Under the pieces are notes generated by a model. That model was not told where the DNA came from. It searched no databases and saw nothing but the letters and a program-made list of their open reading frames with translations. The translations under genes and the position numbers were made by a program. From contig CM026567.1 of the NCBI GenBank assembly GCA_015143295.1, positions 7,830,416-7,894,415 of the forward strand: DNA of 64,000 nucleotides. The letters are read 5' to 3'. Of the stretch, positions 1 to 64,000 are shown piece by piece; positions within the stretch are counted from its first letter, which is position 1; every line of letters starts with the position of its first letter. This stretch comes from Tetracentron sinense. Its lineage: Eukaryota; Streptophyta; Magnoliopsida; Trochodendrales; Trochodendraceae.

Positions 1-3000
1 GCTCTTGGAGCTTGTTTTAAACCATAGAGGGCCCTTTTTAGTCGATAAACTTGATCAAGGTGATGTGGATCTTCAAACCCTTTTGGTTGTTCCACATAGA
101 CTTCTTCATGTAGAATGCCATTCAGAAAGGCACTCTTAACATCCATTTGAAAAAGTTTGAATTTCATATTACAAGCCACAGCTAGAAGAATTCTTATTGA
201 TTCTAGTCTGGCTACAGGAGCAAAAGTTTCATCGAAGTCAATACCTTCAATTTGGGTATATCCTTGTGCAACTAACCTAGCCTTATTTCTTATGATAGTA
301 CCTTTTTCATCAGATTTGTTCTTGAAAATCCATTTGGTACCTATCACATTTGTATTATTAGGCCTAGGTACTAAATACCAAACATCATTCCTAGTAAACT
401 GAAGTAACTCTTCTTGCATTGCATTTATCCAATTATCATCTGCAAGAGCTTCAGCTACATTCTTGGGTTCAAAAGATGAAGTATAGCAAATGTAGCTAAC
501 TTCATTTTCAATTTGTTTCCTCGTTCTCACTCCACTTTCAACATCACCAATAATATCAGTGGAGGTGTGAGGACTCATGACCCTAGGATGTGTAGGTTTT
601 AATGGAGATGTTTGCTTATCAATAGGTGAAGTTGAAATAATTTCAACATCTTCATTTTCAGCACTTTCATCATCCTCACATTGCACATTTTCAACACCAG
701 AGTCATCCACAATTACATTTATGGACTCCATAATTGTAGAGGTTCTCAAGTTATACACTCGATAAGCTCTACTGTTGGTGGAATACCCAAGAAATATCCC
801 TTCATCACTCCGGGATTCAAATTTTCCCAGTTGCTCTCTATCCTTAAGGATATAGCATTTACTTCCGAATTCTCGAAAGTACTTTACACTAGGTTTCTTG
901 TTATTCCACAACTCATATGGGGTTTTCCTTGTTCCAGGTCTTACAAAAACTCTATTAACTATATAGCAAGCAGTGTGAACTGCCTCAGCCCAGAAATGAG
1001 AAGCTAGATTGTTGCTATGAAGCATAACTCTAGCCATCTCTTGGAGAACCCTGTTCTTCCTCTCTACTACACCATTCTGCTGAGGTGTAATAGGTGCAGA
1101 AAATTCATGTTTGATACCAGACTCATCACAAAAGTCATTGTACTTAGAGTTTTCAAACTCCTTTCCATGATCACTTCGAATTCGAGTGATTGGGCATCTT
1201 TTCTCATTTTGAATTTTCAAGCAAATACTTTTGAAATTGTCAAAAGCATCGGATTTCTCTCTTATAAATGCCACCCAAGACATTCTAGAGAAATCATCAA
1301 CCATGACTAGGATGTATCGCTTTCCACCTAGACTTTCAGTTCTTGTAGGACCCATAAGGTCCATATGAATTAATTCCAGTGGATATGAAGTAGCAATACT
1401 TGAAGTCTTCTTATGTGGGGTCCTAATTTGTTTACCAATTTGACATGGCCCACACACAGCAGTAGAAGGCTTTCCTAGTTTGGGAACACCTCTCACAAGC
1501 TCTTGCTTAGAGATTTTACATAGGTCTTTGAAGTTCATGTGACCTAGTCTTCGGTGCCACAAATCAACCTCCTCAATTCTAGTCTTATAACAGACATTTG
1601 AGGGAATAGTACTGGGAGTTAAGCCGTAGCAATTGTCAGTGGTTCTCAATCCTTCTAGAACACACTTACCTTTACCATTAATGACTAAGCATTTATTTTG
1701 GGTAAAGTGCACAGCATGATTATCATCACATAGTTGACTTATGCTAATTAAATTAGCTTTCAGTCCTTCAACAAACAAGGCATCTTTCAATTTAGGTATG
1801 CCTGGTGAATTGATGATACCCTTTCCTTTGACTAATGACTTGCTTCCATCACCAAAAGTAACAGTCCCATCAGGACAGTCCTCAAATTGAATAAATAAGG
1901 ACTTGTTACCTGTCATATGCCGAGAACACCCACTATCGAAGTACCACATTTCTGTGTTTTGGGCTTTCAAGGCAGTATGAATGACAAAGCACTTAAGGTC
2001 TTCCTTTCTCACATACACAGTCTTTAAACTTTGTTTAGATCTTTGATCATTAATCTGTGTAGTAGAGACCTTTTTCCTTTTTGTCCTCCTTGACCTTTTT
2101 CTGTTTTGTTCAGTTCTAGTTTTGTGATAAGTCAAATTATTTCCTCTTGAATAATCATTTGGAATAAATTGACCAGTCCTTGTCCTAGAGATTTGAGCAA
2201 TTCTGTTAACATCATCGCTCAACATTCTAGACTTTTCAGCTAGAACCTGAATCTGCCTTTGAAGAGTCCCTTGACTCAGATTTTGGTTCCATGAACCATT
2301 TTGGGGAGCTCTCCTAAATGCATTACAATTAGGTCGAATGTGACCTCTCACACCACAAAAGTGACATGTGGGTATGAATCTTGGTAGAGGAGGAAGATTT
2401 CTTCTAACTGGAATTTGATTCCTTAAAGCATTCACTCTAGGAGCTGTATTTCTCGGCTTTACAATATTTGTATAAGCCTTAGTACTTGATGTAGAAGGTA
2501 AATTGTCTTTGGATTCAGAATGTATTGGCTCAAACACTGCACTAGCCATTGTTCCAACAGCTAAAGGACCAGTTGGTGTGTCAACATGTCCTATCCCAGA
2601 TCTACTAGAATTTGATCCATACTTTCTGACTAATTCATCTAGACAGCTGGTGTTACCAAACATTCTCACTTCTTTTTCAAGAGTATAGACCTTCTGAATC
2701 AAGTCAGTCTTGTCTTTAAGGGTAATTTGGTGTTCTTTTTCAAGAAATTTCACCTTATCAACAAGAGAGACTTTAAAAGTTTCCAGCTCCATTTGCAGAG
2801 TTTTTAACTCTTCAATTTCTTTCATGGAAGTGTCTCTATCATTTTCTAATTTTCTGACCACATTAGTCAATGAGACATTCTCTTCCAAAAGACATTGAAC
2901 TTTTATAACAAATGCTTCTTTTTCATTTTCCAACTGACTAACTAGTGCACTCTTCTCTTCTGCTACTAGTTTACAGATATCTCTTTCATTTTGAATGAAT

Positions 3001-4260
3001 TTGAGTTTTTTGCTCAAAGAGATTTTTGTTTTAGTCAGTTTTAAACTTTCAGCATACAACTTATCATAAGTTGTTTTCAAATCTTCATCACTTTCAGAGT
3101 CAGTTTGACTCTTCTGTAAGTCATCACTTGACTCAGTATGAATACTTTCATCACTTCTATCCTTTTCATCAACCGCAGAGGTAGTCTCAAGAATCCCAGA
3201 TAGGGAAACAGTGAAAGCCGTATGATTTCCAGTATCTTCATTTGAAGAGGAACTGTTCGATTCTTCATTCTCGGAATCACTGTCATCCCAACAGGCATTC
3301 ATCACCTTGCCCTTACTCTTCTTCTTGTTAGGACAGTTAGGTGAAATATGACCGAAGCCATGGCATTCATAACATTGAACACCTTGGGATTTCTTGTCGC
3401 CACTTTTGGAATTTTTCTTGTTTTCCCAGGGCTTAGACTTTGACTTATCAAAAGATTTTCCTCCCTGTTTGGGATTAAACCTCTTTTTCGTTCTAAAAAA
3501 TTTTCGAAATTTTTTAACGAAAAGAGCCATTTCTTCCTCATTCATTTCTCCATCACTGTCATCCTCATCCAAAGTTTCCTTGATGGTTTTCAAGGCTAAA
3601 GATTTATTCTTCTTGGATGGACGTAGATTGAGTTCATAGGTTTGGAGTGATCCAACCAATTCCTCAATCTTCAGAGAGTCAACATTTTTACTCTCTTCGA
3701 TTGCAGTGACTTTGGGTTGAAATCTCTCTGGGAGAGATCTAAGGACTTTTCTAACTATTTTGGACTCAGATATTTTCTCACCTAAATTGAAACTAGCGTT
3801 GACAATGTCACTAAGTTTTGCATAGAATTCATCAAAAGTGTCATTGTCGTCCATGTTTAAATGTTCAAATTTGGTGGTTAACATTTGGAGTTTTGAGATT
3901 TTAACAGTGGTAGTACCCTCATGGGTAATTTCAAGAATGTCCCAAGCCTCCTTTGCTGTTTCACATGAAGAAATTCGTCTGAATTCCTCAGCAGTGACTG
4001 CAGTAAAGATAGCATTGAGACCTTTAGTGTTCCATCCACTTGAATCAAGCTCTTCTCTGGTCCATTCATCAGAATATTTGACGACAGTCAAATCACCTAC
4101 AGTTTTTACGGGCGTAGTCCACCCATTCTGTATAGACATCCAAATTCTCTCGTCAATTGATTTGAGAAAGGCTCTCATTCTGGCTTTCCAGTATGCATAA
4201 TTATTTCCATCAAAAAGTGGGGGACGAGAGACGGATCCTCCTTCTCTTAGAGTACTCATG
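1..4260 (-). CDS. copia gag-pol polyprotein, open to the window edge (partial)
   Basis: One frame of 1420 codons runs from the ATG at 4260-4258 to position 1; segments I translated along its length hold no stop. Approximate residues: gag/UBN2 capsid 1-230; CCHC knuckle near 291-305 ([14 protein letters not shown]); coiled coil 390-550; second CCHC near 631-645 ([14 protein letters not shown]); protease near 770-785 ([13 protein letters not shown], active Asp about 775); GAG-pre-integrase near 895; integrase HHCC then catalytic Asp near 965, Asp near 1022 (RSDHGKEF) and Glu near 1065 (NGVVERKN); RT fingers from about 1310, ending at LKQAPRA at the edge. The RT YVDD box and RNase H lie outside. 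The start is chosen as the first ATG after the primer site, opening MSTLREGGS as in E3. This is the only element here with no visible lesion, so it could be autonomous. Confidence 0.9.
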
Positions 4261-4312
4261 ATCACGGATAATACAGGATCACACTTAAGGGATTAGCCTT
4301 ATCAGTGAACTC

Positions 4313-4324
4313 GCTCTGATACCA
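4313..4324 (-). promoter_or_regulatory. E1 primer binding site (initiator Met-tRNA)
   Basis: The minus strand reads TGGTATCAGAGC two bases inside the LTR boundary, the usual copia primer site complementary to the 3' end of plant initiator methionine tRNA. The same 12 bases recur in E2, E3, C1 and G1. Confidence 0.92.
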
Positions 4325-5006
4325 ATTGAAATTTATCCAGATCAATGATCTCTAAGACCTAGAGGGGGGGTGAATAGGTCTATCTAATAATTTCTAACCA
4401 ATTTTAATTTTTCAATTAATATGTTTAAAAATCAATGATTAACTCAATCAGACAATCCACACAAATCAAACACAGACGATTTTTACGTGGAAAACCCTAA
4501 CGGGAAAAAACCACGGGACCTTGTCCAGCAATAAACTTCACTATGAAAAGATATCAAGTACAAGATAAGACCTTACCAAAACAGAAACTATGTTCCTAGG
4601 TATAGACTCTTACTCTTGATTTCCACGAACCAGCAGGTTCGATCTCCGCCTTAGCAGCTTCAGTTCCACACCGACCAAATCTTTTCAAGCAACTTCAAAT
4701 CCACGATCACACACGATCGATCTCCTTCCACGAAGGCTCCGGATCAAACACCGGACACACACACAAGGTGTAGGGTTGTGAATCAATTTAGTAAATTTCA
4801 AACCCTAGAGGGATCTCATACAGATCTGAGATCACACAATGCAAGATCAAAGATTTTAATCTATACTTGCATTCTCTAGGATCTAAGAAAGAGGAGGGAT
4901 CACAAAGATCTAATTAAAAACAATTAGAAAAACCCTAGAAGAGTTTCTCAGACCTCTACTCTTTCAAAAATTATCAAAGACACGAATTAGGTCTCTCAAA
5001 AGTTGT

Positions 5007-5015
5007 TTATATAGG
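5007..5015 (-). promoter_or_regulatory. E1 LTR TATA box
   Basis: CTATATAAA on the minus strand, about 44 bp downstream of the palindrome array and well upstream of the conserved R/U5 block. Position and context fit the core promoter of the element. Confidence 0.65.
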
Positions 5016-5058
5016 GTTAAAAAAAGAATCCAGAAAAAGAAAAATTCTTTTTACGGGG

Positions 5059-5243
5059 ACCGATCGATCGGTGCTCACAACCGATCGCTCGGTTCACAAC
5101 CGATCGATCGGTTCTAATGACCGATCGCTCGGTCTTAAAACATCTCTCTGGAAATTTTCCCCATACAAATATTTAGTCCAGTCGATAGCCACCGATCGCT
5201 CGGTAGGCCACCGATCGATCGGTCGCAATACCGAGCGATCGGT
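5059..5243 (-). repeat. E1 U3 palindrome array (7 x ACCGATCGMTCGGT)
   Basis: Seven 14-bp sites begin at 5059, 5080, 5099, 5120, 5191, 5210 and 5230, alternating ACCGATCGATCGGT (perfect palindrome) with ACCGATCGCTCGGT or its reverse. Spacing is 19-21 bp, about two helical turns. A spacer at about 5143-5175 splits them four and three; on the minus strand it contains GTATGGGGAAA and CCAGAGAG. The same cassette in the same sense occurs in the gypsy G2 LTR at 54742-54926. An enhancer role is inferred from its place just upstream of the TATA box. Confidence 0.85.
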
Positions 5244-5559
5244 TGAGACAGAATTTTTGCCAAAATTAATTCATTTTATTTTTATTTGATTCAACTAAGA
5301 TCAAATAACTTTGGTAGGCTTAAATCTATCCTCCTAGGTATTTTTAGAGTTATCTAAGTCAAATCAAACCTAGGTAGGGGTCTCTAAGTCCATTACCTGT
5401 CTAGATCCGGAGTAGAACCTTTTTCTTCTCTTTCTTCTATCTTCTTTAAGCTTTAGCTCTTCTCTTCTTTTCTGACAAGTTGAACATGATTCGAGGACTC
5501 GACTCAACTGACCTATCTAATGATCACGGAATTTGCCAACACCTATTTAGGGATTTACA

Positions 5560-5766
5560 AAAGAGTTGAGAATCATAAGGATAATTCAGATTATGTAGGT
5601 TAATTTTAATTACAGATTTTAATTGATGTTCAGTTGAAGTATTTAATGAAGAAATTTTTAAGTTCAGACTTTGGTATGCCATTAAAGCTTATTAAATGGA
5701 TTAAGTCAAGTAAGTCACGTGCCAAAGTTTCACATTCTCCTAGGGGGGATCTTGGGGCATGATAGG
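5560..5766 (+). repeat. Relic of a Tekay-type gypsy LTR 3' end
   Basis: From about 5690 to 5764 the text (GTCAAGTAAGTCA, CCAAAGTTTCAC, CTCCTAGGGGGGATCTTGGGG) follows, in order, the last ~75 bp of the G1 and G2 LTRs. No primer site follows and the terminal CA is mutated, so it is a truncated relic. Nothing else is recognisable from 5560 to 5690. Confidence 0.4.
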
Positions 5767-6640
5767 GACCCTCTTAAGGATAAATTTCTTATTTCGTAAA
5801 ACAATCTAACCTTTACCATGAAAGTATGCCTTTTTAATTTTAGAAAAACAGTTCTTGGGGGGCATATTTTGAATCCCAAGATCTGACTAAGATTCTCATT
5901 GACTTTATTTAATGAAGGTTGAAATAACATTCACCTTTGCGACTTTGAAATTGTTAAGTTAAATCCACATTAGAACAGTACTCACAAAACTTCACAAGTG
6001 TCAAGTCTTCTTCGCATTTCATACGAACCTTCTTTTCCTTTAAAGCTTTCTCTAATGGAAGCTAATGGTCCTTCCAAATTCAAGCTCTTGGATCTTGAAT
6101 TAAAGATCATTTCTTGATGAACAAGAATGACTTGATTTTCTTCTTCTTGATAATCAAACTAGAAAAACAAGAGAGAAGAAAGGAGGGATGTGTGACCATA
6201 CACTTCAAGAGAGGAGGGAGAAGTGGGTGTGAACTTTGAGGAGATGGGAGAGAAAAACGTGGAGGATAATCTACCTCTCCCAAGGGTTGGTGTCCACCTA
6301 TATATATGTTCCCTTCTTGGTTGCTTGAATTGCAATCCAAGTATAACACCTCAACCTTATCATAATTCAATTAGGATTCCTCAATAGTTTCCTTTCTTGA
6401 TTATTCTCCAAATCCAATTAGGATTAATCTTAAAAGAAACTAACCTTATCCATTAGTAACTAACTAATCTTATCCTTATTTAATAAGGAATCTTTAATTA
6501 ATAACTAACTAATTATTGATTAGTAACAAACTAATAGAATTCCTAACAATTAGGGAATCTTTAATTAGTAACTAACTAACTAACTAACTAATCTTATCCG
6601 ATAAGGAGTCAATTAATTAGAAACTAATAAAAAATAAGGT
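5767..6640. other. Unclassified AT-rich flank
   Basis: No coding potential recognised. A TATATATA run lies near 6298-6305 and could be a minus-strand promoter of an old LTR. From 6420 to 6620 a low-complexity block repeats AACTAACTAAT-like words. The short open frames here have no domain or composition signal and are not called genes. Confidence 0.5.
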
Positions 6641-7149
6641 TGTTAGCCTCAAGGTTACAACCTTGGGTACCCCTACTAATTTTAATAATAACACAATAAA
6701 GAAATGAAATTTAAAATACTAATAAATGTGATTAAGTGTTTTAGCATTTTAGATTCTAAGAAAGAAAGCACTCCAATCATTGTAAAAGGATGAAAATTAT
6801 CCCAGAGCAAGTTCAACTCAAAGTATACAATTGAAGACTCAAGATAAGACCATAGTCCAAGTTGGGTCCTTGAAGTTATGTCAAATCATCAAGACCCAAG
6901 ATCATCTCTCAAGAAGCTTGTAAAGTGTATTTTCATTTTTGCTTTTAGAGTTTCTAGGACTTATGTAAGAAGTCCTGAAAAGTTATGGTAAGTTGAAAGC
7001 TCAAAGATCATAGATTGACCTTAGGTGCTTAGGACACTTTATATTCATCATTCTAAGGCCCTAAGAAATCATAAAATCATATTAAAACATAGCCAATTAA
7101 CCTAGGAATTCATTCCCATCTTTGTGGTTTGATTCAAGACAGAATTCAA

Positions 7150-7340
7150 AAAATCCATTCTGAATTCGTTGATGAATTCTCAGAGCCATCTGACTTCGGT
7201 GACAAATTCAAGTGGGAACTCTACTTCGTCGAGGAATTAAAGCCTGAAACTGAAAAAACGTTATAATGGCTAGTTTTCAATGGGCTAAAATGCATTAAAT
7301 GTTTCACCAACGGCTAAATTGGATCATGTGCTATAAAAGG
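7150..7340 (+). promoter_or_regulatory. C1 promoter region: decayed palindromes and TATA box
   Basis: GCTATAAAAGG at 7330-7340 is the TATA box. Upstream, 7155-7240 holds three or four diverged copies of a TTCGTCGACGAA-like motif (TTCGTTGATGAATT, CTTCGTCGAGGAATT). The inverted LTR keeps better copies, so these are eroded forms of the same array. Confidence 0.6.
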
Positions 7341-7426
7341 AGTTTTTTTTTTTTTTTAATAAAAACCTCTCAGAGGGAGAGGGGGGTTTGGCAGACCCCT
7401 ACCGGTTTATTAATAAATAAGAAACG

Positions 7427-7600
7427 GGGGGGGGGGGGGGGGGGGGGACATAAAACCTTACCCCTAAAGACACACAGACACTACAAAAAATTAGAATAAA
7501 AAGGGGGGGGGGGACATAAAAGCTTACCCCTACGAACAATGACAGGGGGGACATAAAACCTTACCCCTAAAGACTCATAAACACTACAAAGATAATAACA
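7427..7600 (-). repeat. LINE 3'UTR tandem repeat with a G21 homopolymer
   Basis: Three imperfect copies of a G-run followed by GACATAAAACCTTACCCCTA occur near 7447, 7511 and 7546. The first G run is about 21 bases. The run lies in the LINE 3'UTR (C-rich in its own sense). Confidence 0.7.
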
Positions 7601-7639
7601 ACCTTTATTTCCTGACTGTTCTAAAGTTCCCTAAACCCA

Positions 7640-8685
7640 ATTTATCCATATGAAGAAGAGTTTTAATTTTCCTCGGGATAGAGAAGTAAGAATGATAGAC
7701 CGCTGAAACCAAATTATCACAACCCATGTTAGCCAGGCCATCAGCTACTACATTAGGTTCTCGAAAATATGATTGAAAGTGATATCATCGTGAAGAAGCT
7801 TCTTAATCTTTTTATCCCAGTACCAATATTTCCAAGACATGGTAGCTGACCCATTCCACATATCAACCAAAATTTTAGAGTCTGATTCAATAATAACATT
7901 TTGAATATGAAGGTTCTTACAAAGCATCAATCCATCTAGTAGGGAACGCGATTTAGCAATCTAGTTACTGCAATTTCCATAATGAGAATAGAAACAGGCT
8001 AAAAAATTACCTTGCTGATTTCAAATAATACCACCTCCTCCAACAATACCTGGGTTGCCTTTAGAGGCACCATCAATGTTAAGCTTGAATTTGCCTCGAG
8101 GCGGAGAAAGCCATTTAACAAAAATACTCCTATTCCTATCAAACAAGAAAGAGTTAGAGTGGAAATAATCTTGTATATTGAATTGGTTATTCGCACTAAA
8201 AGAAGCAATATCCCAAATCTTTCGCTGAATATTATCAATCAAAACTCTAGGATGACGATTCTTAGAGTCATACTTCCTCTTGCATCTTTCCGACCATAAC
8301 TCCCAAACAATCAAAGCCGGCAAAAGAATGAAAAGATCAATATGCCTGTTATTCACCACTCTGAACCATCTATAAAGACAACATTGGATGGTATCATGAG
8401 TATAATAAGGAATATAGCAACGGGAATAAAAATCTCTCCAAAGAAATTGAGCGATATCACTTCTAAGAAGGAGATGATTTGAACTTTCTATGCAAGGAGA
8501 GTTGCAGCAGAAGCATTTACTAACCATAGGAATACCCAAATTTTGAATATCTGAATCAGTAGATAGAGCTTTATGCATAATTTTCCAGCAAAAAACACTG
8601 ATTTTGGTAGGGATAATCGAATTCCACACTGAAGGAGTCCAAAAAAGATCAATTTTGGACTCCCTCAATAGATTCCAAGCCAAGT
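7640..8685 (-). pseudogene. LINE ORF2 C-terminus: RT zinc-binding region and RNase H
   Basis: A 220-residue stretch opens inside the insertion and carries a zf-RVT-like Cys/His region (CFCCNSPCIESSNHLLL) with preceding WNSIIPTKISVFCWK, then an RNase H start (FKLNIDGASKGNPG, first catalytic Asp). A TGA follows at the GGGGII position, a TAG about 25 codons later, and the frame shifts near 7757 before a final REPNVVADGLAN-like RNase H segment. The initial Met is contributed by LTR sequence and is not a real start. The combination is the plant non-LTR ORF2 C-terminus. It is a dead fragment. Confidence 0.8.
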
Positions 8686-9332
8686 GAACTAATAACAACA
8701 CTTGATCACTACAATAACTCTTATTGATCCCTCATGCATTGTTTTTTATTTCTCACTCACTCACATACTTAGAAATCCCCAAATTACTCTTGAGCTTATT
8801 CAACTTCATTCTCTTTTAAGAAACTTTATCAGAGTTTGTACTTCACTCTTATCCAGCTCATTGAATGAGCTTTTCTTTTCAGATTTTCAAATCCAAACTC
8901 ATTTTTTGAGGTTAGTCAAGAATCTAGGATTCTTGTACTGAAGCTCCAACTTCAGTTTTATCAGGAGAGGGAGGTGCTCTTGAAAGGTTTCAGCTCGGCC
9001 TAAAGAAGAGCTTGTAAAGGTTGTATCTCGACCTATAAGAGAGATTATAGAGGTTTGGGCTTCACCTATGAAGGAGTCTGTGCGATTAAGGAATTGTGGT
9101 GAATCCTCTAGCTGGGAACATGAGGTGGTGAGTAGGCTGGATTGCTGAACCTCATGACCAAATCATTGTGTTTGTTTCTTCTAACTCTTATCTTGTACTT
9201 TCAACACTTTTTTTGTTTAATCTTGTGTTGTAAATAATTTTTAATTCTGCACCTTAGACTTAGAGTCCATAATTTTTAAATCTGCTAGAAACCTTATTCA
9301 CCCCCCCCCTTTAGGGTGACCTGGCTAACAAT

Positions 9333-9345
9333 TGGTATCAGAGCC
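9333..9345 (+). promoter_or_regulatory. C1 primer binding site (initiator Met-tRNA)
   Basis: TGGTATCAGAGCC two bases after the LTR end at 9330. Confidence 0.9.
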
Positions 9346-9390
9346 TAATACTCTAGATAAATTTGAAAAATCTGAGTAATCGATTTTATA

Positions 9391-11143
9391 ATGCCAAACA
9401 ACATTTTTGCAACAAGCCTAGGAGAATGACAGTCAACCACCAAACCTCTATTGTTCAATGGAGAGAACTATAATTACTGGAAAACCAGAATGATGTATTA
9501 CATCCAAGCTCTAGATTATGAGTGTTGTAGGGTAATAGTCAATGGCTCCCTAATTCCATTTAGGATTAGGAATAGGCGTAATCGGACCTGCTCTTTCCAC
9601 AAAAATTGTAAATGATGTTAGAATCCCCAAAGTAGAGGAAGAATGGAATGATGCTGATATTAAGCTCATTCAAATCAATGCTAAAGCCATTAGCAACCTC
9701 TTTTGTGCCCTAAGCCCTCAGGAATTTAACAGAGTCCCTGGATGTGACTCTGCCAAGGAAATCTGGGATAAGCTTAAAGTCACCTATTAGGGGACTAACT
9801 AGGTTAAAGAAGAAAAGATTAGCATGCTTGTTCACAAGTATGAATTATTTAAAATGGAAAAAGAAGAGTCTATTGATGATATGTTCACCAGATTTACTAA
9901 TATTTTAAATGATCTAAAATCTCTGGGTAAAGTGTATTCAAATGTAGAAAATGTGAGAAATATTTTGAGATCACTGCCCAAGGAATGGACTTCAAAAGTT
10001 ATAGCAATCCAAGAAGCTAAGGACCTAACCAAGATGCCTATGGATGAGCTATTGGGATCTCTAATGACCCATGAGGTCATAATGAAGGATCAACTGCCTA
10101 ATGAAACAAGAGCCAAGAAAGGGCTGACCCTCAAGATAACTCAATTAGAAGAAAGTGATGAGGAATCCAGTAGTGATGATGATGACATTGCCTTAATGGA
10201 AAGAAGGTTCAAGAGGTTTCTTAAGCACAAGAAAAACTTCAAGAAGAGACCATACAAGAAGGAGTTCACAAAGGAGGTATCTAAGGCTGAATCAAGCAAA
10301 AAGGAGCCCCTCACCTATTATGAGTGCAAGAATCTTGACCACATAAGGACTGACTGCCCTCAACTCAAGAAGAGCCAAAGATTCAAGAAGAAGGCTATGG
10401 TGGCTACTTGGGATGACTCAGAAGGGAGCAAGTCAGAAGATTCTAGTAATGAAGAAGTGGAAAGTCTGTGTTTAATGGTAAATGAGGATGATGTAACTTC
10501 TATTCCAAATGACTCTCTTTCTTATGATGAAATAAAGGATGCATTTGATGAGCTTTACATTGAATTTGGTAGAATAGTCAAATTAAATAAATCTTTTAAA
10601 AAGGAAATCCATACTCTCTTACATTCATGTGAAACTTTGCAAAAAGAAAAAAGCATGTTAGTTGATGAGAATGAGGAATTGAATAAGAAATTGAATAAAA
10701 TTCAAAACCCTCCTCATGACTCATCTAGTGAATGTGATAAGCTAAAAGCAAAAGTCAAAAACTTAACTAATACCATTCTCATATTCACTAATGGTCAAAA
10801 GAACTTAAAAAGACTCTTAGGACAACAGAGATGTGTTTTCAACAAAGCAGGACTTGGTTATAACGATTTTTCAAAACAAAAAGATTATCAAAATTTCTTT
10901 TTCAAATTAAGTAGTAACCAAACTCCACCTACTACTTCATTTTATAATGATAAAATAGTTAAAAGGATTTGGGTTCCGAAAGGAACATTTTCTGCTTCCA
11001 AAATTGACCATGGACCAAAAATGAAATGGGTTCCCAAGGGAACTAATCCTCCCAAGAACCCCAAAAGTCAAGTTAGGTTCCAACCAAAGTTGTTTGGGTA
11101 TCAGGGGGAAAGTATCTTGGAGTTACTTGAATTGGCTGTGTAG
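9391..11143 (+). pseudogene. C1 gag, disrupted
   Basis: ATG at 9391 is the first after the primer site and opens MPNNIFATSLGE, but a TGA follows at once. The reading then continues through FNGENYNYWKTRMMYYI (N-terminal gag motif), breaks near 9550, has a TAG near 9788 and is open from 9824 to 11143 (439 residues). That part holds UBN2-type gag (LPKEWTSKVIAIQEAKDL), an acidic Ser/Asp block, a knuckle with a Cys-to-Asn/Leu change (YECKNLDHIRTDC), and a coiled coil at residues 240-330. It ends in TAG just before protease. Typical copia capsid protein, now non-functional. Confidence 0.8.
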
Positions 11144-12118
11144 GTGTGCTTCAAAACAAGAACATCCAAGACAACATGGTTCTTGGATAGTGGATGCTCA
11201 AGGCATATAACTGGGAACAAGAAGCTGTTTGTATCACTCACTCCAAAGGATGGTGGACATGTGACTTATGAAGACAATGCTAAAGGGAAGATCATTGGAA
11301 TAGGCAACATTGGTAAAAACAACTATAAGCTTATTGAAAATGTCTTGCTAGTAGATGATCTCAAGCATAATCTTATTAGCATTAGTCAACTTTGTGATAA
11401 ATGATTAAATGTCTCATTTAAATCAAATATTTGCATAATTAAGGACAAATAATCTAAACACTTTGTTTGTGGCACATAGAAATGAAAATGTTTACACCTT
11501 AGATTTTGATGAACTTAAATCTTAAAACATGATCTGTTTTTCTGTTATAGATGAAGCTAGTTGGTTATGACATAGAAGATTAGGGAATGCTAGTATTGAT
11601 CTTTTGTCTAAGCTTTCTAAAAATTAATTAGTTAAAGGCTTGCCTAAAACCAAATTTGTAAAAGACAAAATCTGTGATGCTTGCCACCTTGGAAAACAAA
11701 AAAAATCCTCTTTCAAATCTAAGAAAATCATTTCTACTTCTAAACCTCTAGAGCTCTTGCATATGAATCTATTTGGCTCAAATGAAGTAGCTAATCTAGG
11801 AGGCAAAACTTATGCTTTTGTGATTGTGGATGACTATTCAAGGTACTTTGAGTACTATTCATTTCCCACAAAATGAAGTCCCTTCTTTATTTAAAAAGTT
11901 TTACAAAAGAGTTCAAAATGAAAAAAGGTTATTATATTAACAACATAAGAAGTGATAGAGGAGGAGAGTTAAAAAAAAAAGAGCTTGAGTCATTTTATGA
12001 TGAAAATGGTTTTAACCATAATTTTTCAGCTCCTAGAACTCCCCAACAAAATGGTGTAGTAGAAAGGAAAAATAGATCTCTTCAAGAAATGGCTAGAACT
12101 ATGTTTAATGAATAGGGT
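11144..12118 (+). pseudogene. C1 protease and integrase, disrupted
   Basis: Protease is seen at 11171-11210 (WFLDSGCSRHITG) and the following SISQLCDK closes with a stop. A broken GAG-pre-integrase region follows. Integrase appears in pieces: CDACHLGKQKKSSF, FVIVDDYSRY (first catalytic Asp region), then after a frameshift near 11873 IRSDRGGEL and [14 protein letters not shown] (third catalytic residue). It ends in TAG at 12116, where the inverted LTR starts. At least four lesions. Confidence 0.8.
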
Positions 12119-13588
12119 CTAAGGTAGATTAAAAACAAAAATATAAACTACAAGTTCCATAAGTGGAATAAAGTAAAATATGCAACAAGCTAAAACAATA
12201 GAATATTAAAAGAAAGAGAAAAGAGATAAGGAGAGTGCAAACTCAAGATTTGTTCTCGAGGTTCAGCAAACCAGCCTACTCCCCACCTCAGCTTCCAGCT
12301 AGAGGATTCACCACGATTCCTTAGTCGCACTGGCTCCTTCATAGGTGGAGTCCAAATCCTTACAATCTCTCTTACAGGTCGAGATAATACCTTACAAGCT
12401 CTCCTTTAGGCCGACCTGAAACCTCTCAAGAGTACAACCCTCTCTTGATATAACTGAAGGAACAGCTTCAATGCAAGAATCCTGGATTCTTGACTAATCT
12501 CAATAAATGAGTTTTGTATTGAAAATCCGAATTGGAAGCTCCTTAAATGAGCGGCATAGGAGTGAAATACAAACTCTAATAAAGTCTCTCAAAGGAAATG
12601 GGAGTTGAATGAGCTCAAGAGAGATTTTTGGGGATTTTCTAAATATGAGAGAGAGTGAAAATTAATAGCAATGAATGAGGGATCAATAGGAGTTATTTCT
12701 GTGATCAAGAGTTGTTATTTGTTCATAAATGAACTCCTTTTATAGCATTTGATCCAATAGTGCCGTTGGGGAAGCATTAAATGCTTTTAGGTCCATTGCA
12801 AACTAGCCGTTACAAAAAAATTTCTGTTTCAGACATGATTTAGTCGACGAAGTGGAGTTCCCACGTGAGTTCGTCGTCGAATTCAAAAGACAGAATTGGA
12901 TTCTAAAAAATCCTGTAATGACTTCGTTGCCGAATTTTAACCTAACCAAAGATTTTATCGCCGAAATCAAGAGGTAGATATGAATTAAGAAGATTCTGTC
13001 ATGACTTCGTCGACGAATTCAGGATTTTTACTCTAAATTCGTCGACGAATTCTCTAGGTAGATTGAATTATCTTCTTAATTGACCTAGGATACCAAAGGG
13101 ACGTGATTGATTTTCTAGGTCAATTAGCTATGCTCTTATCATGATATTATGATTAATTAGAGCATTAGAATGATTCTCAAAAGGTATCCTAGGATCCTAT
13201 GGTCAATCTATGATTCTTGAGCTTATTCACTTCACCTTTCATTTGAGGACTTTTTACATAAGACCTATACACTCTCAAAATAAACAATACATTTAAAAAT
13301 GTTGAGAGAAGATCTTGGTTTAACTTGGGTCTTGTGATTTAGCCTTTTATCTTCAATTGACCCGACTTGGACTATGGTCTTGTCGTGAATCTTCATCTTG
13401 TATACAATGTGTTGAACTTTCTCTTGGATAATTTTCATCATTTTTCATGGTTGGAGTGCTATCAATTTGTGTATTCTGAAATGTTCAAGCACTTAAATAA
13501 GATTATTAGTACCAAATATTTTCATTTCATTGTTATGTTATTATCAAAATTATTAGGGGCACTCATGGTTGTAACCCTGAGGCTAACA
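12119..13588 (-). repeat. Inverted LTR of the C1 family
   Basis: The reverse complement matches the C1 LTR from its TGTTAGCC start (13588) to about 70 bp short of its end. TATA (minus CTATAAAAGG) is at 12736-12745. No primer site or internal sequence accompanies it, so it is a truncated solo copy head-to-head with C1. Its right edge meets the T1 LTR at GCTAACAAAGGGGGG. Confidence 0.8.
12838..13060 (-). repeat. C1-family U3 palindrome array (AATTCGTCGACGAATT type)
   Basis: Copies occur near 12842, 12867, 12922, 13003 and 13036; the best, at 13036-13053, is the perfect 16-bp palindrome AATTCGTCGACGAATT. The cluster lies about 100-300 bp upstream of the TATA box on the minus strand. Confidence 0.75.
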
Positions 13589-15439
13589 AAGGGGGGTTTA
13601 ATTGTGGTTAGGATTGCTAACCAGGGTTAGGATTGGACCAAGGTCAGTTTTATGGTCCAGCTGATTTTTTTAGGATTTTTAGATTAATTGCCTAAGATTT
13701 GTGAAGTTAAGGGGTGCTTAACCACGGTTAAATGTTAATCAGAGGTGTATTTAACCGTGGTTAAGGGTCTGGTAAAGTCCGAGGTGGGCCCAAGGGACTA
13801 GGCAGGGCCTAAAGTGGCCTCCTACCAAGCCTGGCCCCTGCAAAAGCCCAGAATCAAAACAAAATTAATGTCGGTAATTGGACTACCGACATTAAGAACA
13901 GTGTTTTTAAACTCAGCTTTTCCCACTGTAACAAGGGTTAGGGTGTAACCCTGGCTGAACTGAGATCATGGGAGTGTAGAGGGGACTCCAAAGAGGGTTT
14001 TGAGTTTGGTGAGTGCTCCAGGGGATGCCTAGAGTAGGCCCCATTGAGCTGTAAAGTCACTGTAACTGACAGTGCATATTGGCGGTAAAGGTTTTACTGT
14101 CAATCTGGCCAAAAGGGTATTGTTGGTAGAAGCTCTACTACCAATAATGCACAGTGATATTTTTCTTGAATTTAACAATGATTAAGGTCAAACCAAGCTC
14201 CTGGAAATACCAGGTGAGGTCCAGGGGAGTAAGAGGGATTCAACTTGGGCCCTGGACATGGACCAGGGCCCACCTAAGTAAACTAAACAGGCTACAAAAA
14301 GAAAAGACCAGGAATGGTGGTATTGAGATTACCATCATTCCTAGTTTTTCTCAAAACCAGATTTTCTACCCATGGGGCTGTGCACCAAGGTAACCAGGGG
14401 TTCCCCCATGATGTAAGGGACCCCCAAAAGTGTCATGGTGGATCTTGAAGTTCCAAGAATGGTGATATACTCGTAGGGGTTCACCACACTTATGGTTTAG
14501 GTGGGTGAACACCCTGTGAGGGTTTGTTTACAAACTAAGCACCAATAGTAAAGCAAATAAGCCCCATGGAAATGACCAGGGGTTCACATTAATGATAAAC
14601 CAAGGAAAAAAGAGGGTAGGGAAGTCCCTACCCTAATGCTTTGTTCACCGGCCGAATGTGGGGGAGCTATGCACAGGTGGTGGTGCTATGGTGGGGGGCT
14701 ATAGTAGTTGGGGAAGCTCGAGGTAGGTCCAGGGGAGGCCTGGGATCATGACCAGAGGGTTAAAGAGGGTTGGGGCTTGGGTTTTTGCAACAATATTTCA
14801 ACTATGGGTTATTTGCCGAACGTTTGAATGGTTGAGGGATACTGGGTTTTATAAAGGAGAGACCCAGGGACCTAAAAGGGATTAAAAGGAAGGTGGAGAA
14901 GGTGGTTGGACCCTCTGGAGGTCGAGTGGGAAGAGTTGAAGGGAGAGTTGAGCTGAGGGTGGAGGGTGCAGGGCGCTTGCAGACTGCAAACTTGATTTCA
15001 GCTATTGGCGGTAGATAGTCTACAGCCATTAGCAAAACAGGCATAATACATAATGTCGGTAAAGGATCTACCGCCATTATTAAAACAGGCAGATTCTTAA
15101 TGGTCGGTAGACCATCTACCGACATTAAAGGATTTTGGTGAAATGGGCCTAGCCCATGCACAGACAGGTCTGGGGGTTTGTCTTAGGGTTTTTAGGCCTT
15201 GTCGGCCCAATTTAAGGGTTCAGGCCCTATAGGCCATGGGTTTTAGGGTTCAAGCCCTAATGGCTCTAGGGTTGAGTCTAGGGCTTCAGCTAGGGTACCT
15301 AAGGCTAGGGTTTTTGACATGGGCTTTGTACTAGGGTTCAACTAGGGTTACCTAAGGCTAGGGTTTTTTGACAGGGGGTAACCAAGGTTAAGAGACCTTA
15401 AATATGGTTAGGTAGGGGTGTAAAAATTGGGTGCTTACA
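13589..15439 (-). repeat. T1 3' LTR (truncated at its 3' end)
   Basis: Ends (plus-strand right edge) at GTGCTTACA, i.e. LTR start TGTAAGCACC, followed by the polypurine tract. The left edge begins inside the LTR at the point equal to about 30166 in the 5' copy. It contains a TATA box (minus CTTTATAAAA, 14847-14856), inverted repeats and degenerate TAGGGTTT words at 15180-15365. Confidence 0.82.
15002..15127 (-). repeat. T1 U3 inverted-repeat array (CGGTAGA ... TCTACCG)
   Basis: Three units in the 3' LTR (TGGCGGTAGA-3 nt-TCTACAGCCA; GTCGGTAAAGGATCTACCGCC; GTCGGTAGACCATCTACCGAC) separated by a CAGGC-containing spacer. They lie 150-280 bp upstream of the TATA box on the minus strand. The 5' LTR copy at 31438-31558 keeps the same three. 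Further single inverted repeats sit downstream near 13867-13896, 14080-14150 and 14308-14340. Confidence 0.8.
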
Positions 15440-15454
15440 GCTGCCCCTCTTTTA
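15440..15454 (-). promoter_or_regulatory. T1 polypurine tract
   Basis: Minus strand AAAAGAGGGGCAGC directly before the LTR start TGTAAGCACC. The same arrangement is at 61164 in T2. Confidence 0.8.
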
Positions 15455-15913
15455 TGGAGAATGCCAAGGTTGGTGATTTGAACGGCAAAGACTGGAATCA
15501 CCCTATTTTTACATTGAGCTCGGATCTTAGGAGATGCAGTATGATGGCATATATACATGCAGTGCAAGAAATGGTGAGTGCAATGAAGTGGTACGGTCAC
15601 TACTGGGGAGAGTGAGTAGTTCAGTTTACTTACTGGAGATTTGATGGGTGTAAGGATGGCACGGCCCGGAGGTGTTGGCCAAAGGGATTTGATCAAGTTG
15701 ATCGGAAAGACACACAGGGTGTCGAGAACACACAGGGTGTTAAAAGGGACATACGAGTGACGTACACTGTAAAGGTACACACGGGATATCAAGGACACAC
15801 AGGGTGTCGAAAGGAGGACATGTAGGTGGTATACACTATAAAGGTACACACGAGATGTCATGTAATTTACACTGTAAAGGTACATATAAAAAGGGTGGTG
15901 TACACTGTAAAGT
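15455..15913 (-). other. T1 3'UTR, distal part with start of tandem repeats
   Basis: No gene seen. 15455-15680 matches the start of the T2 3'UTR at 61179-61400. From about 15720 the 69-bp-type repeat seen at 22255 begins, and is cut at 15913 by E2. Confidence 0.7.
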
Positions 15914-17241
15914 TGAAAAATCACTCGGTGAACCCCAAATAAAATATTCGAGTTGAGAACTCACAAACCCAAGGGGGGATGGCTAGCTTTCCCTATAATT
16001 CTTTCTACCCTTTTTAAGATTTAATAATTAAATTATAAACTAAGGGAAAATAATAATCAAGTGCGGAAAAGGAAAACAAGCAAACCACAACACAAGGTTT
16101 TTTACGTGGAAACCCCTCCGGGAAAAACCACGGGACCTAGTCCAGCAAAGAGATATCACTAAGACAAAGTCAACAAGAACTTACAAGACTCGAACTTGAC
16201 TCCTTCAGACTCGACACTACGATCCTTCAGTTCTTAGTCCTCCACCCCTCGAAAAGTCATCACGTACCCGTAAGTCCTGTAATCAACCGCAGTCGCTCGT
16301 ACTTCTCTTAGATCTCCACAACAACCACGATCCTTCTCGGATCGATCTCCTTCTACGAAGGCTCCGGATCACAAACACCGGCCAAAGACACACACGGGTC
16401 GGGATTGTCAAATTAATTTTCTAACAATCTCTAGAGGGATCCTAAAACCATGAAGATCACACAATGCAAGAGCTAAGAATAGAAACGTTATTCTTGCATT
16501 CTCTAGAGAGGTTGTGAGAGGAGGGATCAACTATAATCAATGAAGAATAAAAGAAACCCTAGGAGGGAGTTCTCCAGCCTCTACTCTCACAAACTAATAA
16601 GATCTTTTTGAATTAGGTCAATAGAATTCGTATTTATAGATTCCAAAGAGTTTGTATTTGAATAAGACTCGATTTTTTGCACTGAAAGATCTATCTAAGG
16701 TGCGCACCGATCTATCCATGCAAAGCACCGATCTATCCAACAAAGCACCGATCTATCCATCAAAGCATCGATCTATCCAACAAAGCACCGATTTATCCAT
16801 CAAAGCACTGATAGATCAATTCCTATGTTGATCGATCTATCCTTCATTACCAAGGATAGATCCTTCAAAATTTAACTCTCTGGAAAAAATCCTCATACAT
16901 TTTCTTACACCACCGATCTATCCAACATGGAGGAGGATAGATCCTTCATTCCATACTTAGCCAATTTCGAGTGTTTTGAAAGGCTTGAATACAATAACCT
17001 TGTTTATGGAATTATATTAACCTCCTAGGTTGATAAAAAGGTGTTCTAAGTCAAAAACCAACCTAGGTAATGGGTCACTAAGTCACTTACCTTCCTAGAT
17101 CCGGAGGTGATACTTGATGTAGATTTCTTCTCTTTTCTTCGGCTTTTTGAAGCTTTACCAAGTATGACAAGTTGACTTAAAAATGACTCCACTTAGTCTT
17201 ACGTTTTGATACATAATTAGCCAAGATATTTTGGACTTACA
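15914..17241 (-). repeat. E2 3' LTR
   Basis: TG/CA-bounded, followed on the plus strand by the reversed polypurine tract. TATA (minus CTATAAATA) at 16631-16639. The palindrome-related array is at 16705-16945. The R/U5 block near 16100-16140 is shared with E1. Confidence 0.92.
16705..16945 (-). repeat. E2 U3 array (CACCGATCTATCC, 20-bp phased), 3' LTR copy
   Basis: Copies of CACCGATCTATCC begin at 16705, 16726, 16746, 16766, 16786 and 16806, a 20-21 bp period. GATCGATCTATCC and GGATAGATCC half-sites follow. The spacer at 16876-16903 (CTCTCTGG ... CCTCATACAT) matches the E1/G2 spacer. It lies about 65 bp upstream of the TATA box. The 5' LTR copy is at 21719-21960. Confidence 0.85.
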
Positions 17242-17256
17242 ATCTCCCCCTTTGGC
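17242..17256 (-). promoter_or_regulatory. E2 polypurine tract
   Basis: Minus strand CCAAAGGGGGAGATT immediately before the 3' LTR. Similar AAGGGGGAG words recur near 17480 and 17650. Confidence 0.85.
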
Positions 17257-18939
17257 AATTCTGTGTCAAAACTCCTAGACAAACATATAAAGGACGGACT
17301 TCCAAAAACTGATTCATAAAATGAAAGATGAACTTTACATGACTCAAAAAATAAAATTACATGACGTAACCATTTACAAATGACTCATCAAACTTGTCAT
17401 GCAATTCAATGTCGAAGTCTGCAACCTGTTATCTACACATGCTAAAAACAAAGAATACCTTAAGTCTGCTCTAAACTTCTCCCCCTTTTTGGCACAAAAT
17501 GCCAAAGGTAGATAGGAAGCCAATATCACAATAGATATATCAATTAATCACATATGTACTATCAAAGCAACCACAATACAAACAAGCAACTGTAGACAAT
17601 GAGGGGACTTTAGAGCGGAGAACAAGATATAGTAATATAAAGCAAAAACTCCCCCTCAACACCACAACTTGATCTTCTACCCCTAAGATCAAGGACACTA
17701 CCTAAAGGACAGAGCAACTCATACTAGAAAGGCCCATGCCAACAAAAAAGAAAAAATACAAAATAATAAACTAAAAAATATCATGTGTCACACAAACATG
17801 CATTATAAGCATTCCAAGCAATAATAATTTAAAATTACTAGGCCAAGGAAAAAACATGATTAGTTAGACCAACTGAGGATAAGCATCTAACTAAATCTCG
17901 CCGAATGCTAAAGCATAACCAATTCACTTAGTCACAATTAGTGAACAGTTCAAAAGTGAAGCTTTGTGTGTAGTGGTGGTCTGACTAGATACTAAATCAA
18001 AGTTTCTTTCCCTTTCTAAGGATATGACATTAACCACTAAGGGGACTCCTAGAGACTCAAATCTAAGAAGTCAAACCTAGTTAGATCCAGTTTACTGATT
18101 TTTTTTATTTTTTTTTATTTTTTACATTTTAGTGAACCTTTATCCATTTTGATTTGACCTAATATTTTTATTTTACTTTGGTAAAAAACATCCTCACTAT
18201 TTTGATGTTCTTTTCCTGAACATATCTTTTCATGCAATATTGGCTTTCACACTATCCAGGTAGGTAGCTCTTCTCTATTGGCAGTAAAGGCTTTTACTCT
18301 TGCAACTCAGAAAGATACCTAACTTGTTGACATAGGTAGTCATTACTACTGTTTGCACCCAATAGTAGCTTTCACACTAGCCTAGTAGGTAGCCCTTTTT
18401 ATTGCAACAATTTTTTTTTCTCATGGAGGATACACAAAATGGGGATGACTAACTATATGGTCAATCTAGACAGGTCATCCTAGGTCACACTTTATGGATA
18501 AGTCATACACCTACAGATTAAGAAATAGACATCTCAATAGAATCCGTCAGAGTGCATGTGATAGTGCAAAGCAGACACACATGGATAAGTCTCTAACTGT
18601 GTAAGATAAAACTAGTCTAATTTTCAACCTAACCAAGAGACTATGAAGGTGATATATCCTCAATCAGCAACAAACTCATGTTCAACCTTGGACAAGTATA
18701 GAAATAAGATCACACAAGGAATGCAAATCATGCAAGTCTTACAAGGGCAACATGACAAAAATCTTTTTGGATTTTATAGCTTTTCAATGTTTTTGAGATT
18801 TTTCAAAATAAATAAAACAGAAAAATAGACCATAGCAAATAAAAACTAGTAAAAAGAAAAACTACTAGTATACACAAATTTCATAGCACTAGGAAGAGAT
18901 AGAACACTAACAGTACACCCTAGGCTATGACAGACACAG
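17257..18939 (-). other. E2 non-coding interior (pol deleted)
   Basis: No gene seen. 17257-18262 aligns with 35500-36592 of E3. Around 18245-18400 two copies of a GCTTTCACACTA...CC word flank the place where pol would be. At about 18940 sequence resumes with the end of gag. Confidence 0.7.
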
Positions 18940-20866
18940 GTTAAGTGAAGCCCTTTAGGTCTTCCTTTCTCACCCAAACAGTTTTAACAGTTTGATTGAC
19001 CCTTTGGTCTCTAACCATTTCAGTTGAGGTAGGTATGACCTTTTGTCTCTTCCTCCTGTTCCTCCTATTCTAAGATTGAGTCCTAGAATTATGGCGGGCA
19101 TTATGGTTCTCCCTGTTACCTCCTTTATTTATAGCATAAGGAGTGTCATGACCATGCCACTGTCTAAAGTTATTATAGATATTCAATATACCATCATTTA
19201 ACTTCCTAGACATCTCCACTAGGATATCAACTCTCCTTCGAAGATTTCCATTAAAATTGATTTGGTTCCTAGAATAATGATTGGGCATTCTTCGAAGTTT
19301 AGGACATCGAGGCCTAATATGACCCTTCACTCCACATTTATGACATGTAGGAATGAATTTCTGAGTAGAAGGATCTTTCCTATTCTCAGGAGGGTGCCTT
19401 TTATCACCAGGCTCAGTGTTCGAGGTGGATGAAGTTCCCTTCTCATCTCCACACCTCAGATTTTGCTTAAGATCAGCCAACTTGATTTCAAGACTTGTCT
19501 TTTCATCAAGACAAACATGCAAATCAGATTCAAGAAGCTGAGTCTTGACAAGGAGGGAAGCCTTCTCTTCCTCAAGCTGAGACACAAGAGCTTTCAATCC
19601 AGAAGTCACTTGGTCTAAGGCATATCTTTCCTTTTCAATAAATTTAACCTTTTTGGTCAAGGAAATCTGACCCTTTTTCAACTTTAGGCATTCCTGAAAC
19701 AACTCATCATAGGCTGTCTCGAGATCTTCCTCAGAATTCGAGTCATTTTGACTCTCTTCATCATCCTCACCATCAATATGGTGTTGGTTACTCACACTTA
19801 AATTTGAAGAAGATTCTTCAATCCCATTTATGGAAGTAGTGAAGGCCATGTAATTCCTAGTCTTCTCACAAGAACTATCTGATTCTTCAGATTCAGATTC
19901 ACTATCATCCTTTGCCTTGCTCTTAGATTTCTTCTCATTTGAGCAATCAACAGCAATATGGCCGAAGCCTTGACATTCATAGCATTGAACGCCTTGGGAT
20001 TTACTGTCCACACTTTTAAGATGTGTCTTATATTCATAGTGTTTGGACTTAGGCTTTTCAAAAGATCTTTGTTCATTCAGATTAAATCTTTTATTGAATT
20101 TCAGAAATTTTCTGAATTTCTTTGAAAGCAAAGCCATATCTTCTACATCCTTCTCAGAGTGACTATCTGAACCATCTATAGATTCCTTGACAGATTTCAA
20201 GGCAATTTATTTTGGTTTCTTAGATGGGTGCAGATTTAACTCATAAGTTTGGAGAGAACCAACCAACTCTTCAATTTTGAGAGCATCAATATTTTTGCTC
20301 TCTTCGATGGAGGTAACTTTTGATCTAAATCTCTCAGACAGAGATCTCAAGAGCTTCCTAATAATTTTGGACTCAGATATACTTTCTCCTAGGTTAAAAC
20401 ATGAATTAACAATATCACTCAGATCAGCATAAAAACCATCAAAAGTTTCATTGTCATTCATTCTCAAATTTTCAAATTTAGAAGTAAGCATTTGAAGTTT
20501 GGAGATCTTGACTGTTGTAGTGCCTTCATGGGTAAGTTTAAGAGTGTCCCATGCATCCTTCGAAGTGTCACATTTAGAAATACGCCGAAATTCTTCGGGT
20601 GTGACAGCAGTGAAGATTGCATTTAGACCCTTATTGTTCCATCTACAACTTTCAAGTTCTACAGTGGTCCAGTTAGTAGAAGGTTTAGGGACGGTTTGAT
20701 TATCTATGGTCATTGTTGGAGAGGTCCAACCTTGTTCAACAGAGATCCATACTCTCTCATCCAAGGATTTTAGAAAGGCTCTCATACAAGCTTTCTAATA
20801 GGCATAATTGTTCCCATAAAAAAATGGGGGACAAGAGATGGATCCTCCTTCTTTTTGGAGATTCAT
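18940..20866 (-). pseudogene. E2 gag, with nonsense codons
   Basis: ATG at 20866-20864 opens MNLQKEGGS as in E1. A TAG follows near 20797 (Trp position of NYAYW), then an open UBN2 domain (20785-20207), TAA at 20209-20207, a second open part to 19070 with knuckles CYECQGFGHIAVDC and CHKCGVKGHIRPRC and a coiled coil between, then TAG at 19072 and decay to about 18940, just before protease would begin. Length and order match E1 residues 1-760. Capsid function is known for the family; this copy cannot make full-length Gag without readthrough. Confidence 0.82.
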
Positions 20867-20912
20867 ATTCACCGAATATAGAATGAGATCGCACTAATAA
20901 ATTAGTGAACCC

Positions 20913-20924
20913 GCTCTGATACCA
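20913..20924 (-). promoter_or_regulatory. E2 primer binding site (initiator Met-tRNA)
   Basis: TGGTATCAGAGC on the minus strand, two bases inside the 5' LTR. Confidence 0.92.
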
Positions 20925-20926
20925 AT

Positions 20927-22254
20927 TGAAAAATCACTCGGTGAAGCCCAAATAAAATATTCGAGTTGAGAACTCACAAACCCAAGGGGGGATGGCTAGC
21001 TTTCCCTATAATTCTTTCTACCCTTTTTAAGATTTAATAATTAAATTATAAACTAAGGGAAAATAATAATCAAGTGCGGAAAAGGAAAACAAGCAAACCA
21101 CAACACAAGGTTTTTTACGTGGAAACCCTTTCGGGAAAAACCACGGGACCTAGTCCAGCAAAGAGATATCACTAAGACAAAGTCAACAAGAACTTACAAG
21201 ACTCGAACTTGACTCCTTCGGACTCGACACTACGATCCTTCAGTTCTTAGTCCTCCACGCCTCGAAAAGTCATCACGTACCCGCAAGTCCCGTAATCAAC
21301 CGCAGTCACTCGTACTTCTCTTAGATCTCCACAACAACCACGATCCTTCTCGGATCGATCTCCTTCTACGAAGGCTCCGGATCACAAACACCGGCCAAAG
21401 ACACACACGTGTCGGGATTGTCAAATTAATTTTCTAACAATCTCTAGAGGGATCTTAAAACCATGAAGATCACACAATGCAAGAGCTAAGAATAGAAACG
21501 TTATTCTTGCATTCTCTAGAGAGGTTGTGAGAGGAGGGATCAACTATAATCAATGAAGAATAAAAGAAACCCTAGGAGAGAGTTCTCCAGCCTCTACTCT
21601 CACAAACTAATAAGATCTTTTTGAATTAGGTCAATAGAATTCATATTTATAGATTCCAAAGAGTTTGTATTTGAATAGGACTCGATTTTTTGCACTGAAG
21701 GATCTATCTAAGGTGAGCACCGATCTATCCATGCAAAGCACCGATCTATCCAACAAAGCACCGATCTATCCATCAAAGCATCGATCTATCCAACAAAGCA
21801 CCGATCTATCCATCAAAGCACTGATAGATCAATTCCTATGTTGATCGATCTATCCTTCATTACCAAGGATAGATCCTTCAAAATCTAACTCTCTGGAAAA
21901 AATCCTCATACATTTTCTTACACCACCGATCTATCCAACATGGAGGAGGATAGATCCTTCATTCCATACTTAGCCAATTTCGAGTGTTTTGAAAGGCTTG
22001 AATACAATAACCTTGTTTATGGAATTATATTAACCTCCTAGGTTGATAAAAAGGTGTTCTAAGTCAAAAACCAACCTAGGTAATGGGTCACTAAGTCACT
22101 TACCTTCCTAGATCCGGAGGTGATACTTGATGTAGATTTCTTCTCTTTTCTTCGGCTTTTTGAAGCTTTACCAAGTATGACAAGTTGACTTAAAAATGAC
22201 TCCACTTAGACTTATGTTTTGATACATAATTAGCCAAGATATTTTGGACTTACA
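20927..22254 (-). repeat. E2 5' LTR
   Basis: Same length as the 3' LTR (1328 bp), with TATA (minus) at 21644-21652 and the 20-bp-phased array at 21719-21960 with spacer near 21890. Confidence 0.92.
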
Positions 22255-22960
22255 AAAGGTACCTACAGATTGCTGAGAAAATACGGGATGTCACAAAGAG
22301 GACATATGGGTGGTGTATACTGTAAAGGTATACACGGGATGTCGAGGACACACAAGGTGTTGAAAGGAGGACATGCAGGTGGTATACACTGTAAAGGTAC
22401 ACACGGGATGTCAATGAATGTACACTGTAAAGGTACATACAGAAAGGATGGTGTATATTATAAAGGTACCCACAGATTACTGAGGACACACGGGGTGTCA
22501 CAAAGAGGATATGTGGGTGGTGTACACTGTAAAGGTATACACGGGATGCCGAGGATACACAGGGTGTTGAAAGGAGGACATGTAAGTGGTATACACTGTA
22601 AAGGTACACATGGGATGTTGAGGAATGTATACTGTAAAGGTACATATAGAAAGGGTGGTGTACACTGTAAAGGTACCCACAGATTGCTGAGGACACACGG
22701 GGTGTCATAAAGAGGACACGCGGGTGGTGTATGCTGTAAAGGTACACACGGGATGCCGAGGATACACAGGATATCAAAAGGAGGACATGTAGGTGGTAAA
22801 CACTGTAAAGGTACACACAGGATATCGAGGAATGTACACTGTAAAGGTACATACAGAAAGGGTGGTGTACACTGTAAGGGTACCTACAGATGTTGAGCAA
22901 TGTACAATGTAAAGGTACATACAGAAAGGGTGGTGTACACTATAAAGGTGCCACAAATGT
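22255..22960 (-). repeat. T1 3'UTR tandem repeat, 69-bp unit in a 207-bp higher-order period
   Basis: AAAGGTAC-starting segments of 69, 69 and 36+33 bp repeat with a 207-bp period at 22255, 22462 and 22669. Each segment ends in TACACTGT. Because 69 and 207 are multiples of three and the unit lacks stops in one frame, a 216-codon open frame (22900-22250) of repeated YLYSVHH-type residues appears; I regard it as a by-product. T2 has only a vestige of this repeat near 61460. Confidence 0.85.
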
Positions 22961-25139
22961 GTTCAAAGACTTGAGGCATGGCCTAGAGGCACTAGCCAGA
23001 TTGATGTTGATATGGCCGAAAGGCGCTGAAGTTTGATCATGTAGGGTGATGCTGAAGTGCGTAACTTGATTAAGTGCATGCTGCTAAAGTGCAATGTGTT
23101 ATGCGACTTGAATGTATTGGCTGAGGCTTTCACCTTGTATGTAACTAATATGTAGCTAGGATGTATTAAGTGCAACCTAATTGTGTACAGCTTTGTATGA
23201 CATGCGTGGCGTGACCTATGCTGATGTATGGAAAGCTTGACTAATCCTGGTTTCCCTGGTGTGACATGCAGGTTGATGGAAGAGTGGGTATATGACTCTT
23301 TTTCGGAGACCCGTCCTTTGCCAGTTGAAGATTCCAGAGGCATTCGATCTTGCTCTTGCTTCTTGTTGGAACTGTGATGCATCTCGGGCGATTGCTGAGT
23401 TCTGTTTGATCTGGTCAAGCCGGTGAAAAGACACTTAGAAGGTGAGTGATCCAGTGAGTATTGGGACTCTGGTAGTGATTGGGAAATGTCACAGGTTTCG
23501 ACAGACTCGGGAGACCTCGAGGATGATTGATCCGACGAGTATGAGAAATCTGGTGGTGACAAGAAGACTTAGGATTTGAAGTTGAATGCTTCCTTTGCTT
23601 ATGTGATTTAACAGGGAGATCACTTTTCATAGGGTGAATGGATTATGTCTTTATGGATAGAGTACGATGGTAAGCAGATTTGTCCTATTGTGGCATTAAT
23701 GCAGTCGTGCTTTGCATCTTGCCGAGTCGGGCTTTACAGGGGATCTGAGATCGCTTTGCCAATATGACCTGTTCTGCCTTGATCTGGAGTTTGAGTCCTT
23801 GGTTGGGGAGAAGCTTGCTGGGATGCTTCTAGGATCTTACTGGGGGGAATTTTTGTAGAGGGCAATGGGAGGCCTCTACTAGGGATCCGCTGGGGAAGGT
23901 GACACTATTTATGGAGCTCTGCTGATGATCAGCTGTGAGTGGCACTTTGTTTGCTGGGGAATTGGACTTTGCTGGAGGCTACTGCTGGGGAATCTATTTC
24001 TCCGGGCCATCTACTAGTGACCTGTGGGGGATTGTTGGGAGTACAATAAGCCTGATTGCTGTTAGATTCTGTTGCCAAACTGCTCTTTAGCCATTCTCCC
24101 TTTTTTATCCTTGGAATGACCAAGTCAATGGGGTTCGCATAGTTTTTGTGCGATGAAGCCGTTGTCGGTTTTCCTCATACCTGCGAGGCTGATAGGTTTT
24201 CTTCCATTTTTTACCCCTGGTCTTGAGACCAGGTCACGGGTTTGTGTATTTTTTTGCGCACCAATGCCATTTTTGGTTTTCATTGGGCCTGCAATGATTT
24301 TGAATGGAGTTCTGTTCCTATTGCATTGGATGTCAGTATCTCGCTTTTGAATACTTGCATGGTAAGCTGCTTGCACTTTCAGTTTCTAAGGGATCTAGGA
24401 GGACTGGTGATAGGACGAAATGTAGGCTAGGGGACCGAAGTTTGGGACACCCTGAGATTTCTCCTTTGCAGTTACTCTTTTGGGGATCTTTTCCGTTACA
24501 CTCTCCTTAGGATTTGTACTTTTGGATTTCCAATGGAGTTTTTTTTTTTTTGGTTGTCTCTACTGGGGAGAGTGAGAGAGGTTGTCTCTACTTGGGGAAT
24601 GTTTTTTGGGAGAGATTTCCCTTGAAAGGTTTCTGCTGAGGACAGAGTCTGTAAAGGTTTGTTTCTGTGGGGGAGTCTCTGACTTTTGAAAATGTTTCAA
24701 CTTCTATTTTGGGTTTTCCTTTGATAGAAATTTTTATTTCCTTAAGAGGATTTTTCTGCTTCACCAGACTTTGCGGGAAATGTTTTTAGAGAGGCTTTGG
24801 TTCTACTGGGGATGGTTTGACTCTGCGTGGGGAGATCGGGGGAGGTATGATCCCTTTTTGTGACCGCACCTGATTTGTGAGGTTGCCTACATACCCTTTG
24901 CAGGATCAAGTCATGACATAGTTCAAGCTAATGTCACAGATTGGTAAGGGAGGGTGTCCCTAAAGAGGTTATATGAAAGAAAGGCTGTTACACTCAAAAG
25001 GGGCTAACTAGCGGATTTCATTGATTTGAAAAATGGTTTTACATTGAAGGGGATGAAGGGGTGTCAAAGATAGCTTCCTGTCCTTTCTCGAAGTGGCTAA
25101 AAGTGCAAGCATTTATCAGACAAGATATTAAGCACTATA
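22961..25139 (-). other. T1 3'UTR, conserved non-coding part
   Basis: Shared with T2 61500-62880: the block at 24110-24300 contains two diverged ~95-bp direct copies (gACCAAGTCA/ACCAGGTCACGG followed by TTTTTG, an ATG(a/c)(a/c)G block and TTTTC), as at 61825-62000; and 24890-25130 matches 62640-62880. The open frames at 22963-23630 show no domain or conservation I recognise. No gene called. Confidence 0.65.
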
Positions 25140-25734
25140 CTTTGATATGCACATTTGATTAATCCGGGATCCACCGATCGGTCTAATACTGCTCCTGACA
25201 TGTGTTGGGCGAGGCATTTACCTCTGACTGGTAGATTTGTGCAACTTTTCTGCAGTTGTTCGTCACTTTTTTGAGTGTCCGCTCTACTTCATGTTTCGAC
25301 AAACAAGTTGTCCCCCTGCTCCATGCATTGATGATGATGGGGCATTACGTCAGATGACTGGAGATGGGCTTGCCCCTTACGCTTGATTGCCCCCTATCCC
25401 TGGTGTGGCGAGGTCTTGACCTTTGCATTCAGAGTTGCTACCCCACTTTGTACAAGATGAGGTTTCTGGATGAGAATTTTGCTTTTTATCGTACTCTACC
25501 CCTGAGGATTATGGGTCTGATTATCTATTTAAGTGACCTCTTGTTAAAGTAAATGAGCTTAAGAAGTGTTCAGCTATGCTAGGCAAGTATGATGAAACTC
25601 TTGAGGAGAAGAGTGATTTTTCATTGAATTGAAAGAGTTGAACTCTGGACTAGACTCGTACAAGGGCTACTATAGCCAACTCTTACAGAAAGGAAATCCT
25701 AACTAGAACTGACTTAGATTCAACTTGGTTTTGA
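25140..25734 (-). other. T1 segment between 3'UTR and gag remnant
   Basis: In T2 integrase lies directly left of the shared 3'UTR (beyond 62880). Here that place holds about 600 bp without recognisable pol. A single ACCGATCGGT at 25178 is isolated. Confidence 0.6.
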
Positions 25735-26348
25735 TCAACCGAACTTAGCATCTTGCTTCCCGGCCTCCTTTTTCAGATGAGTTGGTGAAGACACTGCTCT
25801 AGGTGGCATAAAGGCGGCTTGATGATGGGTTGATGAGGGGATAGGGTTTTCAGGAACACTAGTTATCAGACACATAATCAAGTTTACCCTCGCTAATTAG
25901 TTCTTCAACTGCATACTTCAAAGCGATGCAGTGATCAGTGGAATGCCCAGGGCCTTGATGAAAAGCACAGTATTCGTGCTCCTGGTAATTATGGTTCTTT
26001 TTAGCTAAAGGTCGTAATGGAGTAGGTCCGCAAAGCGCAATCAGCTTCTTTTCAATGAGATTCAATAGGATTTGGTTGAGCGGAAGAGGGGTGAAATGTT
26101 TGAGTGGTACCTGCTCTTTCGGAGGCTTGGCAAGCAAACGGGCAGAAGGTTTCGGTGGTTGTGCCACTGGGTTAGGTGTGTTTGTCTGAGAGGTGGGGCG
26201 GATCCGGGTTTACCTTTATGCCACCTGGAGCTTGTTGAGAGCAACCGTCATATCTTGGAGGAGAGACTTAATTTACTTGATGTCCTACTCTTGACAGAGG
26301 AGGGTCACCGAAATGATTTCTTGGTTGTTCGATGCTTCTCCGGGCTCC
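25735..26348 (-). pseudogene. T1 gag remnant (zinc-finger region)
   Basis: The open part at 26167-25859 ends with a Tat-type gag finger, YCAFHQGPGHSTDHCIALK then YAVEELISEGKLDYV, as seen upstream of protease in this lineage. A weak start MEPGEASNNQE near 26345 with three stops precedes it. The large capsid domain is absent, so gag has been cut down. After the TAA near 25860 the frame that continues (VPENPIPSSTHHQAAFMPP) resembles the gag tail. The pattern is C-x2-H-x(n)-H-x4-C in place of a standard CCHC knuckle. Confidence 0.65.
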
Positions 26349-26934
26349 ATTGCTTGGGTCCTTGAGTTACTGCTTCGGTAAGGTAGGATCTGAAAATATA
26401 GAGCGAGTCAATACCGGGGGTAAGATATGTGAATCTAAAATGCATGAGCATGCGCAGGTTAGACCCGATGAATGAGACTTAAAACCTTAGATAGCATTTC
26501 TGATGATATAAACAGTGTGAAGGATGGACGTAATTTGTATGCCAAAATTAGGTCATTTATGAGAATGCTGCTAACTATATGATGCATGGACAGAGTTAGG
26601 CTGACTTTATGAGTGATGCTAGGTGTAGTGCAATGTCGATGATGCTCTGACTAGGATAGACTGGAATCTAGGGATGCTAGTGCAAACAATGAGGGTGTAT
26701 GGATGATGCAGTGATGCCTGAGGGGCATAGTGCAAATGTTTGTGCTCAGTGTTGGGGTAGCATTGTGAATAGAGTGGCTTGCAGGCTAAACATGCATAAT
26801 TATGATTCAAGGAAAAGGACGTTAAAGAGGACTTTGCATTTGATGTGCACGAAAAGAGTACAGGATTGTGACTCAAAAGGAGAAAGAGACTAGATCCTAG
26901 GCAAGCCCGTCTGGGATCGCGAAGTCAAGTGGTC
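26349..26934 (-). other. T1 spacer between ORF1 and gag
   Basis: Rich in ATG, GCATG and GTGCAA words; no coding signal recognised on either strand. Confidence 0.5.
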
Positions 26935-28560
26935 AGGGCACACCATCCAGGTCCATGATCTACTGCTGGAGGGATGTGATCTCAACCTCCATATAAGCAA
27001 GGCTCTCGGTAGCATTTAACATGCAGTATCCCAACTGTTGGATACGGGAGGTCATCTCTGCCCTTGCACTATCAAGCTGTTCCTGATAGAAGTGTAACTG
27101 GGGCCGGATGACGGTTGTTTCCTGGGCATCGCCTTTCTACTTCTTCTGATAAGACTGGGCTATATGCTCAAGATGCTCAATCTGCTGCTGCATAGCCTGG
27201 AGTTTGCAGTCCCACTTCACTTTATGTAGTCTGAATGCATGTTGGGCTTTCTGAAACCACCTTTCTTTCATCTGGATTTGGAGCTGTCTCTGTATAGGGA
27301 ACTACCTTTTCAGCTAAAGGTATGGTTCCGTGTGATGGAGCTGAGATTGGTGTGGGTAGTTCCCTGGGTATATGCATGGGAGATGGGATGTCAGGGTAGG
27401 TTTTCCATCCAAAGCCGATATGCTGCATCTATAGGTGGTCTTGATGTAACCACAAAGTTGGGTCACTGATCTTGCTTGGAACTTCGCCAATCTGACTGGA
27501 ATCGACTGGTGAGGCGCTCGGAGTGCATTGTGAAGCCGGTGAAGTCATTTCCTTGCCGGTCTATGACTGAGATGCGCTGTGTGATACATAGGTTGCTGAG
27601 CCAGTTAGACCGGCAATGATCAGGCACCGTCTTCCCGTGATGATGACGCGAGGTAGCCCTCTTAAGACTAGCCATTCGCATTACCTCGCGATCTCCTCCT
27701 CTGACAGGGTTCGGAGAGGTTGGTAGAGCATTCGGACATTTGTCGTCGTTATCAGACCTCATTCTGTGAAATCTTCTGGGGTAGACTGTGGGCTTTACGG
27801 AGGCTGTCTGGTACTGATATGATTGTAGGTAGGTGTCCTACCAAACAAAGATGTAGGAGAGGTGTACTAGCATGGAAGATGTCCTTTCTGTGGTCTGCTG
27901 ACTGGTTAAGAGTCTTGAGAATCTCTGCTAGGATGATTGGTACAACTGAGTAGGAGTTGTGCATATCCTCGATGATCCCGACCAAAACTGATTTTATGAG
28001 TGTTGGTACCTCGAGAATACCAACTATTAGTGCAAAGGCGTTAAGACCAGGAAGTTCCGCTATCACGGAGTCAGGGTTCCACTTGCACTTGTACTTTTTT
28101 TTTCAAGAAAAGCACGGGTCCCCGATCAAAACAACCGTTAGGACCGGGCTACAAGCAGATAGGCCTGATATGCAAGAACTTGGATAGGTCTGCCTGATAT
28201 GTTGTCTTATAGTGCGGTACTATGGCTTCGCCATTTATGTTTAACCTTAAGATGCACTAAATCTCTTCCAGTGTTGGGCAAAGCTCATTCTTACCAAAGC
28301 GGAATACCATGTGAGATGGGCTCCAACACTGGATAGTAGCATTCATGAGGTGTGAGTCCAGGTTAACCATGGATAGGTCTAGGTTAGTCCCGGTTTTGAA
28401 GTACTGAGCCCAAACGAGATGCTGACTTGAGGTAAAGGCCCCAATTGCTTTCTAGAGGTTGTCATCACATGCCCCTGAGAAGTTAGAGGCACGGGCTGTG
28501 ACGGCCGACCCATTGACTGGACTATCCTTGAAGGACCTGTTATCTACACTAGACAAAAAA
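26935..28560 (-). pseudogene. T1 ORF1 remnant: DUF7745-like domain plus coiled coil
   Basis: On the minus strand 28530-28260 reads HLVWAQYF and FRFGKNELCPTLEEI, and 28066-27752 reads VVPIILAEILKTLNQ then LLHLCLVGHL. These match the F-x-FG-x-x-(D/E)L-x-PT-x-EE and VPAILAE motifs I recall for plant DUF7745 proteins, found in ORF1 of Tat/Ogre-type elements. From 27230 to 26935 a Gln/Leu-rich coiled coil follows (LQAMQQQIEHLEHIAQSYQ). Stops near 28465, 28255, 27110 and 26955 and a frameshift near 28060 break it. The role of ORF1 in the family is unknown to me. The domain name is from memory of the family and needs a profile search. Confidence 0.6.
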
Positions 28561-29415
28561 AAAACTCAATGTGAGTGTATTGTGTATGCAGATGGAATAC
28601 AAATGATGAAGCAACATATATTTTTTTGATTTTTTTATCTGACTAGGTGTGATGAGGCACATGTGATCTGATAGGGCAGACGGACGGAGGTCTAACGTGC
28701 TTTAGCCCAGGTTGTTGGAAACCGAGGGACCTGTCAGGTCAAGTTTAGGGACAGGCCCGATGAAGGCCTGTTTACTTGGGATTTGAACCCCATGTACTAA
28801 GTCAGGAAGCAGGGTTGGACGTAATTTATTACAAGCACAGGTTTGACTCATTACATGCCCCTAGGTGGGTGGTTATCCGAGTAGAATGTACTCGGGTAAT
28901 CAACCAGGATTGGGGACAGGTATAAAGTACAAGCAAGTTTGGGTTTATAATAGCCCTCCCTGGGTGGGCTGCTTGTAGACTATACCCTAGCATAGGCTAT
29001 AGTATGAATACTGGTTTGATGCAAACGTGTTCCTAGTAGGATGGGGGATCACTTAACACCATATATACGACTCCCCAGTATAGAACATACCTAAAAAGGG
29101 ACGATTGGTGAAAGCAAGAGCGTTCAGAATCTTTCCCTGAGGGTAATCACCCAATAGGAGTAATTCCGTGGATCTCTAAGACGTTTAAGCCACTGATACT
29201 GAGGATGATCATCCAGCAGCCGTTAGCGTAATAAGCCTGTCTACTGGGTTGAGTGAGATAATTATACTACTATGGCATGTATGGATGCACAATACACAAT
29301 TAATCAAGAGATGTAAAATGATTAGTGTTAATTTAAACACTTAGGCATCTTGAACAAGATTAAGATTTAGTTGGCTTAAACTTAGGTTCCAGGTTGAACC
29401 CTAAATGCGGATATT
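28561..29415 (-). other. T1 5' leader
   Basis: Untranslated region between the primer site and ORF1. Poly-A and poly-T runs at 28557 and 28621 only; no gene recognised. Confidence 0.6.
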
Positions 29416-29432
29416 CCTTAGCAGAGTCGTCA
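29416..29432 (-). promoter_or_regulatory. T1 primer binding site (Tat/Ogre type)
   Basis: Minus strand TGACGACTCTGCTAAGG, close to the TGGCGACTCTGCTGGGG site that I recall from Tat/Ogre elements. The tRNA identity (I believe arginine) is from memory. Confidence 0.55.
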
Positions 29433-31612
29433 GAGCTATAAGGGCGGATTCCCAAGACACTCACTTGGGATATACCCCTCATGGGTGTGAAAGGTTATGT
29501 TTAAGAGTCGCCACCTATTCATTCAGAAGGGATAAGTCCCTTGGGTTTGGATAAGGTCTTGGTCTGTGAGTGAGATCAGGGTAAGGGGTTCGGTTAAGCC
29601 CGGGGAAGGTGTTGAGCACCCTGAGACTTCCGTTTTACAACGGTTCCGTACTCCCCAGGTTTAAGCCAACTAAAGTTCAATCTTGTTCAAAATGTCAGAG
29701 TATTTAAGTTAACACTAATCCAAGAAAGGGAAAAGCTAACTGGGGTCGAACCCGGGTTGGGTTACCTACGTACTCACAGGGTGAGATCAGACCGAGAGTC
29801 ATTCTGGCACGTGAGCCTGTGCCAAGGCTAGGGGCGTGTGCGTTTGCACCAAGGGTGGCTAACATGGATTAGTCCGGTAGACTAGGGTTTGGTTGACTGA
29901 GGAGGGTCAAGTGCAAGGTATTCAAGCATGGTAGGCTTAGGGGTAGTCTGGTAGACTAGGATGGAGTCTGGCTAGGGTTAGGGTTGCTAACCGGGGTTAG
30001 GCCAAACTAACCATGATTAGGGTTTCTAACCACAGTTAAGGGGATGTGAGATTTAGCCCGTAAGCTAAGGGGAGGCCCGGTAGGCTGAAGAAAAGTCTGG
30101 TAAATTTGGTTTTTAGACCGTAAACCGAGATTAACTGCGATTAGGATTGCTAACTAGGGTTAAGGGGGGTTTAACTGTTGTTAGGATTGCTAACCAAGGT
30201 TAGTTTTATGGTCCAGCTGATTGTTTTAGGATTTTTAGATTAATTTCCCAAGATTTGTGAAGTTAAGGGGTGTTTAACCTGTGGTTAAATATTAATCGGA
30301 GGTGTATTTAGCTGTAGTTAAGGTTCTGGTAAAGTCCGAGGAGGGCCCAGGGGTCTAGGCAGGGCCTAAAGTGGCCTCCTACCAAGCCTGGGCCCCTGCA
30401 AAAGCCCATAATCAAAACAAAATTAATGTCGGTAATTGGACTACCGAAAATAAGAACAGTGTTTTTAAACTTAGCTTTTGCCCACTGTAACTAGGGTTAG
30501 GGTGTAACCTTGGGTGAACTGGGATCATGGGAGTGTAGAGGGTACTCTAGAGAGGGTTTTGATTCTAGTGTGGGCCCTAGGGGATGCTTGGAGTGGGCCC
30601 CACTGAGCCGCAAAGTCAGTGTAACAGATAGTGTATATTGGTGGCAAAGGTTTTACCGTCAATCTGAAAACAGACCAAAAGGGTATTGTCGGTAGAAGCT
30701 CTACAGGGCCAACCTAAGTAAGCTAAACAGGCTGCAAAAAAGGAAAATGCCAGGAATGGCGATACTGAGATTACCGCCATTCCTTGTTTTTCTCAAGAAC
30801 AGAGTTTCTGCCCATGGGGCTGTGCACCAAGGTAACCAGGGGTTCTACCATGATGTGAGGGACTCCCAGAAGTGGCATGGTGGATCTTGAAGTTCCAAGA
30901 ATGGTGATATACCCATAGGGGTTCACCACACCTATGGTTTAGGTGGGTGAACACTATTTTTTTACAAACTAAACACCAATAGTAAAGCAAATAAGCCCCT
31001 TGGAAATGATCAAGGGTTCACATTAATGATAAACCAAGAAAAAAAGAGGGTAGGGAAGTCCTTACCTTGATGCTCTATTCATCAGCCGAAGGTGGGGGAG
31101 CTGTGCATAGGTGGTGGTGCTACGGTGGTGGACTGTAGCAGTTGGGGAAGCTCAAGGTAGGTCCAAGGGAGGCCTGGCATCACGACCAGAGGGTTGAAGA
31201 GGGCTAGGGCCTGGGTTTTTGCAATAGAATTTCAACTATGGGTTATTTGCCGACCGTTTGAATGGTTGAGGGATACTGGGTTTTATAGAGGAGAGACCTA
31301 GGGACCTAAAAGGGATTAAAAGGAAGGTGGAGAAGGTGGTTGGACCCTCTGGAGGTCGAGTGGAAAGACTTGAAGGGAGAGTTGAGGTGAGGGTGGAGTG
31401 TGCAGGGCGTTTGCAGACTGCAAACTCGATCTCAGCTATTGGCGGTAGATAGTCTACCGCCATTTGCAAAACGAGCACAATTCATAATGTCTGTAAAGGA
31501 TCTACCGCCATTAGTAAAACTGGAAAATTCTTAATGGTCGGTAGACCATCTACCGACAATAAGGGATTTTGGTGAAATGGGCCTTGCTCATGCACAAACA
31601 GGTCTGGGGGTT
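29433..31612 (-). repeat. T1 5' LTR (truncated in U3)
   Basis: Begins next to the primer site and contains the GAGTCGCCACC block, GGGTAAGGGGTTCGGTTAAG and GTTGAGCACCC words typical of this LTR group, TATA (minus) at 31281-31289 and the CGGTAGA array at 31438-31558. It stops at CTGGGGGTT (31604-31612), where E3 LTR sequence takes over. About 260 bp of U3 are lost relative to the 3' copy. Confidence 0.8.
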
Positions 31613-32017
31613 ACTTGGGTCGACCCAAGTAACCTTCAGGGTCGACCTCACTTTTTCTCCTCTCTATCGTTTTTCACCATACAAAATGTGGGCTATTCAG
31701 GGTCAACCCCCAATGGTTAGAGTCGACCTTCGGGTGCATTTTATCCATTTTTCATTCCTTTAATCCTTTAATGCAATCCCCTATAACCCTATTCCTTTTT
31801 GATTTATTTTTCTTGATGATTGGGCATTTCCATGAGGAAACTTAGGGTCTTCTAGGTCTCTCTTACCATCCTACTTATTGAGCGAACTTTGGGGTGATGG
31901 AGCTTCAAGGTTCTTCAAGACTTCTTCTTCACATTGACTTCAAACCGGATGTAGACCTAATAGAACTATTACAACTTTTTGGGCTAGGAATTTTGCCAAC
32001 AAAACTTAGACTTTACA
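31604..32017 (-). repeat. E3 3' LTR fragment
   Basis: Plus-strand right edge CTTTACA (32017) is followed by a reversed polypurine tract. It matches 41165-41452 and 56968-57025 of the 5' LTR, including GGGTCGACCC sites and spacer ACCATACAAAATGTGGGC. The R/U5 half is missing because of the junction with T1 at 31604-31612. Confidence 0.82.
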
Positions 32018-32824
32018 ATCTTCCCCTTTGGCAATTCCGAGACAAAACATACAACATGACTGAAGAACATGACATTACAGACTCTGTTAAACCCATAAAA
32101 CAAAGAGAATGAAAAGTACATGACTCTAGAAAGTTGGACATCTTCCATGAAGCAATATGCCTTTCGAGATCATTGAGGCATCAATCAACCCTGAAAAACT
32201 GAAACACACAATACCTTTGTGAAGCATGGGGGTATTTCATAAAATATAAATCAGTGAGCATCATGCTTGATTTTTTGGGATCTCCCCCTCAATCTGAGAT
32301 CCCATATGATAAAAATTTTAGAATCATTATGATGTGAATCCCCAATGTGAGAAACAATGCACTATAATGCAACATGTGATAATATGATGCACCATGTGAT
32401 CATGTGAATAAATGAGAGAAGCAATACACTATAATACAAGTATGATGATGAGAACAAGAGATATATCCATCCAACTTCTCCCCCTTTTTGGCTTGAATTG
32501 CTAAGGGGAAACAATCACGCAGAATTAGCATCCCTAATGAGAAGTATAGCAGCAACAAACATCAACAGCATAGCAGAATACCAAGAAGCAGAAGCATCAA
32601 CTAAGCAACAGAAACAAAATAATAGCATCCCATATACAACAACAGATGGTGCACAACACACAAATCCGAAACTCATAACAAAAGGACCGACTAGCTAATA
32701 TCCAATAAAAACTAAGAGCAAAACAAGGCTGGAACCATCGTCGTAAGAAACACTAATCATTCTGTCGCGGAGGAAAGTGACGAGCGACATCATCCTGATA
32801 GCTAGAACGAAAATCGCGAAGCTC
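32018..32824 (-). other. E3 3' interior: polypurine tract and non-coding DNA
   Basis: Minus strand CCAAAGGGGAAGAT (32018-32032) is the polypurine tract. Two more purine tracts lie near 32282 and 32470. The rest has no gene signal on either strand. Confidence 0.65.
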
Positions 32825-34018
32825 CTAGTGAGACGCTTGCACCATGTAGGAAAGTGCATCAATCCAGCGATTGGTCGCCAAAAAACTCTCCTGACTAGCT
32901 ACTGCGTGGTAGTCCAGGCGTGCATGAAGATCAGTGGCGAAAGTAGACTGAGTAGCCGACATATCTGCGAGCATGGCTGCCATAGACTTAAAAGACAGGG
33001 GACCCATAGGGGCTCTAACATGGCTGGGAGAGGGACCGACAAACGTGGCCGAAGGAGCGATATCATCATCAATGTCATCCTCATGCTCAGGCATCGCAGA
33101 ATAGGACATACTACTGGTGAAGGTGCGAGCATAGATGGGTCCTAGAGAAGGCTTAGAATCCTCAAAAGAACGAGCCCTAATACCCTCAGCAAATAGGAGA
33201 TTGGTGATGAGGACACCAAAAGGAAGAGCGGTGCACTTTTAGGTCACAGCGACAGCTTGAAGGATTAGGTCAATAATGTGGGCACCAGTATCGATAGTGT
33301 CCCCAGTCATGACACTGTATAGAAATCGAGCCCGATCCACACTCAGAGTAGTAGAATGCTCCTTGGGATGAATGTTGGAACACATAATGAGGTGAAACAG
33401 ATGGCCCAAGTATGAAAGACTGGAGTGAAGCAAATGGGGATGAGGCCATTTTTTAGAGTGATCATTACAGAGATTGCTGGTCACCATAACCAAATCATGC
33501 TTATCCTCATCGGTGGGATAAAGATAAGGGTAATAGGCTCCCGGAACCCGAGGAGCACCAATGAAGAAGGCAATGACCTCCGGATTAATGGTAATTTTTT
33601 TACCCCTAACCTGAGTTTTAAAAGAAAAGATGCGATAATTGGCAGAATAAATATTCGTATAAAATTCCTGGACAAGGTCTAAACTGGCATAACCGGTCAA
33701 TTTTAAAAGGTCAGACCATTGGCAAGAGTTAATTATTTCCTCAAAACCAGGATGGGTGAAATCCGAAATAATAGTGGTCCTCTCAATGGTGACAACTTGA
33801 TTTTTAAGACAAGCATGATAAAGATGTTCATTCCCTGGGGTACGAAATCTCACAATTTCAGGCACAGTAGGAGTGTGGACTGGAGTTTTGCCCTTGGATT
33901 TGGCCGAGGGCTTCGAACTGGAAGCACCCATGGCTTTCTTATGGGTATCTGAGGGTGGAGGAACCCGAGTATGGATCGCACGACCCACATGAATTCCGTG
34001 GCCAGCATCATCCGATGT
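32825..34018 (-). pseudogene. Plant-transposon-type ORF (PF20167-like), one in-frame stop
   Basis: The frame opens next to the inner LTR, without a clear ATG (the apparent start at 33988 is GTG). It reads LVQEFYTNIY, FKTQVRGKKITINPEVIAFF and GAPRVPGAYYPY, which fit the putative plant transposon protein domain (PF20167, from memory): EFY, VRGK and an Ile-x-x-Phe segment. A TAA at 33241-33239 interrupts it; the same frame resumes with LPFGVLITNLLFAEGI, matching the usual LPFP-x-LIT end of the domain, then an acidic tail to 32825. Some 397 codons in all. Function of the family is unknown; it occurs inside LTR elements as gag-like or extra ORFs. N-terminal truncation at the LTR junction is likely. 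Confidence 0.6.
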
Positions 34019-35488
34019 TTAAATTGAGAATCTCACAAGTTCAAGGGGATGGTTAGGTTTCCATACAAGTCTATCTACCCTTTTTATGAATTAACAATTA
34101 AGTTATTAATTAAAGGTATGATGAATTTAAATTGCGAAAATAGAGAGAAACATCCAAACCATAACACAAAGATTTTTACGTGGAAACCCTTCTGGGAAAA
34201 ACCACGGGACCTAGTCTAGCCATGAGAATTCACTAAGACAAAGTAAACAAGAACTTACAAGACTCGAACTTGACTCATTCAGACTCGACACTACTATCCT
34301 TCAGTTCTTAGTCCTCTACACCTTGAAAAGTCATCACGTACTCACAAGTCCCGTGATCAACCACAGCCACTCGTACTTCTCTTTGTGTCTCGAAAACAAT
34401 CCATGAACTTCTGATCGATCTCCATCAATGATAGCTTCAGAATTCACCGACCAAATCACACATCAATGATCCGTCTCGGATCGATCTCCTTCGCAAAGGC
34501 ACCAGAACACTCTAGCAAAGGTGTTCTATCCAGAACGGATTAATGGTTTTATAAAAATTAACACCTAGATGGACTCCTTCAAAGGACAAGTCCAGACAAG
34601 CAAAATTGGAACTTTGGGCTTGCGATCTCTAAGTTGAATGCACTAACAAAGGGGGTAGAGAATAACAATTTCCATAGGTTTTATAACCTCTGGAGAAAGT
34701 TAAAAAAAACTCTCCACACTCTCCCAAAGTTGTTTTCCACGAGCTAGAAGGATTCACCATATATAGGGAACTCAAATCCATGGTATAGAAGTTGCTAAAA
34801 AGTTTAAAAACCAAAGAGGAAAGCAAAAAATCAATTTAGGCATATTTCCCATATCAAGGTTAACCCTGGGGGTCACTTGGGTCAACCCAACAATGCACTT
34901 GGGTTGACCCAAGTATCCTCTAGGGTCGACCCTCAAAATTTCAACATTTTGCCAAATTGCACCATAGTAATTTTTGGCTCTTTAGGGTCGACCCTCAATG
35001 CCCAGGGTTGACCCTGAGGTGAAAAGTGAATTTTAAACTTCATTTTATCTCTTGGTCCCTTCACAAAAGTTGTAGCTCTTTTTGACGCAATCGATTTGAT
35101 ATATTATAGAGCGAAATCTGAGCTATAGTTTGGGAGATATGCCACCTACAAGCAACCTTGGTTTTTTGAAAAATTTCATCATTTTTAACATATTTTGCAC
35201 TACTTATCTCATCGCCTAGGGTCCGTATGATTAGTTTAAACTGATGTCTACCTAAGGTATCATATTATGGTTAGTCTAAGTCAATTCCTACCTAAGGTCA
35301 CATGGTATCTAGGTCATTTACCATCCTATGAAGGAAATGATCAACCGAGTCTTCAACGGTTCTTCATGGTCTTCAACTTCACTTGTTTGCAGATGCTTGA
35401 CGGCAAAGACACAAGATACACACCTAGACATGTAGACTCACTTGTTTTGACACCGGAATATGCCAACACAAAAAACATAGACTTTATA
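34019..35488 (-). repeat. Inner LTR of a sister copia family inside E3
   Basis: Shares the R/U5 block with E1 and E2 (ATTTTTACGTGGAAACCC, CCACGGGACCTAGTC). TATA (minus CCTATATATGG) at 34757-34767 and GGGTCGACCC/GGGTTGACCC sites at 34863-35010. The right end ATAGACTTTATA (terminal CA mutated to TA) is followed by a polypurine tract. The left end lacks about 35 bp and no primer site precedes it, so it acts as the 3' LTR of the pol/gag block to its right. Confidence 0.78.
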
Positions 35489-36592
35489 ATCTCCTCCTTT
35501 GGCAATTCTGTGGCAAAACCAAACTGAAGTACATGACTTGACACAAACTCACCCAAACACATCAAAACGGTGAATAAGGACATTACATGACTCCAACATT
35601 ATTACACGCCAGTTGAAAAATCATCTTAAATAAATACACTGAAGCTCTTGTCAAGCAAATTTTGTCTGCTACAACCCTGCACCTGCACATGCTCAAAAAC
35701 AAAATACACAGTGAAGCAAGTGTGAAATATGAAAATAAGTAATCATAGGTAAAGCAAAGAATATACTGAACTAGGGAAATACTACCCTAACATTCTCTCC
35801 CTTTTTGGCACAATTGCCAAAGGTAATCATGAAGCCAATATCACAAATAATATACCAATGTAACACATGTGAAATATCAGGGCAATCACAGTACAACCAA
35901 GTAAATGCAGACAATGTAGGGACTAAAGAGCAGGGAACAAAATATCAATATAAAGAACAAACTCCCCTTCAACAACACAAGCACAAAACTCCCCCTCAAC
36001 AGCTCAACTTGATCTTCTCCCCCTAAGATCAAGGACACTACCAAAAATAGGGCACTTATGTTAGAAAGGCCCTAGTCAATTGATAAGAAAACACATAATA
36101 CTAATACTAAAAAGGTATCATGTGCCACACAAACATGCATCAAAAGCAATTCAAGCGTTGAAAATTTTTTAAAATTATAAATCCAATGAAGAACATGATT
36201 AGTTAGTCCGACTGAGGATACACATCTAACTAAATCTCACAGAATGTTGAAGCATAGCCAATTCACTTAGTCACATTTAGTGAACAGTTCAAAAGTGCAG
36301 CAATATGTGTGTAGTGGTGGTCTGACAAGATGCTAGATCAATGTTTCTTTCCCTTTCCAAGGATATGACATTAACCACTAAGGGGACTCCGAAGATATAC
36401 ATCTTAGAAGTCAAACCTAGCTAGATCAAATATGATGATTTTTACATTTTAGTACTCCTTTATCCATTTGATTTGACTCAATATCTTTTTCTTTTACTTT
36501 TGGTCAAATACCTCCAAACAATGTAAGATATCTTTTGATGTTCTTTATCTGAATGAATGTTTGCATGCAATGATGGCTTTCACACTATCCAG
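35489..36592 (-). other. Non-coding interior with repeated polypurine words
   Basis: The reversed tract CTCCTCCTTTGGCAATT follows the inner LTR; CTCCCT/CTCCCC + TTTTTGGCA-like or CCCCT words recur near 35793, 35961, 35990 and 36017. It aligns to 17242-18262 of E2. No gene seen. Confidence 0.65.
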
Positions 36593-38620
36593 GCTCTAGG
36601 AGCTTGTTTCAAACCATAGAGAGTCCTTTTTAATCTGTAAACCTGATCAAGATGATTAGGGTCCTCAAACCTTTTTGGTTGTTCCACATAAACTTCCTCC
36701 TCAAGAATGTCATTCAGAAAGGCACTCTTGACATCCATTTAAAAGAGTTTGAATTTGAGATGACATGTAACAGCTAGCAAGATCCTAATAGACTCTAGTC
36801 GGGCAACAGGAGCAAAAGTTTCATCGAAATCAATGCCCTCAATCTGAGTGTATCCCTATGCAACTAACCTGCCCTTGTTTCTTACAATGGTACCATGTTC
36901 ATCAGATTTGTTCTTGAAAATCCATTTAGTACCAATAACATTTGTATTTTTAGGCCTAGGAAGTAAAAACCATACATCATTCCTTGTAAACTGATTGAGC
37001 TCTTCTTGCATAGCATTTATCCAGTTTTCATCAGTGAGAGCTTCAGTTACATTTTTGGGTTCAAATGTAGAAGTATAGCAAAAGTGGCTAACTTTATTTT
37101 CAATTTGTTTTCGAGTTCTCACTCCACTTTCAAGGTTTCCAATAATTTTAGTTGAGGAGTGAGGTCTCATAACCTTAGGATGTGTAGGTTTTTTTAGGAG
37201 GTGACTTTGAAGGTGATTCATCTTCTGATTTAGATGTTGAAATTTTCACACCTTCATCAGCATTGTCATCCTCTAGTTGCAAGGACTCAGATCCTGAGTC
37301 ATCAACCACCACATTTATAGACTCCATAACAGTAGAAGTTCTCAAGTTATACACTCGATAATCCCTACTATTTGTGGAATATCCAAGAAAAATTCATTCA
37401 TCACTCTGGGAATCAAACTTACCCAATTGCTCTCTATCCTTAATGATATCGCATTTACTTGACATTGAGCTTCTTGTTGTACCACAGCTCATAGGATGTC
37501 TTCCTAGTTCCGAGCCTAGTGTAGACTCTGTTTACAGTATAGCATGCAGTGCTAACTATTTCAGCCCAGGAATTGAGCAGCTAGGTTGTTGCTCTGAAGC
37601 ATCACCGTAGCCATCTCTTGAAGCACCCTATTCTTTCTCTCCACAACACCATTTTGCTAAGGTGTTATTGGTGCTGAAAATTCATGTTTGATGCCTACTT
37701 CATCACAAAACTCATTGTACTTAGAGTTTTCAAACTCCTTTCCATGATCACTTCGAATTCGAGTGATAGGGCATCCTTTTTCATTTTGCACTCTAAAGCA
37801 AATGTTCTTAAAGTTCTCAAAAGCATCCGACTTCTCTCTTATGAATGCAACTCATGACATCCTTGAGAAATCGTCAACCATCACTAGGATATATCGCTTA
37901 CCTCCTAGACTTCAAGTTTGAGTTGGACACATGAGATCCATCTGTATTAGTTCTAGTGGATGTGAGGTAGCGTTATTTGAAGCCTTCTTCTGTAGGCTTT
38001 TAATTTGTTTGTCAATTTGACATGGCTCACACACAGCAGTAGAGGGCTTCCCTAGTTTTGGCACACCTCTCACACGCTTGTGTTTTGAGAGTTTGCTTAG
38101 GTCTTTGAAATTCATGTGAGCTAGCATCCTGTGCCACAGTTCAACTTCTTCAACTTTAGCCCTATTGCAAATTTGAGAAGAACCATCACTTGGAATTAAA
38201 CCATAGCAATTATCAGTGGTTCTTGTCCCTTCCAAAACACACACACCTTTGTCATCTACAACAGAACACTTGTTGTTGGTAAAATGGATAGCATGGTGAT
38301 CATCACACAATTGACTTATGCTAATTAGATTAGCTTTTAGTCCTTCTACAAATAAGACATCCTTCAGTTTTGGAATGCCTGGTGCTTAGATGACACCTTT
38401 TTCTTTCACAAAGGATTTGCTTCCATCACCAAAAGTAACAGTCCTATCTGAGCATTCCTCAAGATGAGTGAAGAGGGACTTGTTACCTGTCATGTGTTTG
38501 TAGCATCCACTATCGAAATATCACATTTCAAAATCTTGGGCTTTCAAAGCGGTGTGGATGACAAGGCATTTTAGGTCATCCTTTCTTACATAAATGAACT
38601 TAGACTTTGGGAAACCCTAT
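36593..38620 (-). pseudogene. E3 protease-integrase-RT remnant
   Basis: Minus-strand order: decayed protease near 38520, GAG-pre-integrase (38310-37912, LWHRMLAHMNFKDLSK; the Arg/Gly of the usual RRLGHM is changed), integrase pieces 37900-37600 including a [12 protein letters not shown] segment, then RT fingers (37221-36856, [23 protein letters not shown]) ending with LKQAPRA at 36593-36612. Several stops and frameshifts. RT palm and RNase H are deleted. It is colinear with E1 residues 760-1420. Confidence 0.78.
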
Positions 38621-40849
38621 TGTCTTGGTTCACTTCATTTGTAGGCATGACCTTCTTTTTATTGGATCTCCTGTTCTTCCTTCTCTTCTGGGAGACCCTA
38701 GCATTTTGGCACAAACTGTTACCTTCTTCATGATGAGCATAAGAAGTGTCACGACCATATTGCGTACTAGAGAGTTAAGCAATTTTCATCACTTCTTCAT
38801 TCAAACTCCTAGACTTTTCTGCTAAGGCTTGAATTTACCTTTGGAGATTCCCTTGATGTTGTGTTTAATTCCAAGTACCATTTGGGGATTTCTCCTAAAG
38901 GCATTGCAGTTAAGTCAGATGCGACCCTTCACTCCATAATGGTGGCAAGTAGGAATGAACCTGGGAGGTGGAGGTCTTTTAGCTTGGAGCTGAACTTTAG
39001 TTCTCTCAGCTTCAGTTGAATTTTTACCTTATCCAAAAGTGACAAAGGTTTGGTACAACTGAGAGTTTGGCATCCTAGCTTTTGATCCTGAGGAGTTGGA
39101 ACTCATAAATCTTTGATTTTCATGTATTTGCTCAAATGTTGCAGTAAACATTGTTCCAAAATTCAAGGGACCAGATGGTCTATCTGGATGTCCTATGCCG
39201 GACATGTTTACTGTTGAGCGCTGCATACTAGCCAGTTTATCCAAGATTTGAGTGTTGCTAAGGAGTCTAGCTTCTTTTTCGAGTTCTGTTACTTTCTTAG
39301 CTAGCCCATCCTTAACTTTTAGAATATCAAGAAATTCCTTTTCTAGAAATCTAACTTTTTCAATAAGGTTATTTCTTTCAGATTTCAATTCTGAAATGTG
39401 AGTCTTTGACTCTTCAGATACACTCAAGGAGTTATCTTCCTTAGTTTCTAGAACCTTGATCCATTTGGATAAAGAGGCATTTTCTTCCTCAAGGTATTCT
39501 AGTTTGGACATCAGTTCAGCTTTTTCCCTTTCAAGCCGAGAAACTAGAGCATTCTTCCCTTCTGCTTCTATTTTGCAAGAGTCTCTTTCCTGTTGGATAA
39601 ATTTAAGTTTTTTTTTAAAAGAGATCTTAGCTTTCTTCAGCTTAAGACTTTTAGAAAACAACCTTTCATAGGCTGTATCCATATCTTCATCAGACTCAGA
39701 GACAGTGTGACTCTGATCATGATCTTCACTAGACTCACTCATTTGATCTTCATCACTTTTCTCTTCCTGATCAGTGGGAGTATTGTCAATCTCTGATAGG
39801 GTGACAATGAAAGCCATATGATTTTCAGATTCCTCACTTGAGGTAGAGCTTTCGGATTGTTCATCCTCAGATTCACTATCATCCCATGTGGCATTCATCA
39901 CCTTTCCCTTACTCTTCTTCTTCTTCTTAGGGCAATCAGGTGAAATGTGGTCATAGCCTTTACATTCATAGCATTGAATGCCATGAGATTTCTTGTCAGT
40001 TCCTTTGGGGACTTTCTTGTTATTCCAAGGTTTTGACTTTGGCTTTTCAAAAGGTTTTCCTCCTGGTTTAGGCTTAAACCTTCTATTTGTTTTCAGGTAT
40101 TTTTTAACAAATAGAGCCAACTCCTTCTCTCCCAACTCAGCATCGCTGTCATCCTCATCTAAGGTCTCCTTGATAGTTTTCAAGGCTACAGATTTTTTTT
40201 TCTTGGATGGTCGAAGATTGAGTTCATAGGTTTAGAGTGATTCGACCAATTCCTCAATCTCGAGAGCATCAACATTCTTGCTCTCCTTGATGGCAGTGAC
40301 CTTAGATTGAAACCTTTTCGGTAGAGATCTAAGGATTTTTCTAATAATTTTAGACTCACTGATTATCTCACCCAGGTTAAAACTGGAGTTAACATTGTCA
40401 CTTAGTTTAGCATAGAATTCATCAAACGTGTCATTGTCCTCCATTTTCAAATTTTCAAATTTAGTGGTGAGAATTTGGATCTTCGAGATCTTGACCGTGG
40501 TTGTACCTTCATGAGTCATTTCCAAAATATCTCATGCCTCCTTTGTTGTTTCAGATAAAGAGATTCGTCTAAATTCTTCAATGGTGACTGCAGTAAAGAT
40601 TGCATTAAGACTTTTCATGTTTCAATCACTTGTCTCGAGCTCATCCTTGCACCAATCTTTGGTACTTTTAGTGAAAATTACATCACCTAGAATATTCACC
40701 GGTGGGGTCCATCCATCTTGAATGGACATCCAGATTCTCTCATCTATGGATTTGAGAAATGCTCTCATTCGAGCTTTCCAATATGCATAGTTTTTCACAT
40801 CAAACAATGGGGGACGAGAGATGGATCCACCCTCTTTTAGAGTAGTCAT
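38621..40849 (-). pseudogene. E3 gag, disrupted
   Basis: ATG at 40849-40847 opens MTTLKEGGSISRPPLFD. Stops near 40624 and 40534 (a Trp position) and at 40234 split the UBN2 domain; the open part 40183-39029 carries CYECKGYDHISPDC and a long coiled coil (residues about 400-560). The second knuckle near 38910-38950 has lost one Cys (to Tyr) and its His (to Arg) and contains a stop. Same architecture as E1 gag. Confidence 0.8.
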
Positions 40850-40905
40850 TGACTTAAGGATAGACACAAGATCATACTTAAGGAATTAACCTTATGAGTG
40901 TACCC

Positions 40906-40917
40906 GCTCTGATACCA
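40906..40917 (-). promoter_or_regulatory. E3 primer binding site (initiator Met-tRNA)
   Basis: TGGTATCAGAGC on the minus strand, two bases inside the LTR. Confidence 0.9.
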
Positions 40918-40919
40918 AT

Positions 40920-41452
40920 TGAAATTCCTTATTTCAATGTACTATTTTACCTAGAGGGGCTCAAAGTACTCTCAAAAGTCTCTAAGGAATAGCTTCTAGG
41001 GATTGGGAGAGATCCCATATATAAAGACATAAAACCAAGGGTTTAGAAACTACTAAATACGAATTTAGAAGGTTTTTTCATATCAGGGTCGACCCTGGGG
41101 GTTCCCTGGGTAGACCCACTGCAGCAATGATCACAATATAAGCAAAACCCCATATTAGGGTCGACCCTGGGGGTTACTTGGGTCGACCCAAGTGTGCACT
41201 TCGGTCGACCCAAGTAACCTTCAGGGTCAACCCTCACTTTTTCTCCTCTCTGCCATTTTTCACCATACAAAATGTGGGCTATTCAGGGTCGACCCCCAAT
41301 GGTCAGGGTCGACCCTGGGGTGTATTTTATCCATTTTTCATTCCTTTAAGCCTTTAATGCAATCCCCTATAACCCTATTCCTTTTTGATTTATTTTTCAT
41401 GATGATTGGGCATTTCCATGAGGAAACTTAGGATCTTCTAGGCCTCTCTTAT
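40920..41452 (-). repeat. E3 5' LTR, R/U5 side (split by gypsy insertion)
   Basis: Starts at 40920 beside the primer site. Most of the R/U5 block present in E1 is deleted, so the TATA box (minus, 41016-41024) lies only about 100 bp from the LTR end. The array at 41088-41320 has GGGTCGACCC-type sites, among them CTTGGGTCGACCCAAG, a 16-bp palindrome, near 41177, and the spacer at 41245-41273. It breaks at 41452 where the G1 LTR begins; the remainder is at 56966-57025. Confidence 0.82.
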
Positions 41453-41694
41453 TGTAGAGCCCCGGACCTTTTTACAGTTAATGAATGACACTCTCGTTGT
41501 CATTTTGCCCATAAAGATGTATAATCAATAAATAAGGAAGAAATTAGAAATTTTTGAAATGTCAGGAATGTTCCTTTTCGAATTACGAGCCCAACGCAAG
41601 TTGAATCATCAAAATTGGACAAACGGGTCAAAAGATATGGCCAAAACAGTCTGGACCTGCAGGAAATCGTAGCTCGGAAGACGCTAAGGACGTA

Positions 41695-42108
41695 CTCTGA
41701 TAACGTATTCGTTGTGCAATCGTCGTGCAGCAGATAACGTATTCGTTGTGAAATCGTCGTGCAGCAGATAACGTATTTGTTGTGCATCCGTCGTGCAGCA
41801 GACAACGTGTACGTTGTACAGCACAACGCGCACGTTGTACATAAGACAACAGCACAACGTGTTCGGCACTATCCACAACGGACAACGTGTTCGGCACTAT
41901 CCACAACGGACAACGTGTTCGGCACTATCCACAACGGACAACGTGTTCGGCACTATCCACAACGGACAGCGTGTTCTGCACTATCCACAACGGACAACGT
42001 GTTCAGCACTGTTCACAGCACAACGTGATCAGCACTGTTCACAGCACCACGTGTTCAGCACTGTTCACAGCACAACGTGTTCAGCACTGTTCACGGTCCT
42101 CGCGCCTT
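41695..42108 (+). repeat. G1 LTR tandem arrays (34, 28 and 26-bp units)
   Basis: First 3-4 units of about 34 bp with GATAACGTATTCGTTGTG; then near-palindromes such as ACAACGTGTACGTTGT; then five 28-bp units (ACAACGTGTTCGGCACTATC type) and four 26-bp units (ACAACGTGTTCAGCACTG type). Every unit has an ACGT core, and some read CACGTG. The 3' LTR has four and six units. The position is equivalent to the ACCGATCGATCGGT array in G2. Confidence 0.85.
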
Positions 42109-43007
42109 TACAGAAATTCCAGTAAGGGTATTACGGTCTTTTGGTCGGTTCACTCTTACCTTAAGAGTTTAACCCAAGCCTTTAGGGCATCATTCGACAC
42201 TTAGAGAGTTTGAGAGAATAGGAGAAAGGGGAGAAGGCGATTCCAAACCTAGGGTTTCCATTTTGGAGAGAAATCAAAGGGTTTTGAGACCCTAGATCAC
42301 TTCCAGTCCGGTTTTTCTTCAAGATCTCGGCTCAAGCTCGTGCGAAGCTCGTGTTCCAAGCTAGGACAGCAACTCACAGTCGTTTGGAAGAGGGATTTCT
42401 TCCTCATCTCTTCAAGGTCGGTACTTCTTGCTACCCTCCTAGTTATAGTTCCTCTTCTCCCTGTATTTCTTTCGATTTTCTTTTATTTACACATGTGCTA
42501 TGAGATGGATGGTTGTGAATGGTGAATGGAGATGGAATGGAATGGGCGATTGGATGCCAATGGTTGTATGTGATGAACAAATGGGGAAGGGCATTGTTCC
42601 AATAATGAACATACATGTATGATTGAATAAAACCCATCTAGAAAAGCATGTTGTAGGGTAAATCCATACTGAACACCCCATGTTTGATGAAATGCCAAGG
42701 TGAATAAAGTGAGCTGTAAATTAGTAAATGCATGCCTAATCAATTCTGAATATTGCTAGGGCCTATGATAGTGTGTTTCCTGCCTTCCCTAAATGTTATG
42801 AATATTACATTGCTCAATCATTGATGCTATATGTGTTGTGAAATTACCAAAATGTCATCTTTAAATTTAAATGCAAGTATGTACACGGTTCCCACGAGCA
42901 CGGCATGCATGGCATGATTTATCGAGGTTTTCAAGAACATGGTTAGAGGTGGGACATATCCTACGATATGTTTTACCTCGCTTTTCACAAGAAGACAAGA
43001 ACCAACA

Positions 43008-43165
43008 ATCCACGAGGGGTCTCCCCTCACTCACAAGTGCATATCATGAAGAAGGGCCTCCCTTCCCTCGCAAGTACATTCATATCATGAAGAAGGGTCT
43101 CCCTTCCCTCGCAAGTGCATTGCATAAAGAAGGGTCTCCCTTCTCTCTCAAGGCATCTCACAAGC
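43008..43165 (+). repeat. G1 LTR second repeat (GAAGGGTCTCCCTTC palindromes)
   Basis: Four copies of a roughly 37-45 bp unit, each with a palindrome of type GAAGGGTCTCCCTTC followed by CTCGCAAGTGCAT. Also at 53190-53340, and inverted at 44060-44200. Confidence 0.8.
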
Positions 43166-43277
43166 GCATCTCACAAGTACATCTTACAAGTGTATCTCAC
43201 AAGTTACATGATCACAAGCAAGCACGCATGACATGCATGATATGACACGACATACAAGAATCAAGCAAGATAGACAA

Positions 43278-45790
43278 TGTCGCGACCCAAAACCCACCCT
43301 AGGAGTTAGAGTGAACTTTGGACGACTAATCATGGATTACATGACTTGCTTGACAACCCAACCTGCAAAAACCCACGGAGCATATACAATAGAGGATATA
43401 AATAGTGGAAACATACTCTAACACAGCACAGCGGAAGACTACCAAACCTCTATGTATATACATACTCAAATCCAAGTTTATACAAAAAGTGATCAAAAGA
43501 AAGTGCGGACATGCCCGCCAAAATACATAAATCTAACTCTCATCTCACCCACAGCTAATCCACTCAGAATCTAACACCACCTACAGATAACCCTCTACGG
43601 GAGGTTCCTCCAAAGGCTCCTCGACGTACTCCTCTTCCACCCATGGACCAGGAGCACAGACATCAAATGGAGCAGCAGCTCCCTCAAAACCTGCCGACAT
43701 AAGAAGTACGGCTGAGCATGGAATACTCAGCGGGTACTAAATACTAACCAACAATTATAGCATAAAGATGGCAATACATAATCAGGAGCAATTCATATAT
43801 GTCAAACGGAAACAATTCATATCACACAAGGAAGTAAAGCAGTTTATAATCATGCTTGTATTTCGTAGAAAGCCGATAAAACCTCTTGAAAACATCGTGC
43901 ACTTGACTTGACTTGAAATATCTTTTTGTACTTGAAAGCTTGTTATGTCTATCTTGCTTGATTCTTGTATGTCGTGTCATGTCATGCATGTCATGCGTGC
44001 TTGCTTGTGATCATGTAACTTGTGAGATATCCTTGTGAGATGTCCTTGTGAGATGCACTTGAGAGGGAAGGGAGACCCTTCTTTATGCAATGCACTTGCG
44101 AGGGAAGGGAGACCCTTCTTCATGATATGTATGTACTTGCGAGAGAAGGGAGGCCCTTCTTCATGATATGCACTTGTGAGCGAGGGGAGACCCCTCGTGG
44201 AATGTTGGTTCTTGTTTTCTTGTGAAAAGCGAGGTAAAACATATCGTAGGATATGCCCCACCTCTATCCATCTTCTTGGAAACCTCGATAAATCATGTCA
44301 TGCATGCCGTGCTCGTGGGAAAACGTGTACATACTTGCATTTAAATTTAAAGATGACATTTGGTAATTTCACAACACATATAGCATCAATGATTGAGCAA
44401 TGTAATATTCATATCATTTAGGGAAAGCAAGAAACACACTATCATAGCCCCTAGCAATATTCATATTTTATTAGGCATGCATTTCCGAATTTACAACTCA
44501 CTGTATTCACCTTGGCATTTCATCAAACATGGTGTGTTCATTATGGGTTTACCCTGCAGCATGCTTTTCTAGATGGGTTTTACTCAAATCATACATGTAT
44601 GTTCATTATTGGAACAATGCCCTTCCCCATTTGTTCATCACACATAACCATTGGCATCCAATCCCCCATTCCATCTCCATTCACCAGTCACCATTCACCA
44701 TTCACCATTCATCCATCTCATAGCACATGTGTAAATGAAAGCAAATCAAAAGAAAAGAAGGGGAAAGAAGAACTATAACTAGGAGGGTAGTAAAAAGTAC
44801 CGACCTTGATCAAGTGAGGAAGAAATCCCCCTCCAAAACGACTGTGTAGCTGCTGCCCTAGCTTGGAGAACGCCCTCCACGAGTGCTTGAGCCGAGATCT
44901 TGGAGAAGAGTCGAGCTTGAAGTAATCTAGGGTCTCAAAACCCTTGATTTCTCTCCAAAATGGAAACCCTAGGTTTAGGAATCGCCCTCTCCTCTCTTCT
45001 TATCTCCCAATCTCTCTAAGTGTCGAAAATGAAGCCCTAAAGGCTCGGGTTAAACTCTTAAGGTAAGAGTGAACCGACCAAAAGACCATAATACCCTTAC
45101 TGGAATTTCTGTAAAAACACGAGTGCTGAACACGTTGTGCTGTGAACAGTGCTGAACACGTTGTGCTGTGAATAGTGCTGAACACGTGGTGCTGTGAACA
45201 GTGCCGAGCACGTTGTGTTGTGAATAGTGCTGAACACGTTGTGCTGTGAATAGTACCAAACACGTTGTGCTGTGAATAGTACCAAACACGTTGTCCGTTG
45301 TGAAGGGTGCCGAACCCATTGTACCGTTGTGTCGTGCATAGTGCTGAGCTCGTAGTCCGTTGTCTTATGTATAACGTGCCCGTTGTGCTATACAACGTAC
45401 CCGTTGTGAGCTGCACAACGTACCTGTTGTGAGCTGTACAACGGATGCACAACGTATACGTTATCGGAGTACGTTGTCTGTGCCTTCCGAGCTACGTCCT
45501 TAGTGCCTAACCGAGCTACGTCCTTAGTGCCTAACCGAGCTACGTCCTTAGTGCCTAACCGAGCTACATCCTTAGCGCCTTCCAAGCTGCGATCGCCTGC
45601 AGGTCCAGACTGTTTTGGCCATATCTTTTGACTCGTTCGTCCGATTTTGACGATTCAACTTGCGTTGTGTTCGTATTTCAAAAAGGAACATTTCTGAAAT
45701 TTCAAAATTTTCAATTTCTTCCTTATTTATTAATTATACCTCTTAAAAGGCAAAATGACAACGAAAGTGTCATGTATTAAGCATGAAAAT
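43278..45790 (-). repeat. Inverted LTR nested in the G1 5' LTR
   Basis: Starts TGTCGCGACCC, the reverse complement of the LTR end, and reads back through hairpin (43711-43731), palindrome repeat, and tandem array (45110-45580, in reverse) to within about 40 bp of the LTR start. It is more diverged from the plus-sense copies than those are from each other. The same left junction is present in the 3' LTR at 53459. The right boundary is approximate. Confidence 0.82.
43581..43700 (-). CDS. LTR short ORF, MSAG type (inverted copy)
   Basis: 39 codons from ATG at 43700 to TAG at 43583-43581, directly after the conserved stem-loop. It differs from the copy at 46014 at only two or three residues. It contains the core PFDVCAPGPWVEEEYVEE. 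No known domain; acidic and proline-rich. Retention of frame and core in G2 argues for constraint, but no function is known to me. Confidence 0.45.
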   Translation of the reverse strand: MSAGFEGAAAPFDVCAPGPWVEEEYVEEPLEEPPVEGYL

Positions 45791-45982
45791 GGTACTTTAA
45801 GTCAAGTCAAGTGCACGATGGTTTCAAGAGGTTTTATCGGCTTTCTACGAAATACAAGCATGATTATAAATTGCTTTACTTCCTTGTATGATATGAATTT
45901 TTTTCGTCTACCATATATGAATTGCTCCTGATTTATGTATTGCCATTGTTATGCTATAATTGTTGGTTAGTATTTAGTACCC

Positions 45983-46003
45983 GCTGAGTATTCCATGCTC
46001 AGC
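45983..46003 (+). promoter_or_regulatory. Conserved stem-loop in Tekay LTRs
   Basis: GCTGAG, nine bases (TATTCCATG), CTCAGC: a six-pair stem, identical in G2 at 56495-56515 and in the inverted LTR at 43711-43731. It ends 10 bases before the ATG of the short ORF. RNA role is inferred only. Confidence 0.6.
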
Positions 46004-46013
46004 CGTACTTCTT

Positions 46014-46133
46014 ATGTCGGCAGGTTCTGAGGGAGCTGCTGCTCCATTTGATGTTTGTGCTCCTGGTCCATGGGTGGAAGAGGAGTACGTCGAGGAGCCT
46101 TTGGAGGAACCTCCAGTAGAGGGTTACCAATAG
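46014..46133 (+). CDS. LTR short ORF, MSAG type (G1)
   Basis: 39 codons, ATG 46014, TAG 46131. It starts MSAG and has the core D-V-C-A-P-G-P-W-V-E-E-E-Y, shared with the 51-codon ORF of G2 (D-I-C-D-P-G-P-W-I-E-E-D-Y). It lies in the LTR downstream of the presumed promoter and upstream of gag (46796), so in the transcript it would be a leader ORF. No recognised domain, signal peptide or membrane segment. Alternative reading: GGCAG before the codons could be a splice acceptor and the segment an exon. Confidence 0.5.
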   Translation: MSAGSEGAAAPFDVCAPGPWVEEEYVEEPLEEPPVEGYQ

Positions 46134-46438
46134 GTGGTTGTAGATTCTGAGTGGATTAGCTGTGGGTGAGATGAGAGTTTATATTCATGTATTTTGGCGG
46201 GTCTGTCTGCACTTTCTTTTGGTTACTTTTTGTATAAACTTGGATTTGCGTATGTATATACATAGAGGTTTGGTAGACTTCCGCTGTGCTTTATGGTTAT
46301 GTTTCCGCTATAATGTCCTCTATTGTATATGCTCTGTGGGTTTTTGCAGGTTGGTTTGTCAAGTAAGTCATGAAATCCATGATTAGTCGTCCAAAGTTCA
46401 CTCTAACTCCTAGGGTGGGTTTTGGGTCGCGACAGAAG

Positions 46439-46450
46439 TGGTATCAGAGC
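46439..46450 (+). promoter_or_regulatory. G1 primer binding site (initiator Met-tRNA)
   Basis: TGGTATCAGAGC four bases after the LTR end. Confidence 0.9.
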
Positions 46451-46795
46451 TTAGGCTTTAGGTCTCTAGGGTCACTTAGAATCTTATACCACGGCTTGAC
46501 AAGAGCATATGTCAGGAAACAAGTTAGGAAGGAAGTAAGTCAGAAGAGAGTCTTGATCCAAGTGTAAGACTAAACTTTAGTCTTAGTCTAAAATGGTTGC
46601 TTTAACCAAGTACGGGTCCTAGGTATGCTAGAACACTAAAGTATAAGTATAATGTGATGAATACTCTGATGACTTGATGTGATGAGTATTAGTATTATAC
46701 AACTAATATAAATTGAATTATTGTGAAATGGCATTGAAATAAACTGTGGTTTCAAGTGAGACTCATGTGGTGCTATTGTTCTCAGGACTTTAGTC

Positions 46796-49700
46796 ATGAG
46801 ACGGAACACACGGGGTCGTGGACCACATACCAGAGCTTCCTCTTCTTCACGGGATGAGGATGAGCAGCCAGACCTCTCTTAGGTCGTAGGCTCTATTGCT
46901 GAGACACTCGCCATACTGGCGGCTCAGCAGGCTATACCGACATCAGCGGCACCTACTCCACCGCCCGCAGCTCCAGTAAATCGTACCGCTGGAGTTGAGG
47001 CATTCAGGAGATTGAGGCCTCCACCCTTCCATGGGAGTGTGGACCCTCTTGCTGCGGAGGCATGGATCCTCCAAATGGAGAAGATCTTTGCGGTCCTCTC
47101 ACCTACAGAGGAGGATAGAGTAGCATGGGCAGCTTTCATGCTAGAGGGTGAAGCCCACCATTGGTGGTTGTCCGCATTGAGGACGCGAGATTTGACCATG
47201 CAGGGTCAACCTTGGACTTGGGATGAGTTCAAGGACGCTTTTTACAAGAAGTATTTTCCGATTGGAGCACGGGAAAAGAAAGAGAGAGAATTCATCAACC
47301 TCGAGCAAGGTTTGATGTCGGTGGCACAATACGAGGCCAAGTTCTCGGAGCTATCATGCTTCGCGACACATATGATTGCCACCGAGGCAATGAAGGTAAG
47401 AAGGTTTGAGCAAGGGCTCAAAGATGTTATCATGGAGAAGGTTTCGGTCTTCAGACATGCTACCTACCCTGAGGTAGTAGACAAGGCCTTATTGGTCGAG
47501 GCCAATTCAAAGACAGTGTCCAAGAAGAGGGAGTTGGCGAGAGGCCAATCCAGTAGTTCAGCACCTCTAGAGAGGCGGGCTCGTACCGGCCCTTATCAGT
47601 ATGCGTGGCCAGCACCACCGATGAGGCCATCTTATGCGCCCCCAGCTACATGGCAGTATGTGCCTCAGGCACCTCGACCTCAGGCTCTTCCAGCTCCACG
47701 GCTAGTTACACCTCAGACGGTGAGGTATGCTCCACCTCCGGCCCCTCCGGCTTATACACACGAGGTCTGCACTTCATGCGGCCGAAGGCACCCGGCAGGA
47801 GATTGCCGAAGAGCATCGGGTGGATGTTTTCATTGTGGTCGACAGGGCCATATGATCAAGGATTGCCCCAGTCGGCATTTACCAGGCCAGTCTCAGGGGA
47901 TTAGTCCACCAGCACGCCCAGCAGGATCATATCAGGCGTCATCTCAGACTACCCGGTCTACACCTCAGTCTCGCCAGGCGAACCAGGGGCGTGTATTTGC
48001 CCTGACAGAGGGTGATGCACTTGCATCAGATGATGTGGTGCAAGGTACGCGTTTGGAGTTATTTTCGTTATTCGTGATTGTTATGTTGTGTTTTATTCCT
48101 TGTGTACATACTTGGTATGCTATATATATACCTATGTGTATACTCTGTTGATGCTTGAATTGACGTGACTAGTTAAAATTTCAGGAACCCTACTAGTCAA
48201 TGAGTATTTGGCTCGAGTATTGATTGATACCGGGTCTACTCATTCGTTTGTCTCGCCGAGTTTTTCAGAAGGCTTCTCTGTAGAGCCAAGTCAGCTAGAA
48301 CCGGAGTTAGCCATTTCGACTCCTCTCGGCAAAACAGTATTGGCAGATAAAGTGTATAGAAATAGTGTGGTCCAAGTTGGAAGCCACGAGTTGGCGGTTG
48401 ATCTCATCGTCCTTGGATTCCAAGACTTTGATGTTATATTGGGAATGGATTGGTTAGCAGCACATCATGGGCATGTAGCTTGCTTTGAGAAAATGGTACT
48501 CTTCAAGCCAGTAGAAGTAAAACCATTCCACTTTCGCGGGTTGAAAAGTAGACATGTTGCTCGTTTTGCGGGGTTGAGCTTAGCTAACCCCGAGGCAAAG
48601 GACTCATCGACTATCCTGGTTGTGAGAGAGTTCCTGGATGTATTTACAGAGGAGTTGCCAGGATTGCCTCCAGACAGGGAGATTGAGTTTATGATCGAGC
48701 TTGCACCAGGCACAGCTCCTGTTTTCAGGGCTCCGTATAGGATGGCCCTTATTGAACTCAAAGAGTTAAAGACTCAGTTGGAGGAATTGCAAGGCCTTGG
48801 TTTCATTCGACCAAGTGTCTCACCATGGGGTGCCCCGGTGTTGTTTGTTAAGAAGAAAGATGGCTCGATGCGGATGTGCGTCGATTTCAGGCAATTGAAC
48901 AAAGTCACTATAAAGAATAGGTACCGCTTGCCTAGGATTGATGACTTGTTCGATCAGTTGAAGGGAGCGAGATTTTTCTCAAAGTTAGATCTTCAATCGG
49001 GCTATCACCAGTTGAAGATTAAGGCGTAAGATGTTCCCAAAACTGCTTTCAGGACTCGGTATGGACACTACGAGTTCTTGGTGATGCCTTTTGGACTCAC
49101 GAACGCGCCGGCAGCCTTTATGGATTTGATGAACCGGGTGTTCCGGCCATATCTTGATAGTTGCGTGATTGTATTTGTTGATGACATTTTGGTCTATTCC
49201 CAGACACGGGAAGGTCACACACGCGACCTATGCCTTGCTTTGGAAATGCTAAGAGAGCACAAGCTATACACTAAACTTAGCAAGTGTGAGTTTTGGTTGG
49301 AAGAGGTAGCATTCCTAGGCCACGTTGTTTCTGCAGAAGGTATTTCGGTGGATCCAAAGAAGATAGAGGCAGTCATGAGTTGGGCGAGGCCCAAGAGTGT
49401 TACCGAGATACGCAGCTTTCTTGGGTTGGCAGGCTACTACAGGAGATTCGTAGAGGGTTTCTCTAGCCTTGCAGCACCGCTCACTTACCTGACAAGGAAG
49501 AACGCCAAGTTTGTATGGAGTGATAAGTGCGAGATCAGTTTCACAGAACTGAAGAAGAGGCTTACTACAGCCCCTGTCCTTACTGTGCCATCTGGACCAT
49601 ATGGGTATGAGATGTATAGTGATGCCTCACACGTTGGACTTGGGTGTGTGCTCATGCAGCACAAAAAAGTCATTGCCTATGCATCAAGGCAGTTGAAAGA

Positions 49701-51509
49701 GCATGAGAAGAATTATCCCACGCACGACTTGGAGCTTGCGGCGGTCGTGTTTGAGCTTAAGATTTGGCGTCATTACCTTTATGAGGTGGAGTTCTATGTG
49801 TTCACTGATCACAAGAGTCTCAAGTATCTCTTTTCCCAAAAGGAGCTGAATCTAAGTCAACGGCGTTGGATGGAATTTCTGAAGGACTATGATTGTACCA
49901 TTCTATACCACCCGGGTAAAGCAAATGTAGTGGCTGATGCTTTAAGTAGAAGACCTCAGGGGTTGTTAGCACACATTTTGGTTCAAGAATGGAAGCTACT
50001 AGAAGATTTGGCAAATCTGGACATCAGTGTGAATAACTCTGTCCGTGGCCCTACCTTGGCAAATGTTACGGTTCGGCCGTATATTATAGATTTGATCCAA
50101 GAATATCAAACCATGGATGCGGAATTGTTGGCTTATCGGGACAAGGAAGTTACTAAGGGTAGTGAGGACTTCTCTCTCACTAGTCGGGGTGCTATCACAT
50201 TCAAGGGAAGGCTGTGCGTCCCAGCCAATGCAGATCTTCGAAGAGAGATTTTTGATGAAGCACACCGTTCGAAGTACACAGTGCATCCAGGGGGTACAAA
50301 GATGTACCGGAACCTCAAGAGTCACTTTTGGTGGCGAATATGAAGAGGGAGGTTGCGGAATATGTAGCACGGTGCTTGGTGTGTCAACAGGTAAAAGCAG
50401 AACACATGCGGCCCGCAGGTCTATTACAGTCCCTTCCGATTCCCGAGTGGAAATGGGAGAACATATCCATGGATTTCATAGTTGGCTTGCCAAAGACGGA
50501 AAGGGGCTCAGATGCGATATGGGTAGTAATGGATCGTTTGACGAAGTCCGCTCACTTCTTCCCTTACCGAACTACTTTCAACTCTAATCAGTTAGCCGCT
50601 TTGTACACCAAGGAAGTGGTAAGGTTGCACGGAGTGCCCGTTACTATTGTGTTAGATCGGGATCCAAGATTCACATCACGATTCTGGAAAAGCTTTCAGG
50701 AGGCTATGGGTTCCCAACTTGATTTCAGCACCGCTTTTCATCCACAGACGGATGGACAAACCGAGAGAGTGAACCAAGTCATTGAAGACATGCTTCGGGC
50801 TTGTATGTTGGATTTCAGAGGCAGTTGGGAAGAGCACTTGCCTTTGGTTGAATTTGCCTATAATAACAGCTATCAGGCAAGTATCCAAATGGCACCATTT
50901 GAGGCTTTGTATGGGCGAAGTTGTAGGTCTCCTCTCTGTTGGGATGAGGTAGGAGAAAGGAAAGTACTTGGTCCGGAGTTGATTGAGCAAACTGCAAACA
51001 CAGTTAAGATCATTCAGGATCGATTGAAAGCTGCTCAAGATCGCCAGAAAAGTTATGCGGACACGCGCCGTAGGGATTTGGAATTTCAAGTAGGGGATCA
51101 AGTTTTTGTGAAAGTATCTCCTAGCAAAGGGATCATGAGATTTGCAAAGCGAGGCAAGCTCAGTCCTCGGTATGTTGGGCCTTTTGAGATTATCACACGA
51201 GTTGGTGAGGTTTCTTACAGGGTAGCTCTCCCACCTCACATGGCCGCAGTTCACAACGTCTTCCACGTGTCTATGCTTCGGAAGTACATTGCGGATCCTT
51301 CGCATGTCATAGACTTGGAACCGTTGGAGATTCGGGAGGACCTCACCTTGATTGAAAAGCCGGTTCAGATTTTGGATCGAAGAGATCAGGTGCTTCACAA
51401 CAAGACAATCCCTTTGGTTCTTGTGCAATGGCAACACCATGCTCGGGAAGAAGCTACATGGGAGCGTGAAGCCGAAGTCAAAGCAAAGTACCCAGAATTA
51501 ATTGAATGA
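46796..51509 (+). pseudogene. G1 gag-pol with chromodomain, three lesions and a candidate intron
   Basis: ATG 46796 starts MRRNTRGRG. Gag: retrotransposon capsid with WILQMEKIF and EFINLEQG, knuckle CFHCGRQGHMIKDC (about 47824). After a candidate intron: protease [15 protein letters not shown] (Asp codon 48226), RT with [12 protein letters not shown] and FVDDILVYS (about 49171), RNase [12 protein letters not shown] (about 49611), integrase HHCC 50258-50405, catalytic Asp in MDFIVGLPK (about 50470), Asp in DRDPRFTS (about 50658), Glu region HPQTDGQTERVNQ (50741), chromodomain PLVLVQWQHHAREEATWERE (about 51412). Breaks: TAG at 46880 (codon 29), TAA at 49027 just after LKIKA, and a one-base frameshift near 50338 at HFWW. 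Otherwise full length, so decay is recent. Confidence 0.9.
48045..48184 (+). other. Candidate spliceosomal intron between G1 gag and protease
   Basis: CAAG|GTACGC at 48044/48045 and TTTCAG|GAACCC at 48184/48185. The 140 bp are T-rich, contain stops and no retroelement motif. Removal joins CAA-G to GA-ACC, giving Q-G-T and an unbroken frame into protease (48187 onward is in frame with 48208). The junction context VVQ-GTLL fits the gag-protease linker of related elements. Splicing is predicted, not observed. Confidence 0.65.
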
Positions 51510-51596
51510 GTTTTTTTATGAAGTCTGTATATGACTTGTAATGTTCTTTTTGGTTTGTAATGCAAGTAGTGTCTGAATTTCGAGGACGAAATTTTT

Positions 51597-51611
51597 GTAA
51601 GGGGGGGAGGA
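51597..51611 (+). promoter_or_regulatory. G1 polypurine tract
   Basis: GTAAGGGGGGGAGGA directly before the 3' LTR start TGTAGAGCC. Confidence 0.88.
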
Positions 51612-53683
51612 TGTAGAGCCCCGGACCTTTTTACAGTTAATGAATGACACTCTCGTTGTCATTTTGCCCATAAAGAGGTATAATCAATAAATAAGGAAGA
51701 AATTAGAAATTTCTAAAACGTCAGAAATGTTCCTTTTCGAATTACGAGACCAACGCAAGTTGAATCATCAAAATCGGACAAACGAGTCAAAAGATATGGC
51801 CAAAACAGTCTGGACCTGCAGGAAATCGTAGATCAGAAGGCGCTAAAGACGTACTCTGATAACGTATTCGTTGTGCAATCGTCGTGCAGCAGATAACGTA
51901 TTCGTTGTGAAATCGTCGTGCAGCAGATAACGTATTCGTTGTGCATCCGTCGTGCAGCAGACAACGTGTACGTTGTACAGCACAACGCGCACGTTGTACA
52001 TAAGACAACAGCACAACGTGTTTGGCATTATCCACAACGGACAACGTGTTCGGCACTATCCACAACGGACAACGTGTTCGGCACTATCCACAACGGACAG
52101 CGTGTTCAGCACTATCCACAACGGACAACGTGTTCAGCACTGTTCACAGCACAACGTGTTCAGCACTGTTCACAGCACCACGTGTTCAGCACTGTTCACA
52201 GCACAACGTGTTCAGCACTGTTCACAGCACCACGTGTTCAGCACTGTTCACAACACAACGTGTTTAGCACTATTCACGGTCCTCGCGCCTTTATAGAAAT
52301 TCCAGTAAGGGTATTACGGTCTTTTGGTCGGTTCACTCTTACCTTAAGAGTTTAACCCAAGCCTTTAGGGCATCATTCGACACTTAGAGAGTTTGAGAGC
52401 ATAGGAGAAAGGGGAGAAGGCAATTCCAAACCTAGGGTTTCCATTTTGGAGAGAAATCAAAGGGTTTTGAGACCCTAGATCACTTCCAGTCCGGTTTTTC
52501 TTCAAGATCTCGGCTCAAGCTCGTGCGAAGCTCGTGTTCCAAGCTAGGACAGCAACTCACAGTCGTTTGGAAGAGGGATTTCTTCCTCATCTCTTCAAGG
52601 TCGGTACTTCTTGCTACCCTCCTAGTTATAGTTCCTCTTCTCCCTGTATTTCTTTCGATTTTCTTTTATTTACACATGTGCTATGAGATGGATGGTTGTG
52701 GATGGTGAATGGAGATGGAATGGAATGGGCGATTGGATGCCAATGGTTGTATGTGATGAACAAATGGGGAAGGGCATTGTTCCAATAATGAACATACATG
52801 TATGATTGAATAAAACCCATCTAGAAAAGCATGTTGTAGGGTAAATCCATAATGAACACCCCATGTTTGATGAAATGCCAAGGTGAATAAAGTGAGCTGT
52901 AAATTAGTAAATGCATGCCTAATCAATTATGAATATTGCTAGGGCCTATGATAGTGTGTTTCCTGCCTTCCCTAAATGTTATGAATATTACATTGCTCAA
53001 TCATTGATGCTAAATGTGTTGTGAAATTACCCAAATGTCATCTTTAAATTTAAATGCAAGTATGTACACGGTTCCCACGAGCACGGCATGCATGGCATGA
53101 TTTATCGAGGTTTTCAAGAACATGGTTAGAGGTGGGACATATCCTACGATATGTTTTACCTCGCTTTTCACAAGAAGACAAGAACCAACAATCCACGAGG
53201 GGTCCCCCCTCACTCACAAGTGCATATCATGAAGAAGGGCCTCCCTTCCCTCGCAAGTACATTCATATCATGAAGAAGGGTCTCCCTTCCCTCGCAAGTG
53301 CATTGCATAAAGAAGGGTCTCCCTTCCCTCTCAAGGCATCTCACAAGCGCATCTCACAAGTACATCTTACAAGTGTATCTCACAATACATGATCACAAGC
53401 AAGCACGCATGACATGCATGACATGACACGACATACAAGAATCAAGCAAGATAGACAATGTCGCGACCCAAAACCCACCCTAGGAGTTAGAGTGAACTTT
53501 GGACGACTAATCATGGATTGCATGACTTGCTTGACAACCCAACCTGCAAAAACCCACGGAGCATATACAATAGAGGATATAAACAGTGGAAACATACTCT
53601 AACACAGCACAGCGGAAGACTACCAAACCTCTATGTATATACATACTCAAATCCAAGTTTATACAAAAAGTGATCAAAAGAAA
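51612..53683 (+). repeat. G1 3' LTR, truncated
   Basis: Matches 41453-43683 closely (about 97% by eye), including the point at 53459 where the sequence flips to the inverted LTR. It stops at 53683, where G2 integrase begins. The tandem array is at 51855-52283 with four 28-bp and six 26-bp units. Confidence 0.85.
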
Positions 53684-53685
53684 GG

Positions 53686-54438
53686 CAAACTGAGCGAGTG
53701 AATCAGATTATTGAAGACATGCTCCGTGCATGTATGCTAGACTTCAAGGGAAGTTGGGAGGATCACCTACCTTTGGTGGAATTCGCCTACAACAATAGTT
53801 ACCAGGCAAGCATACAGATGGCACCCTTTGAGGCTTTGTACGGAAGGAGTTGTAGATCTCCGTTGTATTGGGATGAAGTGGGAGAAAGAAAAATTTTGGG
53901 CCCCGAGTTGATTGAACAAACTGCGGATAGAGTCAAGCTCATCCGGGAAAGGTTGAAGACCGTACAAGACCGACAGAAAAGCTATGCCGACAACAGAAGG
54001 AGGGATCTTGAATATCGAGTTGGTGACTTTGTTTTTGTCAAGATTTCACCAACCAAGGGGGTTATGAGATTCGGGAAAAGAGGCAAGCTTAGCCCGAGAT
54101 ATGTGGGTCCATTCGAGATCATTACTCGAGTTGATGAGGTAGCTTACCGAGTTGCCTTGCCCGCTCACATGGCGGCGATCCACAACGTATTTCACATCTC
54201 CATGCTTCGGAAGTATATCCCGGATCCTTCTCATGTCATCGAGCTTGATCCGATAGAGATCCGAGAGGACCTCACCCTAGTTGAACAACCGGTGCAGATC
54301 TTGGATAGGCGAGATCAAGTCTTGCGCAACAAGACCATTCCCTTGGTCTTGGTAAGATGGCAACACCATTCGAGGGAGGAAGCTACTTCGGAACGAGAAG
54401 CCAAAGTACGAGAAAAGTACCCCCATTTATTTGTTTAA
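53686..54438 (+). pseudogene. G2 integrase C-terminus and chromodomain (5'-truncated)
   Basis: The frame is open from QTERVNQIIEDML to the stop at 54436. It includes the integrase third catalytic region, EFAYNNSYQASIQMAPFEALYG, the GPFEII segment and chromodomain (PLVLVRWQHHSREEATSERE; the Trp of G1 EEATWERE is Ser here). The first visible codon is fused to G1 LTR DNA, so there is no start. About 75% identical in protein to G1 by eye. Confidence 0.87.
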
Positions 54439-54515
54439 GGCCTTGACATTCCCTTGTATTTGGTTATAGTTTTACGCATGTATGTATCGTCCAAATTTCG
54501 GGGATGAAATTTTTG

Positions 54516-54529
54516 TAAGGGGGGGAGAA
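54516..54529 (+). promoter_or_regulatory. G2 polypurine tract
   Basis: TAAGGGGGGGAGAA before LTR start TGTAGCACCCCGG. Confidence 0.86.
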
Positions 54530-54741
54530 TGTAGCACCCCGGACTTTTTCATCCTTAATGAATAGCACCTTCGTAGCTAATTGGCCGTTTTTATAGTCTA
54601 ATTAATAAATAAGGGAGAAATCGGAAATTCTGAAACGTCAAAAATGTTTGTTTTCGAAAGACGGATCCAACGCAAGTTGAATCGTCGAAATCCAACGAGC
54701 GAGTCAAAAGATATGGTCAAAACAGTCCAGACATACAGAGC

Positions 54742-54926
54742 ACCGATCGCTCGGTCCAGTCAGCGATCGATCGGTCCATAACCGATCGATCGGTAGCTAT
54801 CGCACGGTCAGAAATTTTGTATGGGGAAATTTTCCAGAGAGTGAGTTTTTGACCGGTCGATCGGTCATAAACACCGATCGCTCGGTAGGCAACCGATCGA
54901 TCGGTCATAACCACCGATCGCTCGGT
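54742..54926 (+). repeat. G2 palindrome array (ACCGATCGMTCGGT)
   Basis: Sites start at 54742, 54762, 54781 and a decayed one at 54795; after the spacer, at about 54853, 54872, 54891 and 54913: 19-22 bp phasing. The spacer (about 54815-54842) has GTATGGGGAAA and CCAGAGAG. GGTAGCTATCG before the spacer corresponds to GGTGGCTATCG in E1 (minus strand). Confidence 0.87.
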
Positions 54927-55769
54927 CTTCGCGTTTTTGCAGAAATTTCAGTAAGGGCGTTTTCGTCTTTTGGGTGTTAAACCCTTACCCATAAGGGTTT
55001 GCTCGACCCTTTGAGCCCTCATTCACAACCCTTAGACATTTTGAGAGCTAGAGAGTGAGAAGAAGAGGGTTTTGACCTAGGGTTTCCATTGAGGAAGAAA
55101 TCAAAGGGGTGGACCATCCTGGGTCGTCCTCAAACTTGGATTTGCTTTAAGTTCAAGGCTTGGATTCTCCAAATCCAACCTCAAGCTCGTGTGGAGTACC
55201 TCTTCCAAGCTAGGGCAGCGTTTCTACATCATCCTCAAGGATTTTCTTTTCCTTTTCAAGGTTAGTACACTCTTCCTAGTTACTTTGGTAATAACCTAGG
55301 GTTTTTCTAAGAAAATATGTGTTGGATCTTCCCTATTGCTCCCTTGTGTTGGTATATGCTAAATCCCTAAAACATAAACAAGATAATACAAACAAATGGT
55401 GGAATGTATGAATGGATGAGGAGTGGAGGCGATTGGATGCCATGTTGTGATATGTTGAATGATGGGAAAAATGGTGGAAGGGCATATTACGCATAATGAG
55501 CACACCCCAAGTGTTTGATGAAATGTTCGAATGAGAAAATATGAAATAACTAAAGGTAACAAGGTTGAGTACCACATGTTTGATAGAATGCATGAATAAA
55601 CTAAGATTTGAAAGCATGAGTCACATAAATGTTCCTCATTTGGTAAGTTGTATGCATGTGTTTATTTCGCTTCTTAAATTCTCATGTGAGTTAGGAATTG
55701 TTAAAATACTATATGTCATCATAATTTCACGATTCCTATGCACGAGCACATATGTAGATGGAGGATAAT

Positions 55770-56312
55770 TGTCAAAGAGGTTGGTAGCCCAGGATTATGC
55801 GGGTGCTAACCTCTGGCTCATAAGAAACGTATTGCATTGTCAAGGGGGTTGGTAGCCCATGGATCATGCGGGTACTAACCCCTGGCTCATAAGAAAGGAC
55901 TCGGAAATGTTGCACTGTCAAGGAGGTTGGTAGCCCCGGTTAAGGATGCTAACCTCTGGCTCATAAGAAAGGAAATGGTATTGTCAAGGAGGTTGGTAGC
56001 CCAGGGATATGCGGGTGCTAGCCTCTGGCTCATAAGAAGTGTATTGTACTGTCAAGGGGGTTGGTAGCCCAGGGATGTGCGGGTGCTAACCTCTGGCTCA
56101 TAAGTAAGGTATCGTACTGTCAAGGAGGCTGGTAGCCCAGGGATATGCGGGTGCTAGCCTCTGGCTCATAAGAAGTGTATTGTACTGTCAAGGGGGTTGG
56201 TAGCCCAGGGATGTGCGGGTGTTAACCCCTGGCTCATAAGAAAGGTATTGTACTGTCGAGGAGGTTGGTAGCCCAGGGATATGCGGGTGCTAACCTCTGG
56301 CTCATAAGAAAT
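55770..56312 (+). repeat. G2 LTR tandem repeat, eight ~68-bp units
   Basis: Units begin TGTCAAGGAGGTTGGTAGCC near 55770, 55837, 55917, 55982, 56050, 56118, 56186 and 56255; each ends with CTCTGGCTCATAAGAA. Not present in G1, which has the GAAGGGTCTCCCTTC repeat at a comparable place. Confidence 0.87.
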
Positions 56313-56494
56313 ATTAAAAGGACAACTCAAAGAGAAATTGTATGATGCATAGACATGTTTTAGTTTCATAATAATTATGACTTGATAAAATGTTTATGTA
56401 TGAGGTTGCTAGAAATGATTATGAACTATACTCCTCCCATTACTTGTATATGATGTTGTTCGTTATTACCATTGTTAGTTAGGGGCTTGTACTC

Positions 56495-56680
56495 GCTGAG
56501 TATTCCATGCTCAGCCGTACTTTCATGTCGGCAGGTACCCGAGTCCCTCTCGACATTTGTGATCCGGGTCCCTGGATAGAGGAGGACTATGGCGAGGAGG
56601 AACCTTATGAGGATCTAGTAGTCGAGCCTCAGGCGGAGGCGAGAGACTTAGACCATTGGCCCCACGGGGATGACTATTGA
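56495..56680 (+). CDS. G2 stem-loop and LTR short ORF (51 codons)
   Basis: Stem-loop 56495-56515, then ATG 56525 to TGA 56678. Starts MSAG, has the shared core P-G-P-W-I-E-E-D-Y and is longer at the C-terminus (ends HWPHGDDY). It is strongly acidic. Conservation of start, frame and core with G1 despite wide divergence of surrounding LTR suggests selection on the peptide. Confidence 0.5.
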   Translation, partial: AEYSMLSRTFMSAGTRVPLDICDPGPWIEEDYGEEEPYEDLVVEPQAEARDLDHWPHGDDY

Positions 56681-56965
56681 GCGAGACAGAGTTGTATTTT
56701 ATCTTTTGTATTTTGTTAGGTGGGTCTGTCCACCTTAGACTTAGACGTGTTTTGTATTTATGTTAACTTGGAATACTACATTTTGGATCATTATAAAGAA
56801 AAGAAAATTTTAGTTTTCGCTTCCGCAAATTATGTTTAGCTTCCGCGCTCTGATTATCATTGTTTAGTACCTTATTTATCTTGTTCATCACAGGATGGTT
56901 TGGCAAGTTTGTATAGTCCACCTAAAGTATCCCTAAACTCCTAGGGGGTATTTTGGGGCGTGACA

Positions 56966-57025
56966 TAATGGAACTATTACAACTTTTTGGGCTCAGAATT
57001 TTGCCAACAAAACTTAAACTTTACA
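56966..57025 (-). repeat. E3 5' LTR, U3 terminal piece
   Basis: GAACTATTACAACTTTTTGGGC and TTTTGCCAACAAAACTTA to the end at TTTACA (57025) match 31958-32017. About 95 bp of the LTR between this piece and 41452 are absent. Confidence 0.85.
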
Positions 57026-57830
57026 GGTAATATGGAACAAGGGATTAGAACAAGAAGAAATCTAATGAACCTTGCTTTCCTAAGTCAAATTGAACCTAAA
57101 AATATCTTAGAAGCAATTGAAAATAAATCTTGGGGCATTGCCATGCAAGAAGAGTTAAACCAATTTGATACCAAAAATGATGATATGCTAATAATTGAAA
57201 ATTTTGTATCAAATTGCCACCATTAAAGCAATTCTATTCATAATGACCAAAAATGATGATATGCTAATAATTCAAATATATGTAGATGACATCATATTTA
57301 GATCAACTAATGAATCTCTTTTTAAAATGTTTGCTCAAACAATGCAAGAAGAATTTGAAATGAGTATAATGGGAGAACTAACATTCTTCCTAGGACTCCA
57401 AATTAAGCAAACTAAACAAGAAACCTTTGTTAATCAAGATAAATATACTAAAGAATTACTTAAAAATTTTGGAATGGAAAATACTAATATTATGGATACT
57501 CCTATGAGTCCATCAACCAAACTTGACAAAGATGAAAAAGGCAAAAATATAGATGAAGAACTATATAGAGGCATAATTGGAAGTCTTCTGTATCTTACTG
57601 CAAGTAGACCTGACATTATGTTTAGTGTTTGCACTTATGCAAGATTCCAATCCTGTCCAAAAGAATCTTATATGATAGTTGTAAAAAGAATATTTAGATA
57701 CTTAGTTGGTACAATTGAATTAGGCTTATGGTATCCTAAAGACATAAATCTAGACTTAATAAGCTATTCAAATGCAGACTTTGCTAGATGCAAAGTAGAT
57801 AGAAAAAGCACTAGTGGAACTTGTCGCTTA
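57026..57830 (+). pseudogene. Copia C2 RT fragment with internal deletion
   Basis: 57033-57170 encodes the pre-RT part (GIRTRRNLMNLAFLSQIEPK, WGIAMQEELNQF). A deletion then removes the RT fingers, with MTKNDDMLII present twice around the junction (57171 and 57244). The palm follows: IYVDDIIFRSTNE (catalytic YVDD), MGELTFFLGLQIKQTK, LLYLTASRPDI, ending in the RNase H start region GLWYPK...YSNADFA and SGTCRL at the T2 boundary. AT-rich SIRE-like codon use resembling C1. E3 abuts its left edge and T2 its right. Confidence 0.83.
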
Positions 57831-58549
57831 TGAGCACAGGTTTCGGGGAATCCCTAATTAATCTCACGAGGAGTTTAGAGTTGTCGCCAATTCATTCAAA
57901 ATGGATAAGTCCCCAGAATTTGGATAAAGACTTAGTCTACGATTAGAGATTAAGGTAAGAGGTTCGGTTAAGTCCGTGGAAGGGGTTAGGCACCCCGACA
58001 CTTCTATTTTTCAACGGTTCCCTACTTGCTAGGGTTAAGCCAAATTGAAGTCAATGTTCATCAAATGCCTTGGAGTTTAATGTAATATTAATCTAAAAAA
58101 GAAAAGCTAACTAGAGTCGAATCCAGGTTGGGTTGCCTTCGTACTCACATTGGGGTGAGATCAGACCGAGCGTACTTCTAGTACATGAGCCTGTGCCAAG
58201 GTTAGGGGTGTGTGTGTACACCAAGGGTGGCTAATGGGCCTAATCCAGTAGATTAGGATTTTGTTTGACCAAGGTTAGTCAATATGCAAGGTATTAGGCC
58301 CAGTAGGCCAAGAGGTAGTCCAATAGACTAGGTTTTGGGCCCGGTAGGCCAAGAGAGGAGTTTTACAAAGGTTAGGGTTATTAAATGGGGTTAGGTCAAA
58401 CTTACCATAATTAGGATTGCTAACCACAGTCGATATGGTAAGGTCAAGCCTGGTAGGTTGAGGTTGGGCCCGGTAGGCAAAGGGTGGGCCTGGTAGGCTA
58501 AGGGATGAGGCCCGGTCAGCCAAAAGCAGGTTTAACCGAGGTTAATGTT

Positions 58550-59000
58550 GCTAACTGGAGTTAGATGGGAGTTAACCATGGTTAGAACTATTAACCATGA
58601 TAAAAAGGTTCAGAAAGCTGGATTTTGGTCTTTTTATATTTTCAAAAATTTTTCAGATTTTTTCCAGCGTTAAGGGGTGCTTAACACAGTTAGGGGGAAC
58701 CATGGTTAGGATTGCTAACCATGGTTAAATGAATGAAATAAACCATTTTTGGGATTCTCGGAATATTTTTGAATTTCTGAGTATTTTTTCAACATTTTGT
58801 GGGTTAAGGGCTGCTTAACCATGGTTAAAAGTTAACCAAAGATGGTGTTTAACCATGGTTAATGGTCCTAACTATGGTGAAAATGATCACAGATGATCAT
58901 TCAAGAATCCTTAGAAAATTTTTGATTTTTTGATCAATTTTTTAGAATTTTGTGGGTTAAGGGGTGCTTAACCATGATTAAATATTAACCAAATGTGGAT
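58550..59000 (-). repeat. T2 LTR TTAACCATGGTTAA palindrome cluster
   Basis: Perfect or near-perfect copies near 58567, 58690, 58716, 58815, 58850 and 58968, each next to GGGGTGCTTAACC or GATTGCTAACC. They lie downstream of the TATA box in this element's sense, unlike the arrays of other families. T1 has eroded versions (TTAACCGTGGTTAA near 13750). Confidence 0.75.
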
Positions 59001-60559
59001 TTAACAATGGTTAAGGGTCTAGTCAGGTCAAAATTGGGCCCAGGGAGCATGGAAGGGCTTAAACTGGCCTCCTACCTAGTCTAGGCCCTGTGCAAAGTCC
59101 ACAAGTTAAAAAAAATAGAAATGGACAATCACGCTTTTAACCATAGTTTACGAAGATTTAACTCAAGTTAGGGACTGAACCAGGGGGTTCTGAGACCATG
59201 GGTGTGTAGCCAGAGGTACAGGGAAGACCTTGGCCCTTGGGTGGGAATAGGGGGAGGTCTGGTGTGGGCCCTATAGTAGCCGAAAGACGCTGTGTTTGCA
59301 AGTCTGAAATGCAAGTTCCAAACTAACCTTGGTTTACCGGGTTTTAACTCGGGTTGGGTACGAAACCAAGGGAAACTGAGACCATGGGTGTGTAGCCTAG
59401 ACTACAGGGAAGACCCTAAACCTTTGGTGGGCCGAGGGAAATGTCACATGTGGGCCCCACAGAGGGCCAAAGGTACCCTGTTTGGTGGCCCAAAATGGCG
59501 AGCATAAACTTTTTAGGCGAAAGTTTACTATGGTTAAAGGGAGTTAGGGCATGGGAAGGCCAAAGTAGGTAGCTAGGGGTGAGATGAGACTAACCATGGC
59601 CCTAGACTTGACCAACGCCTAACCTATCCATGGTTAAAAGCTTGCTACAGTAAAGGCCAAAAATGGCAAATTTTTTTTGAAAAATTAAATTCCCCTTTGC
59701 TGGGGGTGCACCATTGCGAGTCTCGGGGTTCCTCATGGTCTGAGGACCCCCCAGACCCTAAGGGATTGCTCTGTATGTATGGGGGAGTTGCACCCATAGT
59801 TTCTAAGCCTCAAGGGACTCCCCCATGCTTATGAGGCAAGCAAAGGTGCCCCTGTCCTTGGTTGGACATTAATAAGGCAGCAACAGAAATGAAATGGGGA
59901 CCCCTGGAACAGGACCAGGGGTCCCTTACAATGCTAACACAACATAACCGAGGGAAGGATGGCCCTACCCAGCTACGGTCTATTACAGTGGTGGCAAGGA
60001 GAGGGTGGCAAGTGGTGCAAGGTGGCAGCAGTGTGGTGGATGAGCTGTGGTGTGAAGGGGTGGATTGTGAGGGAGGTCTGGTAGCTCCTAGATGAGAGGT
60101 GAGGACTGGACGAAGGTTGGTAGAGTCTGGCCGAAAGGGAGCAGCCTTTGGGTATGGAATTTTGGAGTGGGAGAAGCTGTGGAGGTAGGGGCCTATATAT
60201 AGAAGATAGGGAGAAGGCCTAGGGGTATTTCTAGGATTACCAGAGGCGTGAGAGACACCTGAGGAGGCTAAGAGGGGAGCTGCTGCTATACTCGGTTTCG
60301 CAGGAGAAGAAGACGAACAGTGTTCATCTTTGTTTTGTTTTTTTTTTTGTTTTCTTTCTCTTTAATGCCTAACCCTCACACATGTGGGCTAAAGCAAAGG
60401 AGGGTTTTGCCCTATTTGGAGTTAGTTGCAACATTCAAAATTTGAAAAGGTAGGTGAGCCCCATTAGGGTTGGGCCTTGTGGGCCCCAGTAGGGTTGGGC
60501 CTTGTGGGCCCAAAGATGGGTTTTTAGCCACGGTTTATGAATTTTGGCCTTGAATGGGC

Positions 60560-61010
60560 TTTGAGCCCATAGGGTTTTACCTAGGGTTTGCACTAGGGTT
60601 TAGGCTAAGGCTAGGCCTAGGGTTAAGGTTTAGGGTTTACCTAGAGTTAGACCTAGGGTTTAGTTAGGGTTAGCCTAGGGTTTGGTCTAGGGCTTAGGTT
60701 TTTTTTGGTTGAAATGGGCCTTGAGTCCATAGGGGTTTTAGCCTAGGATTTATCTAGGGTTTAGACTAGGGCTAGGCCTAGGGTTGGGTCTAGGGTTTAC
60801 CTAGGGTTAGACCTAGGGTTAGGCTAGGGTTAGATTAGGGTTTAGGTTATTACCTAGGGTTAAACTAGGGTTTTGGGGTTTATGGGTCTGCTAATGGGCC
60901 TTGAGCCCATAGGGTTTTAGGCTTAGGGTTCACCTAAGGTTAGGTCTAGTGTTTACCTAGGGTTAGGTCTAGGGTTTACCTAGGGTTCAGATAGGGTTAG
61001 CCTAGCGTTT
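60560..61010 (-). repeat. Degenerate telomere-like (TAGGGTTT) field in T2 U3
   Basis: More than 20 copies of TAGGGTTT, TAGGGTTA or TAGGCTAGGG words without a fixed period; in the element's sense they read AAACCCTA, the telo-box. A weaker field is in T1 at 15180-15365. Not a telomere: no exact TTTAGGG tandem is present. Confidence 0.7.
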
Positions 61011-61163
61011 GATCTATAGTGTGGGGTTTACCTAGGATATGGTCTAGTGTTTAGGTTTTTTTTGCCTAAGGTTTAGGGCTTTGACTAGGGACTCAGCTGG
61101 GGATAACCATGGTTAACGATGTTAACCATGGTTAAGCCAGTGTGTAAAAATTGGGTGCTTACA

Positions 61164-61178
61164 GCTGCCCCTTTTTCT
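61164..61178 (-). promoter_or_regulatory. T2 polypurine tract
   Basis: Minus strand GAGAAAAAGGGGCAGC before LTR start TGTAAGCACC. Confidence 0.8.
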
Positions 61179-62879
61179 CAAAGAATGACAGGATGACAAT
61201 TGAATGGCAAAGTCTGGAATCATCCTATTTTTACACCAAGAAGGAGTTTTAGGGACGATGGTATGCATACTTGTTGTGCAAGTGGTGAGTGTGATGAAGT
61301 GATTAGGGTCATTGCTAGTGGGTAGCGAGTAGTTGGGGAAGAAAAATGGATGCACGGATGACATAACCCGCAGGTACTTTCCGGAAGAAGGTGTCGCTCA
61401 GAAGCGACAAGGGTTTGATCGAAATGATCTTTCCAGAGGGATATTAACTGAATCGATCGGAAGACACACGGGGTGTCGAGAACACACGGGGATCCGCTGA
61501 GGATTGGAAGATTATTGTAGCCTGCTGCCGGGGATCTACTGGATAGGTCTCTGTTATAGACTACTACTAGGTAGTTTGGCGATTTCCAGTTTGCTAGGGC
61601 TTTCTCAATGTTCACCCTTCTGCTAGGAAAATGTTTTCTGAGGGATTCTCTGTTGGGAATACCTGGAGTTAATCATCTGTTGGGGATGTACCTTGTTGGA
61701 ATCTCTGTTACTAATCCACTGAGAGAGGCTAGTTGCTAAGGATGATTGGGGAGTCCAATGAGCCTGATTGCTGCCAGATTCTGTTGCCAAATTACTCTTT
61801 AATTTTTCTCCCTTTTTTACTCTTGGAATGACCAAGTCATGGGATTCACATGATTTTTGCACGATGAGGCCGTTGCCGATTTTCCTCATGCCTACGAAGC
61901 TGATTGATTTTTTGTCCCTTTTTTGCCCCTAGTCGCAAGACTAAGCCTGGGAGTTGCGTAATTTTTGCGGAATGAGGCCGTTTCTGGTTTTCACTCATGC
62001 CCGCGATTTTTCTGAGGGTTAAGATCCTCTCCCTTCATTACCCTGACTAACATTTACCGGGGATTGATATTCTGCTAGGGATATAGATGTGATATTACAC
62101 TTGCACTCGCAGTTTCAGGAGAATTTAGAATAGGACGAAATGTAGGCTAGGGGATCGAAGTTTGGGATACCCTGGATTGTTCTTCTTCTTGTTGCAATTG
62201 ACTTGCATGGGGATCTTTTATTGGATATTTTTTTTGGGCTCCATTGGGGGATTGTCCTCTCTGGTAGAGGCTGACTTTTGGGGATTCTTCCCTATTTGAA
62301 GGATTCTTCTGAGAAGAGTTTTTGATTCCACTGATGAGAGATTGTTTCCATTGGGAGATGCTTTGGGAGAAGTTGATTTTGCTGGGGGGAAACTTGGAGA
62401 GATTATTTTTGCTCGGGGAGTCCCTGACTTGGAGAATGTTTCGACTTCTATTTTGAGATTTCCTTTTATGGAATATTTTGTAAACTTGGTGTCGACTCCA
62501 CCGTGTAAGTTGGGAGAGTTGGTCTCTGCTTGGGGAGTAACTCTGTGGGGAATAGTTATCCTTGTGGAGAGAGAGCTAGAGGAAGTTTGGCTCTTTCTGG
62601 AGGAGAAGAGATTCTGAGGGGTTAAATCCCTTTTTGTGACCGCACCTGATTTGTCAGGTTGCCTATGTACCCTTTGCAGGATCAAGTCATGACGTAGTTC
62701 AGGCAATTACCATAGATAGTGAGGAAGGGTGTCCCTAAAAAGGAAAGAAAGGCTTTTAGGCTCAAGGGGCTAATTAGCGGATTTCATTGATTTGTAAAAT
62801 TGGTTACATTGTTGGGGATAAGTAGTATACCAAAGATGGCCTCCTGTCATTTCCCAGAGATTCTACGAGTGCAAAGCAC
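61179..62879 (-). other. T2 3'UTR
   Basis: Colinear with the T1 3'UTR, including the twofold direct repeat at 61825-62000 and the GATCAAGTCATGACGTAG block near 62680. The 69-bp tandem repeat of T1 is absent except for ACACACGGGGTGTCGAG near 61465. The 162-codon frame at 62218-62706 shows no family I recognise and lies in UTR shared with T1, so it is not called a gene. Confidence 0.65.
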
Positions 62880-64000
62880 CTATCAAATCTAGACCCTAAG
62901 TGTAGTATCGTTTGACTTTGTCCATGTTGAGAAGCTCTAGGGAGGTCTTCGTCATCCATACGTCCGAGTCCAAGGGCGCCGTCAGAAAATTTGTTTCAGA
63001 CGATGTATGGACCTTCATAGTTGGGAGTGAATTTGCCCCTTGGGTCAGGACGGTTTGGTAACATTTTCCAGAGGACCAGGTCACCGACTTTAATGCTGCA
63101 GGGTTTGACTTTCCTGTTGAAAGCTCTAGCCATGCACCTTTGATAGGTCTGAGAGTGATTGATAGCTTTCGGTCACCGCTCTTCAATCAGATTCAGCTGC
63201 TCATATCGGGTCTGTGCCCATTCTGCTTTTGATATTTTTGCTTCCATTAACACTCAAATTGATGGAATCTCTACTTCGATGGGGAGAACTGCTTCCATAC
63301 CATAGGCCAGAGAGAATGGTGTTGCCCCTGTTGAGGTTCTGATGGACGTTCTATAAGCCATGAGTGCGAATGGGAGCATCTCATGCCATACAAAGAAGTT
63401 GGTTGCCATCTTTTCAATGATCTTTTTCAAGTTCTTATCGGCTGCTTCCACTGCACCGTTAATCTGAGGCATGTATGGTGTGGAGTTGTACTGCTGTATC
63501 TTGAATTTTTGGCAGAGATCAATCATCCCCTTATTACAGAAGTTGAGAGCATTGTCTATTACAATCTTAAATGGGACACTGTATCGGCAGATGATGTCCT
63601 TTTTCAGGAAACGCTAAACCACGGAGGCCGTGACGTTATCATAAGAGGCTACCTTTACTCATTTTGTGAAGTAATCGATTGTAACCAGTATAAATCGATG
63701 TCTATTTGATGCTTTCAGAGCTATGGATCCGATGATGTCGATGCCCCAGGCAAAGAATGGCCAAGGAGCAATCAGGTTGTGCAGCCTTGTTGGCGGTGCA
63801 TTGATCTTGTCAGCATAAATTTGGCATTGGTGGCACTTTTGTACATGCTTCCATAGTAGACCAGTAGTAACCCAGCCTGAGAATCTTTTTGGAGAGCATC
63901 AACCCATTCATGTGTGGGCCGTAAGTTCCTCCATGAACTTCTTTGACTACCTATGCTGCTTCACTAGTACCGAGGCATCTGAGCCAGATCAGATTAGGTG
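62880..64000 (-). pseudogene. T2 integrase and C-terminal domain (Tat type), partial, disrupted
   Basis: Minus strand from the right edge: zinc region with GYYW and QKCHQCQIYADKI (about 63885-63815), core start WGIDIIGS and HRFILVTIDYFTK (first catalytic Asp near 63690), a TGA where the family has Trp (63650), a TAG near 63615, then FKIVIDNALNF (second Asp region), the open stretch 63526-63254 with GAVEAADKNLKKIIEKM (third catalytic Glu) and GYRT-like MAYRTSIRTSTGATPFSLAYG, and C-terminal ARAFNRKVKP, GDLVLWKMLP and PRGKFTPNYEGPYIV with a further stop. This is the Tat/Ogre integrase; polyprotein function is lost. Confidence 0.87.

Follow-up and report, generated by a model that had tools for sequence, protein, structure and literature searches.

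Introduction

The superfamilies of retrotransposons are usually seen as separate lineages, each of which has its own promoters. In the Sireviruses, the RM boxes are family-specific arrays of palindromes that occupy the upper LTR half and precede the TATA box, and a CGG-CCG signature is reported for 12 of the 13 RM boxes in the accessible sections of their description, with Tnd-1 being without the signature (Bousios et al., 2010, PMC2829016). Section 12 of that account gives CA/ATTGG/TATCAGAGC as the Sirevirus junction. In the gypsy superfamily, the LTRs of the Del elements contain a variable 5' CpG island, which eudicot Del elements do not have according to the parts of the study available to us (Cruz et al., 2014, PMC4029996). 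Chimeras produced by template switching have been described for LTR retrotransposons of the Triticeae (Sabot and Schulman, 2007, PMC1950507, in excerpt). Finally, the main palindrome of the maize Sireviruses is the commonest motif in the structured regions of Helitrons, which in the available portion of that study stands as an earlier hint of sharing across the orders of transposable elements (PMC10760457).

Results

A palindrome cassette is common to a copia LTR and a gypsy LTR

Two LTRs that are located about 49 kb apart in the window, by which we mean the whole 64-kb stretch of DNA analyzed here, carry one 185-bp cassette, at positions 5059-5243 on the minus strand in the copia LTR E1 and at positions 54742-54926 on the plus strand in the gypsy LTR G2. 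Read in the sense of the element, the cassette consists of three ACCGATCGMTCGGT-type palindromes, a central spacer of 57 bp and then four palindromes. Each palindrome is 14 bp long, and the seven start at offsets 0, 20, 39, 110, 131, 150 and 171 in both LTRs. The spacer contains a 23-bp core, GTATGGGGAAAATTTCCAGAGAG in E1 (5144-5166, minus strand), and the G2 core (54819-54841, plus strand) is identical to it at 22 of the 23 positions. Ungapped, the cassettes are identical at 142 of 185 positions (76.8%), with no gaps.

A search of both strands of the window for ACCGATCGMTCGGT with at most two mismatches yielded 28 matches, corresponding to 14 sites, seven in each cassette, and none outside the two cassettes, where 0.09 were expected. 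The sequence-only reading had proposed a cassette common to a copia and a gypsy LTR, which is confirmed by the seven identical offsets and the 142 identical positions, and the two cassettes point the same way relative to their elements (E1 minus, G2 plus), as it had stated. At this threshold, its count of seven to eight sites per cassette becomes seven in each. The motif GCTATCG is present in both cassettes as described there, but its placement is corrected from ahead of the array to the start of the central spacer, after palindrome 3.

In the same register beyond the outermost palindromes, the agreement between E1 and G2 is 3-13 positions per 25-base window, mostly 3-8, which is the background level. 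The LTRs are thus otherwise unlike, as had been noted from the sequence, with no homology extending past the array. That the two LTRs each built an equal array of sites for a host factor is hardly credible given the seven identical offsets, the 22 of 23 core positions shared at an equal place and GCTATCG beside palindrome 3 in both, although such convergence would account for palindromes and core being kept while most of the other spacer bases differ.

E1 is a Sirevirus-type copia element

Judged from its sequence features, E1 is a Sirevirus-type copia element. Its gag-pol open reading frame (3-4292, minus strand), which continues off the window, contains the Pfam domains Retrotran_gag_2, gag_pre-integrs, rve and RVT_2, as in Ty1/copia elements. 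Sireviruses are further characterized by a large gag that has a CCHC knuckle and a coiled coil, and by multiple polypurine tracts plus an inverted repeat near the 3' LTR; in E1, the translation has a knuckle-like stretch of 14 residues, and Pfam gave no zf-CCHC match. The 5' LTR (4327-5559, minus strand) has a 3' end, CA, that precedes ATTGG and the primer-binding site TGGTATCAGAGC (4313-4324, minus strand), and a 5' end, TGTAAATCC, that was placed by its likeness to the LTR E2; the other LTR and the 3' end of the element lie beyond the window. The junction CA/ATTGG/TATCAGAGC (4313-4335) is the Sirevirus junction and was also found in the copia LTRs E2, E3 and E4. A tRNA scan returned no matches.

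Within the E1 LTR, the centre of the first palindrome is at position 325 and the TATA motif at 549 (CCTATATAAACA, 5008-5013, minus strand), which follows the last palindrome centre by 53 bp. The array thereby resembles the RM boxes, in which the palindromic repeats precede the TATA box and begin 200-400 bp from the start of the LTR. Since the palindrome ACCGATCGATCGGT has CCG...CGG in place of the CGG-CCG signature, we refer to the array as RM-like rather than as a strict RM member. The LTR has seven palindromes, as compared to at least eight copies per element for the RM boxes, with the rest of E1 cut by the window.

G2 is a gypsy LTR in which the cassette occupies the place of another array

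The features of G2 (54530-56965, plus strand, TGTAGC...GTGACA, with the ends read by eye) identify it as a Ty3/gypsy 3' LTR. The end of a gypsy pol open reading frame (53674-54438, plus strand) stops 91 bp before the LTR, its sole domain being SH3_Tf2-1 (E-value 6e-26), so that a gypsy-type integrase end adjoins the LTR, and a purine tract is located just upstream of it. Over about 1 kb, this reading frame has 75% DNA identity to the gypsy element G1, in which Retrotrans_gag, Ty3_capsid and Chromo domains were found, the latter at 25.3 bits against a cut-off of 25.1; the G2 fragment has no Chromo domain, and the reverse transcriptase is absent from G2. G2 may be a Del/Tekay-like chromovirus, as suggested by the length of its LTR. 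The assignment of the two LTRs to different superfamilies in the sequence-only reading is upheld by the open reading frame domains of E1 and by the SH3_Tf2-1 domain and the 75% DNA identity to G1 for G2. The G2 array is thus the same kind of array as in E1, but in a gypsy LTR, whereas RM boxes are carried by Sireviruses. Further downstream in the G2 LTR (55770-56311), a second tandem array with a period of 68 bp was observed.

For comparison, we used Ga, Gb and Gc, three LTRs of a single gypsy family, which align to G2 on each side of the cassette. The homology of the flanks ends at about 54735-54741 and restarts at about 54927, both points being no more than a few bases from the cassette borders. 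The corresponding slot in the three copies (Ga, 41662-42094, plus strand; Gb, 45122-45596, minus strand; Gc, 51822-52277, plus strand) is filled by 21-34-bp tandem repeats, most of which are of a CAACG type, and the best match to the core in these copies has 9-10 mismatches, which is the mean of the shuffles. The cassette in G2 hence occupies the place of the native array, and is not located beside one. Because Ga, Gb and Gc are without the core and hold another array, and because the flank homology breaks at the cassette edges, the most likely origin of the G2 cassette is the replacement of a native array by a Sirevirus module of the E1 type.

Satellites, MITEs and the ends of DNA transposons often contain tandem palindromes, and such a sequence could have entered the E1 and G2 LTRs independently, for which the Sirevirus palindromes in maize Helitrons would offer a parallel (PMC10760457, in part). 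We consider this highly improbable, since the 64-kb window contains no free-standing copy of the cassette, the cassette has the same slot and the same orientation and replaces an array in G2, and homologues in two further copia LTR groups occupy the matching part of the LTR.

Short words in common were seen at the cassette borders (CGGTC to the right; GCTCGG to the left in Ga and Gb). Gb (45510-45564) has a 24-bp repeat at the left end of its slot that contains GCTCGGT, a half-site of the E1/G2 palindrome, three times; these half-sites may be due to chance, to microhomology or to a trace of exchange. After Ga, an inverted and permuted LTR copy in the order A B A' B' was observed (41453-46434, inverted parts 43946-45793 and 45786-46434), which is perhaps a product of self-integration or inversion.

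Other copia LTRs share the scaffold with different palindromes

Two more groups of Sirevirus-type LTRs in the window, E2 and E3, share the scaffold and differ in palindrome sequence, which the sequence-only reading had missed. The palindrome is ACCGATCGATCGGT in E1 and G2, AAGGATCTATCCTT in E2 and GGGTCGACCC in E3. In the minus-strand scaffold E2b (21716-21959), the core is at 21889-21911, the palindrome AAGGATCTATCCTT at 21865-21878, and 20-bp repeats contain GGATAGATCGGT; the other LTR of the same element carries scaffold E2a (16704-16946, minus strand, core 16876-16898). The E3 scaffolds, all on the minus strand, are E3_5 with GGGTCGACCC palindromes (41090-41320, core 41246-41268), E3c with GGGTYRACCC palindromes and a degenerate core (34855-35018, core 34945-34967) and the damaged E3d (31600-31726, core 31660-31682). 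The 20-bp repeats of E2 join one half-site of each palindrome type, and E2 looks, from these repeats, intermediate between the types.

A MAFFT alignment of the whole copia LTRs set the E2 and E3 cores out of register with that of E1, and we therefore used an ungapped comparison anchored on the core. The best matches to the E1 core have one mismatch in G2, four each in E2a, E2b and E3_5, and six in E3d, as compared to 7-8 for the best of 200 shuffles. With nine mismatches, the E3c core alone is not above chance; its 61-bp block is identical to E3_5 at 42 of 61 positions, ungapped. The palindrome that follows the core has its centre 40 bp from the start of the core in six of the seven copies (E1, E2a, E2b, E3_5, E3c and G2), the exception being E3d, in which this palindrome is damaged. 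Upstream of the core, palindromes are located at -31, -50 and -70 in E1 and G2, at -22 and -42 in E3_5 and E3c, and at -41 in E2b. By palindrome sequence and geometry, G2 groups with E1; across the 61-bp core block, it is identical to E1 at 46 positions and to E2 at 41-42, which is a small margin.

The copia LTR region E4 (8740-9331, primer-binding site at 9333) has no core at four or fewer mismatches and no half-sites, despite its Sirevirus-type junction. The core pattern gave no matches in sets of virus and prokaryote contigs, which are uninformative on plants. Outside the LTRs compared, half-site matches are located at 25173 and 58165, the former coinciding with a lone 10-bp palindrome, ACCGATCGGT (25173-25182). 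E2 appears to sit within a 69-bp/207-bp satellite array (15710-15912 and 22255-22960), and an open reading frame of 259 residues (33239-34018, minus strand) adjoins the LTR region of E3c.

Palindromes and core are constrained relative to the spacers

Between E1 and G2, changes were observed at 7 of 98 palindrome positions and 1 of 23 core positions, as compared to 35 of 64 other spacer bases (Fisher P = 2e-11 for palindromes and 1e-5 for the core, each versus spacers). Of the seven changes in the palindromes, five fall on the central positions 6 and 9, with half-sites of either ACCGATC or ACCGAGC; G2 sites 2 and 4 have one further mismatch each. From three flank alignments, 1.9, 7.7 and 11.2 gap openings would be predicted for 185 bp, which are upper-side figures because the alignment scoring was gap-lenient, and none was observed. 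The observed/expected ratio of CpG is 1.9 in the E1 cassette and 1.81 in the G2 cassette versus 0.6 and 0.58 in the remaining LTRs. Among the other arrays, that of Ga is also CpG-rich (1.4), while those of E2b (0.69) and E3_5 (0.42) are not.

At the level of nucleotide sequence, these comparisons demonstrate that the E1 and G2 cassettes share a common ancestry. The suggestion that a module is shared without the LTR as a whole is borne out by the sharp borders, by the other native array in the slot of the gypsy relatives, and by palindromes and core that were kept amid far-diverged spacers.

Discussion

Origin of the cassette in G2

The best explanation, which we hold to be probable, is that the cassette is an upstream regulatory array of the Sirevirus-type copia elements, of which an E1-like copy moved into G2, and which would act as an activator in the form of double-stranded DNA. 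The E1-like version of the array would have moved into a Ty3/gypsy LTR, displaced the native array and become part of the G2 LTR, either by template switching between co-packaged RNAs or by DNA conversion.

Since three groups of copia LTRs have the scaffold and the gypsy family of Ga, Gb and Gc does not, movement from copia into gypsy is the more parsimonious direction, and transfer from a Sirevirus is likely when judged against this one gypsy comparator family. The sample comprises one copy of G2, one copy of E1 and one gypsy family, the array of which is clearly fast-changing, and with comparators from a single family there is room for a loss of the cassette in Ga, Gb and Gc. A reverse transfer, by which the E1 lineage would have obtained the cassette from a gypsy LTR, or a gypsy ancestor with a cassette that these copies lost, is nevertheless very unlikely, because the copia LTRs E2 and E3 have the scaffold, with palindromes of other sequences, which would call for several transfers or losses.

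Proposed function of the array

The copies suggest a scaffold plan of two to three palindromes, the 23-bp core, a gap of 10 bp and an additional set of palindromes at intervals of about 20 bp, which number four in E1, G2 and E3. In the copia LTRs, a TATA motif follows about 50-100 bp downstream of the array, as found in E1, E2b, E3_5 and E3c. No TATA motif was found near the G2 cassette, and promoter use in G2 therefore stays putative. From its layout, the array is most likely an upstream activating region that is read by a dimeric DNA-binding factor and a partner, because of the dyad symmetry, the tolerant centre, the fixed spacing and the fixed distance to a second conserved box. Each palindrome would bind a symmetric, dimeric factor as double-stranded DNA and the core would bind a second factor, with palindromes and core together activating transcription, and the gypsy element would thereby gain the activation pattern of the copia element. 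The helical phasing is not clean: it is coherent at 10.05 bp (R 0.95) and not at 10.5 bp (R 0.155) for E1 and G2, with 10.55 bp (R 0.86) for E3.

The palindromes might instead act as RNA, either as U3 hairpins in the genomic RNA, for packaging or strand transfer, or as hairpins from which host small RNAs originate, in which case the common cassette would reflect an exchange at the RNA level. The predicted folding is strong, with z-scores of -8.6 (E1), -7.0 (G2), -3.3 (E2b) and -9.2 (E3_5), and the variable centre, positions 6 and 9, would form the loop of a minimal hairpin. Moreover, the maize Sirevirus palindromes are small-RNA hotspots in the available parts of two studies (PMC5311732, PMC10760457). 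The z-scores do not separate RNA from DNA, as any palindrome array folds well, and hairpins need neither a fixed spacing nor a fixed 40 bp to a core that is not palindromic. We consider a role as RNA quite unlikely.

It is possible, if unlikely, that a fast-changing, sequence-specific factor, coded by the host or by the element, uses the scaffold as a portable docking platform and activates or un-silences the LTR. The copia groups kept the scaffold while the palindromes shifted (ACCGATCGATCGGT, AAGGATCTATCCTT, GGGTCGACCC), as a lock-and-key turnover like that of VANC and VANDAL would yield. If so, the gypsy element would hijack a copia activator, and both superfamilies would be part of one trans-acting network.

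With regard to the upstream activating region proposed above, the cassette in E1 and G2 suggests that retrotransposons can exchange promoter modules across their deepest divide, that between copia and gypsy. If true, such a bordered swap would make regulation tradable as a plug-in part, and would provide one source for the variable stretch in gypsy LTRs. A single array in two unrelated LTRs offers a natural experiment, and a scaffold with changing palindromes is a handle for finding a candidate factor that reads the Sirevirus arrays.

Comparison to known systems

In the literature searched, which mostly lacked subscription papers, we came across no description of the core scaffold, and none of a Sirevirus-type array within a gypsy LTR. 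The cassette is like the Sirevirus RM boxes in being a palindrome array upstream of a TATA motif that is CpG-rich in E1, and unlike them in being present also in a gypsy LTR and in having CCG...CGG rather than CGG-CCG in the E1 palindrome; the accessible sections of the RM-box account make no mention of a spacer core at a fixed distance of 40 bp (PMC2829016). In the available text on the Del islands, repeats and palindromes are not described (the strings "tandem" and "palindrom" have no occurrences) and acquisition from another superfamily was not found, unlike the palindromes and the transfer suggested for G2 (PMC4029996). The Triticeae chimeras likewise point to co-packaged RNAs as a route to chimeric LTRs, but in the part of that work available to us they concern slightly different elements and large complex insertions, not an internal swap across superfamilies (PMC1950507). 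Similar to the arrays studied here, the VANDAL motifs that are bound by the VANC anti-silencing proteins are non-coding repeats with a family-specific sequence and cognate sequence-specific binding; VANDALs are, however, DNA transposons with a known binding protein coded by the element, unlike the arrays in E1 and G2 (PMC12844716, in excerpt).

Palindrome arrays in Sireviruses, variable CpG-rich stretches in Del LTRs and template-switch chimeras among related elements are thus already in print. To the sequence-only reading, the present comparison adds the type of the donor, the likely direction of the transfer and the array that was displaced.
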